A stretch of DNA of 64,000 bases from a bacterium (GTDB lineage: Bacteria; Cyanobacteriota; Vampirovibrionia; Gastranaerophilales; Gastranaerophilaceae): positions 1-64,000 of the forward strand of contig JAGAXG010000006.1 in NCBI GenBank assembly GCA_017941035.1, in the 5' to 3' direction. The translations under genes were made by a program, and so were the position numbers. The notes under the pieces were generated by a model. It saw nothing but the letters and a program-made list of their open reading frames with translations, was not told where the DNA came from and did no database searches. This document shows positions 1 to 64,000 of this stretch, one piece after another; positions within the stretch are counted from its first letter, which is position 1, and every line of letters begins with the position of its first letter.

Positions 1-34
1 GTTCGTCCTGAGCCAGGATCAAACTCTCCATTGT
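1..34 (-). rRNA. 16S rRNA, 5' end (partial)
   Basis: Read on the minus strand, positions 27 down to 1 give the universal 16S start AGAGTTTGATCCTGGCTCAG followed by GACGAAC. By comparison with the E. coli numbering the mature 5' end should fall near position 34. The rest of the gene, and presumably the rRNA operon, lies outside the window. Too short to identify the organism. Confidence 0.95.
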
Positions 35-174
35 CAGAAAGTTATGTCCATCTGTCTCGCGACAGAGTTGACTCATTTTTTCAAACTCTAGCTATTTAGT
101 TAGAATTCTGTCCGTTGTATCATTTTTTCTAGAATTAACAAGTTTGTCATTTCTTTCTCAAGTTTATTATATTC

Positions 175-204
175 ATAATAAACCCGTCGCTATTCTATTG
201 TCAA
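175..204 (-). promoter_or_regulatory. rRNA promoter, proximal
   Basis: Minus strand TTGACA (204-199), 18-base spacer, TATTAT (180-175). It points at the 16S gene about 140 bases downstream. Confidence 0.65.
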
Positions 205-290
205 AGTTCTATTCTCAAGACCCAACGTATACAGTTTCAATCAACTGGCAACTATCGGGGTATATATTCACCTTTTGTAAGGTGCTTTTT

Positions 291-319
291 TAATTTATCA
301 CTTAAATTTTTATTGTCAA
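291..319 (-). promoter_or_regulatory. rRNA promoter, distal (weaker)
   Basis: Minus strand perfect TTGACA (319-314) followed after 16-17 bases by a poor -10 (TAAATT). Tandem promoters are common before rRNA operons, but the -10 match is weak, so this call is tentative. Confidence 0.4.
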
Positions 320-476
320 GCGATTTTTAAACTTTTTTGAAAAATTTTGCTATCTATATTCCAAAAAATACTTTGTGCCAGTGCACATATACTATCTTAG
401 TACTAAAAAAAATAAAGTCAAGCATTATTTTAAAATTAATTTTAATAAATTTTAATAATCCTCGTAACAGAAATAT

Positions 477-3104
477 TTATCCTTCGTCATTTACGACTTG
501 TACACCAAATCTAGTTCTAAACAAATGTTTAACGGTTTCAGATTGAATTTCAGACATCATGCGATTAAATAAATCATATGATTCTTTTTTATATTCAATT
601 AACGGATCTTTTTGGCCATACGCGCGCAAACCAATGCTATCCTGCAGCATTCTGACATTAGTCAAATGATCAATCCACTTTGCATCAACGACTTTTAACA
701 AAATGTCTTTTTCAAGCTGTCTAACAACATTATCATTTGAGAACGGTTCTTGTTTAGGATAATTTGCTCCATAATCCGTGATAACCTTGTTATAAAATTC
801 AACAATTTCAAGTTCATGATCTTTATATGCTTGGAGAGCAAAATCTTTAATTTTTTCGTACATAGGCTGGAAGCGCATGCTCTGAATATCTTTAACCTCA
901 AAATTCGAAAGCTGAGGGAAAGTAGAATGAATTTCTTTAATCATAGTCTGTAAATCTTCATAAACATATTCTTCAACCTTTTGTTCCGGAGAAATAAAGC
1001 TTCCGATAAGTCTTTCAACTTCTTTTTCTATCATATAAATAATATCATCATATAATCCAACACCAGAAAGAACTCTGCGCCTTTGGCGATAGAATTTTTC
1101 TCTCTGAATATTAACAACATCATCATAGTCAAGAACTTGTTTTCTAATATCAAAATGGAATGTTTCAACACGTTTTTGAGCAGATTGAATTCTTTTTGTA
1201 ATTAACGGAGAATCAATGGCCATGTTTTCAGGGACATTAAGCATGGTCATGAGTTGTTTAATTTTATCTCCTCCGAATATCCTCATCAAATTATCTTCCA
1301 AAGATAAGAAAAATCTTGTTGATCCAGGGTCACCCTGACGTGCCGCACGTCCTCTTAACTGATTATCAATTCTTCGAGATTCGTGCCTTTCAGTGCCTAT
1401 AACATGTAATCCTCCCGCAAGAACAACAGCATTATGTTCTTGTTCGGTTATAATTCTTGCACTCGCTAAAGATGCTTCCTTCATATGCTCGTATTCAGCA
1501 TCCCCTTCTTTTAATCCTCTTTCATCAAGTTCAGCTTTTGCTAAATATTCCGCATTACCGCCTAACAATATATCTGTTCCTCTACCTGCCATATTAGTAG
1601 CAATAGTAACAGCACCTAACCTACCAGCCTGCGCAATAATATACGCTTCTTTTTCGTGATGTTTTGCATTTAAAACATTATGTTTAATCCCACGTTGCTT
1701 TAATAGCGCGGATAAATATTCCGATTTTTCAATACTTACAGTACCTACTAACACAGGTCTGCCAAGTTTATGCTGAGCGATGATATCATCTATTACAGAT
1801 AAATATTTTTGAGTTTCTGATTTATAAATAACATCAGGATAATCTATTCTAATATCAGGTTTATTTGTAGGTATAGAAGTAACTTCGAGGTTATAAATTT
1901 TGCCAAATTCAGCTTCTTCAGTCATTGCAGTACCAGTCATACCTGAAAGCTTCGGATAAAGCCTGAAAAGATTTTGGAAAGTAATACTCGCAAGAGTTTG
2001 AGTTTCATCCTGAATTTCAACACCTTCTTTTGCTTCAATTGCCTGATGTAAACCATCAGACCAACGCCTTCCGTCCATTATACGACCTGTAAATTCGTCT
2101 ACTATCATAACTTCGCCATCTTTTACAACGTAATCAGTATCTTTGACAAATATTTCTTTTGCCTTCAAAGCTTGCAAAAGATGATGCGCGTAATTTGTCT
2201 GAATATCAAATAAATCCTTTACTCCTATCAATTCTTGAGCCTTATCGATACCATCTTCTGTTAAAATTACATTTTTATTCTTTTCATCAACTGTGTAATC
2301 AACATCTTTAGTCAATTGTGGGGCTATTTTTGCCATAGTACGATAAGTTTCTTCAGATTGAGCAAGGCGACCACTGATAATTAAAGGTGTTCTGGCTTCA
2401 TCAATCAGAATACTGTCAACTTCGTCAATAATAGCATAATGAAAAGGTCTTTGAACAAGCATTTCTTCACTGGATGCCATATTATCTCTTAAATAATCAA
2501 ACCCAAATTCGTTATTTGTACCATAAGTAATATCACATCTGTAAGCATCATATTTAAGCTCAAAATCACGAGCTCCTTCGCCATTTGAAAGAATTACTCC
2601 AACAGAAAGCCCAAGGAATTTATAAATTTTTCCCATCCATTCACTATCACGTTTTGCGAGGTAATCATTAACAGTAATAACATGAACTCCACGCCCTGTT
2701 AAAGCATTTAAATATGCCGGCAAAGTCGCAACAAGAGTTTTACCTTCACCTGTTCTCATCTCTGCAATATGACCATTATGGAGAAAATATCCGCCAATAA
2801 GTTGTACGTCAAAGTGACGCATATTAAGAACCCTTTTCCCTGCCTCACGGACAGTTGCAAATGCTTCAGGTAAAATTTTATCGAGTGCTTCTTTTTCAAG
2901 CTTCATATCTTCTTTGAAATTTTTAGACGTAGGACGTTGAGCAAGAAAATCCTTGAATTCTTGAGTTTTAGCGCGAAGTTCTTCATCCGTCATTCGCGAA
3001 AATTCCGGTTCTAAAGCATTGATATGATCAACAATCCCCATCATAGCCTTAACTTTTTTTTCGTTCGGGTCACCTAAAATTTTTGTTATCCACTTTGCTG
3101 ACAT
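477..3104 (-). CDS. secA: SecA, preprotein translocase ATPase
   Basis: SecA drives post-translational export of unfolded proteins through SecYEG by ATP hydrolysis at the inner face of the membrane. The 875-residue product has the Walker A loop GEGKT at 119-123, Walker B DEVD at 227-230 followed by the DEARTPLI motif, and later NMAGRGTDI and RGRAARQGDPG typical of NBD2. I chose the ATG at 3104 (MSAKWITK) over an upstream in-frame start because GGAGAGG lies 8-9 bases before it. The C-terminus ends FGVQVVNDEG without the cysteine-rich zinc tail found in many SecA proteins that bind SecB. It lies just upstream of the rRNA operon on the same strand. Confidence 0.97.
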   Translation of the reverse strand: MSAKWITKILGDPNEKKVKAMMGIVDHINALEPEFSRMTDEELRAKTQEFKDFLAQRPTSKNFKEDMKLEKEALDKILPEAFATVREAGKRVLNMRHFDVQLIGGYFLHNGHIAEMRTGEGKTLVATLPAYLNALTGRGVHVITVNDYLAKRDSEWMGKIYKFLGLSVGVILSNGEGARDFELKYDAYRCDITYGTNNEFGFDYLRDNMASSEEMLVQRPFHYAIIDEVDSILIDEARTPLIISGRLAQSEETYRTMAKIAPQLTKDVDYTVDEKNKNVILTEDGIDKAQELIGVKDLFDIQTNYAHHLLQALKAKEIFVKDTDYVVKDGEVMIVDEFTGRIMDGRRWSDGLHQAIEAKEGVEIQDETQTLASITFQNLFRLYPKLSGMTGTAMTEEAEFGKIYNLEVTSIPTNKPDIRIDYPDVIYKSETQKYLSVIDDIIAQHKLGRPVLVGTVSIEKSEYLSALLKQRGIKHNVLNAKHHEKEAYIIAQAGRLGAVTIATNMAGRGTDILLGGNAEYLAKAELDERGLKEGDAEYEHMKEASLASARIITEQEHNAVVLAGGLHVIGTERHESRRIDNQLRGRAARQGDPGSTRFFLSLEDNLMRIFGGDKIKQLMTMLNVPENMAIDSPLITKRIQSAQKRVETFHFDIRKQVLDYDDVVNIQREKFYRQRRRVLSGVGLYDDIIYMIEKEVERLIGSFISPEQKVEEYVYEDLQTMIKEIHSTFPQLSNFEVKDIQSMRFQPMYEKIKDFALQAYKDHELEIVEFYNKVITDYGANYPKQEPFSNDNVVRQLEKDILLKVVDAKWIDHLTNVRMLQDSIGLRAYGQKDPLIEYKKESYDLFNRMMSEIQSETVKHLFRTRFGVQVVNDEG

Positions 3105-3200
3105 TATAATAACACCTCTCCAAATCTTATAATTATCTAAAGTGTAACATAAAAAAATAAATTTCAAATCAGCCTTAATATTTTATTAAGGATTAATATA

Positions 3201-3231
3201 AAAACGCGAGACTATACAGTCTCGCGTTTTT
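3201..3231 (-). terminator. Rho-independent terminator
   Basis: Perfect inverted repeat AACGCGAGACT / AGTCTCGCGTT with a 4-base loop, A-run on one side and T-run on the other. It sits after the YtxH-like gene ending at 3246 and before secA, so it separates the two minus-strand units. Confidence 0.85.
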
Positions 3232-3245
3232 AATAAATAAATCAT

Positions 3246-3518
3246 CTATGCATTTTCATTTGCATCTTTTTGTTTAGTAATCAAATCTTGCAGTTTATTT
3301 TTTATTTCTTCCCCGCGTTTTTGTAATTCGCTAACTGCATCATCTGCTTTTGATTGTATTTGTTTTGCTGTTTCATCTGCACGTTTAGCCATTTCTTGCG
3401 CAGAATTTACAAGCATTTCTCTTGTTTCTTTTCCCGATTTAGGGGCTAATAAAATCCCAGCGATAGCACCTATTGCTCCGCCAACTATAAAACCGCAAAT
3501 AAATTTTCCTGCTGACAT
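3246..3518 (-). CDS. YtxH-like membrane protein (90 aa)
   Basis: Small protein with one glycine-rich hydrophobic N-terminal segment (GFIVGGAIGAIAGILLAP, about residues 9-26) followed by PKSGKETRE, the hallmark of the YtxH family (PF12732), then a charged, probably coiled-coil tail rich in K, E and Q. The family's molecular function is unknown; members are often stress or envelope associated. AAGGAGAA precedes the ATG. It is the last of three consecutive minus-strand genes (4293-3246) that resemble the ytxG-ytxH pair of Bacillus. It ends before a strong terminator. Confidence 0.8.
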   Translation of the reverse strand: MSAGKFICGFIVGGAIGAIAGILLAPKSGKETREMLVNSAQEMAKRADETAKQIQSKADDAVSELQKRGEEIKNKLQDLITKQKDANENA

Positions 3519-3588
3519 TTTTGTTCTCCTTTTCTTTTATCTTACATAGTATAAACGTCATTTTTAATAAAAAAAATCCGCTTTTAGG

Positions 3589-3957
3589 TTAATTCTTTTT
3601 ACTAAAAAAAGAATAAACCGTTAAAAAACCTTTTAAAAAACCGCTCAAAATATTTCCGGACAGTAATTTTGTCTTGGATAATACACTTTCAAGTCCGAGT
3701 TTTACATTGCTCATACCCTCTCCGGTATTTTGAACTATACCGTTAAAAGACTTTATGGTTTTATTTAATTCTGTTAACACCGGTTTTAATTCTGTATTCA
3801 GTATTTCAGTAGTTTGTGCAGCATTTTGAACTAATTTAGAAGCATCAAAAAGCAATTTTACTAAAAATCCTCCGACAATCAATACAACTATACCTGTTGA
3901 AACAGATAGAAAAGTTAAACCATTATTAAGAAGCGCCTGAGAAATTTCTACATCCAT
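3589..3957 (-). CDS. YtxG/DUF948-like membrane protein
   Basis: The 122-residue protein has an N-terminal transmembrane segment (about residues 14-36) and then an amphipathic, coiled-coil-like stretch with spaced threonine/valine residues (TTEILNTELKPVLTELNKTI), the layout of DUF948 proteins such as Bacillus YtxG. It lies between two YtxH-like genes on the same strand (15 bases after 3973-4293), supporting the assignment. No enzymatic motif is visible. Function unknown; a membrane-anchored scaffold is a guess from the architecture. Confidence 0.65.
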   Translation of the reverse strand: MDVEISQALLNNGLTFLSVSTGIVVLIVGGFLVKLLFDASKLVQNAAQTTEILNTELKPVLTELNKTIKSFNGIVQNTGEGMSNVKLGLESVLSKTKLLSGNILSGFLKGFLTVYSFFSKKN

Positions 3958-3972
3958 TAGGTGTTCTCCTTT

Positions 3973-4293
3973 CTAATAATCAAATTCATTGTCAGAATTG
4001 ATATCTTCCAATTCTTTTGCTTTTTGCATTTTTTTTGACTTCATTGAATTATTCAATTTTCTGAATTGTCTTTCTAATTTGTAACGAACTAAATCAACAG
4101 ACTCAATAGCTTGTTTTTTAGCATCTTCAATTTGAGGAGCATGTTTGTCATAAAATTCACAAACAGCTTCTTTAATTTCCTTTCTTGATTCTTCACCTGA
4201 TTTTGGAGCAAAAAGCACGCCTGCAAGAATACCTCCTACAACACCCGCAATTATTCCCATTGAAAAACCAAATGCGTCATTTTTCTTACACAT
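3973..4293 (-). CDS. YtxH-like membrane protein (106 aa)
   Basis: Second YtxH-family member: glycine-rich hydrophobic segment at about residues 10-28 ending LFAPKSGEESRKE, then a basic helical region (VRYKLERQFRKLNNSMKSKK) and an acidic tail. It heads the small cluster with the DUF948-like gene and the 90-residue paralogue at 3246. AAAAGAGGTT lies 8 bases upstream of the ATG. The two YtxH-like proteins share only the membrane/PKSG module, so they are distant paralogues rather than a recent duplication. Confidence 0.78.
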   Translation of the reverse strand: MCKKNDAFGFSMGIIAGVVGGILAGVLFAPKSGEESRKEIKEAVCEFYDKHAPQIEDAKKQAIESVDLVRYKLERQFRKLNNSMKSKKMQKAKELEDINSDNEFDY

Positions 4294-4362
4294 AGTTGTA
4301 AACCTCTTTTCTAAATAACAACATTATTGTAACATATCTTATCATTTTTTTCAAGAGGAATT

Positions 4363-4746
4363 TTATATTTCTAATGTACATGCGGATTTGCGGGCTAATT
4401 TTAAAAAATCATTAATCGCTATACCCAAATCAAAAACCGCTGCGACTTTTTTGCAATTTAAATTTAATGTTAACAATAGTATTAAACTTAACAAGTGCTT
4501 TATTATTATAATTTTACATTTATTTTTTTGTTCTGATAATTTAATTTGAATTTTATTAACCGCTAATGCACAAGAATTTATTCCAATTTGCAAAGAACAA
4601 AAGCTCTTATCTATATTCGGACGAATTGCTGTAATTTTATCATTAATTTCGCTGATTTTTGTATCACATTTTTTAATCAATGCAATTAATTGATATGCAA
4701 TTATCATTTCTGCTATAAAAACTATTCCAACAAAAAAAGTTATCAT
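4363..4746 (-). CDS. Hypothetical membrane protein
   Basis: A 127-residue protein with an N-terminal transmembrane helix (residues 4-24), a helical, charged middle (KKCDTKISEINDKITAIR) and a second hydrophobic stretch near residues 80-95. No family recognised. The helical part resembles the DUF948-like neighbour in style, and it shares strand and context with the YtxH/YtxG cluster, so a role in the same envelope function is possible. It is divergent from murT, with the shared promoter region in the 90 bases between them. Confidence 0.55.
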   Translation of the reverse strand: MITFFVGIVFIAEMIIAYQLIALIKKCDTKISEINDKITAIRPNIDKSFCSLQIGINSCALAVNKIQIKLSEQKNKCKIIIIKHLLSLILLLTLNLNCKKVAAVFDLGIAINDFLKLARKSACTLEI

Positions 4747-4834
4747 TTCTTCTATCTTATCTATTTTGTATTATTATAATAATGATGATATAATAATATT
4801 GAAAATTTGTGAATACGCTTAACGGACTAAATTT

Positions 4835-6190
4835 ATGGGAAAATTAAGATTTTATACAGCACTATTAATAGCGCAATTTATACATATCGCAATTAAAATT
4901 TTAAGACGTTCGGGGGGAACATCTTTTGTCGGGATGATAGCACTGAAAATTTGCCCCGACTTTTTAACCTATTGCAACAAATATATCAAGTACAAATCAA
5001 TTACTGTTACCGGAACTAATGGAAAAACAACAACATCCGGAATTTTAGCAAAAATTTTATCTGCAAAAAAGCATCCCGTTTTACATAACGTTAAAGGCGC
5101 GAATATGCTGACCGGGATTACTAATGTTTTTGCAACAAGCACTATACCTCTAAGAAATTACGACTATGCTGTTCTTGAATCAGATGAAGCATATTTAAAT
5201 AAATTATATGATAAATATAATGCAGATTATCTTTTAGTTACAAATCTTTTTAGAGATCAACTTGATAGATACGGAGAATTATCAACAACAGCATCTTTTA
5301 TACAAAAAGCAATAGATAAAAATAAAAAATTAAAATTATTCCTTAATGCAGATGATCCATTGGTATCTAATTTTGGAAAAAACAGAGAATCTGTATATTA
5401 TGGATTTCAAATTGTAGAAACATATATTGATAATAACAGAGATTTAGCAAAATCACCAACTGAAAATTTTAAATGTCCTTGCGGTAACAATTTAGAATAT
5501 GATGTAAAATTTTTTGCCCAAGAAGGACATTATTATTGTACATCATGCGGGTACGCAAGGCCTGAACCCGATTATAAAGGATACGCAAAAATATATGATA
5601 CATATTCCAAAATTACAGTGGAACACAACGACATGTATTACGATTTCACTATAAATCTTTCAGGGCTGTATAATGCATATAATGCTCTTGGAGCAATATC
5701 TTGTGCTCTTGAATGCGGAATCCCTCCAGAAAGAATTAAAAACGCTGTAGACAGTTACAAATCTATATTTGGAAGAACAGAACGACGTATTATAAATGGG
5801 AAAAATGCGATTATACAATTAATTAAAAATCCAACAGGAGCAAGTGAAGTTCTCAAAACTGTAGATTTAAAGTCAAACATTGTAATAGCTATTAATGACA
5901 ATTATGCAGACGGGAGAGATATTTCATGGCTATGGGATAGCGATTTTGAACAATTAAAAGATATTCATAATAAAATAATAGCATCAGGCACGCGAGCAAA
6001 AGATGTTGCTGTAAGATTAAAATATGCAGGTATTGCACAAGATAATATTATAATTGAAGAAAACATAAAATCTGCTATTTTACAAGCTTCTAAAGCTGAA
6101 AATAGCGAAAACAAAATCACAATTTTACCTTCGTACACTGCACTGTTAAAAATAAATAAAATGAAATTCAAGAAAGGGAAAAAGAAATAA
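4835..6190 (+). CDS. murT: MurT-like lipid II isoglutaminyl synthase subunit
   Basis: Mur-ligase fold protein with the P-loop TGTNGKTT at about 59-66, a four-cysteine zinc ribbon inserted in the middle domain (Cys 214, 216, 235, 238) and the MurT C-terminal domain (DUF1727) with NDNYADGRDISWLWD at 354-368. MurT amidates the D-Glu of lipid II using ammonia from its partner glutaminase GatD. Length 451 fits the family. Its stop overlaps the pdxJ start (TAATG), so the two are co-transcribed. No gatD is adjacent; it normally is in Gram-positive genomes, so the partner must be elsewhere or the enzyme acts differently. Confidence 0.88.
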   Translation: MGKLRFYTALLIAQFIHIAIKILRRSGGTSFVGMIALKICPDFLTYCNKYIKYKSITVTGTNGKTTTSGILAKILSAKKHPVLHNVKGANMLTGITNVFATSTIPLRNYDYAVLESDEAYLNKLYDKYNADYLLVTNLFRDQLDRYGELSTTASFIQKAIDKNKKLKLFLNADDPLVSNFGKNRESVYYGFQIVETYIDNNRDLAKSPTENFKCPCGNNLEYDVKFFAQEGHYYCTSCGYARPEPDYKGYAKIYDTYSKITVEHNDMYYDFTINLSGLYNAYNALGAISCALECGIPPERIKNAVDSYKSIFGRTERRIINGKNAIIQLIKNPTGASEVLKTVDLKSNIVIAINDNYADGRDISWLWDSDFEQLKDIHNKIIASGTRAKDVAVRLKYAGIAQDNIIIEENIKSAILQASKAENSENKITILPSYTALLKINKMKFKKGKKK

Positions 6191-6900
6191 TGCTTTTAGG
6201 TGTAAATATAGATCACGTTGCGACATTAAGAAATGCACGAGGAGGAATAGATCCAGATCCGTTGTTAGCTTCTAAAATTTGCGAACAAAATGGAGCTACA
6301 TCCATAACTACCCATTTGAGAGAAGACAGACGCCACATAAAAGATAATGATGTTGCCATTATTTCAAAGGAAATTAGTACAAGATTAAATCTTGAAATGG
6401 CAGTAACTACAGAAATGGGGGAAATCGCACTAAAAATAAATCCTCACTCTGTATGCTTAGTACCTGAAAAAAGACAAGAAGTTACAACTGAAGGGGGGCT
6501 TAATGTCGCGGGGCAATTAAATAAAATCATAAATTTTATCACTCCGTTAAAAGAAGCTGGAATTGTTGTAAGCTTGTTCATAGATCCTTGTGAAGAACAA
6601 GTTATTGCTTCAGCAAAAACAGGAGCTGAATTTATTGAACTTCATACCGGAAAATATTCTCTTGCATACGGTTCTTTAGATGAAGAAAAGGAATTCAATA
6701 ATCTTTTACATGCCTCTAAAATTGCACAACATTATGGATTAAAAGTAAATGCCGGACATGGATTAAATTATCAAAATGTGCATAGAATGCATGAAATTCC
6801 AAATTTATATGAGCTTAATATCGGTCACAGTATAATTTCACGTGCAATATTTTCCGGTCTTGATAATGCAGTGAAAGAAATGTATGAACTTGTTAAATAA
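6190..6900 (+). CDS. pdxJ: Pyridoxine 5'-phosphate synthase
   Basis: PdxJ condenses 1-deoxyxylulose 5-phosphate with 3-amino-2-oxopropyl phosphate to form pyridoxine 5'-phosphate in the DXP-dependent vitamin B6 pathway. The 236-residue TIM-barrel protein starts MLLGVNIDHVATLRNARGG, a family signature, and keeps the HLREDRRHI, ELHTG and NAGHGLNY motifs. The start overlaps the murT stop by one base. Length is typical. The presence of PdxJ means B6 is made by the PdxA/PdxJ route, which shares its precursor with serine metabolism via SerC-type chemistry. Confidence 0.96.
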   Translation: MLLGVNIDHVATLRNARGGIDPDPLLASKICEQNGATSITTHLREDRRHIKDNDVAIISKEISTRLNLEMAVTTEMGEIALKINPHSVCLVPEKRQEVTTEGGLNVAGQLNKIINFITPLKEAGIVVSLFIDPCEEQVIASAKTGAEFIELHTGKYSLAYGSLDEEKEFNNLLHASKIAQHYGLKVNAGHGLNYQNVHRMHEIPNLYELNIGHSIISRAIFSGLDNAVKEMYELVK

Positions 6901-6917
6901 AAGGAAATAATAATATA

Positions 6918-7235
6918 ATGGCAAAATCTCAAGAAGAAATAATTGAAGAAATGCAATTAGTTACCGCTCAAATGATTCAAGATGATCTTGATGAAAATCC
7001 TGATTTAGCTGAAGAATTTTTTGACTGTGATTGTTGCGGGAAAAACAAATGTATAGCAGGATCTATCCAATATGATAAATACAGGCTCTGCAATGACTGC
7101 GTATTACTCGCCGAAATAGGATTTGCATTAAAGAAATTTTCTAATATTCAAGATTTAATCAATGCAATGGAAGATAACAGATTAGAAGAATACTGCGAAT
7201 TTATAAAAAATCAAGAAAACAAATTAAATAATTAG
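6918..7235 (+). CDS. Hypothetical protein with four-cysteine zinc-ribbon-like motif
   Basis: A 105-residue acidic protein. After a helical N-terminus it has CDCCGKNKC (residues 37-45) and LCNDC further on (about 58-62), so it probably binds one zinc ion. No family recognised. It follows pdxJ by 17 bases with AAAGGAAATAA as ribosome site and is likely the third gene of the murT-pdxJ operon. The zinc-ribbon resembles those in small regulatory or nucleic-acid binding proteins, but nothing here specifies a target. Its last bases overlap the end of the convergent gene at 7232. Confidence 0.65.
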   Translation: MAKSQEEIIEEMQLVTAQMIQDDLDENPDLAEEFFDCDCCGKNKCIAGSIQYDKYRLCNDCVLLAEIGFALKKFSNIQDLINAMEDNRLEEYCEFIKNQENKLNN

Positions 7236-8197
7236 AAAAATGACGGTTGAAACCATTCAGGTTTTTTAAGAGTTTTAAAATTCTGTTCTCTGTTTACTTT
7301 GGCAAAATCTAATTTTTCTCTTATCAAAACCAATGCTTCTTGAAACTTTTTATCATATGCCATTTTTCTTTTGCCTGTTCGATAATTATCCATAAAATGT
7401 TTTCTGTAAACATGTTCCATGTTTTCAATAGACTTTCCTATACCATTCTTATCAAAACGAGAAGCAAAACTTTTAAATTCTGCATTGTCAAATTTTAGAT
7501 TTGGATTTTTATAAATAGTCATGTATAAATAATTTATTGTTTGAACAATTTCCTTTGAAAGCAATTTTTGCGAATCAAATCTTGCTAAAGGATTTAGAAT
7601 ATATCCACTATACCCACGGGAATAAAGGTTATATAAATATAAATCTGTAAGTTTTTGAGTATTATACTGGTTTGATGCAGGATTTGAATATTTATGCCTT
7701 ATAAATCTCATAGGCATCCAAATATTATCTTTTGTCATTTCCTTAAAATCTTTCCAGTAATGACTTTCTTTTACAGCATATTTATTTGCAAAATTATTTA
7801 TATCTTTATATGTCATTTCCGGAATAGAAGAATATCTGCTTATAATATTTTCGCTCTTTTTAAATAATTCTGACATCTTTTTTGAAGGTTCTTGAGACTG
7901 AGCATTAATTTCATACACTTTTTTTAAATAAAAATTATTTTCATCCAAAGCATCTTTCATTTTTTTTAAAAGTTTGTCAGAGATTTCATCTTTGATTGCA
8001 TCAATATCACAAGAAATTTCTTCTCTTAAAGTTTTGAGAGGGATAAAAAAATCCGCAGGATTAAAAACAGCACTCTTTTTTATAAATGTATCGCCTGCAT
8101 TCTTCGCAATATTCGCGCCACAAAAAGAAACACTTTTATATGAATTTAAAAAATTTCTATTTACATTTGGTGTAGAGATACTAAATTCAACTTTCAT
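7232..8197 (-). CDS. Hypothetical protein, lineage-type N-terminus
   Basis: A 321-residue protein with no signal peptide or membrane helix. The N-terminus has a loose, polar start and then SVSFCGANIAKN; short SFG/SFCG segments near the start of otherwise unrelated proteins are, in my recollection, common in Gastranaerophilales. The remainder is helical and rich in K, N, F and Y. No enzymatic motif is seen. It converges on and overlaps by four bases the zinc-ribbon gene. Function unknown. Confidence 0.6.
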   Translation of the reverse strand: MKVEFSISTPNVNRNFLNSYKSVSFCGANIAKNAGDTFIKKSAVFNPADFFIPLKTLREEISCDIDAIKDEISDKLLKKMKDALDENNFYLKKVYEINAQSQEPSKKMSELFKKSENIISRYSSIPEMTYKDINNFANKYAVKESHYWKDFKEMTKDNIWMPMRFIRHKYSNPASNQYNTQKLTDLYLYNLYSRGYSGYILNPLARFDSQKLLSKEIVQTINYLYMTIYKNPNLKFDNAEFKSFASRFDKNGIGKSIENMEHVYRKHFMDNYRTGKRKMAYDKKFQEALVLIREKLDFAKVNREQNFKTLKKPEWFQPSFF

Positions 8198-8238
8198 ATT
8201 TTAAGTAATACTCAAATATAAAAATTTTTAACCATATT

Positions 8239-10545
8239 TTAAGAATTATTTACAAATGTCAATTTTAAAATATTTATACCATCAATATATTGATAACTTA
8301 TTTCATCAGACATTTGTTTTATCATATATATACCAAGCCCGCCTAAACTGCGCTTTTCCGGTGGCAATGTTATATCAGGGTCAGATCTTTTTAAAGGATT
8401 GTATTCAACTCCGTTATTCCTGAATTCCAATATTATTTTATTATCTTCTTTTGTCACGTAAAGTTCTATATAACCTTCGTGTACATTTTTATATGCATAA
8501 AATTCAGTATTCGCATAAATTTCTTCTGCACACATATCCATTTTATTTGAAATATCTTCACTAATTTTCCATTCATTACAAAAATTATGAATAAATTCAT
8601 AAAATACTTTATAATTGTCTTTATTTGCCAATACTTTACAATATTTATGATTAGGATTTTCTGATCCATAATATTTAAAAATAAGCATAGTCATATCATC
8701 AGATTGAGAAACACTACCGCTAAATTGTTTAACGTCATTTTTTATTGTATTGATAATATCTTTTATATTTGTTATATCTTTGTTTTTATTTAAACAATCT
8801 TTTAAACGGTCTTCTCCATACATATCATCATTCTCATTTAACGCTTCTGTTACTCCATCTGTATATGTCAATATAATATCTCCAGGATTTAAATTAATAT
8901 CAACAATTTTAAAATTCATATTTTCAAATACTCCCAGTGCAACGTTTTGATCCAAATCCATATACTTGTATTTTCCATCGTTAGTTAAAATTAACGGAGG
9001 ATTATGACCACAGTTTATGCACGACATTTTACCCGTTCTAAGATCTACAATACCGGCAAATAAAGTAATAAAAAAACCATTTTTGTTACTTGCACAAATT
9101 TTATTATTTATTTGTTCTATAATATCTGAAGGATCTTTTACGATTTGGGATATATTATTTATCAATGTTTTTGCAGTCATCATAAAAAGAGCCGCAGGTA
9201 CACCTTTGCCGGAAACATCCGCAATAATAAACATTATATGATTTTCATCCATAAAATAAAAATCATAAAAATCTCCTCCAACTTCTTTTGCTGTATCCAT
9301 AGATGCATAGATATCAAATTCTTGCCTATCTGGGAAAGGTGGAAATACTGAAGGTAATGAAGAAATTTGAATTGACTTCGCAATATTAAGTTCAGAATTT
9401 ATGCGCTCTTTTTCTTTTGTAATATTTTTTATATCCCTTGTCATTTTGTCAAATGTAGAGGCTAATTTTTCAAATTCAACAGGATTTTCTATTTTTATTT
9501 CTATATCATTATCACCCTTACTGATTTTATTAGCTATATAAATTAATTTTCCTATTGGGTACATTATATTTTTTCTCAATCCGGAATATACAATATATGC
9601 TAAAAATAATGCCAGAAATGTTAAAAGTATACAAAAAATAGTTATACTATGAAACATTTTCGCCAAGAATTCGTTCTTAGGAACACAAACTATTAAAATC
9701 ATTTCATTATCCAATATTTTTACATAAGGTATAAATTCCTTATTTTGATAAGTCATATATCTAACATTAATTAAATTATCATTGTACCAAGGAATATTTT
9801 TTAAAGATGCTCCAACAAGGGCTTTATCTTTTAAATACGGATCATTTGTGACAATTACATAATCTTTTGACGGATTAGCAAATAATGAAAAACTGTTTTT
9901 CGAAGGTTTTATAGCTGAAATAGTTTTTATTACGGAATTTACTTCCCAATCAACCGTTGATAAACCTACTAAATTGCCCTCATTATCATACATCCCAGCC
10001 CCCGCTGTTATCATAACAGTATCGCTGCCTTCTTTTTCATAATAAGGACGAGACCATTCAATATTATCTTTTTTATTTATAAAAGGAAAAATTTCTTTAT
10101 ACCACGATTTGTCAGGATAGTTATACTCTTCCGATTCAAATTTCGGATCAAAAACAACATTTCCGTGCTTATTACGATAAGCGTACATACACAGTAATCT
10201 TTTAGAGCGATCAACTACGTAAGGTTTAAACCATACTCCGCCGCCTAAAGATTCAGGATAATTGTCAAAAACTTGAACTATAGTTTTTTCAGCAATTGAT
10301 TTATTTCTGTCAAATTTATAATATAATTCACCCATCAAAGCTAAATCATATGCATTTTTTTCAATTTTTATAACTTCTTTATTAATATTATTTGCATATG
10401 TCATAATATTTTTTGAGGTAAAATTTAACATAAGAAGTTCTGTATCTTTGTAATATAGGAAAGCAAACAACGCAAACACAACAAAGAGAATCAATAGCAT
10501 TGATAATGTAATTGTTATTATTTCAGATTTTAAAGTTTTTTTCAT
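8239..10545 (-). CDS. Cache-HAMP-PP2C phosphatase fused to an RsbW-like ATPase domain
   Basis: Sensor phosphatase of the partner-switching type. Order of parts: N-terminal membrane helix (about 10-32), extracytoplasmic double-Cache-like sensor (40-290), second helix (about 298-320), HAMP linker (325-380), SpoIIE/RsbU PP2C domain with EVGGDFYD, ADVSGKG and YTDGVTEA metal-binding motifs (about 405-620), and a C-terminal HATPase domain (640-768) with an N box (AEEIYAN) and a glycine box (GGLGIYMI). The usual DxGxG aspartate of the ATPase reads FRNNGVEYNP, with Asn in that place. It is translationally coupled (TAATG) to the upstream STAS gene, its likely substrate. Confidence 0.9.
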   Translation of the reverse strand: MKKTLKSEIITITLSMLLILFVVFALFAFLYYKDTELLMLNFTSKNIMTYANNINKEVIKIEKNAYDLALMGELYYKFDRNKSIAEKTIVQVFDNYPESLGGGVWFKPYVVDRSKRLLCMYAYRNKHGNVVFDPKFESEEYNYPDKSWYKEIFPFINKKDNIEWSRPYYEKEGSDTVMITAGAGMYDNEGNLVGLSTVDWEVNSVIKTISAIKPSKNSFSLFANPSKDYVIVTNDPYLKDKALVGASLKNIPWYNDNLINVRYMTYQNKEFIPYVKILDNEMILIVCVPKNEFLAKMFHSITIFCILLTFLALFLAYIVYSGLRKNIMYPIGKLIYIANKISKGDNDIEIKIENPVEFEKLASTFDKMTRDIKNITKEKERINSELNIAKSIQISSLPSVFPPFPDRQEFDIYASMDTAKEVGGDFYDFYFMDENHIMFIIADVSGKGVPAALFMMTAKTLINNISQIVKDPSDIIEQINNKICASNKNGFFITLFAGIVDLRTGKMSCINCGHNPPLILTNDGKYKYMDLDQNVALGVFENMNFKIVDINLNPGDIILTYTDGVTEALNENDDMYGEDRLKDCLNKNKDITNIKDIINTIKNDVKQFSGSVSQSDDMTMLIFKYYGSENPNHKYCKVLANKDNYKVFYEFIHNFCNEWKISEDISNKMDMCAEEIYANTEFYAYKNVHEGYIELYVTKEDNKIILEFRNNGVEYNPLKRSDPDITLPPEKRSLGGLGIYMIKQMSDEISYQYIDGINILKLTFVNNS

Positions 10546-10853
10546 TATTCAATTACAAGAAATTTGTCAAAACCGACCATTTTGAAAGATTTTAAGATTT
10601 GTTCAGATACATTTATAAGCCTCATAGAGCCTCTTTCCATCATTTGTTTGTGTAATTCTAATATAATTTTTAACCCAAAACTAGATATGAAAATAATATC
10701 TTTAAAATCAAGTATAAGTATCTTTATATCTTCAGAATCTTCAACAGTTTCTTTAATTTTTGTTCCATATTCAACAGAATTATCTAAGTCTAATCTTCCT
10801 GATGTTTTAACATAAAGGCTGGAAATACCTTCTCTTTTCAATTCTATATCCAT
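10545..10853 (-). CDS. STAS-domain anti-sigma factor antagonist
   Basis: RsbV/SpoIIAA-like protein of 102 residues from the ATG at 10853 (MDIELKREG); a longer reading starts at 10913 but lacks a ribosome site. The core ILDFKDIIFISSFGLKIIL matches the phosphorylatable loop of the family, with a serine pair before FGL in place of the usual DSSG. Such proteins bind an anti-sigma kinase when unphosphorylated. The next gene encodes both the phosphatase and a kinase-like domain, so these two genes could form a complete switch. The sigma factor or other output is not in the window. Confidence 0.87.
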   Translation of the reverse strand: MDIELKREGISSLYVKTSGRLDLDNSVEYGTKIKETVEDSEDIKILILDFKDIIFISSFGLKIILELHKQMMERGSMRLINVSEQILKSFKMVGFDKFLVIE

Positions 10854-11020
10854 AAATTCAACCTTATTACCATATAACAAAATAATTTTAACATATTTAA
10901 ATTTCAAGGTCAATCGTTAAAATAATTTTAAATTTTATTAAAAAAAATTATTGTAAAATATATATAAATAAATATTCATGATAAAATAAGGTGGGTTATG
11001 TGGTGTAAAAAGGAGGAAAG

Positions 11021-12172
11021 ATGAAAGATAAAACTTTTTTAATGATTCCGGGACCAACTCCCGTTCCGGAAAGTGTAATGTTAGAAATTGCAAAACATCC
11101 TATTGGGCATAGAAGCTCCGAGTTTTCTAAAATCTTAGAAAATGTTTATGCAAATTTAAAATATGTATTTCAAACAAAAAATGATGTATTTGTATACACA
11201 TCATCCGGAACAGGTGCAATGTGCGCGGCTCTGGAAAATCTTATAAATGAGGGTGATAAAGTATTATCATTGGTTCTTGGGAACTTTGGCAACCGCTGGG
11301 CAAAAATAGCTGAATCACGCGGTGCTATTGTTGAAAGAATTGAAGTAGAAACAGGTGAAGTTATTGATCCTGAAGTTTTAAGACAAAGACTTTCACAAGA
11401 TACCAATAAAGAAATCAAAATAGTTACTTTAACTCATAGTGAAACTTCAACAGGAGCAGCAAATGATATTAAAACTCTTTGTTCAATCATTAGAGAACAC
11501 GGGGCATTATCTGTAGTTGACGGTGTAACTTCAGTTTGCGCTATGGAATGTAAACCTGATGAATGGGGTATTGATGTTTTAGTTTCAGGTTCTCAAAAAG
11601 GTTTCATGATTCCACCTGGACTTGCTTTTCTTGTCGCAAATGAAAGGGCTTGGGAAGTATATGAAAAATGCAAACATCCTTCATTCTATTGGGATTGGGC
11701 AGCATATAAAAAATCTACTCAAGCAAATTCAACTCCATTTACACCTGCAGTTAATTTATTTGTAGGTTTAGACAAAGCTCTAGAAATGATTAAAGAAGAA
11801 GGCATTGAAAATATGAATGCGCGCCACAAACGTCATTCTATGGCATTGAGAAATGCAATAAGAGCAATAGGGCTTGAACTTGTAGTTAAAGAAGATAGAA
11901 ATGCCAGCCATTCAATAACTTCTATCTACCCGCCTGAAGGAATAAGTGTTCCTGATATAAGAAAAACTATTACTAAAGATTTTGATATTGTTGTTGCAAA
12001 TGGCCAAAATGCACTCAAAGACAAAATTTTCAGAATGGGAACGTTAGGATTTGTTTGTGACAGAGATTTAATTTCTGCAGTAGGAGCATTGGAAGCAACA
12101 TTATATAAACTAGGGTATAAATTCGAACTTGGTAAAGGTGTTGCAACAGTGATAGAGGAGTTGGCAAAATAA
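11021..12172 (+). CDS. Class V aminotransferase, serine/alanine-glyoxylate type; probable SerC role
   Basis: PLP enzyme of 383 residues, fold type I. The N-terminal MIPGPTPVP, the SGSQKGFMIPPG motif with the PLP-binding lysine at about 193, and the GMGT-like RMGTLGF end are typical of the alanine-glyoxylate/serine-pyruvate aminotransferase group. Because it lies one base before serA and serB follows a kilobase later, it probably supplies the transamination step of serine synthesis (3-phosphohydroxypyruvate to phosphoserine), as proposed for such pairs in other phyla. A strong AAGGAGG precedes the ATG. Confidence 0.85.
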   Translation: MKDKTFLMIPGPTPVPESVMLEIAKHPIGHRSSEFSKILENVYANLKYVFQTKNDVFVYTSSGTGAMCAALENLINEGDKVLSLVLGNFGNRWAKIAESRGAIVERIEVETGEVIDPEVLRQRLSQDTNKEIKIVTLTHSETSTGAANDIKTLCSIIREHGALSVVDGVTSVCAMECKPDEWGIDVLVSGSQKGFMIPPGLAFLVANERAWEVYEKCKHPSFYWDWAAYKKSTQANSTPFTPAVNLFVGLDKALEMIKEEGIENMNARHKRHSMALRNAIRAIGLELVVKEDRNASHSITSIYPPEGISVPDIRKTITKDFDIVVANGQNALKDKIFRMGTLGFVCDRDLISAVGALEATLYKLGYKFELGKGVATVIEELAK

Positions 12173-12173
12173 A

Positions 12174-13766
12174 ATGAAAGTATTAGTAACAGATAAAATA
12201 AATGAATCAGCAGGGAAAATTATAGAAGGAGTTGCTCAAGTTGATTTTTTACCGACAATGAGCGAAGATGAATTGGTCAAAATCATAGGAGAATACGATG
12301 CTTTAATGGTTAGAAGCCAAACAAAAGTAACTCCTAAAATTATAGAAGCCGGGAAAAATTTAAAAATAATCGGCAGAGCAGGCGTCGGAGTAGATAATAT
12401 TAATTTGGAAACTGCGACACAAAGAGGCATTATAGTTGTAAATTCTCCTGACGGCAACACTATGGCTGCGAGTGAACACACTATTGCTTTAATGCTTGCT
12501 ATGGCAAGAAACATTGTCCCTGCAGGGTGCTCAACAAAAGAAGGGAAATGGGATAGAAGCAAATTCACAGGATGCGAACTTTATAAAAAAACATTAGGTA
12601 TTATCGGTTTTGGTAAAATCGGTTCGCACGTGGGTGAAGTTGCTCTAGCTCTGGGAATGAAAGTTATCATATATGATCCGTTTACATCAAAAGAAATTGT
12701 TGAAAAATTCGGCGGAGAATACGTTGAAACTTTAGATGAATTTTGGGATAAATGCGATTTTATAACAGTCCATGTTCCTAAAACAAAAGACACTTTGAAT
12801 ATGATAAATAAAGATACTATTGCTAAAATGAAAAAAGGTGTCAGACTTGTAAATTGCGCAAGAGGCGGTATTATAAATGAAAATGATTTAAAAGAAGCAA
12901 TCGAAAATGGTCATGTTGCATCTGCAGCGATTGATGTTTATGAAAACGAACCAAATATCGCTGAATGCCCTTTGATTAACTGTCAAGGCAATATTGTATT
13001 AACTCCGCATTTAGGAGCAAGTACAAAAGAAGCTCAAATGAATGTAGCAATAGATGTAGCAGAACAAATTAGAGATGTTTTATCAGGAGGCTCTGCATCA
13101 TCTGCCGTAAATATCCCATCTTTAAGACCGGATAAACTTGAACCTGTAAAAGATTATATGCAAATAGCAGAAAATACAGGAGAGTTGGCTGTACAACTTT
13201 CAACAGGTGCGGTAAAGACTATTGAGATTACAGCAGACGGAGATTTGGCAGATTTAGATATCCAACCTTTAGAAGTTGCAATATTAAAAGGTGTTTTATC
13301 AGCGAGATTAGAAGGAGTTAATTATGTTAATGCACCTGTAATAGCAAAAAATAGAGGAATTGACTTAATTTCTACACGTTCAAAAGCAAAAACAAATTTT
13401 GCAGGACGTATCACAGTTAAACTTATAACTGACAAAGAAACAACGACAGTGGCAGGCGCACTTGTAACAAAAGATATTCCAAGAATTGTTAAAATTAACG
13501 AATACGAAACAAGTATCAGACCGGAAACACATGAATTAATTGTTCCTCACACTAATAAACCTTCCATGATTGCACAAGTCGCAAAAGTTATCGGAGAAAA
13601 AGGTATAAACATTGGATCTATGAACGTTGTTCAAAAAAATGATAAGCACGAAACAGAATCAATAATGGTTATAAATATTGATACTGTAGCCGGAGATGAA
13701 GTATTAAATGAAATCTCTCAAATAGACGGTGTTCATAATCCAAAATATGTGAAATTGACTGTTTAG
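12174..13766 (+). CDS. serA: D-3-phosphoglycerate dehydrogenase
   Basis: SerA oxidises 3-phosphoglycerate to 3-phosphohydroxypyruvate, the first step of serine synthesis. The 530-residue long form has the substrate domain, Rossmann NAD domain (LGIIGFGKIGSHVGE, about 141-155), catalytic RGG (NCARGGI) and histidine (LTPHLGAST), then the allosteric-substrate-binding domain and a C-terminal ACT domain (HTNKPSMIAQVAKVIGE onward) that in relatives binds serine for feedback inhibition. It starts one base after the aminotransferase stop and ends at a strong terminator, so the two genes form one operon. Confidence 0.96.
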   Translation: MKVLVTDKINESAGKIIEGVAQVDFLPTMSEDELVKIIGEYDALMVRSQTKVTPKIIEAGKNLKIIGRAGVGVDNINLETATQRGIIVVNSPDGNTMAASEHTIALMLAMARNIVPAGCSTKEGKWDRSKFTGCELYKKTLGIIGFGKIGSHVGEVALALGMKVIIYDPFTSKEIVEKFGGEYVETLDEFWDKCDFITVHVPKTKDTLNMINKDTIAKMKKGVRLVNCARGGIINENDLKEAIENGHVASAAIDVYENEPNIAECPLINCQGNIVLTPHLGASTKEAQMNVAIDVAEQIRDVLSGGSASSAVNIPSLRPDKLEPVKDYMQIAENTGELAVQLSTGAVKTIEITADGDLADLDIQPLEVAILKGVLSARLEGVNYVNAPVIAKNRGIDLISTRSKAKTNFAGRITVKLITDKETTTVAGALVTKDIPRIVKINEYETSIRPETHELIVPHTNKPSMIAQVAKVIGEKGINIGSMNVVQKNDKHETESIMVINIDTVAGDEVLNEISQIDGVHNPKYVKLTV

Positions 13767-13809
13767 AAAAAAAAGCGGATAACATACTTTTAGTTATCCG
13801 CTTTTTTTT
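13767..13809 (+). terminator. Rho-independent terminator after serA
   Basis: AAAAAAAGCGGATAAC, 9-base loop, GTTATCCGCTTTTTTTT. Symmetric A and T runs make it usable from both sides, so it can also end the convergent gene at 13833. Confidence 0.92.
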
Positions 13810-13832
13810 AATTAAATTATTCTAACAATTAT

Positions 13833-14552
13833 TTAAGCATTTTTTGCAGCACGTTCATCTGCCCATTTAAAAATTCCAAACGGGTCAATAGCTTTTTCTT
13901 CTGCAAATAATGCCGAATTGTTTTTTCTGATTTCATCAATTGCTGCTCTGGCTCTTGTAAATTCTAACTTATCATCCGGAGCAAGAGTTTCTGGATTTAA
14001 CTCATAAGAAATGTAATCAAGAACTCCATTACTAACAATTCCTCTTTTTAAATGAGGATTGTGGGCATTTTCAAATTCTTGATCAAACACCCCATTGGCT
14101 ATACCTGTTGGTTTAGCTTTTGGAACATATTTTGCATAAATCCTATCATAAATTTCACATGCTTGTTTATATGTCAAACCGTTTGAAGCTTTTAAATTAT
14201 CTATTTTTTTTCTTAATTTTTTAACCTGTTTTGCTTCAGGCAAATCATTAATAGTATAAGCGGGTTTATTTTTTCCTGATACCTTTTTTTTACCTGCTTT
14301 TTTAGTTTCATTCGCATTAGTAGTTTTATCAGTTTTCTCAGATTGTAATTCTATAATAGAATTTTTTCCATAAGTCTTTGATGAATTTTTTAGTTTTTTA
14401 GGAGTATTACTCTTTTTTGACAACTTCTTAGATGCTTCCAATAAGTCGAATTCTGCACTGATATCAGGAGCTTTGTAAAATTTAGGTAATTTTGAAGAAT
14501 TACCCAAACCTAAATTGTTAAATTGAATGTTTGAATCAAATTCAAGTCCCAT
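13833..14552 (-). CDS. Hypothetical lysine-rich protein
   Basis: A 239-residue protein of low complexity in its first half (many K, S, N; two runs of KKLSKKSNTPKKLKN type) and a more ordered C-terminal half with VYDRIYAKYVPK-like helices. No signal peptide, membrane helix or known domain. The N-terminus MGLEFDSNIQFNNLGLG resembles the polar starters of lineage-specific proteins in this group. Probably cytosolic; possibly nucleic-acid or protein binding because of its basic charge, but that is only a guess. AGAAAGAGGTATATT precedes the ATG. Confidence 0.55.
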   Translation of the reverse strand: MGLEFDSNIQFNNLGLGNSSKLPKFYKAPDISAEFDLLEASKKLSKKSNTPKKLKNSSKTYGKNSIIELQSEKTDKTTNANETKKAGKKKVSGKNKPAYTINDLPEAKQVKKLRKKIDNLKASNGLTYKQACEIYDRIYAKYVPKAKPTGIANGVFDQEFENAHNPHLKRGIVSNGVLDYISYELNPETLAPDDKLEFTRARAAIDEIRKNNSALFAEEKAIDPFGIFKWADERAAKNA

Positions 14553-14741
14553 AATATACCTCTTTCTCGTTTTTAATAAGTTCTCTTTTTAAGCACACAT
14601 TGCTCTATGTATATATAAAAAATATTGACCAAATATAAATGCCAAAAAGAAATATAATCTTTACGAAACTTAACATTAACAAATTAGAATTATTTCACAT
14701 AATAATTTAAACATGATACAATAAATCAGAAGGTAAAACAT

Positions 14742-15368
14742 ATGACAAATAAACTTGCAGTATTTGATTTTGATTCAACATTGATGGATGGAGAGACATT
14801 AGAATTCTTTGCAGAAGCCATTGGTATCAGGGAAAAAGTAAAATCCATTACAGATAGAGCAATGCGCGGGGAATTGGATTTTTTTGAAAGTTTAACTGAG
14901 CGTGTATCATTCTTGAAAGGTTTACATGTTGAAAAAGTGGATAAAATTTGTAAAAATTTACCACTCATGCCAGGAGCAAAAGAAGTTGTTTCCGGATTAC
15001 AAACATTAGGATATAAAGTTGTTTGTTTTTCCGGAGGATTTAGAAATGCTACAACATACTTTGCAGATATTCTTGGACTTGATGGCGAATTTGCAAATAT
15101 TCTTCATTCAAAAAATGAGATATTAACAGGTCAAGTCGGCGGAGAAATGATGTTTAATGATAGCAAAGGGCAAATGCTTCTTAGACTTCAAAAACTACTA
15201 AATGTCTCCTATGAAAATACAATTGCCGTCGGAGATGGAGCAAATGATTTAAGCATGTTTAAATATGCATCAAAAAGAATTGCCTTTTGTGCAAAACCTA
15301 TATTAAGAGAAAATGCCAATATTTGCATAGATGAAAAAGATTTGAGTAAAATTTTAAATTATATTTAA
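14742..15368 (+). CDS. serB: HAD-family phosphoserine phosphatase
   Basis: HAD hydrolase of 208 residues that would remove phosphate from phosphoserine, the last step of serine synthesis. Motif I is FDFDSTLMDGET with nucleophile Asp 9 and acid Asp 11; motif II is FSGGFRNA; motif III/IV is VGDGANDLSM. These are SerB features, and the genomic placement 1 kb after the aminotransferase-serA operon supports the substrate. It is followed at 14 bases by the NSS transporter, so both may be one transcript. AGAAGGTAAAACAT precedes the ATG. Confidence 0.88.
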   Translation: MTNKLAVFDFDSTLMDGETLEFFAEAIGIREKVKSITDRAMRGELDFFESLTERVSFLKGLHVEKVDKICKNLPLMPGAKEVVSGLQTLGYKVVCFSGGFRNATTYFADILGLDGEFANILHSKNEILTGQVGGEMMFNDSKGQMLLRLQKLLNVSYENTIAVGDGANDLSMFKYASKRIAFCAKPILRENANICIDEKDLSKILNYI

Positions 15369-15382
15369 TAAGGATAGCAAAC

Positions 15383-16687
15383 TTGAAAGATAAAAGACCA
15401 ACATGGACTTCTAAATATTCATTCATAATAACAACTATTGGTTCAGCAGTAGGGCTTGGAAATATTTGGAGATTTCCTTATGTAATGGGGCAAAATGGAG
15501 GAGCTATATTCTTAGCTGTCTATATTTTAATTATTTCTACGATTTGCTTTATACCATTAATAAATGAACTTTACATAGGAAAACTAACCAAAAAAGAATG
15601 TATTGGGGCTTATGAATCCATAAATAAAAATTTTAAATATTTGGGTGCTCTAAACCCTATAACCGGTCTTTTGATTGCTTCTTTTTATTTTATTGTAGGT
15701 GGCTGGATTATTAACTACATTATTAAAAGCTTTATAAATTATAAAATTCAAAATTACGAAGAATATTTTACCGAATTTATAAAAAATCCTATTTATCCTT
15801 GTATATTAACAATATTATTTTTGTTTATATGCATATTTTTTACAGCAAGAGGTTTAAAAAAAGGTATAGAAACTGCAAATAAATCTTTTATGCCATTATT
15901 GGCGGTAATTTTAATTTTTCTTGTAATAGTTTCTCTAAATCTTCCTAATGCACATTTAGGATTAGAATATATGTTCAAACCTGATTTTACTAAACTAAAT
16001 TCTCACATGGTGCTAAATGCATTAGGTCAGGCATTTTTTACTCTTAGTATTGGGATGGGAGCATTACTAACTTACGGGAGTTATATAAAAGAAGACAAAA
16101 CTCTTGTTAAATCCGTTTATACAATAATTTTATCAGATACAATTTTTGCGATTTTGGCAGGTATAATGATTTTCCCTGCAGTTTTTTCATTCAACATGGA
16201 ACCAAATTCAGGAGCGGGGTTGGTTTTTGTAACACTACCTAAAATATTTTCTCAAATTCAATATGGGAATATTGTTTCCGGAGCATTTTTTATATTACTA
16301 TTCTGTGCTGCAATAACTTCGGGTATAAGTATTCTTGAAGGTCCATGTGCTTCTTTAATTGAAAAATTCAATATTTCAAGAACAAAAGCCTGTTTTATAT
16401 TATTTTTATTTATTTCAATAATAGCAATACCTGCAACTTTATCTTTTGGTATTCTCGAAAATATACAGTTCTTTCATAAATCAATTTTTGATTTTTTAGA
16501 CTTTTTAACCTCAAATATTATGCTTCCTGTTAATACGTTATTTTTATGCTTAATTTCTGGATGGTATTTGAAAATAAGAGGAGATATTCTTATTAAAAAT
16601 AAAATTGGTGCATTCTTATTTAATATAGGGTTGAAATATATTGTCCCTATTTCGTTAATATTGTTAATTATTATAGGTTTACACTAA
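15383..16687 (+). CDS. Sodium-dependent transporter, NSS (SNF) family
   Basis: Membrane carrier of 434 residues with about 11-12 hydrophobic segments and the family signature GLGNIWRFPYVMGQNGGA in helix 1. NSS proteins import amino acids with sodium. The start is TTG at 15383 with AAGGATAG 5 bases upstream; the protein then begins MKDKRPTWTSKYSF, as usual in the family. It directly follows serB, which suggests an amino acid (possibly serine or tryptophan-type) substrate, but this cannot be read from the sequence. The SGISILEG segment in helix 8 region is typical of bacterial members. Confidence 0.9.
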   Translation: MKDKRPTWTSKYSFIITTIGSAVGLGNIWRFPYVMGQNGGAIFLAVYILIISTICFIPLINELYIGKLTKKECIGAYESINKNFKYLGALNPITGLLIASFYFIVGGWIINYIIKSFINYKIQNYEEYFTEFIKNPIYPCILTILFLFICIFFTARGLKKGIETANKSFMPLLAVILIFLVIVSLNLPNAHLGLEYMFKPDFTKLNSHMVLNALGQAFFTLSIGMGALLTYGSYIKEDKTLVKSVYTIILSDTIFAILAGIMIFPAVFSFNMEPNSGAGLVFVTLPKIFSQIQYGNIVSGAFFILLFCAAITSGISILEGPCASLIEKFNISRTKACFILFLFISIIAIPATLSFGILENIQFFHKSIFDFLDFLTSNIMLPVNTLFLCLISGWYLKIRGDILIKNKIGAFLFNIGLKYIVPISLILLIIIGLH

Positions 16688-16721
16688 TAATATTTTTGCT
16701 AAAATAGTTATAGGAGGCTTA

Positions 16722-17696
16722 ATGATTGATTGTTTGTCAAATCCATCTTGGATAAATCCACAAATTGATTTTTTATATTTTTTACAGCATTACAGAATTG
16801 AATGTCCGCAGATAATAGATAAAATATTTTTATCTATAACAATATTCGGAGAATTTTGGCTTCCAACAATAATATGCGCCATTGTATACTGGTGCATTGA
16901 TTTTAAAGCAGGATTATATTTATTTTCATTAGAAGGTTTTAATATTTTTCTGGCACATTTATTTAAAATGTTAGCATGCGTTTATAGACCTTGGGTTCTG
17001 GATAACAAAATTCATCCGTCTGAACTAGCAGTGCCATTTGCAAAAGGATATTCTTTCCCAAGCGGACACTCAGCAATGGGATCTTCTGTCATCGGCGGTA
17101 TTGCTTTCCTTTTAAGAAAAAATAAAATATTATGTATAAGCCTTATATTACTTATTTTACTTATAGGATTTTCACGACTTTGGCTTGGAGTGCATACTTT
17201 GCAAGATGTTTTCTGCGGATTGCTCATTGGTATCATATTAATTTTCTCATTAAATAAAATGATAAATTGGGCTGAAATAAATAAAAACAGATATTTATAT
17301 TTAATTTTAGCAATTGACATATTCGCAATTATTGCATTAATTTATGTATATTTCTTTAATACATACAGAATTGATTACGTTTCAGGAGAAATACTTGTAA
17401 ATCCTGACAAATTGAAATATATAATGGCTGTAGCATATGGGTATGCTTTAGGTATTATAAATGGAAGTTTTTTATGCAGGATATACAATCCATTTAATCC
17501 TAAAGAAAATTCTGTTAATAAACGAATAATTAGGGGTATTATAGGCTCAATTCTTACAATAGTTTTATTAAAATTTTTACTTGAATATATTATAATGAAT
17601 AATGTAGAACTTCTAATTGCCATGGCAGGAATGTTTATTCTCGGAATTTTTGTGACATTAATCTACCCTATTATTTTTACTAAATTAAAATTTTAA
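16722..17696 (+). CDS. PAP2-family membrane phosphatase
   Basis: Integral membrane protein of 324 residues with the three phosphatidic-acid-phosphatase type 2 motifs: KMLACVYRP (82-90), PSGH (113-116) and SRLWLGVHTLQD (151-162). These residues form a vanadate-type active site on the outer face of the membrane. Likely substrates are undecaprenyl pyrophosphate or lipid phosphates. Beyond the core there are about three extra C-terminal transmembrane helices (residues 190-320), longer than plain BacA-type PAP2 enzymes. AGGAGGC precedes the ATG. It is between an NSS carrier and bioG on the same strand. Confidence 0.88.
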   Translation: MIDCLSNPSWINPQIDFLYFLQHYRIECPQIIDKIFLSITIFGEFWLPTIICAIVYWCIDFKAGLYLFSLEGFNIFLAHLFKMLACVYRPWVLDNKIHPSELAVPFAKGYSFPSGHSAMGSSVIGGIAFLLRKNKILCISLILLILLIGFSRLWLGVHTLQDVFCGLLIGIILIFSLNKMINWAEINKNRYLYLILAIDIFAIIALIYVYFFNTYRIDYVSGEILVNPDKLKYIMAVAYGYALGIINGSFLCRIYNPFNPKENSVNKRIIRGIIGSILTIVLLKFLLEYIIMNNVELLIAMAGMFILGIFVTLIYPIIFTKLKF

Positions 17697-17717
17697 TATA
17701 TATGAAAGTACAAGATA

Positions 17718-18359
17718 ATGAAACAATATTTAATCAATAAAAAATCTGATAATTTGATTTTATTTTTCACCGGATGGGGATGTGATGAGTATGAATTTGA
17801 ACATTTAAACTCAAAAAATAATGTTTTGTTATTATATGATTATACAGATTTAAATATGGATTTTAATTTTTCTAAATATAAGAATATTGATTTAATAGCA
17901 TTTTCTGCCGGAGTGTTTACAGCATCAATTTTAGATTTGCCAATAAAAATTAATAAAAAAGTCGCATTAAGCGGAAATCCATATTTATTTGATGAGCATT
18001 ACGGATTATCAAAAGATATTCAAAACTTATTATGCAATATTACAGTAGAAAATGCCGATGATTTCGCCAGAAATTATCTTGTAAAAACAGAACAAGAAAT
18101 AATAAAATTCCATCATTCAAAAAGAAGTATTGAAAGTTGCCAAAAAGAATTTGAATGCTTGAAAAATTTGTATAACTTACATAAAAATAAGATTAAAAAC
18201 ATATATGATAGTGCTATAATGGGAGAAAATGATGTTTTATTTAATATTTCAGCTCAAAAAGAATTTTATTCAGATAAATTGAGAATAATAAGTAATGCGA
18301 GACATAACTTGTTTTTTAGAATAAAAAATTATGAAGATATTTTATCTATTACTCAATAA
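17718..18359 (+). CDS. bioG: BioG-like pimeloyl-ACP methyl ester esterase (DUF452)
   Basis: Alpha/beta hydrolase of 213 residues with the DUF452 pattern LILFFTGWGCDE at the start, YDYTDLNMDF, and nucleophile elbow AFSAGVF. Asp in MGENDVLF and His in ARHNLFF would complete the triad. BioG ends the fatty-acid-like cycle that makes the pimeloyl moiety of biotin by hydrolysing the methyl ester of pimeloyl-ACP. No other bio gene lies near, so the biotin link rests on family resemblance only. AAAGTACAAGATA precedes the ATG, with a weak ribosome site. Confidence 0.75.
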   Translation: MKQYLINKKSDNLILFFTGWGCDEYEFEHLNSKNNVLLLYDYTDLNMDFNFSKYKNIDLIAFSAGVFTASILDLPIKINKKVALSGNPYLFDEHYGLSKDIQNLLCNITVENADDFARNYLVKTEQEIIKFHHSKRSIESCQKEFECLKNLYNLHKNKIKNIYDSAIMGENDVLFNISAQKEFYSDKLRIISNARHNLFFRIKNYEDILSITQ

Positions 18360-18374
18360 TAAGGGGAATTTATT

Positions 18375-18791
18375 ATGAACTTAATTGAACGAAACAAAAA
18401 TATAATGAAAAAATTTGAAACAATGATAAATACTGCAGATGAAAAACTTGCTGAGGAATTAGTTGATAATAATGCACCATTCTACACCCCAGCCAGCAAT
18501 GAGCCTCTTTATGGCGGTAAAGGTTATTTATCTGTTGTTCATTGGATGAGAAAAGGTTTTTCAGATGTACAATGGCACATAACAGATTTAATAATCGAAA
18601 AAGATAAAGTCGCAGTAAAATGGAATTTGACAGGTACACATGATGGAGAATTTATGGGATTTAAACCGACAAAGAAAAAAATTTCAGTTTGTATAATGAA
18701 TTTTTATTATATAAATAAAGATGGCAAAGTGACAAACGATATTGCTTCAGAAGGAATGATTGGAATTTTTCGTGGTATAGGAGCAATGTAA
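18375..18791 (+). CDS. SnoaL-like ester cyclase family protein
   Basis: A 138-residue SnoaL/NTF2-like fold protein. Features are an N-terminal helix pair, then FYTPASNEPLYGGKGYLSVVHWMRKGFSDVQWHI and a final beta sheet with VAVKWNLTGTHDGEFMGF, which is the family pattern. Members range from polyketide cyclases to proteins of unknown function, so no substrate is claimed. It is separated by 15 bases from bioG and followed by an NADPH-dependent flavin reductase-like gene, suggesting a small stress or redox cluster. AAGGGGAAT precedes the ATG. Confidence 0.78.
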   Translation: MNLIERNKNIMKKFETMINTADEKLAEELVDNNAPFYTPASNEPLYGGKGYLSVVHWMRKGFSDVQWHITDLIIEKDKVAVKWNLTGTHDGEFMGFKPTKKKISVCIMNFYYINKDGKVTNDIASEGMIGIFRGIGAM

Positions 18792-18830
18792 TTCATAAAA
18801 AATTAAAATTAAATATAAGAGGATACAAAT

Positions 18831-19505
18831 ATGAGTAAAATTATTATAATAAACGGGAGTCCAAGAAAAAATTTTAATACTGCAAAACTATTAAAAGAAG
18901 CTCAAAAAGGAGCCGAATTAGCGGGAGCAGAAGTTGAATATTTCAATCTGTATGATATTAATTTTAAAGGTTGTTTAAGTTGTTTTGCTTGTAAAAGGAA
19001 AGGAGCAACAACCAATTGTGTTTGCGCTATAAAAGATGATTTAAGACCTATATTAGAAAAATGCATTCAAGCAGATGCTATAATAATGGGATCACCTGTT
19101 TATTTTTCTTATCCAACAGGAGAATTTAGAAGTTTCTTAGAACGATTACTATTTCCTGTACACACTTATCTTATAGATAAAGAAAACGGAGGATTAAAAA
19201 GTTTAAGGCCCAAAATAATCCCTTGCGGAGTAATTTTCACAATGAACTGTCCAAAAGAAATGATGGAAAAATACAATTATCCGACAATTCTAGAAGACAA
19301 TGTAAAAAGTTTAAATCACGTTTTTGGGTATTCTGAATTACTATATAGTTGCGATACATATCAATTTATAGATTATTCAAAATATGATATTGATTTATTT
19401 GATGAAAAAGAAAAAGCAAAAGTTCGCAATGAACAATTTCCAAAAGATTTGCAAAATGCATTTGAAATGGGGAAAAGAATTGTTTATATAGCTAAAAAAC
19501 AATAA
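18831..19505 (+). CDS. NADPH-dependent FMN reductase-like flavoprotein
   Basis: Flavodoxin-fold protein of 224 residues. The start IIIINGSPRKNFNTAKL is the FMN-phosphate binding loop of the NADPH-dependent FMN reductase/multimeric flavodoxin family, followed by CLSCFACKRKG and MGSPVYFSYPTGEFRSFLERLLFP. The cysteine cluster (CLSCFACK) is common in members that handle iron-sulphur or metal-related redox reactions. Substrate unknown. AAGAGGATACAAAT precedes the ATG. A second member of the family lies at 23246. Confidence 0.87.
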   Translation: MSKIIIINGSPRKNFNTAKLLKEAQKGAELAGAEVEYFNLYDINFKGCLSCFACKRKGATTNCVCAIKDDLRPILEKCIQADAIIMGSPVYFSYPTGEFRSFLERLLFPVHTYLIDKENGGLKSLRPKIIPCGVIFTMNCPKEMMEKYNYPTILEDNVKSLNHVFGYSELLYSCDTYQFIDYSKYDIDLFDEKEKAKVRNEQFPKDLQNAFEMGKRIVYIAKKQ

Positions 19506-19526
19506 CTACTATCTTTATAAAACGAT

Positions 19527-20441
19527 TTAATTACATATTTTTATGCAATGCTTTTTGCAAGTTTTCTTATAACATATAGGCTCAGAATGAATAGAGATAG
19601 AACTTTTTGGGAATATTTTTTTAATATGAGATTCTATTTCATCGCATACTTTGTGACAATCACAAATAGTCGTCTGCTCTGGGAATTGTAATATCAAATC
19701 AATATCTTTAGTCGGGCCTACTTGACGAGCTCTTATGCTATGACGTTTTAATTTTACTATATCGGAATATTGCTTAATAATATTTTCTATACTTTTAATA
19801 TCGTCATTAGGTAATGAATGATCAAGTAAATTTTTTAATGCTTTTTTAGAAATATAACGTCCTGCTGCGAATATAAAAACAGCAACTAAAATGGCAATAA
19901 TTGGGTCAAGAACACTATATCCGGTTATCTTAATTAGTATTAAACCGAGCAATACTCCTAATGAAGAATATACATCCGTTCTAAGGTGCTCAGCATCGGC
20001 ATATAATGATATAGAATCTGATTCTTTTGCGACTTTAAATAATAAAGAACTTACAATTATATTCATAATAACAGCAACGAACATAATCTCTATTCCAAGA
20101 ATATTTTCAGATTGCATATGTATATTAAAAACAATTTTTTTTGTCGCTTCAAAAATAATAAATACAGATGCTAAAATTATCAAAACACCTTCTACAAAAC
20201 CAGCCATATCTTCGTATTTTCCATGTCCGTATGGATGGTCATTATCAGCCGGTTTTGATGATTTTAATACAGAAAAGTATGTTAATATGGATGCGAATAA
20301 ATCGCTTAAAGAATGAATTGCTTCTGATATTATACTTACACTTCCAGAGACAATACCTACTATAATTTTTAACAGTGATAAAATTACATTTGATGAAATA
20401 GATAGTCCTGCAACAAATTTTTTTTTCTTATTAATATTCAT
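19527..20441 (-). CDS. Cation diffusion facilitator (CDF) family metal exporter
   Basis: A 304-residue membrane protein with about six transmembrane helices, the aspartates of the CDF metal site in SEAIHSLSDL and LYADAEHLRTDVYSSLG, and the HPYGHGKYED motif between helices. CDF proteins export Zn, Fe, Mn or Co in exchange for protons. The cytosolic C-terminal domain is ferredoxin-like and ends in a cysteine/histidine-rich tail, CYKKTCKKHCIKICN, unusual for the family and probably metal binding. Convergent with the flavoprotein at 18831. Confidence 0.92.
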   Translation of the reverse strand: MNINKKKKFVAGLSISSNVILSLLKIIVGIVSGSVSIISEAIHSLSDLFASILTYFSVLKSSKPADNDHPYGHGKYEDMAGFVEGVLIILASVFIIFEATKKIVFNIHMQSENILGIEIMFVAVIMNIIVSSLLFKVAKESDSISLYADAEHLRTDVYSSLGVLLGLILIKITGYSVLDPIIAILVAVFIFAAGRYISKKALKNLLDHSLPNDDIKSIENIIKQYSDIVKLKRHSIRARQVGPTKDIDLILQFPEQTTICDCHKVCDEIESHIKKIFPKSSISIHSEPICYKKTCKKHCIKICN

Positions 20442-20600
20442 ACAAATAACAACTTTCTATTAAACTATTGTAGCATATTAATAAATAAATGGAAATTTTA
20501 GTATTAAGTTTACACTTTTTTTATTTTAACAATAAACAAATATTTAAAATATCTGTTAGTGAACTTGAAAGAAATTTAGTATTATAATATTTTAATAATT

Positions 20601-21491
20601 CTATAAAAAACTTTCTTTTATTTTTTCCAGAAACACTTTTGCAGAAGAAGAAAATATTTGATTCTTTTTCCATACTATGTTTAATCCTGATTCTAATTGA
20701 GGATATAATGGTTTAAATGTTAAATTTGAATTATTCATTGTGTTTAAAAGTTTATCAAGACCTATAACATAACCAATATCAGATTCTGCCATTAATCCTG
20801 CATTGTAAATTAAATTATAAGTGGCAACTACATTCAAATTGCCAAAATTTCCATTAAACCATTTCTTGAATTCACTTGCATCTGAACTCCTTTTATATGC
20901 TTGCTTTGAAAAAATCAGCGGTAATTCTTTTAAATCATCATATTTTATTTCATTAAGTTTAGCAAGTGGAGCATCGTTTTTCATAATAACCCCCCACTTG
21001 TCTTTATCAGGCAACGTTAAAAAATCATATTTTGAAATATCGATAGGTTCAATTAAGACTGCAAAATCTAACAAACCATTATCCAATTTTTCGATTATAT
21101 CCTCAGCATTTCCACTTATTAAATCAAATTTTATTTCAGGATATTGAGTTTGAATATTTTTTATGATATCTGTAATAAGTTTTATTGTATGACTTTCACC
21201 GCTACCTATGTATACAGTTCCAGAAATAACATCTTTAATGTATTGAAATTCCTTTTCAGTTTTATCCACCATATCAATAATTTCTTCAGCACGCTGCCTT
21301 AAAATATGACCTTCATAGGTCAATGTAGCATTATGCTGACCTCTTACAAAAAGTCGCTGTCCAAGTTCTTTTTCCAAGTCTTGCAATTGTCTTGATAATG
21401 TCGGTTGTGTTAAATGCAAACAATTAGCAGCTTTAGTTATGTTACCTTCCCTCGCAACCGCTAAAAAATACTTTAAAACTCTTATTTCCAT
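20601..21491 (-). CDS. LysR-family transcriptional regulator
   Basis: A 296-residue regulator with the LysR N-terminal winged helix (VLKYFLAVAREGNITKAANCLHLTQPTLSRQLQDLE, about 5-40) and a periplasmic-binding-like effector domain. It is divergent from the acetyltransferase-hydrolase-flavoprotein genes at 21614 and probably controls them. The 15-base palindrome at 21516-21530 has the T-N11-A pattern of a LysR site and overlaps its own -35 box. The promoter ends only six bases before the ATG, so the mRNA is probably leaderless. Inducer unknown. Confidence 0.93.
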   Translation of the reverse strand: MEIRVLKYFLAVAREGNITKAANCLHLTQPTLSRQLQDLEKELGQRLFVRGQHNATLTYEGHILRQRAEEIIDMVDKTEKEFQYIKDVISGTVYIGSGESHTIKLITDIIKNIQTQYPEIKFDLISGNAEDIIEKLDNGLLDFAVLIEPIDISKYDFLTLPDKDKWGVIMKNDAPLAKLNEIKYDDLKELPLIFSKQAYKRSSDASEFKKWFNGNFGNLNVVATYNLIYNAGLMAESDIGYVIGLDKLLNTMNNSNLTFKPLYPQLESGLNIVWKKNQIFSSSAKVFLEKIKESFL

Positions 21492-21497
21492 AAGATT

Positions 21498-21530
21498 ATG
21501 ATATATTTATCTATTATGCTTGTCAAGCAT
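21498..21530 (-). promoter_or_regulatory. LysR promoter with palindromic operator
   Basis: Minus strand TTGACA (21526-21521), 17-base spacer, TATCAT (21503-21498), then six bases to the ATG. The perfect palindrome ATGCTTGTCAAGCAT (21516-21530) covers the -35 box and fits a T-N11-A LysR site. Confidence 0.75.
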
Positions 21531-21613
21531 ATCTAATTATGCAATATAAGTATTTGCTATTTTAAAAAAATAATAAATAATTAAATTATTAAGGAAATAC
21601 AAAAATCCGAACT

Positions 21614-22204
21614 ATGACAAAAGAAATTACAGTAAAAGAATTTAGATATTTAATGGCTAAAAGAACTTATGTAGAAACAAATTCAGAATTATTTAAATCA
21701 TTTCATAAGTTCAGCCAAAATGCGCTTAAAATAACACATGAATTAAATAATAAATACCATACTCCTGAAGAAATCAGAAAACTATTTGCAAAACTTACAC
21801 AAAATGAAGTACCTGAAACATTTGGAATGTTTCCACCTTTTTATACAGATTGCGGGATTAATATAAAAGTCGGAGAAAATGTTTTTATAAATGCATGTTG
21901 CCGTTTTCAAGATCAAGGTGGAATTGAAATCGGTAATAATTCTCTTATTGGACACAATACAACAATAGCGACATTGAATCACGATTTTGACCCTGGGGAA
22001 AGAGGAAATATAACTCCAAGCCCTGTAAAAATAGGTAAAAATGTCTGGATAGGTTCAGATTGTACAATTTTGCCCGATGTTGAAATAGGAGATGGTGCAA
22101 TTATAGGAGCAGGTAGTGTTGTAACAAAATCAATTCCAAAAAATACAATAGCAGTTGGTAACCCTGCAAGAGTAATAAAAGAAATTGAGGTGAATAATGT
22201 TTAA
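21614..22204 (+). CDS. Maltose/galactoside-type O-acetyltransferase
   Basis: Left-handed beta-helix acetyltransferase of 196 residues: an N-terminal helical cap (Mac domain), then hexapeptide repeats such as VFINACCRFQDQGGIEIGNN and VWIGSDCTILPDVEIGDGAIIGAGSVV. The catalytic histidine is in LNHDFD. It would transfer acetyl from acetyl-CoA to a sugar or similar hydroxyl. Its end overlaps the start of the hydrolase at 22197 by eight bases, so the two are translationally coupled. No strong ribosome site; AAGGAAAT lies about 16 bases before the ATG. Confidence 0.88.
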   Translation: MTKEITVKEFRYLMAKRTYVETNSELFKSFHKFSQNALKITHELNNKYHTPEEIRKLFAKLTQNEVPETFGMFPPFYTDCGINIKVGENVFINACCRFQDQGGIEIGNNSLIGHNTTIATLNHDFDPGERGNITPSPVKIGKNVWIGSDCTILPDVEIGDGAIIGAGSVVTKSIPKNTIAVGNPARVIKEIEVNNV

Positions 22205-23222
22205 AAAAGTTTTATTAGGTTTATTTACAGTTTTGCTAATTGTCGGAGGTTCAAATATGGCTGATGCAAAAACTTGGGATAAGACTTTCCCAAAATCAGA
22301 CAAAGTAAATGTTCTGCGTGTTGAATTTAAAAACAGATTCGGGATTACACTTGTTGGAGATTTATATGTTCCAAAAACAATAAATAAAAATGATAAATTG
22401 CCGGCTATTGCAATTTCAGGCCCATTTGGTGCAGTAAAAGAACAATCTTCGGGACTTTACGCTCAAACTTTAGCAGAAAGAGGTTTCGTAACTCTTGCAT
22501 TTGACCCTTCTTATACAGGTGAAAGTTCAGGAACTCCAAGGAATGTTGCAAGCCCTGATATAAATACGGAGGATTTTTCCGCTGCGGTTGATTTTTTGAG
22601 CAATTATAAGAATGTGAATTCCGATAAAATCGGTATTTTAGGAATTTGCGGTTTTGGCGGATTTGCAATAAATGCCGCTCAAATTGATACACGAATTAAG
22701 GCAACAACAGCGGTTACAATGTATGATATGACAAGAGTTTCAGCCAAAGGTTATAATGATTCGGTTGATGAAAATGCAAGATATGAAATGAAACAAAACC
22801 TCAATAAACAAAGAACGGAAGATTATAAAAAAGGAACTTACGCAAAAGCAGATGGTTTGCCTGAAAAATTAACAGGAAATGAACCCCAATTTGTAAAAGA
22901 TTATTGGGACTATTATAAGACTAAAAGAGGATTTCACTCTCGCTCAATCAATTCTAACGGTAATTGGAATATGACATCATCTTTGTCTTTAATAAATCAA
23001 CCAATCTTACAATATTCATCCGAAATCAGAACTCCTGTATTAGTTGTTCATGGCGAAAATGCACACTCAAGATACTTTGGAGAAGATGCTTTCAAGAAAT
23101 TAAAAGGTGATAACAAAGCGTTGTTGATTGTTAAAGGTGCAAACCACGTTGATTTGTATGACAATATAGAAAAAATACCGTTTGATAAAATTGAAAGTTT
23201 TTATAAGACAAATTTAAAATAA
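22197..23222 (+). CDS. Exported alpha/beta hydrolase (YcjY/dienelactone hydrolase-like)
   Basis: A 341-residue hydrolase with a clear signal peptide (MFKKVLLGLFTVLLIVGG, cleavage near ADA-K at 24-25). The core shows AISGPFGAVKEQ, FDPSYTGESSG and the nucleophile region LGICGFGGFA; the residue at the elbow reads as Cys within GICGFGG, as in related YcjY-type proteins, rather than a plain GxSxG. Asp and His appear in VVHGENAHS and GANHVDLYD. Substrate unknown. GAGGTGAATA precedes the ATG. It lies between acetyltransferase and a flavoprotein under the LysR gene. Confidence 0.85.
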   Translation: MFKKVLLGLFTVLLIVGGSNMADAKTWDKTFPKSDKVNVLRVEFKNRFGITLVGDLYVPKTINKNDKLPAIAISGPFGAVKEQSSGLYAQTLAERGFVTLAFDPSYTGESSGTPRNVASPDINTEDFSAAVDFLSNYKNVNSDKIGILGICGFGGFAINAAQIDTRIKATTAVTMYDMTRVSAKGYNDSVDENARYEMKQNLNKQRTEDYKKGTYAKADGLPEKLTGNEPQFVKDYWDYYKTKRGFHSRSINSNGNWNMTSSLSLINQPILQYSSEIRTPVLVVHGENAHSRYFGEDAFKKLKGDNKALLIVKGANHVDLYDNIEKIPFDKIESFYKTNLK

Positions 23223-23245
23223 TAAATTAAAGCAGGAGAATGTAT

Positions 23246-23788
23246 ATGAGTAAAAAAGTTTTAATTATTTCAACAAGTTTAAGAAACAATTCAAATTCCG
23301 AAATTTTGGCACATGAAGCAGAACGAGGTGCACAAGATGCAGGGCATAATGTAGAATTTATCACATTAAAAGATAAAGAAATAAAATTCTGCAAAGGATG
23401 CATGGCATGTCAAAAACTCGGGAAGTGCGTAATAAATGATGATGCAAATGCAATAACAGCAAAAATGAAGGAAGCCGATGTTATAATATGGGCAACTCCT
23501 GTTTATTATTACGAAATGTCAGGGCAAATGAAAACTATTATTGACAGAGCAAATTCAATGTTTTCATCAGGAAAGAAATTTTCTGAAGTATATGTAATAA
23601 CAACTTCAGCTGATAATTCTCCAAATGTAGTTCAAACTGTATTAAACGGAGTAAACGGCTGGATAGCTTGTTTTGATGGAGTCCAGTTAAAAGGATTTTT
23701 AAACGGAAGCGGACTTGAAGCTCCAAATGATGCGAATAATAATAAACAAATTTTAGAAAAAGCATACAATATGGGAAAAAATATATAA
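23246..23788 (+). CDS. NADPH-dependent FMN reductase-like flavoprotein
   Basis: Second flavodoxin-fold reductase of the window, 180 residues from the ATG at 23246. An ATG at 23240 is in frame but only one base after AGGAG, so the later start is better placed. VLIISTSLRNNSNSEIL, CKGCMACQKLGKC and WATPVYYYEMSGQMKTIIDR are the family motifs for FMN binding and the cysteine cluster. Redox partner unknown. It ends the likely LysR-controlled group; a following AAGGAG site at 23793 precedes no intact gene. Confidence 0.87.
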   Translation: MSKKVLIISTSLRNNSNSEILAHEAERGAQDAGHNVEFITLKDKEIKFCKGCMACQKLGKCVINDDANAITAKMKEADVIIWATPVYYYEMSGQMKTIIDRANSMFSSGKKFSEVYVITTSADNSPNVVQTVLNGVNGWIACFDGVQLKGFLNGSGLEAPNDANNNKQILEKAYNMGKNI

Positions 23789-23897
23789 ATTTAAGGAGAA
23801 CTATATTAAAACAAATCTTATTTATCAATTAAGTAATAATAAATATTTTAGAACAACTCGTAAAATCTATTAATTTGCAAAATATTTTTCATGATAT

Positions 23898-24321
23898 TCA
23901 TATAACCGCATAAAAATAACTTCCCTCAACACATGGCAATTTTACCCAATTGTTTTTGTAATAAGGGTCTTTAATATCGATATTTTCTGCATACTTTTCG
24001 TTCAAAATATCTGTTGCTTTTATAAATTTCGCTTACAGTTTACTAAACTCTAAATCATTGTCTTTAGATTTTTTTGCTTTATTTAAAAAATTAATCTCAT
24101 CTTGTTCAAGATTTTCCTTGTAAAATTTTTGCACAGAATTTATAAATTTTTCTTTTGCAGGCATATCTTTAACAGAAACCCCTTGGAATGAATTATTGCT
24201 TACGGCTTGTTCATTATTCAAATTTATTGAATTTATATCTTTACTGCTTTGATTATTAAAAATACAAAAAAACAATGCATGATAAAACAAGCACCGCCAC
24301 AATTAAACCTGTAATTTTCAT
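23898..24321 (-). pseudogene. Degraded gene for a small membrane-anchored protein
   Basis: Read on the minus strand from ATG 24321: MKITGLIVAVLVLSCIVFLYF, a membrane anchor, then a one-base shift in a run of five T near 24262-24266 leads to NNQSSKDINSINLNN and about 75 more residues. At 24033-24035 an in-frame TAA follows FSKL, after which the same frame continues for about 44 codons (AKFIKATDILNEKYAENIDI, then DPYYKNNWVKLP) to TGA at 23898. One frameshift and one stop thus interrupt what looks like a protein of about 139 residues. Family not recognised. The stretch 23789-23897 holds nothing further. Confidence 0.55.
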
Positions 24322-24378
24322 ATATTTAGATTAAAACATTTTATATTCCTTGCAAACTAATTATACAACAAATATCAC

Positions 24379-24407
24379 TTGACAATAATTAGACATCTAA
24401 TTATAAT
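24379..24407 (+). promoter_or_regulatory. MarR promoter with operator in the spacer
   Basis: Consensus sigma-70 promoter: TTGACA (24379-24384), 17 bases, TATAAT (24402-24407), then six bases to the ATG. The spacer contains ATTAGACATCTAAT (24388-24401), a 12/14 palindrome that is the likely MarR binding site. Confidence 0.85.
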
Positions 24408-24413
24408 AATTAT

Positions 24414-24818
24414 ATGAGAAATTTACTAGCCATTGTATCTAAAATTCATGATAAAGGTAATCGTTTTATTATAGAAGAACTAAAAAAAAACGATGCTGCC
24501 GGACTTGTTCCGAGCCATGGAGATATTTTAGTTTGCCTTTATCAAAATAACAAAATGACAATGAAAGATATTGCTGATAAAATTCATAGAACTAGACCGA
24601 CAGTTACAGTCTTAGTTGATAAACTTGAAAAATTAGGTTATTTAAAAAGAGAAATCTCAAAAGAAGATAGCAGATATACATATATTGGTTTAACCAAAAA
24701 GGGACAAGATTTTAAACCTGTATTTGAAAAGATTTCAGAAGATTTAAACAATATGCTGTATAAAAATTTATCAGAAAATGAATCCGATATTTTAGAAAAT
24801 CTTTTACAAAAAATATAA
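24414..24818 (+). CDS. MarR-family transcriptional regulator
   Basis: A 134-residue winged-helix regulator with the recognition region MTMKDIADKIHRTRPTVTVLVDKLEKLGYLKRE and wing SKEDSRYTYIGLTKKG. MarR proteins repress by blocking the promoter until a small molecule or oxidant binds. The promoter's spacer holds a palindrome repeated before the cupin gene 46 bases downstream, so it probably regulates itself and that gene. No Shine-Dalgarno sequence lies before the ATG and the -10 box ends six bases away, pointing to a leaderless mRNA. Confidence 0.92.
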   Translation: MRNLLAIVSKIHDKGNRFIIEELKKNDAAGLVPSHGDILVCLYQNNKMTMKDIADKIHRTRPTVTVLVDKLEKLGYLKREISKEDSRYTYIGLTKKGQDFKPVFEKISEDLNNMLYKNLSENESDILENLLQKI

Positions 24819-24835
24819 AAATTTTTTAATAAATA

Positions 24836-24849
24836 GTTAGACATCAAAC
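24836..24849 (+). promoter_or_regulatory. Second MarR operator before the cupin gene
   Basis: GTTAGACATCAAAC shares TTAGACATC and the trailing AA with the operator inside the MarR promoter at 24388-24401. It lies 14 bases before the cupin start codon, so repression of the cupin gene by the same MarR is likely. Confidence 0.55.
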
Positions 24850-24863
24850 AAAAGGAGAAAAAT

Positions 24864-25238
24864 ATGACAAACTTTAAAAAAGCACAAATTGGAACAATGG
24901 CTGAATTAGGTAAAAATTATGAAAATGGGAAAGCATTTTTACACGATTTATTAGATTTAACAAGTTGCGAGATTTCTGTTAGTTCAATGCCTGCAGGAAT
25001 AAAACTTCCTTTTAATCACAAACATAAGCAAAATGAAGAAATTTATATTTTCTTAAAAGGTGAAGGGAGAATGACACTTGACAATGAAGTTATAGAAGTT
25101 AAAGAAGGTTCTTGTGTCAAAGTTCTGCCTGCGGCTATAAGAACAATGGAATCTAAAACCGATTTGCAATATATATGCGTTCAGGCAAAAACTGACAGTT
25201 TAGAGCAATTTGGTTTTGGCGATGCAGAATTATGCTAA
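24864..25238 (+). CDS. Small cupin-domain protein
   Basis: Single-domain beta-barrel protein of 124 residues. The metal-site motifs are partly present: LPFNHKHKQNEEIYIFLKGEGRMTLDNE for the first cupin motif (two His and Glu) and a second motif without its usual His (KVLPAAIRTM). It could bind a small molecule or metal; reaction unknown. AAAGGAGAAAAAT precedes the ATG. It follows the MarR gene and shares its operator, so it is probably induced by the signal that MarR senses. It converges on the small membrane gene at 25295. Confidence 0.8.
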   Translation: MTNFKKAQIGTMAELGKNYENGKAFLHDLLDLTSCEISVSSMPAGIKLPFNHKHKQNEEIYIFLKGEGRMTLDNEVIEVKEGSCVKVLPAAIRTMESKTDLQYICVQAKTDSLEQFGFGDAELC

Positions 25239-25262
25239 AAACATTTGGACAAATACACAAAA

Positions 25263-25290
25263 AAGCCGAGAGTATAAAACTCTCGGCTGA
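25263..25290 (-). terminator. Rho-independent terminator
   Basis: AGCCGAGAGT / ACTCTCGGCT stem with 5-base loop; the T-run (CTTTTTTG) follows on the minus strand. It ends the minus-strand unit whose last gene stops at 25295, and may slow plus-strand read-through from the cupin gene. Confidence 0.8.
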
Positions 25291-25294
25291 ATTG

Positions 25295-25450
25295 TTAGTT
25301 TCCCATGAATTTTGAGAGAAAATACATAGCAACCATTGTAACAATCATAAAGATAATTGATGACAACACCCCAGTACCTGAGGCGTTTGAATAGTGTTGT
25401 CTATTATTTTCTTCGTTAATACTATTTGTTTCATTATTATTATTTTCCAT
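25295..25450 (-). CDS. Small membrane protein (51 aa)
   Basis: From ATG 25450, preceded by AGAGGAAATAAAA, the product is about 51 residues: a polar, asparagine-rich start (MENNNNETNSINEENN) and one C-terminal transmembrane helix (VLSSIIFMIVTMVAMYFLSKF). A longer reading from 25510 lacks a ribosome site. No family recognised. It is directly downstream of the NhaD/ArsB-type carrier on the same strand and just before a terminator, so it may be the last gene of that operon, perhaps an accessory subunit. Confidence 0.6.
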   Translation of the reverse strand: MENNNNETNSINEENNRQHYSNASGTGVLSSIIFMIVTMVAMYFLSKFMGN

Positions 25451-25550
25451 TTTTATTTCCTCTTTATTTCCTCTTGGTTGCTCGCTTATAACGTGTCTAC
25501 GGTTTGGCAACTACACAAGCTTCATTTATTCAGTACCAAAACCTTCGCCC

Positions 25551-26879
25551 TCAGCTCGCAATCCGCAAAAACATAAAATATATATATATTGTGCTTATTG
25601 CAAGTGAAATTCCGACAACTATTACACCGTATTTCATAAATTGCATAAATTTAATCGGATGTCCTTCTTTTGCAGAATTTTCACTAACTATAACATTAGC
25701 GGCAGCACCTATCATTGTCATATTGCCACCAAGACAAGCACCTAATGATAAGCACCACCATAATGGAATTGTATAATCTGCGCCCATTGTTTTTTGTATT
25801 TCAACAAGCATTGGCGACATTGTTGCAGTATATGGAATATTATCTATTATTCCTGAAATTATACCTGATGCCCAAAGAATTAACATTGATGTTGCAGCTT
25901 GAGAGCCTTGTGTAACTTTCAGTATCCACTCTGCCATAAGTTTAATTCCTCCGGAGGCTTCAACACCACCTATTATTATGAATAAACCTATAAAGAAAAA
26001 TATGGTGTTCCACTCAACATCCTTTAATATTTCTGTCGGCTTTTCAAATAATAGCAGTATGCTTGCACCAACCATTGCCGCAACGCAGGTTTCAATATGT
26101 GTAATATCGTGAGTTACAAACCCTAATATTACCAGCCCTAAAACTACAATTGAACGTATCATTAGACCTTTATCAGTTATGGTTTTTGAATTATCAATAT
26201 TAACAACCTCCTGCATTTTTTCTTTTGAAGTTTTTAAATTTTTTCTGAATATAAAAGTTAGAAATATAATTACTGCAAATAGAATTATTGCAATAACAGG
26301 TGTTAAAACTTTGACAAAATCCATAAATGATAGTCCTGCCGCACTCCCTATAATAATATTTGGAGGATCACCAATTAAAGTAGCCGTTCCGCCAATATTA
26401 GAGGCAAATACTTCCACTAATAAAAAAGGTACCGGATTAATATCCAATTTTTTAGCAACAAAGAAAGTAATCGGCATAATCAAGATAACTGTTGTAACAT
26501 TATCTAAAAATGCACTTGTTACTGCCGTAAAAATTGCCAAAACTGCAAAAATGGCAATAGGTTTTCCCTTTGTCATTTTAAGCAATTCATTAGCAATCCA
26601 ATTGAACATACCACTTCTTGTTGAGATATTTACTATTATCATCATAGAAACAAGTAAAAATATTACATTGAAATCAATAAAATTAACAAAATAATGCGGA
26701 TTTATAATATCGCCAATCATTTTATGCTGACTGACTAATCCCAATAACAAAGTTATTCCTGCACCAAGAAGTGCAATAGTAACCTTTGGTATTTTTTCCA
26801 ATGCAATAAATATATATGAAATTATAAGTAGTGAAGCTGATATCACTACACTATTTTCTGAAATATAAGATGCTATCAT
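25551..26879 (-). CDS. NhaD/ArsB-type ion transporter
   Basis: Membrane carrier of 442 residues with about 11-12 helices in the ion-transporter superfamily shared by NhaD sodium/proton antiporters, ArsB and CitM. Characteristic segments are FLDNVTTVILIMPI in the first half and IIDNIPYTATMSPML in the second, both with the NVTT/NIPYTAT break expected for the substrate site, plus the LIGDPPNIIIGSAAGL motif. Sodium/proton exchange is the likeliest role but arsenite or dicarboxylate cannot be excluded. It starts one base after the OadG-like gene, strongly suggesting a functional pair. Confidence 0.87.
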   Translation of the reverse strand: MIASYISENSVVISASLLIISYIFIALEKIPKVTIALLGAGITLLLGLVSQHKMIGDIINPHYFVNFIDFNVIFLLVSMMIIVNISTRSGMFNWIANELLKMTKGKPIAIFAVLAIFTAVTSAFLDNVTTVILIMPITFFVAKKLDINPVPFLLVEVFASNIGGTATLIGDPPNIIIGSAAGLSFMDFVKVLTPVIAIILFAVIIFLTFIFRKNLKTSKEKMQEVVNIDNSKTITDKGLMIRSIVVLGLVILGFVTHDITHIETCVAAMVGASILLLFEKPTEILKDVEWNTIFFFIGLFIIIGGVEASGGIKLMAEWILKVTQGSQAATSMLILWASGIISGIIDNIPYTATMSPMLVEIQKTMGADYTIPLWWCLSLGACLGGNMTMIGAAANVIVSENSAKEGHPIKFMQFMKYGVIVVGISLAISTIYIYFMFLRIAS

Positions 26880-26880
26880 T

Positions 26881-27120
26881 TTAATTTACCCCTGCCCTTT
26901 CTCTCATCGCAACAGCAATAGCAAGAGCAATTTCAGATTCATCATCTTGCTTTTTCCTTCGGGTATTTTTTTCTTCAGGTATTGGTTCAGGGAAATATTT
27001 ATTTATAAATCCAACGATTTTTGCTGTAATATTCATAGCAACAATCATGATAGATAAAAATACAAATACCGCAGCCATACCAATTACCATAAGGGTAATC
27101 CCGACATTTAAATTTTCCAT
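26881..27120 (-). CDS. OadG-like sodium pump decarboxylase gamma subunit
   Basis: A 79-residue protein with a single N-terminal membrane helix (NVGITLMVIGMAAVFVFLSIMIVAM) and a charged tail, the pattern of OadG/MmdD, the small subunit of sodium-pumping decarboxylases. The alpha and beta subunits (OadA, OadB) are not in the window. Instead it is coupled to an NhaD/ArsB-type carrier (one base apart). Either the subunit has been recruited to that carrier, or the decarboxylase is elsewhere. AAGGAGAACTCATA precedes the ATG. Confidence 0.75.
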   Translation of the reverse strand: MENLNVGITLMVIGMAAVFVFLSIMIVAMNITAKIVGFINKYFPEPIPEEKNTRRKKQDDESEIALAIAVAMRERAGVN

Positions 27121-27209
27121 TATGAGTTCTCCTTAAAATTTCCCATTACAAATTTAGTGCATTTCAATTTAAAATACACTTACATTTTTTGTTGTCAGAA
27201 GTAACTCAA

Positions 27210-27593
27210 TTATGGAGCACGGGTATAAATTGCATTTTTCAAGTTTGGAGATATATTATGAGAAATGCAAGTAGAGTATATTGAATTATCAATTATAAAA
27301 TTATACTGAATTATAAAATCAACATTTGCTTCATCAAAATTGGCAGAACCATAAGTTTGATTTTTATTTGACAGATTTGATACTTCGGTTTTGTTATTAT
27401 TTTTTGAAATTACATAATATTCTTCGTTTTTATTATTTATTAGATATATTTTTGATTTATTAAATACAGAAATATAATATTGAGGGGGAATATTTTGCCT
27501 TATATTATCACAGGCAAAAGTGTCACTTGGCTGAATAAACAATGCCAAAACTAAATAAATAAAAACAAAAAATGTTTTAATAAATCCTCTCAT
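27210..27593 (-). CDS. Hypothetical exported protein
   Basis: A 127-residue protein with a signal peptide (MRGFIKTFFVFIYLVLALFI, cleavage likely near TFA-C, about 26-27). The mature part is rich in asparagine, isoleucine and tyrosine and has three cysteines, one right at the expected cleavage point, so a lipoprotein is possible though the lipobox is poor. No family recognised. It stands alone between the OadG-like gene and the hsdS remnant. Confidence 0.5.
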   Translation of the reverse strand: MRGFIKTFFVFIYLVLALFIQPSDTFACDNIRQNIPPQYYISVFNKSKIYLINNKNEEYYVISKNNNKTEVSNLSNKNQTYGSANFDEANVDFIIQYNFIIDNSIYSTCISHNISPNLKNAIYTRAP

Positions 27594-27643
27594 ACCAGAA
27601 TATTAACACAAATATTTATTAATTAATAAAGAAAGATAGAGTT

Positions 27644-28089
27644 GCCGGTAAATATCCATATTATGGAAAAAACTGGTATACAAGATCACGTAGCTGATTA
27701 TATCTTTAATGAAAAATTAGTGTTTGTAGGTGAAGGCGGTGCAAAATGGGGAGCTGGAGAAAATACAGCATACACAATCTCAGGTAAATGCTAAGTTAAT
27801 AATCATGCACAAGTATTAAGACCGGATAGAAACAAAGTATTAGATAATTACCCTATTTTACAATTTGAATTAGTTAGACTTAAAACCTTATATTACAGGT
27901 GCAATAATAGAAAAGTTAAACCAAGAGCAATTAAGGAATATTTCAATTCCTATACCAACTATTGAAGAACAAAAGCGTATTATATCACTTATTGACAAGG
28001 CTATCAACAAGTCCCTACTATTGCAAATTGAATATTTTAAATTATTGACAAAAATCAAACGATTGTTTTATAATTTTATTGTAAGGTGA
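27644..28089 (+). pseudogene. Broken hsdS fragment (type I restriction specificity subunit)
   Basis: Reading from 27644 gives AGKYPYYGKTGIQDHVADYI, then FVGEGGAKWGAGENTAYTIS, and after a TAA at 27792 VNNHAQVLRPDRNKVLDNYP, the conserved half-repeat of HsdS target-recognition domains. A shift near 27890 moves the frame to YITGAIIEKLNQEQLRNISI, PIPTIEEQKRIISLIDKAIN and then SLLLQIEYFKLLTKIKRLFY, ending TGA at 28089. There is no start codon and the upstream half is missing. The fragment ends right before the TetR gene and no hsdM or hsdR is adjacent; the hsdR at 62.3 kb is far away. Confidence 0.85.
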
Positions 28090-28097
28090 AATTTGGT

Positions 28098-28781
28098 ATG
28101 CCAACAAAAGTTAGAAGTGATGAAAAGCGGATTGCCGGCAGAGGGCAAAAGTCGAGCGATAGCGAGTGTACCCGTTTAATACCGGCAACCAAGGAAAGAA
28201 TCCTTGCATCCGCAACAAAACTTTTTGCACAAAAGGGGTTTGACGGTGTCGGAATCAGAGAAATTTGCAAAGATGCTGATGCTAATATCTGTATGATTTC
28301 ATATTTTTGGGGTGGTAAAGAGGGCTTATATCAAGGAATTTTAGACGATTTAATCCAAAGGCAGACCGAATATGTAAAGACTTTTCTTAATCTTGAAATT
28401 GAACCTGAAACATTATCTAAAAAAGAGCAAGTTGATTTGTTATATACAATATTAGATAATGCGGTTGAAATGTTATATGGCGGTTTTATATCTGCTGATT
28501 TAATGAAATTTTTACTTCAAGAGCAACAAAGGCAAAGAATTGAATTAACTTCCCCTTTGCTTGTTTATGTCAGAAAACTGATCACTGCTATATTTGGTAA
28601 AAAAACAGATGATAAGGATGTTATATTTAAAACGATTTTCATTATTTCGCAAATTAATTCTCCCAAAATTATGCCTGCGTTTTCCCTAAAGTTATTAAAG
28701 CAGGAAAAATTTAGCGAAGAAGATAAAAACATAATTAAAAACAATGTCAGAACATATATTCAAGCATTATTAAAGGGGTAA
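28098..28781 (+). CDS. TetR-family regulator of the adjacent ABC exporter
   Basis: A 227-residue TetR protein: helix-turn-helix (ERILASATKLFAQKGFDGVGIREICKDADANICMISYFWGGKEGLY, starting about residue 31) and a helical ligand-binding domain. The HTH motif resembles YbiH/CecR-type repressors of ybhGFSR. I chose the ATG at 28098 over an in-frame GTG at 28086, which overlaps its own ribosome site. A GC-rich palindromic element is inserted in frame before the HTH, adding about 18 residues. It is seven bases upstream of the HlyD gene and probably represses the whole exporter operon. Confidence 0.9.
   Translation: MPTKVRSDEKRIAGRGQKSSDSECTRLIPATKERILASATKLFAQKGFDGVGIREICKDADANICMISYFWGGKEGLYQGILDDLIQRQTEYVKTFLNLEIEPETLSKKEQVDLLYTILDNAVEMLYGGFISADLMKFLLQEQQRQRIELTSPLLVYVRKLITAIFGKKTDDKDVIFKTIFIISQINSPKIMPAFSLKLLKQEKFSEEDKNIIKNNVRTYIQALLKG
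28132..28188 (+). repeat. Palindromic GC-rich element inside TetR
   Basis: TTGCCGG (28132-28138) and CCGGCAA (28182-28188) enclose a sequence containing CGAGCGATAGCGAG. GCGGATT and GATAGCGAG words recur in R1 at 33.5 and 43.3 kb, suggesting the same REP-like family. It encodes RIAGRGQKSSDSECTRLIPA in frame without breaking the gene. Confidence 0.6.
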
Positions 28782-28787
28782 ATAAAG

Positions 28788-29681
28788 ATGAAAAAAAAGA
28801 TTATTGCATTAATTTTAATATTTTTAATCATAGGTTTAGGTATATTTTTCTATAAAACAAACAAAAAAGATACATCGAATGACCTCACTTTATATGGCAA
28901 TATTGAAATTCGCCAAGTTGATTTAAGTTTCCTTGCAGGTGGTCAAGTTTCAAAACTTTTAAAAGAAGAGGGTGATACTGTTAAAAAGGGAGAGCTTATT
29001 GCAACATTGGATTCAAGAGATTACGAAGCCAACTACAATAAGGCAATAGCAGATGTTGAAAGAACGCTTGCTCTTAAAAATGACGCATTGGAAAAATATA
29101 ACAGGAATGAACCGTTAGGAAAAGCAGGTGCAGTATCCGAACAAGATGTTGAGACTTTATTCAACAATAAAAACAGGACTCAAGCTGAATACAAACTTGC
29201 CGAGGCAAATAAAACTTATGCAAAAAACCAACTTGATTATACAAAACTCTACGCTCCTGAAGACGGTATAATTATGATTCGTGTAATTGAACCAGGAAGT
29301 AATGTTCAAAAAGGGCAACCTGTTTATACAATGGCAAAAACTAATCCTGTTTGGGTTAGAGCCTATGTTAATGAAAAAGATTTGGGCAACATTAAATACG
29401 GACAAGAGGTAAATGTATACACAGATACAGTAAATCCTCAAACAGGAAAGAAACGAGAATACAAAGGGCAAATCGGGTATATTTCGCCTGTTGCGGAATT
29501 TACTCCCAAAACCGTACAATCAACAGATACAAGAACAGATTTAGTTTATCGTATTAGAGTTTATATCAATGATATCGATGAATATTTAAGACAGGGAATG
29601 CCCGTTACAATAAAGGTAGATTTAGGGGTAAATGATAACCCCTCACCCCAACCCTCCCCCCAGAGGGGCGAGGGAGATTAG
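28788..29681 (+). CDS. HlyD-family periplasmic adaptor of an ABC exporter
   Basis: Membrane fusion protein of 297 residues: a membrane anchor (residues 4-24), a lipoyl/beta-barrel half (IEIRQVDLSFLAGGQVSKLLKEEGDTVKKGELIATLDSRDY), a coiled hairpin of about 90 residues, then YTKLYAPEDGIIMIRVIEPGSNVQKGQPV and beta-barrel. It should link the inner-membrane ABC pump to an outer-membrane channel. The last 13 or so residues, NPSPQPSPQRGEGD, come from a REP element that has replaced the natural stop. Same orientation and near-zero spacing with the ABC genes. Confidence 0.92.
   Translation: MKKKIIALILIFLIIGLGIFFYKTNKKDTSNDLTLYGNIEIRQVDLSFLAGGQVSKLLKEEGDTVKKGELIATLDSRDYEANYNKAIADVERTLALKNDALEKYNRNEPLGKAGAVSEQDVETLFNNKNRTQAEYKLAEANKTYAKNQLDYTKLYAPEDGIIMIRVIEPGSNVQKGQPVYTMAKTNPVWVRAYVNEKDLGNIKYGQEVNVYTDTVNPQTGKKREYKGQIGYISPVAEFTPKTVQSTDTRTDLVYRIRVYINDIDEYLRQGMPVTIKVDLGVNDNPSPQPSPQRGEGD
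29639..29676 (+). repeat. REP-type palindrome overlapping the adaptor's C-terminus
   Basis: CCCTCACCCCAACCCTCCC... paired with GGGGCGAGGG. The same short palindrome is at 41582-41616 after the second adaptor gene. Its translation is the PSPQPSPQRGEG tail seen in many unrelated bacterial proteins. Confidence 0.85.
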
Positions 29682-29684
29682 CCA

Positions 29685-31196
29685 ATGTACACGGTAACAA
29701 TTAAGAATTTAACTAAAAAATTTGGCTCTACCGTTGCTATAGATAATCTGTCGTTAAATATAGAAAAAGGCAAAATTACAGGTTTAATCGGAGCTGACGG
29801 AGCAGGAAAAACCACACTTTTAAGAACAATAGTCGGTTTATTGTTGCCAAATGAGGGTGAAATAAATGTGCTTGGCTTTAACCCTGCCACTGAAAAAGAC
29901 AAATTACTTGAAGGTTATACTAAGGATGGTAAAATACATTTACCCCTAGGTTATATGCCACAAAAGTTTGGTCTTTATGAAGATTTGACTGTTATTGAAA
30001 ATTTAAGATTATATGCTGATTTAAAAGGTGTTACACACGATTTTGACAAAATGTTGGAATTTACAACTCTTGCACCTTTTCAAGATAGGCTTGCAGGTGC
30101 ATTATCAGGCGGTATGAAACAAAAACTGGGGCTTGCTTGTACGCTTCTCGGGAATCCTGAATTTTTACTTTTAGATGAACCCTCTGTCGGTGTTGATCCT
30201 ATATCTCGCAGAGATTTAATAAAAATGGTTCGTGAAATGATAACACCTGAAACTACTGTTTTATGGTCAACAGCTTATTTAGATGAGGCTCATAATTTTG
30301 ATACTGCTGTTGTCATAGATAAAGGAAAAGTTATTTATGAAGGGAAACCGCATGATTTAGCACCAACACCACAAGAATTTGAAAATAAAGTAATTGATTT
30401 GATGGGTGGATATAATAAAGAAGAATCCCTAATTGCTCAAAATTATGATTACCATGCACCTGATGTTGAATTAACCGTTGAAGCGGATAATTTAGAAAAG
30501 AGATACGGAAATTTTTATGCAGTTAAAAATAACACTTTCAAAATTAAAAAAGGTGAAATATTTGGACTTTTAGGGCCAAACGGAGCAGGGAAATCAACAT
30601 CATTTAAAATGATGTGCGGACTTGCCCGACCAACAAGTGGTACTGCAAGAATTATGGAAATTGATATAAAGAAAAATCCTGAGCGTGCAAGATCAAATTT
30701 AGGGTATATGGCACAAAAATTTTCTCTGTATGGAAGTTTAACGGTAAAAGAAAACTTGGACTTTTTTGCACTTGCTTACGGAATTAGCATTTTAAAAAAA
30801 GATAAAAAGGTTAATGAAGTAATTGAGGTTTTTGGGCTAAAAGAATATGAAAATACAAAAGCAGAAGAATTACCGCTTGGATTGAAACAAAGGCTTTCAA
30901 TGGCAGCTGCACTCATTCACAATCCGCCTGTTTTGTTTTTGGATGAACCTACATCAGGTGTTGATGTTTTGACACGCAGGGATTTTTGGAATCATATAAC
31001 ATCATTAGCCAAAAAAGGTGTAACGATATTGGTTACAACTCATTTTATGGATGAGGCTGAATATTGCGATAGGATTAGTCTTTTTTACAAAGGCGAAACT
31101 ATTGCAGTAGGTACACCAACAGAATTAAAACAGCAAGCAGGTGCAAACGATATGGAAACTGCATTTATAAACTTAATTAAGGAGAGCGAAAAATGA
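29685..31196 (+). CDS. Double ATP-binding ABC protein (YbhF-like)
   Basis: Two ABC ATPase domains in one chain of 503 residues. Domain 1: Walker A GADGAGKT (36-43), signature LSGGMKQ, Walker B LLLDEPSVGVD. Domain 2: GPNGAGKS, signature reading LPLGLKQRLS (the LSGGQ equivalent is changed), LFLDEPTSGVD. It energises export by the two permeases that follow, whose genes overlap by four bases (ATGA). YbhF in E. coli, with CecR, YbhG, YbhS and YbhR, exports cefoperazone/chloramphenicol-type compounds or polyamine-like substrates; the same role is inferred here. Confidence 0.92.
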   Translation: MYTVTIKNLTKKFGSTVAIDNLSLNIEKGKITGLIGADGAGKTTLLRTIVGLLLPNEGEINVLGFNPATEKDKLLEGYTKDGKIHLPLGYMPQKFGLYEDLTVIENLRLYADLKGVTHDFDKMLEFTTLAPFQDRLAGALSGGMKQKLGLACTLLGNPEFLLLDEPSVGVDPISRRDLIKMVREMITPETTVLWSTAYLDEAHNFDTAVVIDKGKVIYEGKPHDLAPTPQEFENKVIDLMGGYNKEESLIAQNYDYHAPDVELTVEADNLEKRYGNFYAVKNNTFKIKKGEIFGLLGPNGAGKSTSFKMMCGLARPTSGTARIMEIDIKKNPERARSNLGYMAQKFSLYGSLTVKENLDFFALAYGISILKKDKKVNEVIEVFGLKEYENTKAEELPLGLKQRLSMAAALIHNPPVLFLDEPTSGVDVLTRRDFWNHITSLAKKGVTILVTTHFMDEAEYCDRISLFYKGETIAVGTPTELKQQAGANDMETAFINLIKESEK

Positions 31197-32314
31197 AAAT
31201 CTTATTAGCCTTAATTAAAAAAGAAATAAAACAAATACTTCGCGACCCTTCGAGTATTGTAATCGCATTTATTTTGCCTTTAATATCTTTCCTGATTTAT
31301 ATGTATGGTGTAAATCTTGATTCGGTAAAGGTTACAATAGGAATTAAAAATGACGATAATTCACCCGAAGTTGCAACTCTTGTAAAATCATTTGGACATT
31401 CAAAATACGTCAACTCAATAAATTTTGATAATATGGAAGATATTAAAACTGCGATTGTTCGTTCAAAAATTAAAGGTGCGGTTGTAATACCGAATGATTT
31501 TTCGACGAAACTTTCTCGTGGACAAGGGGTAAATAAAGGGGCTGATTTACTGATTATAACAGACGGAAGTGAAGTTAATACTGCAAATTATGTTCAAAGT
31601 TATGCCAATATGATTGCTAATCAATGGCTAATCACAAGTAAATATAAAATGCATTTACCCCGACCTTTAATTAATACTGAAGTCAGAACTTGGTATAATC
31701 CTGATTTAAACTCACATTATTTTATCGTTCCCGGTTCTATTGCTATTACTATGACATTAATCGGAATTTTACTTACTTCACTTGTCATAGCTCGTGAGTG
31801 GGAACGGGGAACAATGGAAGCCTTGCTATCAACAAAAGTCCGAGTAATACATATTGTTTTAGGTAAATACATCCCTTATTTTATTTTGGGAATGGTATCT
31901 ATGGCTTTTAACGTGTTTCTTTGCGTTTGTATTTTTCAAATACCGTTTAAGGGCAGTTATTTGTTATTGTTTTTAATTAGCGGAATATTTTTGTTTACTT
32001 CGCTTGGCATTGGCTTATTGATTTCAACTGTATTAAAAAATCAATTTATGGCAAGTATGGTCGCTATGAGTTTAGGTTTTATGCCTGCCCTGATGTTATC
32101 GGGGTTAATGTTTCCGATAAATTCAATGCCTGTATTTTTCCAATATTTAACAGCAATAATTCCGCCAAGATACTATATTTCATTTATTGAAAGCGAATTT
32201 ATGGCAGGAGGGGTAAATGAAATAAGGCTGGCTAATGCTTTTTATTTAACAGTATTAGGCTTGATTTTGTTTGTTGCAGTTTATAAAAAGACACAGATGA
32301 GGTTAGAAAAATGA
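31193..32314 (+). CDS. ABC-2 type permease (YbhS-like)
   Basis: Integral membrane subunit of 373 residues with the ABC-2 topology: an N-terminal helix (about 21-41), a long extracytoplasmic domain (about 45-175) and five to six helices in the C-terminal half, including SGLMFPINSMPVFFQYLTAIIPPRY, a family hallmark. The start overlaps the ATPase stop by four bases. With the next gene it should form a heterodimeric channel. AGGAGAGCGAAA precedes the ATG. Confidence 0.92.
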   Translation: MKILLALIKKEIKQILRDPSSIVIAFILPLISFLIYMYGVNLDSVKVTIGIKNDDNSPEVATLVKSFGHSKYVNSINFDNMEDIKTAIVRSKIKGAVVIPNDFSTKLSRGQGVNKGADLLIITDGSEVNTANYVQSYANMIANQWLITSKYKMHLPRPLINTEVRTWYNPDLNSHYFIVPGSIAITMTLIGILLTSLVIAREWERGTMEALLSTKVRVIHIVLGKYIPYFILGMVSMAFNVFLCVCIFQIPFKGSYLLLFLISGIFLFTSLGIGLLISTVLKNQFMASMVAMSLGFMPALMLSGLMFPINSMPVFFQYLTAIIPPRYYISFIESEFMAGGVNEIRLANAFYLTVLGLILFVAVYKKTQMRLEK

Positions 32315-33423
32315 TTAGAGATTTTTTACGCAGAGTTATAGCTCTGATGAAAAAAGAATTTATAACAATTTGGAATGACCCGAAATCTCGTGCCATTATC
32401 GTTATGATGCCGATTATGCAGCTTTTAATATTTTCTAACGCAGCAACCATGGAAGTTAGAAATATAGATACTGTTGTATTAGACCGTTGTCAAAGTGTTG
32501 AAAGCAGAGAATTACTTTCAAGGTTTAAAAATTCATCAAGATTTAGAAATTTCTATTATGTTTATAATGAAAAAGAATTTCAAAAAGAGCTCGATACCCA
32601 AAAAGTTCAAATCGGTATAAATATTCCGAATGATTTTTCACGCAATATCAAATCTAAAAGAGGTGCAAATGTACTTGTGGTATCAGACGGCAGACAAACG
32701 AACTCCGCTGCTATCGGAGCAGGTTATGCAACACAAATTATTTCAGGGTATAATGCTGAACTTACAGGAAATACAGGGACACAAATAAATCCGACTGTCA
32801 GAAATTGGTTTAACCCTAATCTTGAATACAAGTGGTATATTTTAACAGTTATTGTTGCTATGCTTTCTTTAGTTTCAACCTTAATTTTAACGGCATTATC
32901 TATTGCAAGAGAAAGAGAACTGGGCACTTTCGACCAACTTATTGTAAGTCCTTTGTCATCTTTTGAAATTCTACTAGGTAAATCCATTCCGCCTTTAATA
33001 ATCGCAATGAGTTTAACAATGATTATGGTAGGAATTGTGATAGCATTTTTTCATGTCCCTTTTAACGGTTCTATAATTTTATTCTTTATATCAATTTTGA
33101 TTTCTCTTATGGCAATTGTCGGTGTCGGACTTTTTATTTCTGCAATATGCAATACTCAGCAGCAAGCAATTTTATCAGTTATGACATTTATGATGCCTGC
33201 GGTACTGCTTTCAGGGTTTATTTCACCTATTGAAGATATGCCTATCGGGTGGCAATACCTGACATATTTAAACCCTGTACGATTTTTTATGGTACTGTCA
33301 CGAGGGATATTCTTAAAAGGAATGGAAATAGAAGATGTCATAACAAACTTAATTCCGCTAATAATAATTGCCGCAATAACCCTGACACTTGCAAGCAGAA
33401 CATTTAAAAGAAAACTGGGATAA
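32311..33423 (+). CDS. ABC-2 type permease (YbhR-like)
   Basis: Second permease, 370 residues, same topology as its neighbour: N-terminal helix (about 26-43), extracytoplasmic loop with PNDFSRNIKSKRGANVLVVSDG, then a helical C-terminal half with SGFISPIEDMPIGWQYLTYLNPVR. Start overlaps the previous stop by four bases (ATGA). Together with the TetR, HlyD and double ATPase genes it completes a five-gene exporter operon that ends at 33423; repeat R1 begins 28 bases later. Confidence 0.92.
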   Translation: MIRDFLRRVIALMKKEFITIWNDPKSRAIIVMMPIMQLLIFSNAATMEVRNIDTVVLDRCQSVESRELLSRFKNSSRFRNFYYVYNEKEFQKELDTQKVQIGINIPNDFSRNIKSKRGANVLVVSDGRQTNSAAIGAGYATQIISGYNAELTGNTGTQINPTVRNWFNPNLEYKWYILTVIVAMLSLVSTLILTALSIARERELGTFDQLIVSPLSSFEILLGKSIPPLIIAMSLTMIMVGIVIAFFHVPFNGSIILFFISILISLMAIVGVGLFISAICNTQQQAILSVMTFMMPAVLLSGFISPIEDMPIGWQYLTYLNPVRFFMVLSRGIFLKGMEIEDVITNLIPLIIIAAITLTLASRTFKRKLG

Positions 33424-33450
33424 ATATTAAACACAAAACTTATCCAAAAA

Positions 33451-33706
33451 GTATCAGTAACTTTGAGAATGAATTATCAGAAGGTATGAGAGTTTGTATC
33501 AGCGGATTTGCGGACGGACGACACGAAGTTAGTCCGGATAGCGAGGGAATTGAGCAAACTTGAACCAAAGGTTCAATTGCGAAACTTTCCGAGCGTGGAG
33601 CAAATCCAAGACGGGAGTTTTGGAATTCTTCCCCCAAAATGTAAAAAGTTTGAGAATTCTCTCAAACTTCCGGGGGTACTTTTCTCAATCTCTCTGATAA
33701 TTTACA
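33451..33706 (+). repeat. Repeat R1, copy A
   Basis: Starts GTATCAGTAACTTTGAGA and ends CTCAATCTCTCTGATAATTTACA. It is nearly identical to 43287-43519 over the 218-base core (about a dozen mismatches by eye), with a 20-odd base insertion near its start. Contains hairpins TTGAACC/GGTTCAA and AGTTTGAGAA/TTCTCAAACT. Lies 27 bases after the ABC exporter operon and may act as its terminator. Confidence 0.9.
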
Positions 33707-34430
33707 ATTTGTTAAATTTTAAATTGGCGATATGCTGTATTTTCGTTTCTTCACTTACTTGGCTATATGGATAAAGAATATTATAAATTTCATCTATATC
33801 AGATTGAGATAATGCTTGATTGTTGTTTGTTAACAAATGATTGATAACCTTATTTAATTCATATCTGTGAATTAATATTGTACCAGAATTTTTATTTCTT
33901 TTAATGCTTTTAAACTCACAATCATTTGAAAAAACGACTAATGAATAATATTTTAAATTCTTGTTTACAATATTATTCAAATATTTTATATGATATTCAT
34001 TTTGCATAATTGGATTATAAAAATGTTCTTTTTGTGTATCACCATAACCAATATGCAAAGATTGAGTCCACTTCTTTTGGCTTTCTGTTCCAAAAATCCA
34101 ACCACTATAATATTTACTTTCAAAAACAAAAATTCCTTGAGGTGCAATCATTATTACATCAATTTCAGTTGTTTTATTGTTGTAAGTTGGAATATATAGA
34201 TTGAATAAAAATTTTACTCCCTCTAATTCCAAATATTTTAATTCTTTATATATTAAATATTCACCTCTATGTCCTGAGTCATGTTTTATTTGTGAATAAG
34301 GAATTTTAGTAATGTCAAAATATGAGGTTTCTTCATATTTTTTCTTATTGTATAAATGTACGCATATAGATGCGACTACAAAAAATAAAAAACCAAATAT
34401 AATTAAAGTAATAATTTCAGCATCACTCAT
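33702..34430 (-). CDS. NERD-domain protein with membrane anchor
   Basis: A 242-residue protein from ATG 34430. It has an N-terminal membrane helix (about 5-27), then a nuclease-related domain (NERD): GHRGEYLIYKELKYLELEGVK, TEIDVIMIAPQGIFVFESKYYSGWIFG with the conserved Asp and ExK, and WTQSL. NERD is a PD-(D/E)XK-like fold found in bacterial membrane or DNA-processing proteins; its role here is unknown. The stop codon lies in the final bases of R1 and the start about 38 bases from R2, so the gene fills the gap between the two repeats that is 34 bases long in copy B. Confidence 0.82.
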   Translation of the reverse strand: MSDAEIITLIIFGFLFFVVASICVHLYNKKKYEETSYFDITKIPYSQIKHDSGHRGEYLIYKELKYLELEGVKFLFNLYIPTYNNKTTEIDVIMIAPQGIFVFESKYYSGWIFGTESQKKWTQSLHIGYGDTQKEHFYNPIMQNEYHIKYLNNIVNKNLKYYSLVVFSNDCEFKSIKRNKNSGTILIHRYELNKVINHLLTNNNQALSQSDIDEIYNILYPYSQVSEETKIQHIANLKFNKL

Positions 34431-34467
34431 AAACAAATAATAGCAGAAATATAAAAGATATTTAACC

Positions 34468-34723
34468 TTCCGACTAGCTTCCGAGTTTTGGTGTGGGTAA
34501 ATTCAAAACGAATTTTTGTCCGGAAAGTGCCAGCGGGGAATGCTTGATTATATTTAGGTTTTAGCGATTTAGGCGGATTTATTGTGGAAAGTTGCCGCCA
34601 ATTTGTGGACAATAAAGTGACTTTCTGTGTAGTTTCAGTCAACCACTCGGAAGGGGATGTAATTCAAACGTAAAGCCGAAAGGCGGCAGAAAAATATTTT
34701 TTCAAATGTCCCATTAAAACCCA
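34468..34723 (+). repeat. Repeat R2, copy A
   Basis: Starts TTCCGACTAGCTTCCGAG and ends CCCATTAAAACCCA. Matches 43554-43810 closely at both ends, most strongly over GGCGGATTTATTGTGGAAAG and AGTCAACCACTCGGAAGGGG, and diverges in the middle left part. A minus-strand reading frame across it is not conserved in copy B, so it is non-coding. The 340-base gap between the NERD gene and 34780 holds only this repeat. Confidence 0.9.
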
Positions 34724-34779
34724 TGAGGCCAAATGAAAATGTGCCTGCATTTTGACAAATTCTAATCAATTTTTGACAA

Positions 34780-35313
34780 TTAATCAGATGGATCAATATA
34801 GTAATATACTATATTTTCCATATTTTTATCAACTCCGATTCCTGTGAAATACGGAAAATATGTTTTATAATAATATTCATTATCTGCATTTTTTAACACG
34901 TAAAAAGTTAAATCTTCATTAGAGATTCCTACTGTTTCAGTTGGCATATTATAAATATTTTGAACTGTACCTACCGGTGTTTTGGCGTTTAAAAAAGTAT
35001 GCGAATTTAATTCTTTTTGGATATAAGATTTATCCGTTGTAAGTCTTAAAATTACAAGTTCCCCTTGCCCTTCATAATCCGCAGGATAACAATACAGATA
35101 TGATTTGGCTCCAGTAGGTATAGATTTTGGGAAATGATGAATTTTATCTTTGTGTAAGACGGCTTCAAGGCATTTTCCATAATCTTTTATTTTTGATACA
35201 GGCTCTGTATTTGGTATTAGAAATAAAGCAATGCCTATTAATGCAATAAATATAGCTATGCCAATAATTGCACTTAATAAAATTTTTAATGCTAATTTTA
35301 TTTTTGAATTCAT
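34780..35313 (-). CDS. Hypothetical membrane-anchored protein
   Basis: A 177-residue protein with one strong N-terminal helix (LALKILLSAIIGIAIFIALIGIALFLIP, about 6-33) and an exported-looking domain with aromatic beta strands (YLYCYPADYEGQGELVILRL). No family recognised. It sits between repeat R2 copy A and a degraded hipB promoter, so it may be cargo of, or stranded by, mobile-element activity. TTAAAGGACAATAAATTAAT precedes the ATG. Confidence 0.6.
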   Translation of the reverse strand: MNSKIKLALKILLSAIIGIAIFIALIGIALFLIPNTEPVSKIKDYGKCLEAVLHKDKIHHFPKSIPTGAKSYLYCYPADYEGQGELVILRLTTDKSYIQKELNSHTFLNAKTPVGTVQNIYNMPTETVGISNEDLTFYVLKNADNEYYYKTYFPYFTGIGVDKNMENIVYYYIDPSD

Positions 35314-35344
35314 ATTAATTTATTGTCCTTTAATTTAAAACCCA

Positions 35345-35430
35345 ATGATTTTTTGATTAAAAATCATTGTTTATAGATAATATATTATCTATTTATAAAA
35401 CAACATAAAAGTTTTATTGTGTTGTATAAT
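35345..35430 (-). pseudogene. Remnant of a hipB promoter and 5' end
   Basis: The 20-base perfect palindrome ATAGATAATATATTATCTAT (35373-35392) is the operator word of the intact hipB promoter at 46.6 kb. On its left the minus strand reads ATAAACAATGATTTTTAATC, aligning with the hipB start ATGAATAATCAATTTTTAAATC with the start codon lost; on its right ACATAAAAGTTTTATTGTG aligns with sequence upstream of hipB. The 27 bases between hipB's two operators are missing here. The rest of 35314-35593 is unremarkable. Confidence 0.6.
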
Positions 35431-35593
35431 GCCCTCAAAACCGCATCAACATTGAGTTTTGGAATTTATAAATTTATCCCCGTTTTATCCACGTTCAAAG
35501 GATGTTCAAAATCAATTTCTAATATGTCCGTTTCTGACACAATAACAAATTACTATATTATTGTGGTAAGATATGCACATAAAGGAGAATTTT

Positions 35594-36646
35594 ATGGATT
35601 TTGAGAAAATTTTGAATTTAGGAGTTGAAAAAAATATAATTAATGAAACACAGAGAAACGGTTTGATTGATTTATATTATCAGAATAATAATGAACCAAA
35701 ACAAGTTTCAACAGTTGTTAAAGTTTTGTACTATATTGGTGGATTTATAATGCTAGGTGCAATGACAGCTTTGATGTCTGATACCATTCAACATAGCACA
35801 TATGCAATGATATTAATGCTAGGAACAATATACGCTGTATTATTCCTAGGGGTCGGAGAATTTTTATGGAGAAAGAATGAAAAACTTCCTGCAGGGATTT
35901 TGTATTTTCTTTTTATTGCTGCTGTCGGATTTATTGTAATGGATATTGAAAAAATGACGGGATTTTTCCCTCATTTTTCTGATATGGATAAGCTTCCTAA
36001 CTATTGGGATTTGTGCAGATGCCCTGTAGTTGTACTTTCTGCCTTGACAATTATTGCCAACACTATTTTACAAAAGTTCAGACCGGCATCATTGTTAGCA
36101 GTTCCGGCTATCTTCTGTTCCTATGCAATATTTATGACTATTGTTGATTTTATTTATGGCTACAAAAACATTACGCCGAAAATCTTTTTCACAAGTAACA
36201 TGATTTTCGGAGCAGGACTGAGCATAATTGGGTTTATTAAAGACAGATTAACAAAAGCAGATTATTCAATGTGGATGTATTTGGTCGGTGCAGCAGGATT
36301 TTTTATGTATGCTATGTTTCTTCTTGATGCTTTGAATATAGGAGTATGGCAAACCCAATTAGTATGCTTTATTTTAAGTTTAATCTATATATTTATCGGC
36401 TTGATGATTCAGCGCAAACCTTTCTCGATTATCGGTATAATGGGTGTTATTGAATATATTATGTATCTTGAATTTGATAATATTAAAAATCATACGACAT
36501 TATTAACAAGTGTAGTTTTAATTACGGGCTTAATAATTTTGTATGCAGTGGTAATTTATAGCAAAAATGTTGATAAATTGAGAAGTTTTATAGAATCAAA
36601 GCTTCCTGAAAAAGTAAGAAATTATTTGCCACAAAATAGAGCTTAG
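35594..36646 (+). CDS. DUF2157-like polytopic membrane protein
   Basis: Protein of 350 residues from ATG 35594, chosen because AAAGGAG lies seven bases upstream; an in-frame ATG at 35573 lacks such a site. A soluble N-terminal helical segment of about 45 residues (KILNLGVEKNIINETQRNGLIDLY) is followed by eight to ten membrane helices. The pattern of a short N-terminal domain ahead of many helices resembles DUF2157 proteins, but the match is by shape only. Function unknown. The following DUF4186 gene begins two bases after its stop. Confidence 0.65.
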   Translation: MDFEKILNLGVEKNIINETQRNGLIDLYYQNNNEPKQVSTVVKVLYYIGGFIMLGAMTALMSDTIQHSTYAMILMLGTIYAVLFLGVGEFLWRKNEKLPAGILYFLFIAAVGFIVMDIEKMTGFFPHFSDMDKLPNYWDLCRCPVVVLSALTIIANTILQKFRPASLLAVPAIFCSYAIFMTIVDFIYGYKNITPKIFFTSNMIFGAGLSIIGFIKDRLTKADYSMWMYLVGAAGFFMYAMFLLDALNIGVWQTQLVCFILSLIYIFIGLMIQRKPFSIIGIMGVIEYIMYLEFDNIKNHTTLLTSVVLITGLIILYAVVIYSKNVDKLRSFIESKLPEKVRNYLPQNRA

Positions 36647-36648
36647 TG

Positions 36649-36990
36649 ATGGATATTTTAGATAAACTTGCAAAATCAAAATTCAGAAGCAGATTTAAGC
36701 TTCGGGCAAAAGAACTAGAATATATCAAAGATAAAGGACTTGATAAGATCCGTTCTCATGCCTGTGATTTTATCAGAGATAGAGTTGCTCCGGCAGAACC
36801 GGCAAACGATGGCAAACAAACTCCAATGCGTGGCCACCCTGTATTTATTGCTCAACACGCAACAGCCACCTGCTGCCGCGGCTGTATCGAAAAATGGCAC
36901 AAATTCCCCAAAGGCAGAGAGCTTACAAAGTCCGAACAAGAATATCTTGTTTCTGTAATTATGGAATGGATAAAAAAGCAAAAGCCGTAA
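36649..36990 (+). CDS. DUF4186 family protein
   Basis: A small basic protein of 113 residues with RSRFKLRAKELEYIKDKGLDKIRSHACDFIRDRVAPAEP, GHPVFIAQHATATCCRGCIEKWHKFPKGRELT, which matches my memory of the DUF4186 family. Two cysteines and two histidines (QHATATCCRGC..KWH) suggest a metal site. Function is unknown. The ATG at 36649 is preferred; a GTG at 36646 overlaps the previous stop. It is probably co-transcribed with the membrane protein gene upstream. Confidence 0.8.
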   Translation: MDILDKLAKSKFRSRFKLRAKELEYIKDKGLDKIRSHACDFIRDRVAPAEPANDGKQTPMRGHPVFIAQHATATCCRGCIEKWHKFPKGRELTKSEQEYLVSVIMEWIKKQKP

Positions 36991-37025
36991 TAAAGACTTT
37001 TGCTTTTTATTAACACTATTTATAT

Positions 37026-37403
37026 TTATTTTTCAGATAAAGTATCATAAACCTTGGCAACAATTTTCCATTCACCATTGATTTTGTTCAGATTTAAAAT
37101 ATCGGTGAATTTATAGCCATGCCAGTTATCTTCTATTACTTGAACAACTGCAATAGTTTTTTCAAGCATCAATACATCAATTCTTGATACATAATCATCC
37201 CCACAAGCACCAAATGTATCAATAGTTTTATAAAATTCTTCAATAGAACCTGATTGATAAGTTGTTTCGTTTAATTGCCCAAAGAAACTTGCTTTTTCAT
37301 AAAAATAAGGCTTTACTATTTCGCTTTTACCTGCTTTAACTGCTTCACAAAATTTTCTTGCAACCTGTTCAACCGCATTGTATTCTTTAATATCATCTCT
37401 CAT
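37026..37403 (-). CDS. SnoaL/NTF2-like (lumazine-binding domain type) protein
   Basis: A 125-residue NTF2-fold protein with YNAVEQVARKFCEAVKAGKSEIVKPYFYEKASFFG at the start and VVQVIEDNWHGYKFTDILNLNKINGEWKIVAKVYDT at the end, the Lumazine_bd_2 pattern. Ligand and reaction unknown. It is divergent from the HxlR regulator at 37495, and the 91 bases between them carry an AT-rich imperfect palindrome (TTATGATATATTATAA), so HxlR probably controls it. AGGAGAGTATT precedes the ATG. Confidence 0.8.
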   Translation of the reverse strand: MRDDIKEYNAVEQVARKFCEAVKAGKSEIVKPYFYEKASFFGQLNETTYQSGSIEEFYKTIDTFGACGDDYVSRIDVLMLEKTIAVVQVIEDNWHGYKFTDILNLNKINGEWKIVAKVYDTLSEK

Positions 37404-37494
37404 AATACTCTCCTTTATTTATCTTTCTTTTTACTAAATTATGATATATTATAAGTATCAAATTAACAAGTACGGTAATAAAGGTAACTGTGAA

Positions 37495-37833
37495 ATGGCA
37501 GAAAAAGATTGTTTAAAAAGTGTTGAAAGTTATGACAAGACTGGTTTTAATTATACGATGTCTTTGATTACAGGTAAATATAAATTGACCGTTTTATATG
37601 CAATATACAGGCATGAAATAATTAGATTTAATGAACTTCAAAGATATTTAAGTATTTTATCGCATAAGACTTTGAGCAATACTCTTAAAGAACTTGAAAC
37701 AGATGATTTAATTGTAAAACACGACTATAAAGAGATTCCGCCAAGAGTTGAATATAGTCTATCCGACAAAGGTAAATCATTTATACCAATTTTGTATTCA
37801 ATGTGCGAATGGGGCGAAAAGTTTATAAAGTAA
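37495..37833 (+). CDS. HxlR-family transcriptional regulator
   Basis: A 112-residue winged-helix protein from ATG 37495, preferred because AAGGTAA lies about 9 bases upstream; a frame extends back to 37441. It has the HxlR core: ITGKYKLTVLYAIYRHEIIRFNELQRYLSILSHKTLSNTLKELETDDLIVKHDYKEIPPRVEYSLSDKG. These regulators often sense reactive electrophiles through one N-terminal Cys, and one is present (EKDCLKS). Divergent from the SnoaL-like gene, its likely target. A MITE-like repeat begins 11 bases after its stop. Confidence 0.9.
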   Translation: MAEKDCLKSVESYDKTGFNYTMSLITGKYKLTVLYAIYRHEIIRFNELQRYLSILSHKTLSNTLKELETDDLIVKHDYKEIPPRVEYSLSDKGKSFIPILYSMCEWGEKFIK

Positions 37834-37844
37834 AAACAAAAAAA

Positions 37845-38008
37845 TATCAGAGAGTATTGAACAAATTATCTTTTCAATTTGAACTGTCTGACAGATAGAA
37901 TTGAACAATTTCCGACTTAATTAAACGCAAAATTAAACTTTTCAATTTCATTGTCCGACTTGTTCAATTTTAACTGTCTATTTATAACTTTTCTCAATCT
38001 CTCTGATA
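37845..38008 (+). repeat. MITE-like element with terminal inverted repeats
   Basis: Left end TATCAGAGAGTATTGA (37845-37860) and right end TCAATCTCTCTGATA (37994-38008) are inverted copies with one base inserted. The right end is the same as the ends of R1 at 33706 and 43519. Inside are internal repeats CAATTT...GAACTGTCTGACAGATA and TGTTCAATTTTAACTGTC. No coding potential. It lies right after the HxlR stop. Confidence 0.75.
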
Positions 38009-38074
38009 ATCTACACCCATTTATAGAGAGTATCATGAATATCTATATAACAAACTCTTAAAACTGCCTAGGTT

Positions 38075-38230
38075 GTCTTGCTGCGCTCGCATTAAACGTG
38101 CCTACGTGTTTTGCTTCAAAGAACTTCGTTCTTTTTGCAAAAGCTACCTCTCACAAAACGATACTTAATCGTTTTGTTCGGCAGAGTGCACTCTGCTCGC
38201 TTGCGCTGAACCCGAACCTGTTGAGTCTTA
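38075..38230 (+). other. Cluster of three GC-rich hairpins
   Basis: The gap 38009-38490 has no gene. It holds three perfect hairpins: AAAGAACTTCGTTCTTT, CAAAACGATACTTAATCGTTTTG and CAGAGTGCACTCTG, separated by 10-25 bases, with locally higher GC. They could be a repeat family or a structured RNA; I could not tell which. Further right is repeat R3 (38371) and otherwise AT-rich sequence. Confidence 0.5.
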
Positions 38231-38370
38231 AAATACTTGCTATGTCACTATTCATCTTAATAACTCTCTTTTTTAACAAGTCAAGTCTATCAAGCAATAA
38301 TAGTGCATGTTTCAGACACATTTTTTAACATGGGCTGAAAACGAACCGATGACAAAATTTTAATTCGAAA

Positions 38371-38404
38371 TTCGTTTAATATGGAGTGTAACTCCGGATT
38401 AAAC
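38371..38404 (+). repeat. Hairpin repeat R3, copy 1
   Basis: TTCGTTTAATATGGAGTGTA and ACTCCGGATTAAAC form a stem with GGAGT/ACTCC inside GTTTAAT/ATTAAAC. Similar to 44056-44089 with about eight differences in 34 bases. Confidence 0.6.
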
Positions 38405-38490
38405 AAAAACAGATTTTTTTACAGACTTTTACCTAATTAATACGCTTGGGTTGGATATTCGGGTTGTTTCATATGTCCGATATTTGTTTA

Positions 38491-39837
38491 CTATATATTC
38501 TCAATTTCTGTAAAATCAACTCCGCCCAATGCCTGATATAGATTAATTGCAGAAATTATCTCATTGATTTTTGCGGAAACTGTTTGCATTTTAGAAATTA
38601 CAAGTTTTTGTTCCTGAAACAGTATATCTAAATTATCAGCCGTTCCGGCGTCTTCTCTAATAACAGTATATTCCATCTCTTTTTCATCATTATTTAATCT
38701 GTCATTAATAACAGTTTTGATATTTCCCGCTGTTTTCATTGAATACAATGCATCATTTGTTTCTTGAATAGCTGTTAATATTGTTTTTTCATACCTTTGA
38801 GTTGCTAATTCATATTGGTCTTTTTTCAACTTTAATAGTTGTAATTTTCTTCCGCCCATAAATAAATCCCAAGCAGGAACTATCCCTAAATCAGCTAAAA
38901 ACTTATGAGAAGAAGATATGTTATACATATTAAATCCTAAGTTGCCTGTAATTATGAATTTCGGGAGTAAATCTCTTCTAGCAACTTTTACGTCAATTCC
39001 GATCTTTTCCAGTTCAAGTTCTGATTTTATTTTATCAGGCCGTTTTTCAATTACATCAAATTTGATTTCTTTTGGCGAAATAAATGCAATATTTAAACTA
39101 TCAAACTCAGCCCTTTCAATAGATTCAAAAGCTCTATCCGACAGTAAAACTGATAACTGATTGTTTAATAAATCTTGTTTTTCCGATAGTTTTTGTAATT
39201 CTTCCTTCATATAGGTCAAATTCTTTTGAGCTTGTTCAATGTCAGAAAGGGTTGCTGTTCCAAGTTCATATTTTGTTTTATAAGAGTCTATAATTTTATT
39301 TTGCAATTCAATAAGTTCCTTTTGATAAGAAATCAATTTATCCGTTCTGATTAAATTGTAATAATCAACGGCAAAAGCTGATGAAATATAAATATACGAG
39401 GCTCTTTCATCTTGTTTTATCATCTCTAATTGTTTCTTTTTGGATTTTGTAATCAGATGATTTTTGCCCCAAATATCAATTTCATAATTCATTGTAAGAG
39501 GTAATAAATAATGGGTTTCTGCGTAATTTGGGATTTTGACTTCACCGAATAATTCATCTGATGAACTAAAAATTCTCCCGACATAACCTTGAAAACCGAC
39601 ATGCGGAAGCTCATTTGCAAACGACATTTTAACGATTCTGTTTCCTTCGTTGACTTTCAAAACTGCCGCTTTTAAGTCGTTGTTATTCTCGTAAACCTTA
39701 ATTAAATTATCAACTAAAATATCGTCATTAAATTTTTGCCAAAAAGACATATTCATATATTCCGTTGGGTTTGTAACGGCAAATGTCGGCGCTATACACA
39801 GGCTAAGTATAAATATTAAAATTGCTATTCTTTTCAT
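38491..39837 (-). CDS. TolC-family outer membrane efflux protein
   Basis: Outer-membrane channel subunit, 448 residues from ATG 39837, which has GAGGAG upstream; earlier in-frame starts lack one. Signal peptide MKRIAILIFILSLCIAPTFA, then long helices with internal duplication (ALKSKLELGTATLSDIEQAQKN and later KIGIDVKVARRDLLPKF). It would form the trimeric duct for EmrA/EmrB-type pumps and possibly for the ABC exporter at 29-33 kb. Its promoter faces that of MarR and both contain the same palindrome, so MarR likely represses the channel too. Confidence 0.9.
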   Translation of the reverse strand: MKRIAILIFILSLCIAPTFAVTNPTEYMNMSFWQKFNDDILVDNLIKVYENNNDLKAAVLKVNEGNRIVKMSFANELPHVGFQGYVGRIFSSSDELFGEVKIPNYAETHYLLPLTMNYEIDIWGKNHLITKSKKKQLEMIKQDERASYIYISSAFAVDYYNLIRTDKLISYQKELIELQNKIIDSYKTKYELGTATLSDIEQAQKNLTYMKEELQKLSEKQDLLNNQLSVLLSDRAFESIERAEFDSLNIAFISPKEIKFDVIEKRPDKIKSELELEKIGIDVKVARRDLLPKFIITGNLGFNMYNISSSHKFLADLGIVPAWDLFMGGRKLQLLKLKKDQYELATQRYEKTILTAIQETNDALYSMKTAGNIKTVINDRLNNDEKEMEYTVIREDAGTADNLDILFQEQKLVISKMQTVSAKINEIISAINLYQALGGVDFTEIENI

Positions 39838-39855
39838 TTCGGGGTGTCTCCTCTT

Positions 39856-39869
39856 GTTATTATGATAAC
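39856..39869 (-). promoter_or_regulatory. MarR operator in the TolC promoter
   Basis: GTTATTATGATAAC, one mismatch from a perfect palindrome and from the site at 39910. On the minus strand TTGCAT, 18 bases, CATAAT forms a plausible promoter whose -10 is inside this site. Confidence 0.65.
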
Positions 39870-39909
39870 ATAAAAATATTAAATGCAACTTGATTTATTA
39901 TTTTTATAG

Positions 39910-39923
39910 GTTATTATAATAAC
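39910..39923 (+). promoter_or_regulatory. MarR operator over its own -10
   Basis: Perfect palindrome GTTATTATAATAAC, containing TATAAT (39915-39920), four bases before the MarR start codon. No Shine-Dalgarno sequence precedes the ATG, so a leaderless mRNA is likely. Confidence 0.7.
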
Positions 39924-39924
39924 T

Positions 39925-40356
39925 ATGTTGAAGGAGATTTTTACAAACTTAATAGGTAATGCAATAGTAGCATCAGGCAGAGCAATCAAAGTTCATAATT
40001 TGGATTTGTATGCAAAAAACGGATTTGAAATTACTCCAGAGCAGTACATGGTACTCAATATGATTGAGGATGATAATCCCCCGAGCCAAAATAAGTTATG
40101 CAAATTATTGTGTAAAGACAAATCTAATATGGCACGCATAATATCTGTATTAGAAGAAAAAGGTTTGATAACGAAAGAACAAACTCAAAAAAACAATGTT
40201 ATCAAAATAACAGACAAAGGACGAAGTCTAAGAGCCGAGATTACTCCTATTATGACAGAATCACGTAAAAATTACCTCAAAGACATAACACAAGACGAAA
40301 TGTACACTTGTATTAAGGTGTTGAATAAAATACAAGAAAATTTAAGTAATAATTGA
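39925..40356 (+). CDS. MarR-family regulator of the EmrAB-TolC pump
   Basis: A 143-residue winged-helix protein with QNKLCKLLCKDKSNMARIISVLEEKGLITKEQ as recognition region and NNVIKITDKGRSLR as the wing. It heads the operon with the EmrA- and EmrB-like genes and sits divergent from the TolC-like gene; both promoters have the palindrome GTTATTATRATAAC. Typical MarR proteins of this kind release DNA when drugs or phenolics bind. Its last codons and stop lie inside the left arm of a 24-base inverted repeat. Confidence 0.92.
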   Translation: MLKEIFTNLIGNAIVASGRAIKVHNLDLYAKNGFEITPEQYMVLNMIEDDNPPSQNKLCKLLCKDKSNMARIISVLEEKGLITKEQTQKNNVIKITDKGRSLRAEITPIMTESRKNYLKDITQDEMYTCIKVLNKIQENLSNN

Positions 40357-40470
40357 GAATTGAGAGTGGAGAGTTGAGAATTGTTTATAATACAGTAATA
40401 AATTTTTGAGTTGAGAGTTGAATATTCTTTTAAATTAATTCTCCATTCTCCACTCTCAATTCTCAATTAT
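40349..40470 (+). repeat. 122-base element with 24-base inverted ends
   Basis: ATAATTGAGAATTGAGAGTG... (40349-40372) and its exact complement (40447-40470). Internal sequence repeats the AATTGAGAG/GTTGAGA words. No coding potential. It starts inside the MarR stop region and ends 45 bases before the EmrA-like gene; it may fold into a long hairpin in the mRNA. Confidence 0.85.
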
Positions 40471-40514
40471 AGATTAATAAAGTCATTTACCATTTTTGAA
40501 TTGGGAGAAGAAAA

Positions 40515-41579
40515 ATGCCGAAAAATAGCAGAAAAAGAAAAGAAGAAGATGTTTTTGAAAAAGAAGCAAAACTAAGACTAAACAAAAGAAGAAGAAAAAA
40601 CTTAAAAAAATATGCAAAGAAAAGGATTTTGATACCTACTGGAGTTATCTTATTTTTTATTTTATTTGGTTTGCACGCATTTATTACCTCTTTAAGTTAT
40701 CAATCAACGGATGACGCTTTTGTTGAAGGCAGATTTGTTCAAATAGCACCAAAAGTTTCAGGACAAGTTATATCTTTAAAAGTTGATGATAACGATTATG
40801 TTAAAGAGGGGGATTTATTATTGGAAATTGATCCGTCCGATTTTGAAAATAAGGTTAAAGAGTTAGAAAGTGCCTTAAAAGAAGCCAAAGCCAATAAAAA
40901 CGTTTCAACAAGTGATATTGATAAATCAAGTGCAAATTTAGCTGATGCAAATAAAAATTTAGAGTTTGCCAAAAAAGATTTTGAGCGGTATTCAAAATTG
41001 CGGGATAACGGGCTTTGCACAAAGCAGGAATATGATTCTGCCGAAACAAAGTATAAACAAGCATTGGAAAAACAAAATGCAACTCAGGCAATGTTAAAGT
41101 CTACAAAATCAAAAGATGATGCGACAGGTGCAAATATTGATAAAATAGAAGCACAGCTTGCTCAGGCAAAATTAGATTTATCATATACAAAGATTTATGC
41201 TCCACAAGACGGTTATGTTTCTGCCCGTTCTGTCGAAATGGGAAATTATGTAAATAAGGCTCAGCCTTTAATGAGTGTAGTTTCACCTAAAATATGGATT
41301 GTTGCAAACTTTAAAGAAACTCAAGTCGGTAAGATGAAAAAAGGTCAGCCTGTTACAATAAAAATTGACACTTACCCGAATAAAAAATTTAAAGGTAAAG
41401 TTGATAGCATTCAACTAGCCTCAGGTGCTAAAGCAAGTTTGTTCCCGCCTGAAAACGCAGTTGGAAGTTATATAAAAGTTGTACAAAGAATTCCTGTGAA
41501 AATAGTCTTTGATGAAGATGTTTCTGACTATACAATAGCTCCTGGGATGAGCGTTGTGCCGAATGTAAAAATCAAATAG
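40515..41579 (+). CDS. EmrA-like membrane fusion protein
   Basis: HlyD-family adaptor of 354 residues. A basic N-terminus (EAKLRLNKRRRKNLKKYAKKR) leads to a membrane helix (about 39-58), then QSTDDAFVEGRFVQIAPKVSGQVISL, a lipoyl-like half typical of EmrA, a coiled hairpin of about 110 residues, and a C-terminal beta barrel (DGYVSARSVEMGNYV). It bridges the EmrB-like pump to TolC. GGGAGAAGAAAA precedes the ATG. A REP element follows its stop by two bases. Confidence 0.92.
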   Translation: MPKNSRKRKEEDVFEKEAKLRLNKRRRKNLKKYAKKRILIPTGVILFFILFGLHAFITSLSYQSTDDAFVEGRFVQIAPKVSGQVISLKVDDNDYVKEGDLLLEIDPSDFENKVKELESALKEAKANKNVSTSDIDKSSANLADANKNLEFAKKDFERYSKLRDNGLCTKQEYDSAETKYKQALEKQNATQAMLKSTKSKDDATGANIDKIEAQLAQAKLDLSYTKIYAPQDGYVSARSVEMGNYVNKAQPLMSVVSPKIWIVANFKETQVGKMKKGQPVTIKIDTYPNKKFKGKVDSIQLASGAKASLFPPENAVGSYIKVVQRIPVKIVFDEDVSDYTIAPGMSVVPNVKIK

Positions 41580-41581
41580 TT

Positions 41582-41616
41582 CCCTCACCCCGACCCTCTC
41601 CTGCAGGGCGAGGGCG
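41582..41616 (+). repeat. REP-type palindrome after the EmrA-like gene
   Basis: CCCTCACCCCGACCCTCTCC, CTGCA loop, GGGCGAGGGCG. Same family as 29639-29676. Here it follows rather than overlaps the stop codon. Confidence 0.85.
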
Positions 41617-41632
41617 TTAAAGAAGGTAAATA

Positions 41633-43180
41633 ATGGAAATATTAGAAGAACAAATAAACCCTAAAAAAGCGCCTTTGTGGCTGTTATCACTTGTTGTAGT
41701 GATGCCTACTTTCTTTGCATTTCTTGCAACAAGTTCATCTAATGCAGCGCTAATGCATATAGCAGGTTCATTCGGCTCAACTGCAGACGAAGCAAAATGG
41801 GTTGTAACAAGCTATATGATTGCAAACGGAATATTTTTACCATTGACAGGGTGGTTAGAAAGGACGTTAGGCAGGCTGAACTTTTTAAAAATATTTATTG
41901 CAATTTTTACTGTCGGTTCTGTTGTATGCTCTTTTGCCCCGAGCCTTCTGGTTTTGATTATAGGAAGAATTATTCAAGGAGTTGGCGGCGGTGTTTTAAT
42001 GCCATTATCTCAATCAATATTGTTACAGGAATTTCCCGAAAATCGAAAAGGCGATGCTATGGCGATTTTTGTATTTTCGATTATGGTGTCGTCTATTATG
42101 GGGCCGACTGTCGGCGGTTTATTAGTTGATAACTTTTCATGGCAATGGATATTTATAATTAATATTCCGATAGGGATTTTATCTTTAATCCTAATTCCAA
42201 TGATAGTAAACGATACAACAAGAAGCAAGAAAAAAGAGAAAGTCGATTTTTTAGGTGTAGCCTTTTTAGTTTTATGGCTGTTTTCAATGCAGGTTGTCTT
42301 GGATAAAGGTCAGCAATACGGCTGGTTTGATTGTAGTTGGATATATTGGTTGTCTGTTTTTTCTTTAGCTATGATGTTTGCTTTTATAGTTTGGGAACTT
42401 GAAATAAAAGAACCTATTGTGAATTTAAGAGTATTTAAAAACTCAAATTTTGTTGTCGGAACGATTTTAGGTGTCGTATTAAATATGATGGTTTGTGCCA
42501 CAATGATTTTACTTCCTCAATTTTTCCAAAGTTTGATGCATTATACTGCATCTGATACGGGAATTGCACTTGCAACAAGAGTTTTTGCGGTTGTAATTCT
42601 GTTTTTTATAGGAAGAATTTGTGCTTTGTATGATATCAGATATGTTATCGCAACAGGATTTTTAATAATGGGAGTATCTATTGCACTGTGCGTTGATTTG
42701 AATTTAGCCGTAAATCCCGAGTGGATAATTTTATCAAACATAATGTTTGGAATAGGCTCAGCTACCGCTCTTGTGCCAATCTCAGGGGTAGCGTTGGGAA
42801 CTCTTGCAAAAGACGATATTCCATCAGGAGCAGGGATTCACAGTTTAACAAAATGCGTAACGGGTTCTGTTGCTACATCGCTTGCTTCAAGTTGGATAAT
42901 CAGTTTATCCCAAGTTCATCAGAATTATTTGGTTAAGAATATGGGGGTAAATAATATCAATTTTGTTAATCATTTTAATGCACTAAAATCTGCATTTTTA
43001 CACCACGGAGAAGCTATTATTGCTGCTAAAAAAGCAAATATATTGCTTTATAAACAGCTCCTTGTTCAATCAAAACTAATGGCAATATCTGACTTGTTTG
43101 CCCTCTGTGCGATTTTGACATTTTTGATGATTCCGCTTTCTGTGTTGTTGAAGGTTGAAAAGAAAATTGATAGCGATTAA
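41633..43180 (+). CDS. EmrB/QacA-type drug:proton antiporter (MFS, DHA2)
   Basis: Fourteen-helix major facilitator of 515 residues. DHA2 motifs include GWLERTLGRLNFLK (motif A loop), GRIIQGVGGGVLMPLSQSILL (motif C-like) and WQWIFIINIPIGI. With the EmrA-like adaptor and the TolC-like channel it should form a tripartite pump that expels hydrophobic drugs or bile salts. GAAGGTAAATA precedes the ATG. The operon ends here, and R1 copy B begins about 106 bases later. Confidence 0.93.
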   Translation: MEILEEQINPKKAPLWLLSLVVVMPTFFAFLATSSSNAALMHIAGSFGSTADEAKWVVTSYMIANGIFLPLTGWLERTLGRLNFLKIFIAIFTVGSVVCSFAPSLLVLIIGRIIQGVGGGVLMPLSQSILLQEFPENRKGDAMAIFVFSIMVSSIMGPTVGGLLVDNFSWQWIFIINIPIGILSLILIPMIVNDTTRSKKKEKVDFLGVAFLVLWLFSMQVVLDKGQQYGWFDCSWIYWLSVFSLAMMFAFIVWELEIKEPIVNLRVFKNSNFVVGTILGVVLNMMVCATMILLPQFFQSLMHYTASDTGIALATRVFAVVILFFIGRICALYDIRYVIATGFLIMGVSIALCVDLNLAVNPEWIILSNIMFGIGSATALVPISGVALGTLAKDDIPSGAGIHSLTKCVTGSVATSLASSWIISLSQVHQNYLVKNMGVNNINFVNHFNALKSAFLHHGEAIIAAKKANILLYKQLLVQSKLMAISDLFALCAILTFLMIPLSVLLKVEKKIDSD

Positions 43181-43286
43181 TTTGTTTAATTTCTTAAAGC
43201 ATGGCGAAAGTCACAAATTTTCCCCTCTTTTGTATTTAGTATTCACTTGTATCGTCAAAGTAATCGAAAATTATCTATTTAATTTT

Positions 43287-43519
43287 GTATCAGTAAGTTT
43301 GAGAGTTTGTATCAGCGGATTTGCGGACGGACGACACGAAGTTAGTCTGGATAGCGAGGAAATTGAGCAAACTTGAACCGAAGGTTCAATTGCGAAACTT
43401 TCCGAGCGTGGAGCAAATCCAAGACGGAAGTTTTGAAATATTTCCCCAGAAACTTAAAAAGTTTGAGAATTCTCTCAAACTTCCGGGGGTACTTTTCTCA
43501 ATCTCTCTGATAATTTACA
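43287..43519 (+). repeat. Repeat R1, copy B
   Basis: Matches 33451-33706, starting GTATCAGTAAGTTTGAGAG and ending CTCTGATAATTTACA. The reading frame across it (LVRIARELSKLEPK type in copy A) changes at several non-silent positions, arguing against a gene. Located after the EmrAB operon, as copy A is after the ABC exporter. Positions 43181-43286 hold nothing else. Confidence 0.9.
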
Positions 43520-43553
43520 TTTGAGTAATAAAATTTTGATAAACTGTTTTTAT

Positions 43554-43810
43554 TTCCGACTAGCTTCCGAGTTTGGGGGTGAGGAGTTTCAAAACGGACT
43601 TTTTGTCCGAAACGTGTCATTGCGGAATATGGCGATATATTTAGGTTGTAGCGATTTGGGCGGATTTATTGTGGAAAGTTGCCGCCAAATTGTGGACAAT
43701 AAAGTGACTTTCTGAGTAGTTTCAGTCAACCACTCGGAAGGGGATGTAATTCAAACACAAAGCCGAACTTCGGCAGAAAAATATTTTTTCAAATGTCCCA
43801 TTAAAACCCA
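43554..43810 (+). repeat. Repeat R2, copy B
   Basis: Matches 34468-34723. It follows R1 copy B by 34 bases, whereas in copy A 761 bases with a NERD gene lie between. Contains GCCGAACTTCGGC hairpin where copy A has GCCGAAAGGCGGC. Confidence 0.9.
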
Positions 43811-43840
43811 CTTACTAAATGCCAAGGATTATGACAATTT

Positions 43841-43958
43841 TTAATCAAACAATGACAAACATTTATCTTTAATATCAAGTTAAAAAGTTCTTACCGGTTT
43901 TCTTTTTCTATATTTTTGCAATTCCATTAGAAGTTTTTAACTGAAAATTGTTATTTAT
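43841..43958 (-). pseudogene. Internally deleted hipBA remnant
   Basis: The minus strand from 43958 reads NNNFQLKTSNGIAK, matching the HipB start (NNQFLNQKTPNEIAK) with the start codon changed to ATA. It then jumps to a segment that aligns with the HipA end and closes with LDIKDKCLSLFD, against EIKDKCLPLFD in the intact protein, and the same TAA. The junction leaves out nearly all of hipB and hipA, and one HipA codon is TAA. The promoter region continues to about 44020 and resembles that of intact hipB. It begins 31 bases after R2 copy B. Confidence 0.85.
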
Positions 43959-44055
43959 AAATAGTATATTAGCCAATTTCATCAAAAATATTAATATGTA
44001 GCTGATATATTATCTAATTTGAATTGTAACTGAGTCTTATAAAAGAATATAAGTT

Positions 44056-44089
44056 TTCGTTTATTATAGAGCCGCATTCCAGATTAAAC
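44056..44089 (-). repeat. Hairpin repeat R3, copy 2
   Basis: TTCGTTTATTATAGAGCCGC and ATTCCAGATTAAAC; relative of 38371-38404. It contains the stop codon of the fused repair gene (44084-44086) and probably acts in its termination. Confidence 0.55.
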
Positions 44090-45031
44090 GAAAATAGCCT
44101 TCCATTCATCCATAAGTCTATTTAGACTATACCTTGCATTAGCAGGGCTTGTTGAATGCATTTTGCGGCAATTATATTTATCCAATAAATCCGGAAAATA
44201 TTTTTTAAAAGCGGAATAGGACTTATTGCCATTTAAACAAATTATTTTTATATTGGGATACTTTTTCAATAACTTTCTTATATCATTTGGCGTTTCGTTT
44301 TGGATATCAGAATCTAAGCTGCCATCTCGTTTGCAAGTTTTAAGCGTATCCCATAACGCAATATTATTATTTAAAAGTGTTTTTAGTTTTAAGTCATAAC
44401 CTAATTCATACAATTTTGGTTCATCACATATAGCACCCATAACTTTCCAAAACCTATTTTGCGGGTGCGCATAATATTGCTGTTCTTCTAATGACCTTAC
44501 ACCCGGCATTGAACCTAAAATAAGAATGTGCGAATTATTATCTGCTGATGGAGCGAAGCTTTTACATTCATTTTTTGTTTTATTTTCAAGATTTAAAAGT
44601 TTTTCTTTTATATTAATCCCATATTCAAAGCCGCCAATATTTCCGTTTTTTGATATTACTCTATGACATGGGATAATAATTAAAATGCGATTTTGGTTAC
44701 AAGCGGAGCCAACGGCTCGTTGAGCGTTTTTATTACCTACTGCGCTAGCAATTTCTGAATAACTTTTTGTTTTACCATATTGAATTTTTTGAAGTTCCTT
44801 CCAAACAAGTTTTTGAAATTTGGTACCTCGTGGATTAATTTTTATATCAAATATTTTTCTTTTACCTGAAAAATACTCATCTAACTGTGTTCTAATCTTT
44901 TTTATTAATACTGTTTCAGCATCTGGTTTATCAGCATTTTTAACAAGTTTTAATGAAATTAAAGCATCTTTTTTGCAAATAATTTCTAAAACTCCAATTG
45001 GTGATTTGTAATATGATTTTTCCATATTCAA
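44084..45031 (-). CDS. Methylated-DNA alkyltransferase fused to deoxyinosine/uracil glycosylase
   Basis: Two DNA-repair domains in one 315-residue chain. Residues 1-150 are an Ogt/MGMT-type methyltransferase with IIPCHRVISKNG and acceptor Cys 122, removing alkyl groups from O6-guanine. Residues 160-315 resemble a uracil-DNA-glycosylase superfamily protein of the DNA-deoxyinosine glycosylase type: ILILGSMPGVRSLEEQQYYAHPQNRFWKVMG and KIICLNGNKSYSAFKKYFP, STSPANAR. It would excise hypoxanthine or mismatched U. The fusion joins two ways of repairing damaged bases. It stands alone; its stop lies in repeat R3. Confidence 0.9.
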   Translation of the reverse strand: MNMEKSYYKSPIGVLEIICKKDALISLKLVKNADKPDAETVLIKKIRTQLDEYFSGKRKIFDIKINPRGTKFQKLVWKELQKIQYGKTKSYSEIASAVGNKNAQRAVGSACNQNRILIIIPCHRVISKNGNIGGFEYGINIKEKLLNLENKTKNECKSFAPSADNNSHILILGSMPGVRSLEEQQYYAHPQNRFWKVMGAICDEPKLYELGYDLKLKTLLNNNIALWDTLKTCKRDGSLDSDIQNETPNDIRKLLKKYPNIKIICLNGNKSYSAFKKYFPDLLDKYNCRKMHSTSPANARYSLNRLMDEWKAIFV

Positions 45032-45170
45032 ATTTTACAACAAAGGGGTAAATATAATTAATTTTTTTAATCAATCTCCGACTAAAAATGTCAAACTTGC
45101 GATACTTATGACAAAATCCCTGATACTGAAATCAACACATAACTTTTGGATATTTTGCAAAAGACAATTT

Positions 45171-46277
45171 TTAATCAAATAATGGCAAACATTTATCTTT
45201 AATCTCAAGCGCAATGTCTCTTGCCTGCTTTTCTTTTATCCCGATGTCTTTAGCTACTGCTAAAATATTCTCTAAACTCGGATTTTTGCCTTCGCCATTG
45301 ATTGTTGTTGCATGTTCTCCATTGAACGATGAACTGTAAGTTAAGTCATAAGCCGGCGACAGGTGCCACTCTTTTTTGTTTTCATCAAATAGATATGAGA
45401 AATTCTTTGAATGGTCATCTCGGTTGTGCGCAAAAACATTAAAACACATTAACCTGTACAATTGCTCAATATCCTGATAATTTTTTGTTAATTTCAACGT
45501 CAATTTCATTAAAATATTATAATCAAGATTTGGCAGACGATGGCTTGTTTCTAATAATCCGCTGACTGAAACCATGTGTATTTTTCTGCCATTTTCTCTG
45601 TCGAACCGTTTTATCCCAAAGTATCCGGAACAAATATTAGAGTCAAAAAGTTTTGTTTCGCTCATCTTTATTCCGCAATCTTTAGCAACAAGTGAATAGT
45701 TGTATTCTTGTTCTCCGATATTTTTAGGATCCTGCGAGGACGGAAATTTTATTATCCAATCTTTGCCATTTATTTTTGTCAGAATTTTTGGTCTTGCACC
45801 GCCTGATGAACCGCCTAACTTAAAAAGTTCATCTAAATTATCAGAATTTTGCGACTCTAATATTTTTAAACATTCTTGCGCAAGTTTATCATAATTAGAT
45901 TCTTTTCCAGATGTTTCAAATTTATGTTCCGGCTTGTATGTTAAAGCCCCCATTCCGCTTTCTTGTACAACTGCAAGCCGATTTAAGTTATCAATCTCAC
46001 TCGGGTTTATTTTGTTCTTCAAAAGTAACCTGTCAACAAGTAACCTTCCCCAGCCATCCGGCAAACTATCATTAAACACTCCGAACAATCCATCAAACGG
46101 CTCATATTGAGGTAAATATACTTTTTTTTGAAGAGGTAAGCTAAATGGTGAAATACTAAAACCGTTATTTAACCAATTGGCATCGTATTCAAAAGCAACA
46201 AGTCTATCGGGTGTTTTAGCCAAAGTTCCGACTAATCTGTCATTATAAAAAACTTTAAGGTATTTATAGTTATCCAT
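45171..46277 (-). CDS. hipA: HipA-type serine/threonine kinase toxin
   Basis: HipA-like kinase of 368 residues (E. coli HipA is longer, about 440). Motifs: LGGSSGGARPKILT (Gly-rich loop), WIIKFPSSQDPKN with the ATP lysine, catalytic FAHNRDDHSKNFSYL and AYDLTYSS. In E. coli HipA phosphorylates glutamyl-tRNA synthetase and causes dormancy; HipB neutralises it and represses the operon. The gene starts two bases after hipB, giving a co-transcribed pair. A degraded copy of its end is at 43841-43950. Confidence 0.92.
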   Translation of the reverse strand: MDNYKYLKVFYNDRLVGTLAKTPDRLVAFEYDANWLNNGFSISPFSLPLQKKVYLPQYEPFDGLFGVFNDSLPDGWGRLLVDRLLLKNKINPSEIDNLNRLAVVQESGMGALTYKPEHKFETSGKESNYDKLAQECLKILESQNSDNLDELFKLGGSSGGARPKILTKINGKDWIIKFPSSQDPKNIGEQEYNYSLVAKDCGIKMSETKLFDSNICSGYFGIKRFDRENGRKIHMVSVSGLLETSHRLPNLDYNILMKLTLKLTKNYQDIEQLYRLMCFNVFAHNRDDHSKNFSYLFDENKKEWHLSPAYDLTYSSSFNGEHATTINGEGKNPSLENILAVAKDIGIKEKQARDIALEIKDKCLPLFD

Positions 46278-46279
46278 AT

Positions 46280-46558
46280 TTACCCCTTAATTACCTCTTC
46301 TATTGATGTGTAAGTTTTTGTGATAAATAGATTCTCAATATCATTATCTAAATCAAGTGCAATCGCAATTTTTATAAAAGATTGAAGTGAAATTTCATAC
46401 TTTGTTTCGAACCTTTTAATACTACCAAGACTAACACCGGATTTTTGCGCTAAAACCTCTTGCGAAATCTTTAACTTTTTACGATGTTCTTTAATTCTAT
46501 CCGCTAAACTTTTGGCTATTTCATTAGGAGTTTTCTGATTTAAAAATTGATTATTCAT
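46280..46558 (-). CDS. hipB: HipB-type antitoxin (Xre/Cro HTH)
   Basis: A 92-residue DNA-binding antitoxin from ATG 46558. The HTH lies at about 26-50 (HRKKLKISQEVLAQKSGVSLGSIKRFE). I preferred this start because the homologous remnant at 43.9 kb aligns from the same codon, and because the promoter -10 (46571-46566) ends seven bases before it; there is no Shine-Dalgarno sequence, so the mRNA looks leaderless. It pairs with hipA and probably binds the two AGATAATATATTATCT-type palindromes around the promoter. Confidence 0.9.
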   Translation of the reverse strand: MNNQFLNQKTPNEIAKSLADRIKEHRKKLKISQEVLAQKSGVSLGSIKRFETKYEISLQSFIKIAIALDLDNDIENLFITKTYTSIEEVIKG

Positions 46559-46616
46559 AGATAATATATTAACCGATTTTATTAAAAATGTCAATATATA
46601 GATAATATATTATCTA
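46559..46616 (-). promoter_or_regulatory. hipBA promoter and two operators
   Basis: Minus strand TTGACA (46594-46589), 17 bases, TAATAT (46571-46566), then seven bases to the ATG. Operator 1 TAGATAATATATTATCTA (46599-46616) is a perfect palindrome just upstream of the -35; operator 2, TTAATATATTATCTAT (46558-46572 region), is a near copy over the -10. Confidence 0.85.
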
Positions 46617-46619
46617 ATT

Positions 46620-47448
46620 ACGCAAACACACATCAAAGTTTTATTATGATGTATTTTTATCAACTTTTGACAAATTTTTCCAAGAAAAATTTCGTATGTA
46701 TTCCCTATGTCCGGATTTGACATAGGCATAGGTTATTATAATATTGTAAAAAAGACGTAAAGATTAAATTTTTGTATAGTTTTTCGGACACTTTTGAAAT
46801 TGGTTTTTGAGATGTTTAATCGCCGTGTTTGGCTTTGTGTTTGAGTTGTACCCGCTTCCCCTAGTCTGAGAGTCGGGGGTTTGAAAAGTCCGAAATGTCC
46901 GGTTATTAGGACTAAAATGTCCGGTATCTTTCCATAAAATTTTATAAAATTGCCAAGTTTCCCTATTATATTTGAGTTACAGTCGAGTGCAAAAAGCGGA
47001 CATTTTATGCAATTTGTTAATTAAAAATTATACTAAACTCGGAAGAGTCCAGTAAATTGTGCCTTTTAGAATTTTAATTATTTCGCATAATTCTACTATA
47101 TTCACCCCTAAGTCGGAAGTAATTTTTTAAGTGGGAAATCGCTTCCCTGACTTTATTTTTCAAATATTTTATCGAAACAAATTCCAAAACTTAAGAATGA
47201 GTTTTCCAAGACTAAGTGTAAAAAATATCAGATTAATTTTTACCCTATAAGACGGAAGCAGAATTGAGAGAAAATAGCAGATTATTGCAAAATCATGAAT
47301 TCAAACTGTGTTTAAATTGCGTTTAAAAGATGTTCAAAAGCAGTTTTATAAATTTTTTGCTTAAAATTCAGACATAATCGAACACAAAACAACACATTTC
47401 CCTCTAAATTCAATAAAATTGATAAAAATTAATATTAAAAACAAAAAT
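46620..47448 (+). other. Non-coding region with a cluster of GGACA/TGTCC words
   Basis: No gene is visible in this 830-base gap. It holds several copies of TGTCCG or CGGACA in both orientations (near 46709, 46783, 46896, 46915 and 46998), several embedded in AAAATGTCCGG. It also contains ACTCGGAAG and TAGTCGGAAG-like words near 47040 and 47115, similar to R2. The pattern could be protein-binding sites or a decayed repeat. I found no open reading frame of note. Confidence 0.5.
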
Positions 47449-48158
47449 TTATATTGCTGTTTCTTTTAATGTTGCACATTCAAATCCGCCCAAAGCACTC
47501 CAACACTGGTTACCTGGATGTCGTTGTTTTTTACCTAATTCATCAATATTTTGTTTATTTTCTATATCAAAACCAATATAAAAAAGATTTAATTTACATT
47601 TTCTAAGTATATTTTTAATTTTATTTATTTCTTCTGAATAATCATTTTCTTTACCATATCCCCAACCAATAACCACATCAGAATGTTTTCTGTTTCTAAA
47701 AATTTCTCTATAAATTTTAGATTATTTGCATTATCAAAATTTTTTAAGGATTTTTTATCTACTTCTGGGTTTCGACTTGAGAAGACATTTAAAATTTCCA
47801 TACAATTATAATTATATTTTTCATTCTTAATAAGATTATAACAATTTTGTATTGTACTATCTCTAAATTCAGGGCAGGCTTTACTTGGATTGAACAATAT
47901 AAAAATTATTGAATGTTCACTTGTCTTATTTGGAATTTGTTCGCAATAATATAAACGTTATTTATAAATAGTTTGTCCTAATTTTTTGCAAATAGTACTA
48001 TTTTTCTTTTTATCATAAACATCTTTTCCAAAAACTATAAAACCACAATTATACTTTAGCTGTTTAAAAATATAATTATCAAAGTTTGTACAATTAATAG
48101 GGTTCAATCGATATTTTTCAATACTTTTTACTAAATTCTCTATAATATTGTCATTCAT
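47449..48158 (-). pseudogene. DUF1643-like gene with in-frame stop and frameshift
   Basis: From ATG 48158 the frame reads MNDNIIENLVKSIEKYRLNP, then ends QTIYK at a TAA (47958). The same frame continues RLYYCEQIPNKTSEHSIIFILFNPSKACPEFRDST..., the LFNPSKA-type core of DUF1643. A one-base shift near 47670-47690 moves the frame to SDVVIGWGYGKENDYSEE and on to KQRHPGNQCW and the stop at 47449. The two interruptions suggest a recently inactivated gene. DUF1643 proteins occur near restriction and phage genes; function unknown. Confidence 0.75.
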
Positions 48159-48261
48159 AAAACCTCTCTTTGCTTAATATATTATAATCTATTTATTTAA
48201 GGTACACTTTTTAATAGTCAAATTTTTTGTTAATATGTAAATTAATTATAAAGGATAAAAT

Positions 48262-48855
48262 ATGGAAATAGTTGATTGTATAGAAAAATTAAAATCTGAA
48301 ATTAAGTATGCTTATAATGAAACCAAGAAAACTCTTGGAGACAATATATATCGTGGACATTCAAGAGCGATTAGTAGCGATATAGAAGATGGCATAGCAC
48401 TATTTATTTCAAGATTACAGCCAAGTTGCAAAATCTTTCTAGATCCATCAATTCATATTGACCATAAAACACATAGACCAGATTTATTGGTTATAAATAA
48501 TAAAAACGAAGTTATCGCGATGGTCGAAATTAAAGCAAATATGGGTTGGTGTCGAAATGCTTCTGGAGTTATCCAGAAAATTTTGTCTGAAGATCTTATA
48601 TTCAAGAATACAAGAACTATTAATTGTGAGTTTTCAAATAATAGAAGTTATGATACTAGTTATAGCAATAATGTAAAATTATTCTTAATCTCTTTAACTA
48701 AAGGAAATTGTTCTGATAAAAACCACAAATCAAACAAAGAATATGCTAATGCCAATAATGTATATCAATTTAACCTTTTTGACGGTTGGTATGATTCTTT
48801 AATTAATTGTGAAATAGAAGAGTTTGCAAAACAAATTAAAAACTTAGCTGTTTAA
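48262..48855 (+). CDS. PD-(D/E)XK-like nuclease candidate
   Basis: A 197-residue protein of unknown function. The central part RPDLLVINNKNEVIAMVEIKANMGW has the spaced Asp, Glu and Lys of a PD-(D/E)XK nuclease fold (D about 14 residues before E-x-K), seen in restriction endonucleases and repair enzymes. A C-terminal region has no motif I recognise. AAAGGATAAAAT precedes the ATG. It stands between a broken DUF1643 gene and hicAB in the defence-like region, which fits a restriction or anti-phage role, but that is an inference. Confidence 0.55.
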   Translation: MEIVDCIEKLKSEIKYAYNETKKTLGDNIYRGHSRAISSDIEDGIALFISRLQPSCKIFLDPSIHIDHKTHRPDLLVINNKNEVIAMVEIKANMGWCRNASGVIQKILSEDLIFKNTRTINCEFSNNRSYDTSYSNNVKLFLISLTKGNCSDKNHKSNKEYANANNVYQFNLFDGWYDSLINCEIEEFAKQIKNLAV

Positions 48856-48921
48856 GATTAATTTAAAAAAAATATTTCATTGTTGAAATGAATTATAATA
48901 TTTAAACTATAAGAACATTGC

Positions 48922-48949
48922 AAATCTATAATATATTTATTATAGATTT
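48922..48949. terminator. Possible bidirectional stem between 48855 and hicB
   Basis: AAATCTATAATA and TATTATAGATTT form a perfect 12-base AT-only stem between two convergent genes. There is no clear T-run, so terminator function is uncertain. Confidence 0.35.
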
Positions 48950-48970
48950 ATTGTCATGTTATAAAAAAAA

Positions 48971-49378
48971 TTATGCATTAGATAAATTCTTTAAAATATG
49001 ATTATAAAGCCTATTATCTTTATTTTCACTATCTTCTATAAAATTATTGAATATAGTAACAATTAATTTATTTAAACTTACATTCTCCATTTTAGCAATT
49101 TCTACTAATGTTTGATGAATTTCTGGAGTAGTTCTAATATTAAAAGTACCACTATATGTCTTTTGTGGTTCTTTACCAATTTCTTTACAAGTTTCTAAAT
49201 AATCATCTACCATATCATGAAAAGCTTTTTCTAGTTCTTCTATTGTATTACCTTCAAATGTAATTAAATCATCAATAAATAAAATTTTTCCAAAAAGGCA
49301 TTTATCTGTTAAATCATATTCAACAGAACCAATATAATTTTTATATTTTAAAACTTTGTCATTTTTCATATTAAACAT
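48971..49378 (-). CDS. hicB: HicB antitoxin
   Basis: A 135-residue antitoxin with an N-terminal RNase-H-like HicB domain (YIGSVEYDLTDKCLFGKILFIDDLITFEGNTIEELEKAFHDMVDDYLETCKEIG) and a C-terminal ribbon-helix-helix segment (FNIRTTPEIHQTLVEIAKMENVSLNKLIVTIFNNFI) that binds DNA. It inactivates HicA. The start overlaps the HicA stop by one base (TAATG), and a second in-frame ATG follows three codons later. Last gene of the hicAB operon. Confidence 0.9.
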   Translation of the reverse strand: MFNMKNDKVLKYKNYIGSVEYDLTDKCLFGKILFIDDLITFEGNTIEELEKAFHDMVDDYLETCKEIGKEPQKTYSGTFNIRTTPEIHQTLVEIAKMENVSLNKLIVTIFNNFIEDSENKDNRLYNHILKNLSNA

Positions 49379-49632
49379 TATATTAACCCATTCCTTTCTA
49401 GTTTTTCTATTATCTGATCGATTACATAACTTTTTATTATATTACCCGGATGAGGTTTATGGAACATTATTATATCATTAGAATTGTTTTTAAATCTTAC
49501 AGCAGAACCAGATGTTTTACCTGTCTTTAACTCTATGTATCCAAAACGTTTTAGAATCTGGACAAGTTCTTCATAGGTAAAATCCTTGGGTTTGCTTATA
49601 AATTTTTTTAGTAATTTGTCTACTTTTGTCAT
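49378..49632 (-). CDS. hicA: HicA mRNA interferase toxin
   Basis: An 84-residue dsRBD-like toxin with KKFISKPKDFTYEELVQILKRFGYIELKTGKTSGSAVRF and the catalytic histidine in MFHKPHPG. HicA cleaves mRNA and is neutralised by HicB. The gene has no Shine-Dalgarno sequence; the promoter's -10 TATACT ends six bases before ATG, so the transcript is probably leaderless. It lies 170 bases from the Mu-like transposase in the opposite direction. Confidence 0.9.
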   Translation of the reverse strand: MTKVDKLLKKFISKPKDFTYEELVQILKRFGYIELKTGKTSGSAVRFKNNSNDIIMFHKPHPGNIIKSYVIDQIIEKLERNGLI

Positions 49633-49638
49633 ACTAAT

Positions 49639-49667
49639 AGTATACTGTATATCGATATTTTTTGCAA
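49639..49667 (-). promoter_or_regulatory. hicAB promoter
   Basis: Minus strand TTGCAA (49667-49662), 17 bases containing the ATATCGATAT palindrome, TATACT (49644-49639), then six bases to the hicA ATG. HicB may bind the spacer palindrome. Confidence 0.65.
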
Positions 49668-49803
49668 CTATTTTTTAGTTGCAATTAAGTTTTGTTAATT
49701 TCTCATTTCTGACACACTCAGACACATTTCCCCCTCAAACACTTCCATTTTGAGAGAAAGCAGTCTAACATACAGTAGCTTCAATAATAAATAAGGATAC
49801 GGT

Positions 49804-51876
49804 ATGACAGACATTAATAATAATGATATTTGGATTGATGTTGAAACATTAGCGAAACTCAAAAACATTACCAGAAGAGCTGTTCGGCTTGCACTAAATC
49901 AAAATAAATATGAATACAAAGTAGAAAATATCAGAGGTGGCAAAACATACAAGATTAAATTATCAACGCTTGAAGAAGAGCTGCAGCTTAAATATTTTCA
50001 GGAATATTATGATGATTATAAAACGTGTGAGAACGAGGTCATTGAACTATCAAACCTCAATATAAAACAAGAAAAATTGATATCTGAAAACCAAAGAAAA
50101 ATCGCTCTTGCAAAATATGACCTGATTTATGCTTGGCTTGATTTTAGGAAAGAATATAAAAGGGACAAGCTCAAAGCCAATGGTAACATCCCCGATAAAG
50201 AATTCCTGCAATTATATAATACAGGGATGTTTCAGGAAGAGATTTTTAAGATTTTAGGTAAAGTCTCAATCGGCTCGCTTTATCGCTGGCGGGCATTATT
50301 AGATTACAACAAAGATTGGACGGCGTTAGTTGGGCAATATAAATATTCAACGCGTAAGGAATATAGAACAACTTTAAACGAGGAGCAGATTAAAATATTT
50401 ATACAAATTCTGCTGTCGCCTAGTGCGTTTTCAATAGGTAAAGCAATTTCACTCACAAAGCATATTCTAAAAGAACGCGGTCAGGAGATTTTACCCAAAG
50501 ATATTACATTCAGGCGGTATGCGGAGTGGTTCAGGGATAATAATTTCGATAAATGGACACTTGCAAGAGACGGCGAAAAAGCTCTAAAGGATAAAGTAAG
50601 CCCGTTTATAGTCAGAAACGCAGCACTTTTAAAAGCAGGGCAAGTGCTTGTCGCAGACGGGCATACACTTAACTTCCAAGTGATAAACCCGTTTACTGGC
50701 AAACCCTGCCGAGCAACTTTGCTTGGTTTCTTGGATTGGAAATCAGGAGGGCTTGTCGGATACGATATTATGCTTGAAGAATGTACGCAAAATATTGCAT
50801 CGGCTTTAAGAAACGCCATCTTAAAAATGGACCATATTCCTGAATATGTTTACCAGGATAACGGTAGAGCCTTTAAAAGCAAATTCTTCAATGGAGACAA
50901 AAAATTCGAGGAATTAGGATTTACAGGAGTCTATAACAAACTCGGAATAAAACCAGTCTATGCCACTCCATATAACGCTCGAGCCAAAGTCATCGAGCGT
51001 TTCTTTTTGGATTTTCAGGAAAGTTTTGAAAAACTTATTCCAAGCTACATTGGGACAAGCATCGAAAACAAGCCGGCATATTTGATGCGAAACGAGAAGT
51101 TACATAAAAATATCCATGAGAAATACAGTTTTACCCCGACAATAGAGCAGGCACTTAAAATGATAGATAAATGGCTTGAATTCAAACACTCGCAACCTTG
51201 TCCGAATGCTAAAGATAAAACAATTCAAGAGGTTTTAAATGAAGTTGAGAAAGAAAATATTGATGAAAATTCGTTGGATGATTTGATGATGGCACAAGAA
51301 ATTAAATCAATCGGTAGAAACGGAATAAGATTTTTAAAAGCTGATTATTTTGATGAATCATTATACGGAATTAAAGAAAAAACGGTTATAAAGTACAGCC
51401 TGTTTGACCTTTCCTATATAAAAGTCTATTCGATGAAAGGCGAATTTATATGTAAGGCAAACCGCATAACAGAAACGCATCCGCTTGCGTATCAAATGGG
51501 CGATATTAAAGATATTGAGGACTATAAGCAAAAGATTGAAAAACAACAAAAACTTCGCAGAAAAACAATTAAAGCAGTTCGGGAGCATTTCAACTTAGAG
51601 GATATGGATTATCTTGAAAAAGAATTAATGCAAAATATCCGCTTGCCTGAACCTGAGCCGATTAAAGAAATAACGGTTCAGGCTGAACCAAAGCCAAAGC
51701 AAGATTTTGAACCGAAGGTTAAAACTTCAATTGTTGCACGGCCAATATTTAAATCTTCTTATGAGCGCTATGAATGGCATATGCAAAATGGCTGTATCTG
51801 CCAAGAGGACAGAACTTGGCTAACAAATTACATAAAATCAGACGAATACAAAGAAATATACGGAAAGGAGCAGTAA
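49804..51876 (+). CDS. Mu-type DDE transposase
   Basis: Mu transposase family protein of 690 residues. The N-terminal helix-turn-helix (WIDVETLAKLKNITRRAVRLAL, about 10-31) binds DNA ends; an integrase-core DDE domain carries Asp 285 (VLVADGHTL), Asp 352 (YQDNGRAF) and Glu 398 (KVIERFF); a basic C-terminal region has coiled-coil character and would contact MuB. AAGGATACGGT precedes the ATG. The stop overlaps the next gene's start (TAATG). Confidence 0.9.
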   Translation: MTDINNNDIWIDVETLAKLKNITRRAVRLALNQNKYEYKVENIRGGKTYKIKLSTLEEELQLKYFQEYYDDYKTCENEVIELSNLNIKQEKLISENQRKIALAKYDLIYAWLDFRKEYKRDKLKANGNIPDKEFLQLYNTGMFQEEIFKILGKVSIGSLYRWRALLDYNKDWTALVGQYKYSTRKEYRTTLNEEQIKIFIQILLSPSAFSIGKAISLTKHILKERGQEILPKDITFRRYAEWFRDNNFDKWTLARDGEKALKDKVSPFIVRNAALLKAGQVLVADGHTLNFQVINPFTGKPCRATLLGFLDWKSGGLVGYDIMLEECTQNIASALRNAILKMDHIPEYVYQDNGRAFKSKFFNGDKKFEELGFTGVYNKLGIKPVYATPYNARAKVIERFFLDFQESFEKLIPSYIGTSIENKPAYLMRNEKLHKNIHEKYSFTPTIEQALKMIDKWLEFKHSQPCPNAKDKTIQEVLNEVEKENIDENSLDDLMMAQEIKSIGRNGIRFLKADYFDESLYGIKEKTVIKYSLFDLSYIKVYSMKGEFICKANRITETHPLAYQMGDIKDIEDYKQKIEKQQKLRRKTIKAVREHFNLEDMDYLEKELMQNIRLPEPEPIKEITVQAEPKPKQDFEPKVKTSIVARPIFKSSYERYEWHMQNGCICQEDRTWLTNYIKSDEYKEIYGKEQ

Positions 51877-52607
51877 TGAAAAAGGTCTTCGTAAAAACAA
51901 AAAATGTGAAACAGCTAATCTCGATGATGAACCGTCTGCGAGAAAGAGAAGACGGAGTTCCAGGAATGGGACTTGTTTATGGCGAACCTGGGCTTGGCAA
52001 AACTTATGCAATTACTTGGTGGGCGGCACAAAACGATGCAATACTAATCAGGAGTGCCAATCTTATGTCCGCTAGGTGGTTACTTGAAGAGATGGTTGAA
52101 GAGCTAGGGGAGATTCCTTATAACAAGTTCTCGGATATCTTCAATCAAGTGGTAGCACAATTAATCAAAACTCCAAGAACCATTATTGTAGATGAAACGG
52201 ATTATTTAACGATTGATTCTCGGGCAGTTGAAACGCTTAGGGACATTCACGATAAAACGAATGTCCCTATTGTTTTAGTCGGAATGGGTACGGCAAATAA
52301 AAGACTCCAACGGCATAAACATTTATACGATAGATTATTGGAAATTATAAAATTTGAACCGTTCTCAAAACAAGATATAACTTCAATAATCGACCAATTA
52401 TCAGAAGTCCCGTTTACGGATTGTGCCAAAAAGCTTTTATACATTCGCACAAATCGATTCAGGCAATTGGTAAAAACTATCAGTAAAGCAGAACAGGTCG
52501 CAAAATCAAACGGAATAAAGGAAATTGACGAAATAACTTTGAAGGAGGTGCTAAAAAATGACGATGCTGACGCAGAAGAAATTGAACTTACAAATGAAAA
52601 TTCTTAA
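51876..52607 (+). CDS. MuB-like AAA+ ATPase
   Basis: A 243-residue AAA+ ATPase with Walker A GEPGLGKT and Walker B RTIIVDETDYL. It binds target DNA and activates the transposase in Mu. From ATG 51876 the ribosome site GGAAAGGAGCAG is optimal; the longer reading from 51774 overlaps the transposase deeply. The C-terminal helical domain (LSEVPFTDCAKKLLYIRTNRFRQLVKTISKAEQ) is typical of MuB/TniB-type proteins. It overlaps the next gene by 50 bases. Confidence 0.88.
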   Translation: MKKVFVKTKNVKQLISMMNRLREREDGVPGMGLVYGEPGLGKTYAITWWAAQNDAILIRSANLMSARWLLEEMVEELGEIPYNKFSDIFNQVVAQLIKTPRTIIVDETDYLTIDSRAVETLRDIHDKTNVPIVLVGMGTANKRLQRHKHLYDRLLEIIKFEPFSKQDITSIIDQLSEVPFTDCAKKLLYIRTNRFRQLVKTISKAEQVAKSNGIKEIDEITLKEVLKNDDADAEEIELTNENS

Positions 52608-53802
52608 AATAGCAAAGGGGCTTAATAAATTTACTCTGTCTGACATTCTGCCAATGCTTGAAGAAAATGAAAAAACAATTCAAAAAGCACTTAATGATTT
52701 GGAAAATTTGAATCAAATTAAAAAGATATCAAATACAGAATATTTATACACGAATTTTAAAAAGCGTGTGAATAAACCTCTCCCCACAAGCCAAAGCAGC
52801 GATTCAGATATTTGGCTCACAATACCCGAGGTCGCTCGGCTGCTAAATATTCAGGAAGAAACGGTAAAAAGGAATTGCCTTAAAGGAAATTATGTAGTAA
52901 AACCTAACAAAGAGCCTGATTTAGAGGGGAAATATTTAATCAAACGCTCGTCATTAAAACTCTACGATTTTTTAGAAGATTCAGAACGGCGTGCGATGGA
53001 TAAAGAAGTCAAGAAACTTTTCCACAATAAAGAGGAAGAACGTTTGTATGTTGTGGCTTCGGACAGAGGCAAAGAATTTATATACAGATATCTGAAACTT
53101 TTTAAACTCACAGAAGGTATGAATTGCAGAGAATTGCGGAGCTTTTTAGAAATAATCCCTTTAAAGAATCCAAAGCTAAAGGTTTCATATTCTGCGTTTC
53201 ATTCCAAACGTAAAAAGTACCAAACAGAAGGTATGATGGGAATATTCCCCAAATATTTTATGCCGGATAATAAAAGCGAAGAACCTGAAGTCCGCAGGAA
53301 TTTAAACCGCCTGCCGAAAGTATATAACTTAGCAACAACAGAACAAATTGAGATTATTTATAAATGCTTTTGCTTCGGGATTCCGGCTTCTCAAACCGCA
53401 AAAATCGCAAATATGGGAAATACAACAACGGAGACTTTTTATCAATATATTCGTGCAAGAATTTTTGATAAACAATATCAGGAGTTGGTTGAACATTTTG
53501 ACTCTAACCCTCAAATCCCGCAAGTCAGGATTTTTATGAACGATGTTTCAGTATGCCTTTATTGCTACAATGACAAAGTTTTCATTACACAGAAACCTCT
53601 AAAAACAAAGTTGCCCCAGAGACGTCAGCAGCCTGATGAAGTCAAAGAAGCACGCAGAATGTATAACATTCTTTACCGTAAAAAATTTATGGCAAGTATG
53701 CGGAAATACCTAGACCACCACCTAGCCGTATTCTTATGGAAAGAACTCAACCCCAACTTTGAAGATCAGCTGAACCTAATTTATGAGATGATACATATAT
53801 AA
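52558..53802 (+). CDS. HTH DNA-binding protein of the Mu-like module
   Basis: A 414-residue protein whose gene overlaps the MuB-like gene by 50 bases; GGAGGTG precedes its ATG by six to seven bases. A winged-helix N-terminus (FTLSDILPMLEENEKTIQKALNDLENLNQIKKIS, about 26-60) is followed by an excisionase/MerR-like HTH (DIWLTIPEVARLLNIQEETVKRNCLKGNYVV) that resembles the transposase N-terminus. The rest has helical and basic regions; EARRMYNILYRKKFMASMRKYL is near the C-terminus. It probably acts in transposition or its regulation. Confidence 0.65.
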   Translation: MTMLTQKKLNLQMKILKIAKGLNKFTLSDILPMLEENEKTIQKALNDLENLNQIKKISNTEYLYTNFKKRVNKPLPTSQSSDSDIWLTIPEVARLLNIQEETVKRNCLKGNYVVKPNKEPDLEGKYLIKRSSLKLYDFLEDSERRAMDKEVKKLFHNKEEERLYVVASDRGKEFIYRYLKLFKLTEGMNCRELRSFLEIIPLKNPKLKVSYSAFHSKRKKYQTEGMMGIFPKYFMPDNKSEEPEVRRNLNRLPKVYNLATTEQIEIIYKCFCFGIPASQTAKIANMGNTTTETFYQYIRARIFDKQYQELVEHFDSNPQIPQVRIFMNDVSVCLYCYNDKVFITQKPLKTKLPQRRQQPDEVKEARRMYNILYRKKFMASMRKYLDHHLAVFLWKELNPNFEDQLNLIYEMIHI

Positions 53803-53822
53803 TTTTTTAATTTTTCACTATT

Positions 53823-55670
53823 TCATTCTTTAAATATTTTAATATTAGCAACATTTTCTTCTTGCAGCAATACAAAAAACTCGTTAATTGAATCTTTCTT
53901 TTGCTCTGGATATCTCAAGCCCGAACGCACATTTGAAAAAGTAAAAGTTACAGAACATTTTGCTCTTGATAAAGCAACAAAAAATGCACACCTATCCTCT
54001 TCTGGCTGATTTTTAAAATTCCAAAAAGCAGAATCTTCCAGTCCAACAAAATATACAGCAGAGTATTCCAAACCCTTGCTTTTATGTATAGTCATAATAG
54101 GAATAGAATTTAATCCACAGAAATCATCGATAGCTTTTTGCCAATTTTGATTTGCTGTTTCAAACTCTATATTAAAAAGTTCAATGAATTTATCTAATAT
54201 TGTATCAAAATAATTCCCTTGACTATAAACTGGGAAATATGCTTTTATGCGATTTGTATCCAAAAAGGATTTTATAGTATTAATAATTTCAGATATATTA
54301 CATTTTTGTTCTATCATATTTTTCAAATTATTTTTCAAATCAAAAATTTGGTTTTGCAACTCTTCATACGTGGTATTATTATCACTATTAATACTAAAGA
54401 TATTAATGATACATTCCTTAATTGTTTCCCATTTCTGTGCCTGTTTTATATTTATTGAACAAGAAACAATATCCAAAATAAGTTGTATTATAGGTTCTTT
54501 AATCAAGTCCTGATATTCAATTTCAATTCTTGCACGGATACCTTTTTCTTTTAATGCTTTTTCAATTGCCTGACTATAATCTTGCGGTCTTTGTTTACAT
54601 AAAAGACAAATATCATTAGGTTCTATACCATTGCAAATTTTTTTATAAATATCATTAGCAATTGCGTCTGCTTCAAGCATTTCATTATCTGAAATAAAAA
54701 GATTAATTTCGCCATCAGAAGGATTCCATTTATTAGAACATTTAATATCTAGATCTACTTCTTGTAAAGATTCATACATTTTTCTTTGAAGCTCAACTAA
54801 TTTTGGCGCAGATCTATGATTCATTAATAGCACTTTTGTAGCAGCCTTAAATTCATCACTATATATTTCAAAAACATTTTTCATTGCTCCTGCCCAAACC
54901 ATAATACGTTGTTTATTGTCGCCAACAGCAGTTATTATAGAATTTGACTCTAAAAAGCAATCTTTGATAAATTTATATTGTAAATCAGTAGTATCCTGAA
55001 ATTCATCTAAAAACACATGACTATATGTTTTTTGTATTGCTAATTTAATTTGTTCATTTGTAAGTATTATATAATCTGCTAATTTATTAATCATTTTAAA
55101 AGTAAGAGTAGCCTTGTGATTATCAAATCCTTTGAGTAATAAAGGCCAGATTTTACTTCCAAATTCATCTGGATTTAGAGGTATAGTGGTATCTTTAAGA
55201 GGTTTATCATAATATCTGTAAAACTTACTTTTTGCGGTTCCATTATGTAATACTCCTTGTCTAACAAAAGCTTTATCAATTACATCAAAATCTTCCACTA
55301 AATAATTGGAATTTGGTCTTAATTCATTTGGTAAAGCATAGAGAAAATGGTCTAAAATTCTTTTAAAAAAAGCATCATATGTCATAGATGAGAATCTTGA
55401 TTTCGCATCTTGTCCACATCGTTTTTCAACTCTTTCTTTCAAATTTTGTGCAGAATCCGTCTTAAAACTAATTGCTAATATTTTTTTGGGATCTTTACAG
55501 AGATTTGTTTGTAAAAGATAAGTAGCTTTTTGTGCCAATAATTCAGTTTTACCCGCTCCTGGTCCAGCTATTACTAAAATATTATTTTGAGATATTACAG
55601 ATTGTTTTGCAGATTCTTCAAGAATAATACCATCACTTGGTTGCCAAATTTCTTTATTAATTATTTTCAT
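53823..55670 (-). CDS. gajB: Gabija GajB, UvrD-like helicase
   Basis: Superfamily 1 helicase/NTPase of 615 residues. Motifs: Walker A GPGAGKTELL (36-45), ISFKTDSAQNLKERV, DEFQDTTDLQYKFI (Walker B region), MNHRSAPKLVELQ, and SKGLEYSAVYFVGLEDSAFW (motif V). In Gabija, GajB hydrolyses ATP/GTP and activates GajA to cleave phage DNA. It begins five bases after the gajA stop; both are on the minus strand. B. cereus GajB is shorter (about 494), so there is extra sequence in the middle. Placement after the gajA-type gene makes the call firm. Confidence 0.88.
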   Translation of the reverse strand: MKIINKEIWQPSDGIILEESAKQSVISQNNILVIAGPGAGKTELLAQKATYLLQTNLCKDPKKILAISFKTDSAQNLKERVEKRCGQDAKSRFSSMTYDAFFKRILDHFLYALPNELRPNSNYLVEDFDVIDKAFVRQGVLHNGTAKSKFYRYYDKPLKDTTIPLNPDEFGSKIWPLLLKGFDNHKATLTFKMINKLADYIILTNEQIKLAIQKTYSHVFLDEFQDTTDLQYKFIKDCFLESNSIITAVGDNKQRIMVWAGAMKNVFEIYSDEFKAATKVLLMNHRSAPKLVELQRKMYESLQEVDLDIKCSNKWNPSDGEINLFISDNEMLEADAIANDIYKKICNGIEPNDICLLCKQRPQDYSQAIEKALKEKGIRARIEIEYQDLIKEPIIQLILDIVSCSINIKQAQKWETIKECIINIFSINSDNNTTYEELQNQIFDLKNNLKNMIEQKCNISEIINTIKSFLDTNRIKAYFPVYSQGNYFDTILDKFIELFNIEFETANQNWQKAIDDFCGLNSIPIMTIHKSKGLEYSAVYFVGLEDSAFWNFKNQPEEDRCAFFVALSRAKCSVTFTFSNVRSGLRYPEQKKDSINEFFVLLQEENVANIKIFKE

Positions 55671-55675
55671 TGTAT

Positions 55676-57715
55676 TTAACCTTTTAATATAGATTTTGCT
55701 TTATTAAATATTTTAGAAAAAACATCTGGTAAATTTGCTTTTATGTTTTCTTCAGGTATAGACGATAGCATTAACATGTGAGTAGTCGGTTTGCCTCTGT
55801 TTAAGAAAAAGTAATTATACCAAATCATAAGTTCTTTTTGTTTTTCACTGTAAGTTTCTCCACTTCCACCTTTTTCTTTGAGTGAATTTTTTACATCTTT
55901 AGAAATCCTGTCCTTAAATTCATTGCTAGATTTTTCTTCTTCACTAAGATCTTTGATTTTTTTACAATTTTCACCAATTTTTATTTCAGGACCTTCTTTG
56001 TTTTCTAAAGTATTTTTATAATATTCTTGATAATTTTCAAGCATTAAAAAATCTATATCTAATGGTTCTGAAAAATATATATTATATTTTTCTAAATGTT
56101 GTAGCCAATTTCTTATTTTTTTATCATCATTTTCCCATTCAGGCATATTATCAAAATCGGTTTCTGGTAATACATTTCCGTTTCTAAATTTAAAAAGGTC
56201 ATTGTATTCATAACCAATATTTAATAGCTGCTGAAAAGCATAATGTATTCGTCCCCAACCACCCCCGAATCGTTCTTTATCAAAATCCAAAAGAGTAATA
56301 TATGGTATTTTTAGATTATCTAACAAACGCCAAAAATGATTAACATGCTTACCACCAAGAGGAACTATGGATATTTCACTTAAATCAATATCTCCATTAT
56401 ACTTTTCCCACAATTTTGACAATATTAATTCTTCGCTATCACCTTCACCCAAAATAACGAGTTTTGCAAAATATAATTCGGGATATGCTTTAACGGCTTC
56501 TTTTACATATTTATATTGCTCATCTGTTTTATTTGGTAAAGTTATACTACAAACATTAGTGTATCCTATGTCGTCTACTCTAAAATAACGTACTTGAGAT
56601 GGTTCAATTCTTTTGATTATGGAAGCAGAATGAGATGTTATAATTGTTTGAGCATTATTTTTATCTGCAATATTTTTTAAGTTATTTACTAATCTCCCAA
56701 GTAAATGTGGTGCTATATGGTTTTCAGGTTCTTCTACTGCCATAATGGTCAAAACAGGTAAATTTTTATTAAAAGATATGTTCTCTGAATCAGTTTCTAT
56801 TTCTTTTTTGATTGTGCTTTCAATATTTAAAATACTATCTATTAATGAAATGTAGAACAAAGATTTTAATCCATCGCTCATTTGATCAACAGTATAATCA
56901 TTTCCTGTTTCAGTTGGGCTAAAAACAACGTCTGCTCTTCTTATAGAGGTTTCAATATCTGCACTATTAAATTTTAATGCTACATTTTTATACTTTTCAT
57001 TTGTGTCGTAATTTTTCCAGCGTTTATCTAAAGAATCATTTAATATTTTAACACCTTGTTCTGCTTCAAATTCAGAATTTAATTCTTCAATCTTTGATTT
57101 AATATTATTTCGCCTTTCATCTTTCCAATTAATACTATTAATAAGTTGATACATCATAGCTCCGGATGTGTTTTTAAGCTGTTTTGAAGGATCCCTAACA
57201 GCAGGTACATATATGACCCTAATTTTATCTAAATCTCGCCTTTGCGCATTAACATAATCTTTATCTTCTATTTCTGCAGATTCTGGGCAAGTAATGTATC
57301 TAATCTGATAATCTATCGCACCTTCAATAGTATTGCTTTTTTCCCAAGTTGCATCCAATCTAACACGTATATATGGAATGCCATCAGGAGTATCTACAAT
57401 TACATGCTCAAAAAATTGTGGTATAGAGTCATCTTCTTCGCCTTCTCGTATATTTTTAAATTCAAAAACAGCTTCAATATACATTTTTTGTTCTGTCATA
57501 TTTTCAGGTAGTGTATTTTGGGGGACATAAAAATCACTACGTCTTATATTTCTATCACTTGTAAATTCTGAAAACATACAATTTAGTGCTGCTAATGCCG
57601 CTGTTTTTCCGGTACTATTACTTCCAATAAATGTTGTTAAATCATCAATTGTAATAATATGTTCTTTTTCTCCAAAACAACGAAAGTTAAATAACTTTAT
57701 TTTACTTAGTCTCAT
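55676..57715 (-). CDS. gajA: Gabija GajA, OLD-family ATPase-nuclease
   Basis: A 679-residue protein from ATG 57715 (AAGGAATG upstream). The N-terminal ABC/SMC-like ATPase has Walker A GSNSTGKT (31-38) and the late EEPENHIAPHLLGRL segment; the C-terminal TOPRIM domain carries ILGEGDSEELIL and LLDFDKERFGGGWGR. GajA is a sequence-specific nickase/nuclease in Gabija, held inactive by nucleotides and released when phage depletes them. Larger than B. cereus GajA (about 578). Divergent from the Mrr gene 137 bases away, suggesting the three genes form one defence unit. Confidence 0.88.
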   Translation of the reverse strand: MRLSKIKLFNFRCFGEKEHIITIDDLTTFIGSNSTGKTAALAALNCMFSEFTSDRNIRRSDFYVPQNTLPENMTEQKMYIEAVFEFKNIREGEEDDSIPQFFEHVIVDTPDGIPYIRVRLDATWEKSNTIEGAIDYQIRYITCPESAEIEDKDYVNAQRRDLDKIRVIYVPAVRDPSKQLKNTSGAMMYQLINSINWKDERRNNIKSKIEELNSEFEAEQGVKILNDSLDKRWKNYDTNEKYKNVALKFNSADIETSIRRADVVFSPTETGNDYTVDQMSDGLKSLFYISLIDSILNIESTIKKEIETDSENISFNKNLPVLTIMAVEEPENHIAPHLLGRLVNNLKNIADKNNAQTIITSHSASIIKRIEPSQVRYFRVDDIGYTNVCSITLPNKTDEQYKYVKEAVKAYPELYFAKLVILGEGDSEELILSKLWEKYNGDIDLSEISIVPLGGKHVNHFWRLLDNLKIPYITLLDFDKERFGGGWGRIHYAFQQLLNIGYEYNDLFKFRNGNVLPETDFDNMPEWENDDKKIRNWLQHLEKYNIYFSEPLDIDFLMLENYQEYYKNTLENKEGPEIKIGENCKKIKDLSEEEKSSNEFKDRISKDVKNSLKEKGGSGETYSEKQKELMIWYNYFFLNRGKPTTHMLMLSSIPEENIKANLPDVFSKIFNKAKSILKG

Positions 57716-57851
57716 ATACACATTCCTTATATTAATCATGCTAAAAGCATTGTGAATACTAAATTTATTATAATACAAGAAGTGATATTTTTATTATGGA
57801 AATATATCCGATCCATGTTTGTGATAACCTAAAAAGAAAAAGGAGTTAGAC

Positions 57852-58757
57852 ATGGCTGTACCTGATTTTCAATCATTAATGAATCCTGTTTTAAATTTAT
57901 ATGAAAAGAAAAACATAGAGTTACGCCCACGTGATATCGAAGATGAAATTGCTAAATTATTCAATTTATCTGAAGAAGATAAAAATCAAATGATACCTAG
58001 CAATATTGAAACTATTCTTCGCAACCGCGTTAATTGGGCAGTCTATTACTTATTCAGAGCTGGATTATTAGATAGACCTAAAAGAGGTTATTATAAAATT
58101 AGTGAGGCTGGTGTTCAGGAAAATAAAACAGGGAATAAGATAAATATTGGGTACTTAAAGAAATTCCCATCTTTTGTAGATTTTTCAAATATTGAAAATA
58201 AGAAAAATTCTGATGCGGAGGACATTATCGAAACTGATGAATGTCAAACTCCTGATGAAATGATATCAAAAGCGCAAGCTTTATATTCTGATAATCTTCA
58301 AAGCGAACTATTAGAAAAATTAAAACAAGTTGATCCTGTTAAATTTGAAAAAATAGTCTTACAACTTATGGAAAAGATGAATTATGGCATCGGGTCTATG
58401 ACAAAAATGAGCCATGATGGTGGTATCGACGGAATCATTGACGAAGATGAATTAGGTCTTGAGAAAATTTATCTTCAAGCAAAAAGATATTCAGATAATA
58501 AAGTTAATGAAAAGGAAATGCAAAATTTTGCTGGAGCACTTGGCTGTTCAACCGTACGTAAAGGTGTATTTATAACTACAAGTTTTTTCGATGAAAAAGC
58601 AAAACAAAAAGCTGCTTCTGTTCAGGGAAAAGTAATAAGACTCATTAATGGTGATGAACTAACAAAATTAATGATAAAACATAATGTTGGTGTTCAGCCT
58701 AAAACGACAATAGAAATTAAAAAACTTGATGAAGATTTCTTTGTTGATGAAGGTTGA
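57852..58757 (+). CDS. mrr: Mrr-type restriction endonuclease
   Basis: A 301-residue protein. Residues 1-110 resemble the Mrr N-terminal winged-helix domain (LNLYEKKNIELRPRDIEDEIAKLFNLSEED); residues 160-270 are the Mrr catalytic domain with GGIDGIIDEDELGLEKIYLQAKRY, where D and QAK take the PD-QxK form, plus VRKGVFITTSFF. Mrr enzymes cut methylated DNA. AAAAGGAG precedes the ATG. Divergent from gajA; possibly part of the same defence unit. The convergent gene 58758 starts one base after its stop. Confidence 0.9.
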   Translation: MAVPDFQSLMNPVLNLYEKKNIELRPRDIEDEIAKLFNLSEEDKNQMIPSNIETILRNRVNWAVYYLFRAGLLDRPKRGYYKISEAGVQENKTGNKINIGYLKKFPSFVDFSNIENKKNSDAEDIIETDECQTPDEMISKAQALYSDNLQSELLEKLKQVDPVKFEKIVLQLMEKMNYGIGSMTKMSHDGGIDGIIDEDELGLEKIYLQAKRYSDNKVNEKEMQNFAGALGCSTVRKGVFITTSFFDEKAKQKAASVQGKVIRLINGDELTKLMIKHNVGVQPKTTIEIKKLDEDFFVDEG

Positions 58758-58991
58758 TTACATTCTTTCTATATACCAGTTACTATTTCCAAAATGATTG
58801 AAATTCCAATGTAATTCAAAATAAAAATTAAACTCCAAAGAATTATCATCTTTGAAGTTCCAAGAATATTTATTTAGTTGGGTTTTGCGGTAACTTTCAA
58901 ACGCGTTCTGAATTTCTTTTGCAAATTTTGTTCTGAATTCAGAATACGGAATGTCTAACTTTTCTTTAGTCAATTTATTTTTCAAAATCAT
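58758..58991 (-). CDS. Small hypothetical protein
   Basis: A 77-residue protein from ATG 58991, preceded by AGAGGG at seven bases; a longer frame goes back to 59066 but lacks a site. Highly polar, with KEIQNAFESYRKTQLNKYSWNFKDDNSLEFNFYFELHWNFNHFG near its end. No family recognised. It is the last gene of a three-gene minus-strand set (59391-58758) with small overlaps, which is typical of phage or transposon accessory genes. Confidence 0.5.
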   Translation of the reverse strand: MILKNKLTKEKLDIPYSEFRTKFAKEIQNAFESYRKTQLNKYSWNFKDDNSLEFNFYFELHWNFNHFGNSNWYIERM

Positions 58992-59175
58992 CTTCAAACC
59001 CTCTAATATTATCAAGTTCGATATTGTATCGCTTGCCGGTTTTATCAACGCAAGTTGCAAAATCAACTGTTTTATCAGCGAATTTGTTTTCCCATAAGCA
59101 AATCAGCAAACCGATTTCTTGTGTTTTAAGATTTAAAATCTTTGTCCCGTACAACTTGTAATCTTTTTCAACCAT
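58975..59175 (-). CDS. Small hypothetical protein
   Basis: A 66-residue protein that overlaps the next gene by 17 bases and starts three bases after the previous one, so the three small genes are translationally coupled. It is mixed alpha/beta with two cysteines (LLICLWENKFADKTVDFATCVDKTG). No family recognised; the arrangement is typical of phage early genes. Confidence 0.5.
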   Translation of the reverse strand: MVEKDYKLYGTKILNLKTQEIGLLICLWENKFADKTVDFATCVDKTGKRYNIELDNIRGFEDDFEK

Positions 59176-59178
59176 AGG

Positions 59179-59391
59179 TTAACCTTTCGTTATTGTGATA
59201 TCAGCGTATATCTCGTCCGGCTTATCTGGGTCAATCAAAAAATCTTTATCAAATACATATCTTTCGCCATCCGGTGCGACGCAGCCGACAATATTGTTCT
59301 CGCCAAAACAAAGAACTGTAAACTCTTCGCTATCTTTTTCAAACCAACCTTTTAGCTTTTTTAATCTGTACTTTTTGCCAATTTCAATCAT
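59179..59391 (-). CDS. Small hypothetical protein, KOW/SH3-like
   Basis: A 70-residue, beta-rich protein (GKKYRLKKLKGWFEKDSEEFTVLCFGENNIVGCVAPDGERYVF), shaped like a small SH3-like barrel. GAAAGGAGCATACT precedes the ATG. It heads the set of three small minus-strand genes. Divergent from the gene at 59552; the 160 bases between hold no gene and probably the promoters for both directions. Confidence 0.5.
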   Translation of the reverse strand: MIEIGKKYRLKKLKGWFEKDSEEFTVLCFGENNIVGCVAPDGERYVFDKDFLIDPDKPDEIYADITITKG

Positions 59392-59551
59392 AGTATGCTC
59401 CTTTCAAGCTACACTATTCATCGCTCTTTTAGTGCAAAACATCAACTCTAAATCTCGAAATCGTATCATACAGACACATTTGGGACTTGATGTTTCTGCG
59501 AATCAGAGTTATCCTGTGTGTACCAAAACTTTATTTACCCCGAGGTTAATT

Positions 59552-60007
59552 ATGAAAAAACAAACATTGGCACAAGATGCCTTTAAACTTTATTCTGAAA
59601 AATTTATGTCATTAGAAGATATCGCAAGACAACTTCATTTAAACGAAAGAACGCTCCGCCGATGGAAAAAGTCTGATGATTGGGAAACCAAAAGAGCTGA
59701 ATATCTTCGGACTAAAACGACCTTGCATTCGGATTTATATGATTTTACACGAAGTTTGATAAATTCTATCGAGAAGGATATGGAGAATAATGGTAAAGTC
59801 GAGCCTGCAAGATATTACGCGGTTACTAAAATGCTGAAATTGATTGGACCGATTAAATCTTATGAGGATGAAGTGATAAGTGAAAAACAAAAGCTCAAAG
59901 AGGAAAAGCCGAAAGGTTTAACGCCGGATGTTATACGAGAAATTGAGGAACAAATTCTCGGCATAACACACGAAGAAATTTGTGAATACGATTTGAACAC
60001 CGATTAA
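59552..60007 (+). CDS. Mu-like phage protein, HTH/terminase-small-subunit type (DUF1804-like)
   Basis: A 151-residue protein from ATG 59552. The N-terminal helix-turn-helix (AQDAFKLYSEKFMSLEDIARQLHLNERTLRRWKKSDDW) is followed by a helical region (TKTTLHSDLYDFTRSLINSIEKDMENNGKVEPARYYAVTKMLKLIG) like DUF1804 proteins of Mu-like phages, often annotated terminase small subunit. It supports a phage-like origin for this segment. Head, tail and large terminase genes are missing, so the element is at best a remnant or a satellite. Confidence 0.65.
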   Translation: MKKQTLAQDAFKLYSEKFMSLEDIARQLHLNERTLRRWKKSDDWETKRAEYLRTKTTLHSDLYDFTRSLINSIEKDMENNGKVEPARYYAVTKMLKLIGPIKSYEDEVISEKQKLKEEKPKGLTPDVIREIEEQILGITHEEICEYDLNTD

Positions 60008-60025
60008 ACACCTTTTAAACGGTAT

Positions 60026-60247
60026 TTAAATTTCGACATCTTTTTCGTGGTCTATAAAAAATGCATTTAAAACATCTGCATCATTACGCAAATGCTTTAC
60101 TACTGGTGCAAGATTATAACACTCTTCTATCTCTAGCTGATTTGCCACAAAATAATCAATAACAACCGCTGTGTTATAAATATTCTCCGACCACTTGCTT
60201 AATTGCTTAAACTCTTTTGGAGTAATATTCAATCCGACTTTTTCCAT
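60026..60247 (-). CDS. Small hypothetical protein
   Basis: A 73-residue, mostly helical protein (EFKQLSKWSENIYNTAVVIDYFVANQLEIEECYNLAPVVKHLRNDADVLNAFFI) with AAAGGAGG as ribosome site. No family recognised; resembles small helper proteins found beside phage genes. Convergent with the HTH gene at 59552 and probably transcribed alone. Confidence 0.5.
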   Translation of the reverse strand: MEKVGLNITPKEFKQLSKWSENIYNTAVVIDYFVANQLEIEECYNLAPVVKHLRNDADVLNAFFIDHEKDVEI

Positions 60248-60300
60248 ACGACCTCCTTTAACGTGTCGTATTCATCACTCAAAGTCATATACAAATCAAG

Positions 60301-61701
60301 TTAAATTTGCAAATATACACATTCACTACAGGGTTTAAGTTCTAATTGATTTGTAATAGTTGAATAATAAAGATCGTAGAATTTGAAATCTTTAATTTTC
60401 TCTTTTTGACAATGTTTTAGTATGATTTTTATGATTTTGAGTTTATTTTCAGAAGAAACTTTTCGCCCAAAAATTATTGCATCTAAATCTTTTATTTTAT
60501 ATTTTGCGATAATTCCTTTTTCGCTTTGGTTGATATTTAAACTATCTCTTAAAAAGAGTCGATATTCATCTTCATGAATCCAATTTTTTGATTTGGTACA
60601 AATATATTCTTTTGCTTTTTTATGATATTCTTCTCTCCATTCTGTTATATTTTTATATTTTTCGCAGCAAATGCTATACCTTGTTCTATCATAATTGCAT
60701 AACCAAAAATCTTTTATAAGATTATATTGTAAGCAGCCCAAAGAGCCAAAGAAATCAATTTCCGGGTAATTAGTGGAATAAATCACCTTATAGAAATCTA
60801 ATTTTTGATAGCCGTATTTTTCACTAATTGGACACATGTCTATTTGATTTTTACTAGTTTTGAATCGCAAACAAATACCATTTTCACTATTAGCATAGTG
60901 TCCCCACATTGGTTCATTTGTATAATTTGTTGTAAAACAAGCTATATAATGATTTTCATACAATAATCTTTTTATTCTATTTAAATAAATTTCTGGGAAT
61001 TCAAAAGATAATATATTTATATTATTCGTATCTCTACTCTTATGCTTATTATTTAAAAATTTTTGAATGGATATTCGTTCTAGATCTTTTTTATTTATCA
61101 AATCAATTATTTCTTGTTTTGTTGTTTTTGGATTATTAAGAATTTCAATTAATTCAGCATATTCGTTGTTGTATTTTACAGAATCATAAATTTCTTTATG
61201 TTCTTTATCTTTAAAAACATCAATACCTCTATCAAATCTTTTAAACATAGAATCAACGACAAAATATGCAAATGAATGTATTGTTTTTAGAATAAGTAGT
61301 ATCTCATCAGCGGTATATTTTTTATTTGATTCAGACATTTTTATCGGTAAATTTGATATTCCTTCAGGGGCAAAAAATTCATAGTATATAGATTTAAATG
61401 TTGTTTCCATTTCTGGTTTTTCATTTATATCAACAGCTAAAAATACCGGTAATAAACCTGGATCAATTTTCTGCTTTCGGTTTCTTATACTTGCATCATA
61501 ATAAACACTTGATAAAACATACAAATAGTGCTTAAAAAGCCCTCGAAATGCTATTTCATCGCCTTGCCAGAATATATTCATATAATCTTCCATTTGATCA
61601 TTAAGTTCATCTGATTTGGCAAAATATATTTCAAGATTTTCTAATTCTTTAAAAGTATATGAACTGTCAAGAGATCTGTATCGATATAGATATTCTGTCA
61701 T
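60301..61701 (-). CDS. DUF2971 family protein
   Basis: A 466-residue protein. The start YLYRYRSLDSSYTFKELENLEIYFAKSDELNDQMED and the later ACFTTNYTNEPMWGHYANSENGICLRF are DUF2971 signatures. The family has no established activity and is common beside phage-defence genes. Its first part (about 1-250) is helix-rich, the second contains the beta-rich conserved core. Ends at 60301, convergent gap with 60247. Position between Mu-like/Gabija genes and HNH/hsdR supports a defence link, which is inference only. Confidence 0.82.
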   Translation of the reverse strand: MTEYLYRYRSLDSSYTFKELENLEIYFAKSDELNDQMEDYMNIFWQGDEIAFRGLFKHYLYVLSSVYYDASIRNRKQKIDPGLLPVFLAVDINEKPEMETTFKSIYYEFFAPEGISNLPIKMSESNKKYTADEILLILKTIHSFAYFVVDSMFKRFDRGIDVFKDKEHKEIYDSVKYNNEYAELIEILNNPKTTKQEIIDLINKKDLERISIQKFLNNKHKSRDTNNINILSFEFPEIYLNRIKRLLYENHYIACFTTNYTNEPMWGHYANSENGICLRFKTSKNQIDMCPISEKYGYQKLDFYKVIYSTNYPEIDFFGSLGCLQYNLIKDFWLCNYDRTRYSICCEKYKNITEWREEYHKKAKEYICTKSKNWIHEDEYRLFLRDSLNINQSEKGIIAKYKIKDLDAIIFGRKVSSENKLKIIKIILKHCQKEKIKDFKFYDLYYSTITNQLELKPCSECVYLQI

Positions 61702-61784
61702 AAAACTCCTTTTGTTTAATTATAACCTAAATTAAAAAGCAGAGGGGATATCTCCCCACTGCCCTATATATTTTATATGCAAAA

Positions 61785-62117
61785 TCACCAAGACTTCTGC
61801 TTATAGATATTTTTTGTACCTTCAGATGATATAGATGTTTCAAATCTAGGATAATCATCGCCCTTTGTACAGTTATTATGCCATTGCAAAGCTTGAAGAT
61901 TATCAACATTATCCGAACCACCTTTTGATTTTGGTATAATATGATCAATTTCCCATCCATAATTCGTATCATTGGAACGATTACCATAACTACCATAATT
62001 CATCCAAGCGCCAGCAATATCTTTTCGCCAAACAGCTGCATCATTTGCAGAATCTTTTTGAGCTTTTGCCCATACTTTGAGTTTTACGTCCTCCGACCAA
62101 TTTTCGTTATAAAACAT
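61785..62117 (-). CDS. HNH endonuclease
   Basis: A 110-residue protein from ATG 62117 with AAGGAGA upstream. The C-terminal half has WEIDHIIPKSKGGSDNVDNLQALQWHNNCTKGDDYP, the D-H ... N ... H/N core of an HNH nuclease. The N-terminal half (WSEDVKLKVWAKAQKDSANDAAVWRKDIAGAWMNYG) probably binds DNA. It lies downstream of hsdR and upstream of the DUF2971 gene on the minus strand. May be a stand-alone restriction or homing nuclease. Confidence 0.85.
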   Translation of the reverse strand: MFYNENWSEDVKLKVWAKAQKDSANDAAVWRKDIAGAWMNYGSYGNRSNDTNYGWEIDHIIPKSKGGSDNVDNLQALQWHNNCTKGDDYPRFETSISSEGTKNIYKQKSW

Positions 62118-62230
62118 TTTAAATGTCTCCTTAAAAACTTGCATCACAAATTAGCCACAATGTCCGAAAGCAACAATTTTGCTTTTATGGCAATTTGTAA
62201 TATAATATTTGTACAAAAAAATATTTTTAG

Positions 62231-62272
62231 AGTGTTTTGTTATTGGACATCAATATTAAAACACTTTTTTTT
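62231..62272. terminator. Possible terminator between hsdR and the HNH gene
   Basis: AGTGTTTT (62231-62238) and AAAACACT (62258-62265) with T-runs on the plus side (TTTTTTTT) and several A/T on the minus side. Long 19-base loop; the effect on minus-strand transcripts from hsdR is uncertain. Confidence 0.3.
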
Positions 62273-62325
62273 GCCCCAACCTCCATACCCCTATCTACAT
62301 TTCCATCTTCTTTACTCCTTTCTTC

Positions 62326-64000
62326 TTAATAATACTGCTCGATATAACTATAAGCTTTATCAAAGACTTCTTTATCCTTGAGCTTATATTTAATCCAAAT
62401 TATACTTCTTAAAGCCTTTTTAACTTCTTGTTTACCGGCGGTTGTTGTTTGCCATTCAGGGAAACGTACAACTTTTACAATCTCGTCAATATCGTTTACT
62501 ATTCTTTCAACAATTATTGGAGTTTGTGCATTTTTTACACCGTTAAACAATTCAGTTAGGGCAGCTTTACCTTTATCAATTTCTTCTTCCGGAACAACTT
62601 CTTTTTCTGCTTGTGCTGCTTCGCGTGCTAATTCAAGCAAGAGTTTCAAAAATTCAATACTTGTTATAAGGCCTTGTTCGTGCTTTTCACGCAAATTTTC
62701 AAGTTTTTCACCAAGTCTTATAAATTTTGGATCGTTACTATGTGCTCTGATTTTTGCAACAAGATTTATTTCAACTTTCATTGTTGCTTTTTTCAAATCT
62801 TTTTGTTTTTCTATGAATTCATCGATCAACTCAGCATCCATAGTTAAAATATCCATATCATCGTGCAAATCCCCGACTTCTAAATTTTCGTGTATAAGTT
62901 CAATTGTTTTAGCACCAAGAGTAGCCCAGATTAATCCGCCTCTGCCATCAGTCGGTTTTACCGATTCATATACTTTGCTTAACCATTTATAATCATATTT
63001 GTATGGTTGTAAGAATGTATCAGGTGAAAGTGCATTCCACACTCTATTTAAAACTCTATAATCTGCTGCGAACTTGTCTTTTTCTTTGTTTGTTGGAATA
63101 CATTCTTGTGCAGCCATCAAACCTTCCCAACCGTCGGTTGTTCTATCAACGCCCATAAAGTAGCTTAAACATTTTTTCATTAAAGCAGGGAATTGGGTTT
63201 TAACGTCTTCAATATTTGTTATAACTTTCTTCATTCCTGCTTCATCAAAATCTAAAGCTCGCGCAACGTTATCAAATATACCGATATAATCTACGATTAA
63301 ACCAGAAGTTTTGCCTTCATCATAAACACGATTTGTACGGCATATTGCCTGAAGCAAAGTATGGTCTTTCATAGGTTTATCAAGGTACATAACTTGCAGA
63401 ATTGGAGCATCAAAACCTGTCAAAAGCTTTGATGTTACAATAACAAACTTAAGTGGGTCATTTGGTTCTCTGAATCTGTCTAAGATTTTACCTTCAGCAT
63501 CACGATCTCTGCGATATGCTTTATATCTGTCTTCTTTGTCGTTATTTGTATCCATAACAATAGTTGATGCTTCAGGTGACATCAATTTATCAAGTTCTTC
63601 TTTGTACATTAAACAGCACTCGCGGTCGTAACATACAACTTGAGCTTTGTATCCATTCGGTTCAATCTTTGTTTTAAAGTGGTTCACAATATGTTCACAA
63701 ACTTTTTTAATACGTTTTTTGTCATACATAATTGCTTTCATATTAACCTTACGAGAAAGTTCATTTTTATCTTCTTCCGTCAAATCCTTTGTCATAAGGT
63801 CAAATTCTCTATCAAGATTTTCTTTGTTTACGTGTAAATCAACCGGTACCGGCTCAAAGTTTAGAGGTAACGTTGCTTTATCTCTAATTGAATCAGAAAA
63901 TGAATATTTGCTCATATAACCGCTTTTATCTTCAACCGCACCGAATGTATGGAAAGTGTTTTTATCAATTCTGTTTATAGGAGTACCGGTTAAACCAAAG
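62326..64000 (-). CDS. hsdR: HsdR, type I restriction endonuclease motor subunit (partial)
   Basis: The C-terminal 557 or so residues of a type I restriction R subunit, open at the right edge of the window. The superfamily 2 helicase motifs are visible: FGLTGTPI (just inside the window) and VIVTSKLLTGFDAPILQVMYLDKPMKDHTLLQAICRTNRVYDEG (motifs V and VI), followed by the helical C-terminal domain. HsdR translocates DNA and cuts it when HsdM and HsdS meet an unmethylated site. The N-terminal nuclease domain and any hsdM/hsdS lie outside. An in-frame ATG at 63915 is internal, not the start. Confidence 0.93.
   Translation of the reverse strand, partial: FGLTGTPINRIDKNTFHTFGAVEDKSGYMSKYSFSDSIRDKATLPLNFEPVPVDLHVNKENLDREFDLMTKDLTEEDKNELSRKVNMKAIMYDKKRIKKVCEHIVNHFKTKIEPNGYKAQVVCYDRECCLMYKEELDKLMSPEASTIVMDTNNDKEDRYKAYRRDRDAEGKILDRFREPNDPLKFVIVTSKLLTGFDAPILQVMYLDKPMKDHTLLQAICRTNRVYDEGKTSGLIVDYIGIFDNVARALDFDEAGMKKVITNIEDVKTQFPALMKKCLSYFMGVDRTTDGWEGLMAAQECIPTNKEKDKFAADYRVLNRVWNALSPDTFLQPYKYDYKWLSKVYESVKPTDGRGGLIWATLGAKTIELIHENLEVGDLHDDMDILTMDAELIDEFIEKQKDLKKATMKVEINLVAKIRAHSNDPKFIRLGEKLENLREKHEQGLITSIEFLKLLLELAREAAQAEKEVVPEEEIDKGKAALTELFNGVKNAQTPIIVERIVNDIDEIVKVVRFPEWQTTTAGKQEVKKALRSIIWIKYKLKDKEVFDKAYSYIEQYY

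Follow-up and report, generated by a model that had tools for sequence, protein, structure and literature searches.

R2, and by analogy R1, two repeats of Gastranaerophilaceae genomes, are probably the cargo-side ends of Tn7/Mu-type transposons that home to tRNA-Asn, and repeated landings of such elements would have produced the stacked ends in which the repeats occur. By cargo-side end we mean the end away from the transposase gene, a term chosen in view of the convention in the cited section of PMC11406308, by which "right end" denotes the one upstream of the transposition genes. Elements with a TnsB-type transposase and a TnsC-type ATPase would insert beside the 3′ end of tRNA-Asn, or beside a copy of it, always with the cargo-side end facing the tRNA, and successive insertions at nearly one spot would place elements in a row. 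A newcomer would often land within an older end, some tens of bases from its tip, so that a short outer-tip fragment is left, and decay and deletion would then reduce the row to cargo genes parted by cargo-side ends.

R1, R2 and the NERD gene in the window

The window is a stretch of 64,000 nt from a 1.8-Mb genome, in which it belongs to contig C45 (73.9 kb). It contains R1 followed by R2 twice, 10 kb apart and in the same order and orientation, as a sequence-only reading had noticed, and both coordinates and identities bear this out: R1 at 33475-33709 matches 43288-43522 (235 nt, 94% identical), and R2 matches over a core (34549-34723 versus 43636-43810, 175 nt, 95% identical) and a head (34468-34526 versus 43554-43612, 80% identical). 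Repeats of such length and likeness are far beyond chance. All copies lie on the plus strand: in copy A, R1 spans 33430-33706 (right tip ...CTCTCTGATAATTTACA at 33706) and R2, an end sequence of TnsB-TnsC elements, spans 34466-34723 (right tip ...CATTAAAACCCA); in copy B, R1 spans 43288-43519 and R2 spans 43554-43810. A further R1 right end, truncated at its 5′ side (37987-38015, plus strand), is followed by a broken repeat resembling the 3′ end of tRNA-Asn (R3). Full R2 copies measure 256-257 nt and form a defined element, with flanks that are mostly unrelated.

The spacer between R1 and R2 is likewise as first described: that of copy A measures about 760 nt and contains a NERD-domain gene, and that of copy B is 34 nt long. 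The NERD gene (33702-34436, minus strand, 244 aa, Pfam NERD E 6e-28) takes its stop codon from the final bases of R1, which contributes only its last 4-5 residues and the stop. Truncation of the gene by R1 is ruled out, as the C-termini of three relatives with 42-44% identity (L056, L057 and L058) fall at the corresponding residue. To the left of R1 copy A are plus-strand ORFs (29685-33423), the last two of which encode ABC-2 permeases (31193-32314 and 32311-33423), with the final stop codon 7 nt ahead of R1; a plus-strand MFS transporter gene (41633-43180) precedes R1 copy B. In copy A, R1 would be the end of the ABC-transporter cargo, followed by an R2-ended unit with the NERD gene; since the gene lies between the R1 tip of the ABC-transporter unit and R2, it is, most simply, probably the cargo of the R2-ended unit. 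In copy B, R1 would be the end of the MFS cargo, followed by an R2-ended unit that lost its gene and kept 34 nt, the possible histories including cargo deletion and insertion of an R1-ended element close to R2.

R1 copy A is composite, consisting of M1 (33430-33502), M2 (33502-33616) and M3 (33616-33706). M2 is a separate 115-nt repeat on the plus strand, lodged inside R1 here and again at 43315-43427, missing from most R1 copies and standing alone elsewhere. Its ends are GGATTTGC and GCAAATCC, and its position is identical in the two R1 copies of the window. Solitary copies (contigs C39, C11 and C48 of genome G000, and L119:2551-2652) lie downstream of terminator-like sequence, that of C39 also adjoining an apparent tRNA 3′ end. 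The region of R1 copy A that holds M2 folds better than every one of 200 shuffled sequences (z -5.0); an Rfam scan of the window matched no family.

Beyond the window, further copies and fragments of both repeats occur in the same genome and in related ones. R1 is present in 16 and R2 in 10 of 46 genomes of the genus. Across the order, 66 of 383 genomes carry R1, all but one of them within the window's own family; the exceptional copy, in another family (G048:C19:41631-41790, 89-95% identical), reflects either transfer or erroneous binning. The records in which the R1 core recurs are metagenome genomes, many from ruminant guts; those with a named lineage are Candidatus Gastranaerophilales, Melainabacteria or "Cyanobacteria." The loci analyzed below were picked because R1 or R2 is present, several come from one genome and the copies are related, such that the counts do not represent independent events.

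Single ends, their junctions and tRNA-Asn

In an alignment of 44 full R1 copies, the right end is abrupt (...GATAATCTACA) and the left end diffuse, and the sharp ends of R1 and R2 are on the same, right, side. Duplications of 5 bp surround at most 1 of 46 R1 copies at any offset and 0 of 11 R2 copies, as expected for single ends. The sequence-only reading had suggested that R1 and R2 could be the two ends of one small mobile unit: transposon-related ends, varying genes between ends and differences in position and cargo between species (rather than fixed loci with constant content) all stand, but the pair as the two ends of one unit largely does not, given that both repeats are sharp on the right, that the duplication is lacking and that R2 ends larger TnsB-TnsC elements. 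Nor do the two usually keep together in related genomes: among 38 full R1 copies with at least 2 kb of sequence on the right, an R2 tip follows within 2 kb in 8, and 22 have neither an R1 nor an R2 tip in that range. Conversely, nine full R2 copies have 2 kb of sequence to their left, and R1 is the nearest left tip for just two of them, both in the window.

The flanks of R1 copies assort almost independently. Pairwise comparison of 54 full copies (1,275 pairs scored; 156 of 1,431 left unscored on account of a flank shorter than 60 nt) yielded 43 pairs sharing the left flank only, 92 the right only, 3 both and 1,137 neither, with right-flank sharing arising largely from repeats, namely, the tRNA-like R3 and remnants of R1 and R2. 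In the body of R1, compared by quarters for 53 of the 54 copies, pairs with the same left flank differ in 0.077, 0.166, 0.130 and 0.042 of columns per quarter, versus 0.272, 0.205, 0.204 and 0.044 in unrelated pairs, and values as low arose in 0, 16, 0 and 217 of 1,000 permutations. For pairs sharing the right flank, the corresponding values are 0.284, 0.178, 0.160 and 0.023 (767, 98, 53 and 19 of 1,000 permutations). The body thus tracks the left flank through its first three quarters, and the near-invariant last quarter leans weakly to the right flank; from these statistics, the junction lies at or near the right tip, where the left gene stays and the right neighbor changes.

Blocks of near identity between genomes, sought after loci duplicated between collections and overlapping sequences had been removed, have edges at the same place: three of them (1,407 nt at 99.7%, 1,479 nt at 99.3% and 2,579 nt at 99.7%) stop within 2 bp of the R1 tip. 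The opposite edge of two of the three is a contig end, and the left edges of shared units coincide with other kinds of tip. At one locus (L078), the R1 tip abuts the middle of an ABC-2 permease gene. A 1.4-kb unit (L047:2607-4011 and L052, on G034:C48 and G013:C20) is 99.7% identical in two species, likely through recent transfer; its 340-aa gene belongs to no known family.

Full R1 copies are followed on the right by pieces of R1 or R2 that possess the outer tip but lack the inner part, often with gaps of 0 bp, as in G034:C48, where a full R1 is followed by 54 nt of R1, 15 nt of R1 and 10 nt of R2. Of 88 copies with an intact tip, 34 lack the 5′ part (in some through interruption by M2 or because the contig ends there), and copies without the 3′ part are few and mostly split by M2. 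This asymmetry counts against the transposon explanation as we have framed it: landing inside old ends predicts inner and outer fragments in equal numbers, but outer ones are far commoner.

The stacks have a consistent neighbor. A tRNA-Asn gene is present in 19 of 60 loci scanned, and R3, a common right neighbor, resembles the 3′ end of tRNA-Asn. A signature of the tRNA-Asn T-arm (two mismatches allowed), which occurs only 65 times in the whole 861-kb set, is found within 300 bp to the right of 55 of 87 R1/R2 stacks, and never in the reverse orientation; stacks placed at random in these contigs reached it 2.7 times on average and at most 9 times over 2,000 trials. On the left, the signature accompanies 4 of 87 stacks, and none when a narrower zone is used. 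Counting against the transposon explanation, the signature was not detected at 32 of the 87 stacks or at any of the five tips in the window, one of which (38015) precedes the R3 copy broken by another repeat. Interruption of R3 within its T-arm likeness by a GC-rich repeat is also seen at L067, L071, L093 and G004:C13, as well as from 38015 onward in the window. In all 17 contigs with at least two separate tips, every tip is on one strand, and, together with the 55 stacks beside the signature, this constitutes the oriented insertion at an attachment site that marks Tn7-like elements.

An alternative is that homologous recombination between dispersed direct repeats shuffles the genes, with R1 and R2 as passive substrates. 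Tips that point in the same direction along a contig could, as direct repeats, excise and reinsert segments; assorting left and right flanks are expected, and the lean of the last quarter toward the right flank fits as well. Yet exchange of this kind does not agree with a body that tracks the left flank for three quarters, with identity blocks that end at the tip instead of within R1 or with left edges at other kinds of tip, and it leaves the tRNA-Asn association unexplained. We consider it unlikely as the explanation of the arrays, although homologous recombination may well add to the shuffling.

Transposition genes near R2 and in the window

R2 lies downstream of transposition genes. In G024:C36, genes for TnsB, TnsC and a third protein are followed by a cargo gene of 438 aa and then R2; in G015:C1, the same trio precedes cargo of 312 and 432 aa and then R2, within which the contig ends. 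The two trios are 89.7% identical over 3,321 bp, with different cargo. At L116, the third gene and a 347-aa gene precede R2, and diverged R2 copies lie downstream of TnsB-TnsC at L065, L274, L275 and L281; none was found at the other subfamily loci (L276-L280, L282 and L284). Both G024:C36 (L186:13180-13719) and G015:C1 also contain, divergent beside TnsB, a 179-aa integrase with a catalytic domain only, as if the core-binding and catalytic parts had been split.

The window has a resident element of this general type, which extends from 46775 to at least 60280, its outer blocks conserved and its cargo variable. Its transposase-side end (46775-46910, plus strand) has the tip TATAGTTTTTCGGACACTTTTGAAA. 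The transposition genes, all on the plus strand, encode a TnsB/MuA-type DDE transposase (49804-51876, 690 aa; Mu-transpos_C 4.5e-13, rve 2.1e-5, phrog_310 6.7e-91), which had no match in a PDB sequence search; a TnsC/MuB-type AAA+ ATPase (51774-52607, the start being the mechanical ORF start; VchTnsC 1.6e-7, MuB 1e-5, ShTnsC 6e-4 and a TniB match); and a third protein (52558-53802, 414 aa) with a weak helix-turn-helix match and a putative role in target choice. The two proteins by which Tn7-like elements are recognized, a TnsB-type transposase and a TnsC-type ATPase, are therefore both present. The cargo includes a complete Gabija defense pair on the minus strand (53823-57778; GajB 53823-55670, E 3.7e-217; GajA 55676-57778, E 7.9e-256) and a type IV (Mrr) restriction enzyme, the Gabija and Mrr region occupying 53823-58757, and is followed by a conserved 1.5-kb block (58744-60280, with ORFs at 58758-59066 on the minus strand and 59195-60007 on the plus strand). 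A Mu-like prophage was rejected, as only transposition genes are present, along with Gabija, Mrr and other cargo. Relatives of the transposase (E below 1e-50) occur in 31 of 46 genomes of the genus.

The R2 tip is an inverted match to the resident transposase-side tip (score 13; 0 of 3,000 shuffles as good) and also matches, inverted, the tips of other TnsB subfamilies, the matching tips in each case coming from different elements. The R1 tip matched none of the other tips (lowest uncorrected chance value 0.03), and no transposase could be tied to R1, which by analogy would work like R2. The first intact tip downstream of resident-type TnsB is R1 in 6 of 6 contigs of sufficient length, 17.7-24.8 kb away; R1 as the end of the resident element (46775 onward) is nonetheless doubtful, the tips being mismatched and R1 being absent from three genomes (G010, G019 and G024) that carry that TnsB subfamily. 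These results for R1 count against the transposon explanation, as does the fact that no whole element, with its two ends and a 5-bp duplication, could be delimited in the loci analyzed.

Integron gene cassettes consist of a gene and a 3′ element that move together and are joined to their neighbors at the outer edge of that element, and R1 and R2 could likewise be attC-like sites borne by the gene to their left and joined at their right ends by a site-specific recombinase. Such a unit fits the identity blocks, the assortment of flanks and the behavior of the R1 body, as well as the 1.4-kb unit common to two species. Unlike in cassettes, however, orientation is mixed among the nearest left genes (24 plus and 13 minus of 37), and R2 has clear TnsB-TnsC partners. 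Moreover, no integrase was found near the arrays: PF00589 has no match in the window's contig or near the array of G013, which holds two R1 copies and whose only two matches, XerC/D-like in our reading by length, are far from it (in G016:C14, one match is located at a distance of about 6 kb from R1), and serine recombinases, also discarded as a candidate in their own right, were not found in G034, G017 or G064. We regard a cassette system as quite improbable.

R1 and R2 as MITE-like miniature elements, inserted whole between genes, seem just as doubtful. Fixed lengths and many dispersed copies would suit such elements, as would the motifs TTATCAGNNANNTTGAGA of R1, which are direct at its left side and recur inverted at the right tip, but the 5-bp duplications expected with two inverted ends are lacking at both repeats, the left edge of R1 is diffuse and the flanks are not two halves of one site. 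Insertion by a reverse transcriptase, as the truncated fragments might suggest, was dropped (RVT_1 was not found in G000, G013, G034, G016 or G017), and a XerCD/dif module seems doubtful (by eye, the R1 tip resembles the dif candidate of the genus weakly). The probable chromosomal dif site of the genus is AGATACCTATAATATATATTATGTAAATT (L264, L266 and L268-L271).

Target choice and comparison with known systems

Under the transposon explanation, the third protein would be the candidate for choosing the target, as suggested by resemblance. TniQ (PF06527) was found in none of 10 genomes of the genus, in a search that had no positive control; in a phylum sample, 30 of 194 genomes matched, all from outside the window's family. 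Of 11 third proteins scanned, 7 have an integrase core-binding domain but no catalytic domain (L065, L281, L274, L275, L279, L280 and L284); the domain was not found in those of the window, L186, L276 and L184. In a structural model of the L279 protein (mean pLDDT 76.7, near 88 in the core-binding part), we read an N-terminal helix-strand domain as a putative winged helix, joined by a four-helix domain; the best PDB matches are integrase core-binding domains (e.g., 3nrw and lambda integrase), with E values of 0.001 to 0.04 and a probability of 1.00. TnsB is preceded, at a distance of a few hundred bases, by the end of a tRNA-Leu gene at L279 and L280 and of a tRNA-Arg gene at L284. We tentatively suggest, while rating it somewhat below an even chance, that these loci may represent a TniQ-free TnsB-TnsC lineage that homes by means of a tyrosine integrase reduced to a winged helix and a core-binding domain and thus headless, with subfamilies reading different tRNA genes (Asn, Leu, Arg and perhaps Phe and Ser) and with repeated landings building cargo arrays whose end fragments record their order.

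If true, this would provide the mechanism behind a hypervariable gene region in the Gastranaerophilaceae, a widespread but little-studied gut lineage, and would mean that integron-like gene arrays can arise from a transposon instead of an integrase. With an integrase DNA-binding domain aiming it in place of TniQ, TnsB-TnsC would be compact as an insertion system and would illustrate the exchange of target selectors, and the stacked ends would be a readable record of insertion order. A literature search, with most subscription papers outside its scope, returned no description of such a system.

Several known systems share parts of this arrangement. With phage Mu (MuA/MuB), the window has in common a transposase whose closest PHROG is a phage transposase family and an ATPase with MuB among its PDB matches, but the resident element would prefer a tRNA-adjacent target, and no phage structural genes were seen. 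Attachment sites at tRNA genes are already known for Tn7-like elements: those treated in the cited section of PMC11406308 (CAST I-B2, I-D and V-K) share the TnsB-type transposase, the TnsC-type ATPase, an insertion point displaced from the tRNA and controlled orientation, whereas in the present loci no TniQ or TnsD was found, the third protein is of another kind, truncated ends are stacked and the hosts are Gastranaerophilaceae. The third protein resembles TnsF of Tn6022, which, according to the cited section of PMC10293859, is derived from a tyrosine recombinase, has a core-binding fold without a working catalytic domain and is tied to TnsB/TnsC transposition. As described there, TnsF contains zinc fingers, two core-binding domains and a partial catalytic domain, needs TniQ, through which it acts, and targets comM; in contrast, the third proteins here, from loci in which no TniQ was found, would combine a winged helix with one core-binding domain and be directed to tRNA genes.

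Follow-up and report, generated by a model that had tools for sequence, protein, structure and literature searches.

A Gabija system and an mrr gene lie directly behind a Mu-like transposition module in the DNA analysed here, which raises the question of whether the transposition genes and the defence genes belong to one mobile unit. The window, i.e. the whole stretch of DNA that was analysed, is 64,000 nucleotides long and covers positions 1-64000 of a source contig of 73,901 bp, from a genome of 1.8 Mb. The first-pass annotation had proposed a Mu-like element with a multi-gene defence cargo at 49804-60247. We observed that the ends of an element lie outside the transposase and the gaj/mrr genes on both sides, which agrees with this proposal. 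The genes of the interval were confirmed, but the element reaches further, to 46775 on the left and 71315 on the right. We consider it very likely that this is a modular Mu-type transposon, related to the Mu-like phages of Gastranaerophilales, that carries a defence island.

The transposition genes are of the Mu type

The MuA-type transposase, the MuB-like ATPase and the third DNA-binding protein that had been annotated were all present and intact, as judged from profile matches and motifs. TnpA matched the Mu transposase C-terminal domain (4.5e-13) and, over its full length, the PHROG transposase family 310 (6.7e-91). The catalytic triad of the MuA-family DDE transposases (D285, D352, E398) is intact, and a sequence search of solved structures with tnpA gave no match. 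The adjoining tnpB encodes a MuB-type AAA+ ATPase with Walker A and Walker B motifs; it matched PHROG 296 'DNA transposition protein' (6.8e-48) and the solved TnsC and MuB chains. The best matches of the transposition genes are Mu families. The combination of a TnsB-type transposase with TniQ/TnsD that marks Tn7-like elements was not found, and tnpA, tnpB and tnpC had no match to TniQ/TnsD in Pfam or NCBIfam.

In some sister copies and phages TnpC is longer (508-595 aa), and MuA-like helix-turn-helix domains are followed by a tyrosine-recombinase domain (Pfam, PHROG). A predicted model of the 508-aa form (pLDDT 75) matched the Tn1549 integrase, XerA, lambda integrase and XerH (best E 3.4e-8). 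In the alignment, the arginines, the HxxR motif and the tyrosine of active recombinases were not conserved, as judged by eye, and the long TnpC should therefore not recombine. The TnpC of the window (414 aa) has kept the DNA-binding half, and the tyrosine-recombinase domain is absent. The C-terminal half of its AlphaFold model was poor (mean pLDDT 62), with no significant fold match. In Tn6022, a dead tyrosine-recombinase protein, TnsF, has been proposed to select the target (PMC10293859), and one MuA paralogue of CasMu-I is inactive (PMC10910872). On the strength of these two parallels, TnpC, a DNA-binding accessory, probably helps to choose targets.

TnpA was found at full length, with 97-98% amino acid identity, in nine related species. 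Its close relatives were found in metagenome-assembled genomes under the labels Candidatus Gastranaerophilales or Melainabacteria; many are from gut and rumen, and one is named Candidatus Scatousia. The dN/dS values of tnpA (0.022), tnpC (0.049) and the small conserved gene C4 (0.028) indicate purifying selection. Two element contigs (L158 and L188) were filed as 'uncultured Acinetobacter sp.' metagenome assemblies; these are probably mislabelled or contaminated bins.

Recurring ends enclose the transposition and defence genes

When relatives were compared, the left end, TAT[A/G]GTTTTTCGGACAC, started sharply at 46775, and the DNA preceding it differed from genome to genome. The copies in genomes G015, G022 and G026 have another left-end sequence with the same genes. 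The TGTCCG/CGGACA repeats of the left block are presumed to be transposase-binding sites. The right end is a repeat closing ...CTTCCGGGGGTACTTTTCTCAATCTCTCTGATAAT[C/T]TACA (also given as ...TCTCTGATAAT[C/T]TACA), which lies past the last cargo genes and always has the orientation of the element. A scan with the right-end pattern gave 41 occurrences in 15 of the 46 genomes, and the reversed control pattern gave 0. Both ends recur in many related species with differing outside flanks, all compared loci being from draft metagenome-assembled genomes.

The element runs from 46775 to contig position 71315 (L002:11315) and is 24,541 bp long (~24.5 kb). Enclosed between its ends are HicBA, the MuA/MuB-type transposition genes, Gabija and Mrr, a small conserved block and a type I restriction-modification cluster (Table 1). 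The genes outside the interval first annotated are HicBA and the 197-aa gene on the left, and DUF2971, HNH and hsdR/S/M on the right.

Table 1. Features of the element in the window
Feature	Position	Strand	Basis
Whole element, windowed part	46775-64000	+	end comparison among relatives
Left end (TATAGTTTTTCGGACAC...) and conserved left block	46775-47408	+	end comparison; repeated TGTCCG/CGGACA motifs
Cargo slot 1	48262-49632	.	gene comparison; empty in several relatives
197-aa gene (slot 1)	48262-48855	+	ORF
HicB-like antitoxin (slot 1)	48971-49378	-	profile match
HicA-like toxin (slot 1)	49378-49632	-	profile match
tnpA, MuA-type DDE transposase, 690 aa	49804-51876	+	Pfam/PHROG matches, motifs
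tnpB, MuB/TnsC-type AAA+ ATPase, 243 aa	51876-52607 (longer ORF from 51774)	+	PHROG, structure chains
tnpC, accessory DNA-binding protein, helix-turn-helix, 414 aa	52558-53802	+	profile matches
gajB, UvrD-like helicase of Gabija, 615 aa (slot 2)	53823-55670	-	PADLOC 3.7e-217, full length
gajA, OLD-type ATPase/TOPRIM nuclease of Gabija, 679 aa (slot 2)	55676-57715	-	PADLOC 7.9e-256, full length
mrr, type IV restriction endonuclease, 301 aa (slot 2)	57852-58757	+	mREase_IV 1.3e-70
Right block start: C5 (58758-59066), 66-aa ORF (58975-59175), C8 (59179-59391)	58758-59391	-	conservation
C3, terminase small subunit homologue, 151 aa	59552-60007	+	profile matches, prophage comparison
C4, small conserved gene, 73 aa; right block end	60026-60247	-	conservation
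Cargo slot 3	60301-64000, runs on to contig 70995	-	profile matches
DUF2971 protein (slot 3)	60301-61701	-	PADLOC candidate PDC-S31
HNH endonuclease (slot 3)	61785-62147	-	profile match
Type I R subunit, hsdR (slot 3)	from 62326	-	profile match

A right end placed immediately after C4 (~60307) was rejected, because in all copies the genes past C4 behave as variable cargo, and the right end that the copies share is located further out. A left-end-like inverted repeat was not found at the right side of the element, and a scan gave no target duplication that is followed by a common 14-bp end. The intergenic repeats also suggested an integron, a reading that was dropped because they are right ends and right-end remnants.

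We also observed a repeat of ~190 bp with a tRNA-like stretch (GGTTCGGGTCCAACC) at 71356-71541 of the contig, C45 (L002:11356-11541), and again at 38207-38409. The repeat is found downstream of several right ends; it had no match in Rfam, which also gave no meaningful match near 71.3 kb. Three more right ends, in the same orientation, are present in the window at 33706, 38015 and 43519, amid ordinary genes (transporters, NERD-domain and others). No left end or transposase is near them, and they are remnants of earlier insertions or unknown short elements. A hipBA pair (45171-46594) adjoins the left end, with the same neighbour in G023, and in G012 hipBA lies next to a right end in the opposite orientation. 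The region upstream of hipB therefore looks like an insertion hot spot.

Target duplications were observed in related copies

A 5-bp target duplication, which the first-pass annotation had led us to look for, was seen in a relative with the same ends as the window copy. This copy, in G021 (20,258 bp), has TAAAA on both sides. Its flanks, when rejoined, gave the uninterrupted right end of another copy, and the G021 copy was therefore inserted inside a resident right end. Two elements of a sister class (tnpA 55-62% identical) also have exact 5-bp duplications, ACTCA in G012 (17,644 bp) and ATAGT on contig C39 of the window's own genome. These three elements thus have the defined ends and the 5-bp duplication of a Mu-type element.

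The window copy itself is flanked by TTTTG (left) and GTCCG (right), with no matching duplication at its ends, and the copies of its class in G012, G023 and G024 also had no target duplication at theirs. A TATAA duplication in G026 was rejected, because the DNA after its right end recurs in other genomes from the junction on and looks like the left end of another element. Only one of the six window-class copies with both ends therefore has a duplication. An empty site for the window copy, sought as its joined flanks, was not present in the 46 genomes; the search for terminal repeats and an empty site had thus yielded recurring ends but no empty site. The mismatched flanks, the lack of an empty site, the single duplication in six copies and the draft state of the metagenome-assembled genomes count against a transposon. 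The DNA after the right end of the window copy is the inside of a second right-end type. The copy may have been inserted into a resident right end, with later recombination between copies.

In the sister class, all 7 distinct left ends were located a few tens of bases past a tRNA or tmRNA gene, on its downstream side. The neighbours are Leu (twice), Gln, Ala, Arg and tmRNA (twice), at loci L005 (in the window's own genome), L019, L020, L021, L024, L049 and L050.

The cargo varies in three slots around a conserved backbone

The backbone consists of the left block, tnpABC, the right block (C5, C8, the terminase small subunit and C4) and the right end. Three slots lie between these parts: from the left end to tnpA, from tnpC to the right block, and from the right block to the right end. 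Slot 2 of the window holds a complete Gabija system, in which GajA (OLD ATPase-TOPRIM) adjoins GajB (UvrD-like helicase) and the motifs are intact. The arrangement that had been annotated is correct: gajB-gajA are full-length on the opposite strand, with gajB beginning 20 bases past the tnpC stop, and the divergent mrr gene is intact. Past the window, slot 3 goes on with hsdS, two hsdM genes and an N6-methylase/specificity protein of 544 aa.

Comparison with relatives had been suggested as a check, and it showed that the gaj/mrr slot varies where the transposase module is kept. The slot 2 cargo switches exactly at the tnpC stop codon and at the edge of C5, with TnpA remaining 97-98% identical. 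Among 65 related loci, gajBA with mrr was seen again in L140 and L144, gajBA in L142 (an incomplete locus), and mrr without gajBA in L143, L152, L188 and L191. We scanned 20 other slot proteins, and the matches included McrBC, GmrSD-like and LA2681-like HEPN proteins, a distant GajA, PADLOC candidates PDC-S01, S11 and S53, HEC-05/06 and a PD-Lambda-5-like protein, as well as restriction or methyltransferase proteins. Some of the 20, among them a macro-domain protein and a DUF4186 protein, had no defence match. Most of the recognisable cargo is, by its sequence matches, predicted to be antiviral. The commonest slot 2 gene encodes a 118-aa DUF4186 protein (L146:14815-15171, ~20 loci).

The right block was 84-90% identical to that of the window in copies where the tnpA DNA was only 66-69% identical, and this indicates mosaic exchange. 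Cargo is exchanged in the three slots, and the probable route is homologous recombination in which the conserved blocks of stacked copies pair with each other.

Some ends are stacked in the ends of resident copies

In 11 of 42 distinct right ends, the DNA directly past the closing ...ACA is a piece of a further right end with the same orientation; the opposite orientation was seen 0 times, and the random control gave 1 in 6000 positions. On the left side, 10 of 35 ends (one of them weak) are preceded by pieces of family ends, as compared with 78 of 3000 random positions (p = 2.5e-8). These cases are not fully independent events, since the ends share descent. Roughly one end in four thus sits inside an end of a resident copy, and the target sites are non-random, both here and at the tRNA/tmRNA sites of the sister class.

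Immunity is a property of Mu, and not a requirement for the MuA/MuB class. Mu and Tn7 normally avoid DNA close to their own ends (PMC2837660; PMC8987985). Such avoidance was not seen among these right and left ends, and landing in the ends of one's own family is the opposite of Mu/Tn7 immunity. Either the family ends themselves or a site close by, at which copies accumulate, could be the preferred target. With swappable sets of antiviral genes on board, the element may allow whole defence islands to travel and pile up as a unit.

The element is related to Mu-like phages and keeps a terminase small subunit

A complete Mu-like prophage is present on contig C33 of G015. Its left part has tnpA (47% identical), tnpB and tnpC; a second MuA/MuB-like pair is also present, as are genes for lysis, tail fibres, tail, terminase, portal and the head region. 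Mu-type portal genes were found in 4 of the 46 genomes of the genus. The clade of the window's tnpA (72-78% identity) itself includes phages (L169, L173, and L197, the last one from IMG/VR) that have genes for tail collar, tail-fibre assembly and endolysin. In the tnpA tree, phages and cargo elements interleave (three changes for phages, two for elements), several inner branches being weakly supported. The Mu-like phages of the genus (G015:C33, loci L202 and L076; and G000:C10, locus L048) seemingly have two transposase modules in tandem, an element-like tnpA-tnpB-tnpC and then a second MuA/MuB-like pair (25-33% identical).

Structural phage genes had been reported as absent, and we likewise saw no homologue of capsid, portal, tail or large-terminase proteins in the copies whose two ends were both found; the head, tail, portal and large-terminase genes of a Mu-like prophage do not lie between these ends. 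When the structural and packaging proteins of the prophage were compared with all loci, the window-class cargo elements matched only the terminase small subunit. This gene had been annotated as DUF1804-like. The gene exists, though with a likely start at 59552, and the name terminase small subunit homologue suits it better. It is 40% identical to the small terminase of the G015 prophage, whose gene adjoins the large terminase, and a sequence search of solved structures gave no match. The description of the element as a transposon rather than a prophage holds in so far as virion genes are lacking, but it is too simple, since the element is phage-related and keeps the terminase small subunit.

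The kinship with Mu-like phages and the kept terminase small subunit are a hint of a phage satellite. A transposable satellite would have its own Mu-type transposase and spread between cells in the particles of Mu-like helpers; its terminase small subunit would recognise the element and dock on the large terminase of the helper, and its cargo would fight competing phages. Virion genes are absent and this one packaging gene is present in 22 of 22 distinct window-class copies with a sequenced right block (hand count), with a median dN/dS of 0.09, i.e. under purifying selection. Its C-terminal motif KGLTPDxxxxIExxxLGI is common to the phage homologues, with 12-14 of 18 residues identical as against ~40% overall. 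The portal genes of the genus also fit a satellite. There are parallels in the type 1 SaPIs, which encode their own TerS, and in PmCI172, a satellite-like island that shares its strain with a Mu-like prophage (PMC6893505). However, no capsid-size or other piracy genes were recognised, no window-class copy was seen in IMG/VR in one peptide-seeded scan, the motif is only a putative dock for the large terminase, and the terminase small subunit homologue could be a DNA-binding regulator. We therefore hold the satellite as a tentative proposal. It is compatible with a modular transposon and goes one step beyond it. A satellite that inserts preferentially in the ends of its own family (in the sister class, at tRNA/tmRNA genes), so that islands stack and are reshuffled by recombination, is possible.

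A decaying Mu-like prophage, which had lost its virion genes and gathered defence genes by chance in one place, is improbable. The phages with tail and lysis genes that interleave with cargo elements in the tnpA clade would fit such decay, but the same genes and ends are found in many species, tnpA, tnpC, the terminase small subunit and C4 are under strong purifying selection, and the duplications and varied flanks show movement after the loss of the virion genes. A chance neighbourhood, i.e. a chromosomal defence island beside an unrelated transposase, with gaj/mrr outside the mobile unit, is very unlikely: the region is variable in genes, hipBA lies beside the left end and solo right ends lie amid ordinary genes at 33-44 kb, but in many species conserved element modules flank gaj/mrr on both sides, and the right end is found past the type I cluster, which largely contradicts it. 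Chance is ruled out by the modules and ends, which recur unchanged in kind across many species.

A probable modular Mu-type transposon with a defence cargo

The modular transposon remains the reading that we favour. TnpA (the DDE transposase) and TnpB (the AAA+ ATPase) would act on the left end (TATRGTTTTTCGG...) and the right end (...CTCTGATAATYTACA) and insert the whole stretch. This would yield a 5-bp target duplication, as seen in related copies and as expected from the biochemistry of Mu. Gabija, Mrr and the type I system would protect the cell, and thus the element, from phages and other mobile DNA, as is known for their families.

With its defined ends, fixed backbone and interchangeable cargo, the element is a concrete vehicle for the movement and growth of defence islands in an uncultured gut lineage. 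The one packaging gene that was kept links Mu-like phages, cargo transposons and phage satellites. Landing in the ends of the own family makes the growth of islands by stacking testable, and slots flanked by conserved DNA offer a simple route to unknown defence genes in this lineage.

Comparison with known systems

In the searchable open-licence papers we found no account of Mu-type elements whose defence slots are modular, whose terminase small subunit stands alone or whose ends are stacked. Tn5053/Tn402 are 'res-site hunters' that prefer sites within other mobile elements. The present element likewise uses sites in mobile elements, but these are the ends of its own family and not res sites, and no serine resolvase was found.

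Defence cargo on Tn7-like transposons is already known (Benler et al. 2021, PMC8649781). These are alike in their DDE transposase and AAA+ ATPase, their defined ends and a cargo with Gabija and restriction systems, and TnpB resembles TnsC of Tn7 as well as MuB. The present element differs in its MuA-type transposase, in having no recognised TniQ/TnsD, in its phage-derived terminase small subunit and in its three cargo slots.

CasMu elements are Mu transposons with CRISPR, in which CasMuC is an inactivated MuA paralogue (Altae-Tran et al. 2023, PMC10910872). They share MuA, MuB and a third protein with the element, whose TnpC has MuA-like DNA-binding domains. In contrast to CasMu, the element has a general defence cargo and no recognised cas genes, and the TnpC of sister copies has a dead tyrosine-recombinase domain. 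TnsF of Tn6022 (PMC10293859) is similar to the 508-aa sister TnpC in being a dead tyrosine-recombinase fold that serves as an accessory of a DDE transposon. However, the N-terminus of TnpC has MuA-like helix-turn-helix domains and not zinc fingers, and the 414-aa copy of the window is without the recombinase part.

The SaPI/PICI satellites resemble the element in the absence of virion genes, in a single terminase small subunit of their own and in a defence cargo. The element differs from them in using DDE transposition and not a tyrosine or serine integrase, and it has no recognised piracy genes. The Mu-like phages (phage Mu and the G015 prophage) have homologous tnpA (47%), tnpB, tnpC and terminase small subunit genes; the elements are without their head, tail, portal, large terminase and lysis genes and measure 20-25 kb, as compared with ~37 kb for the phages.
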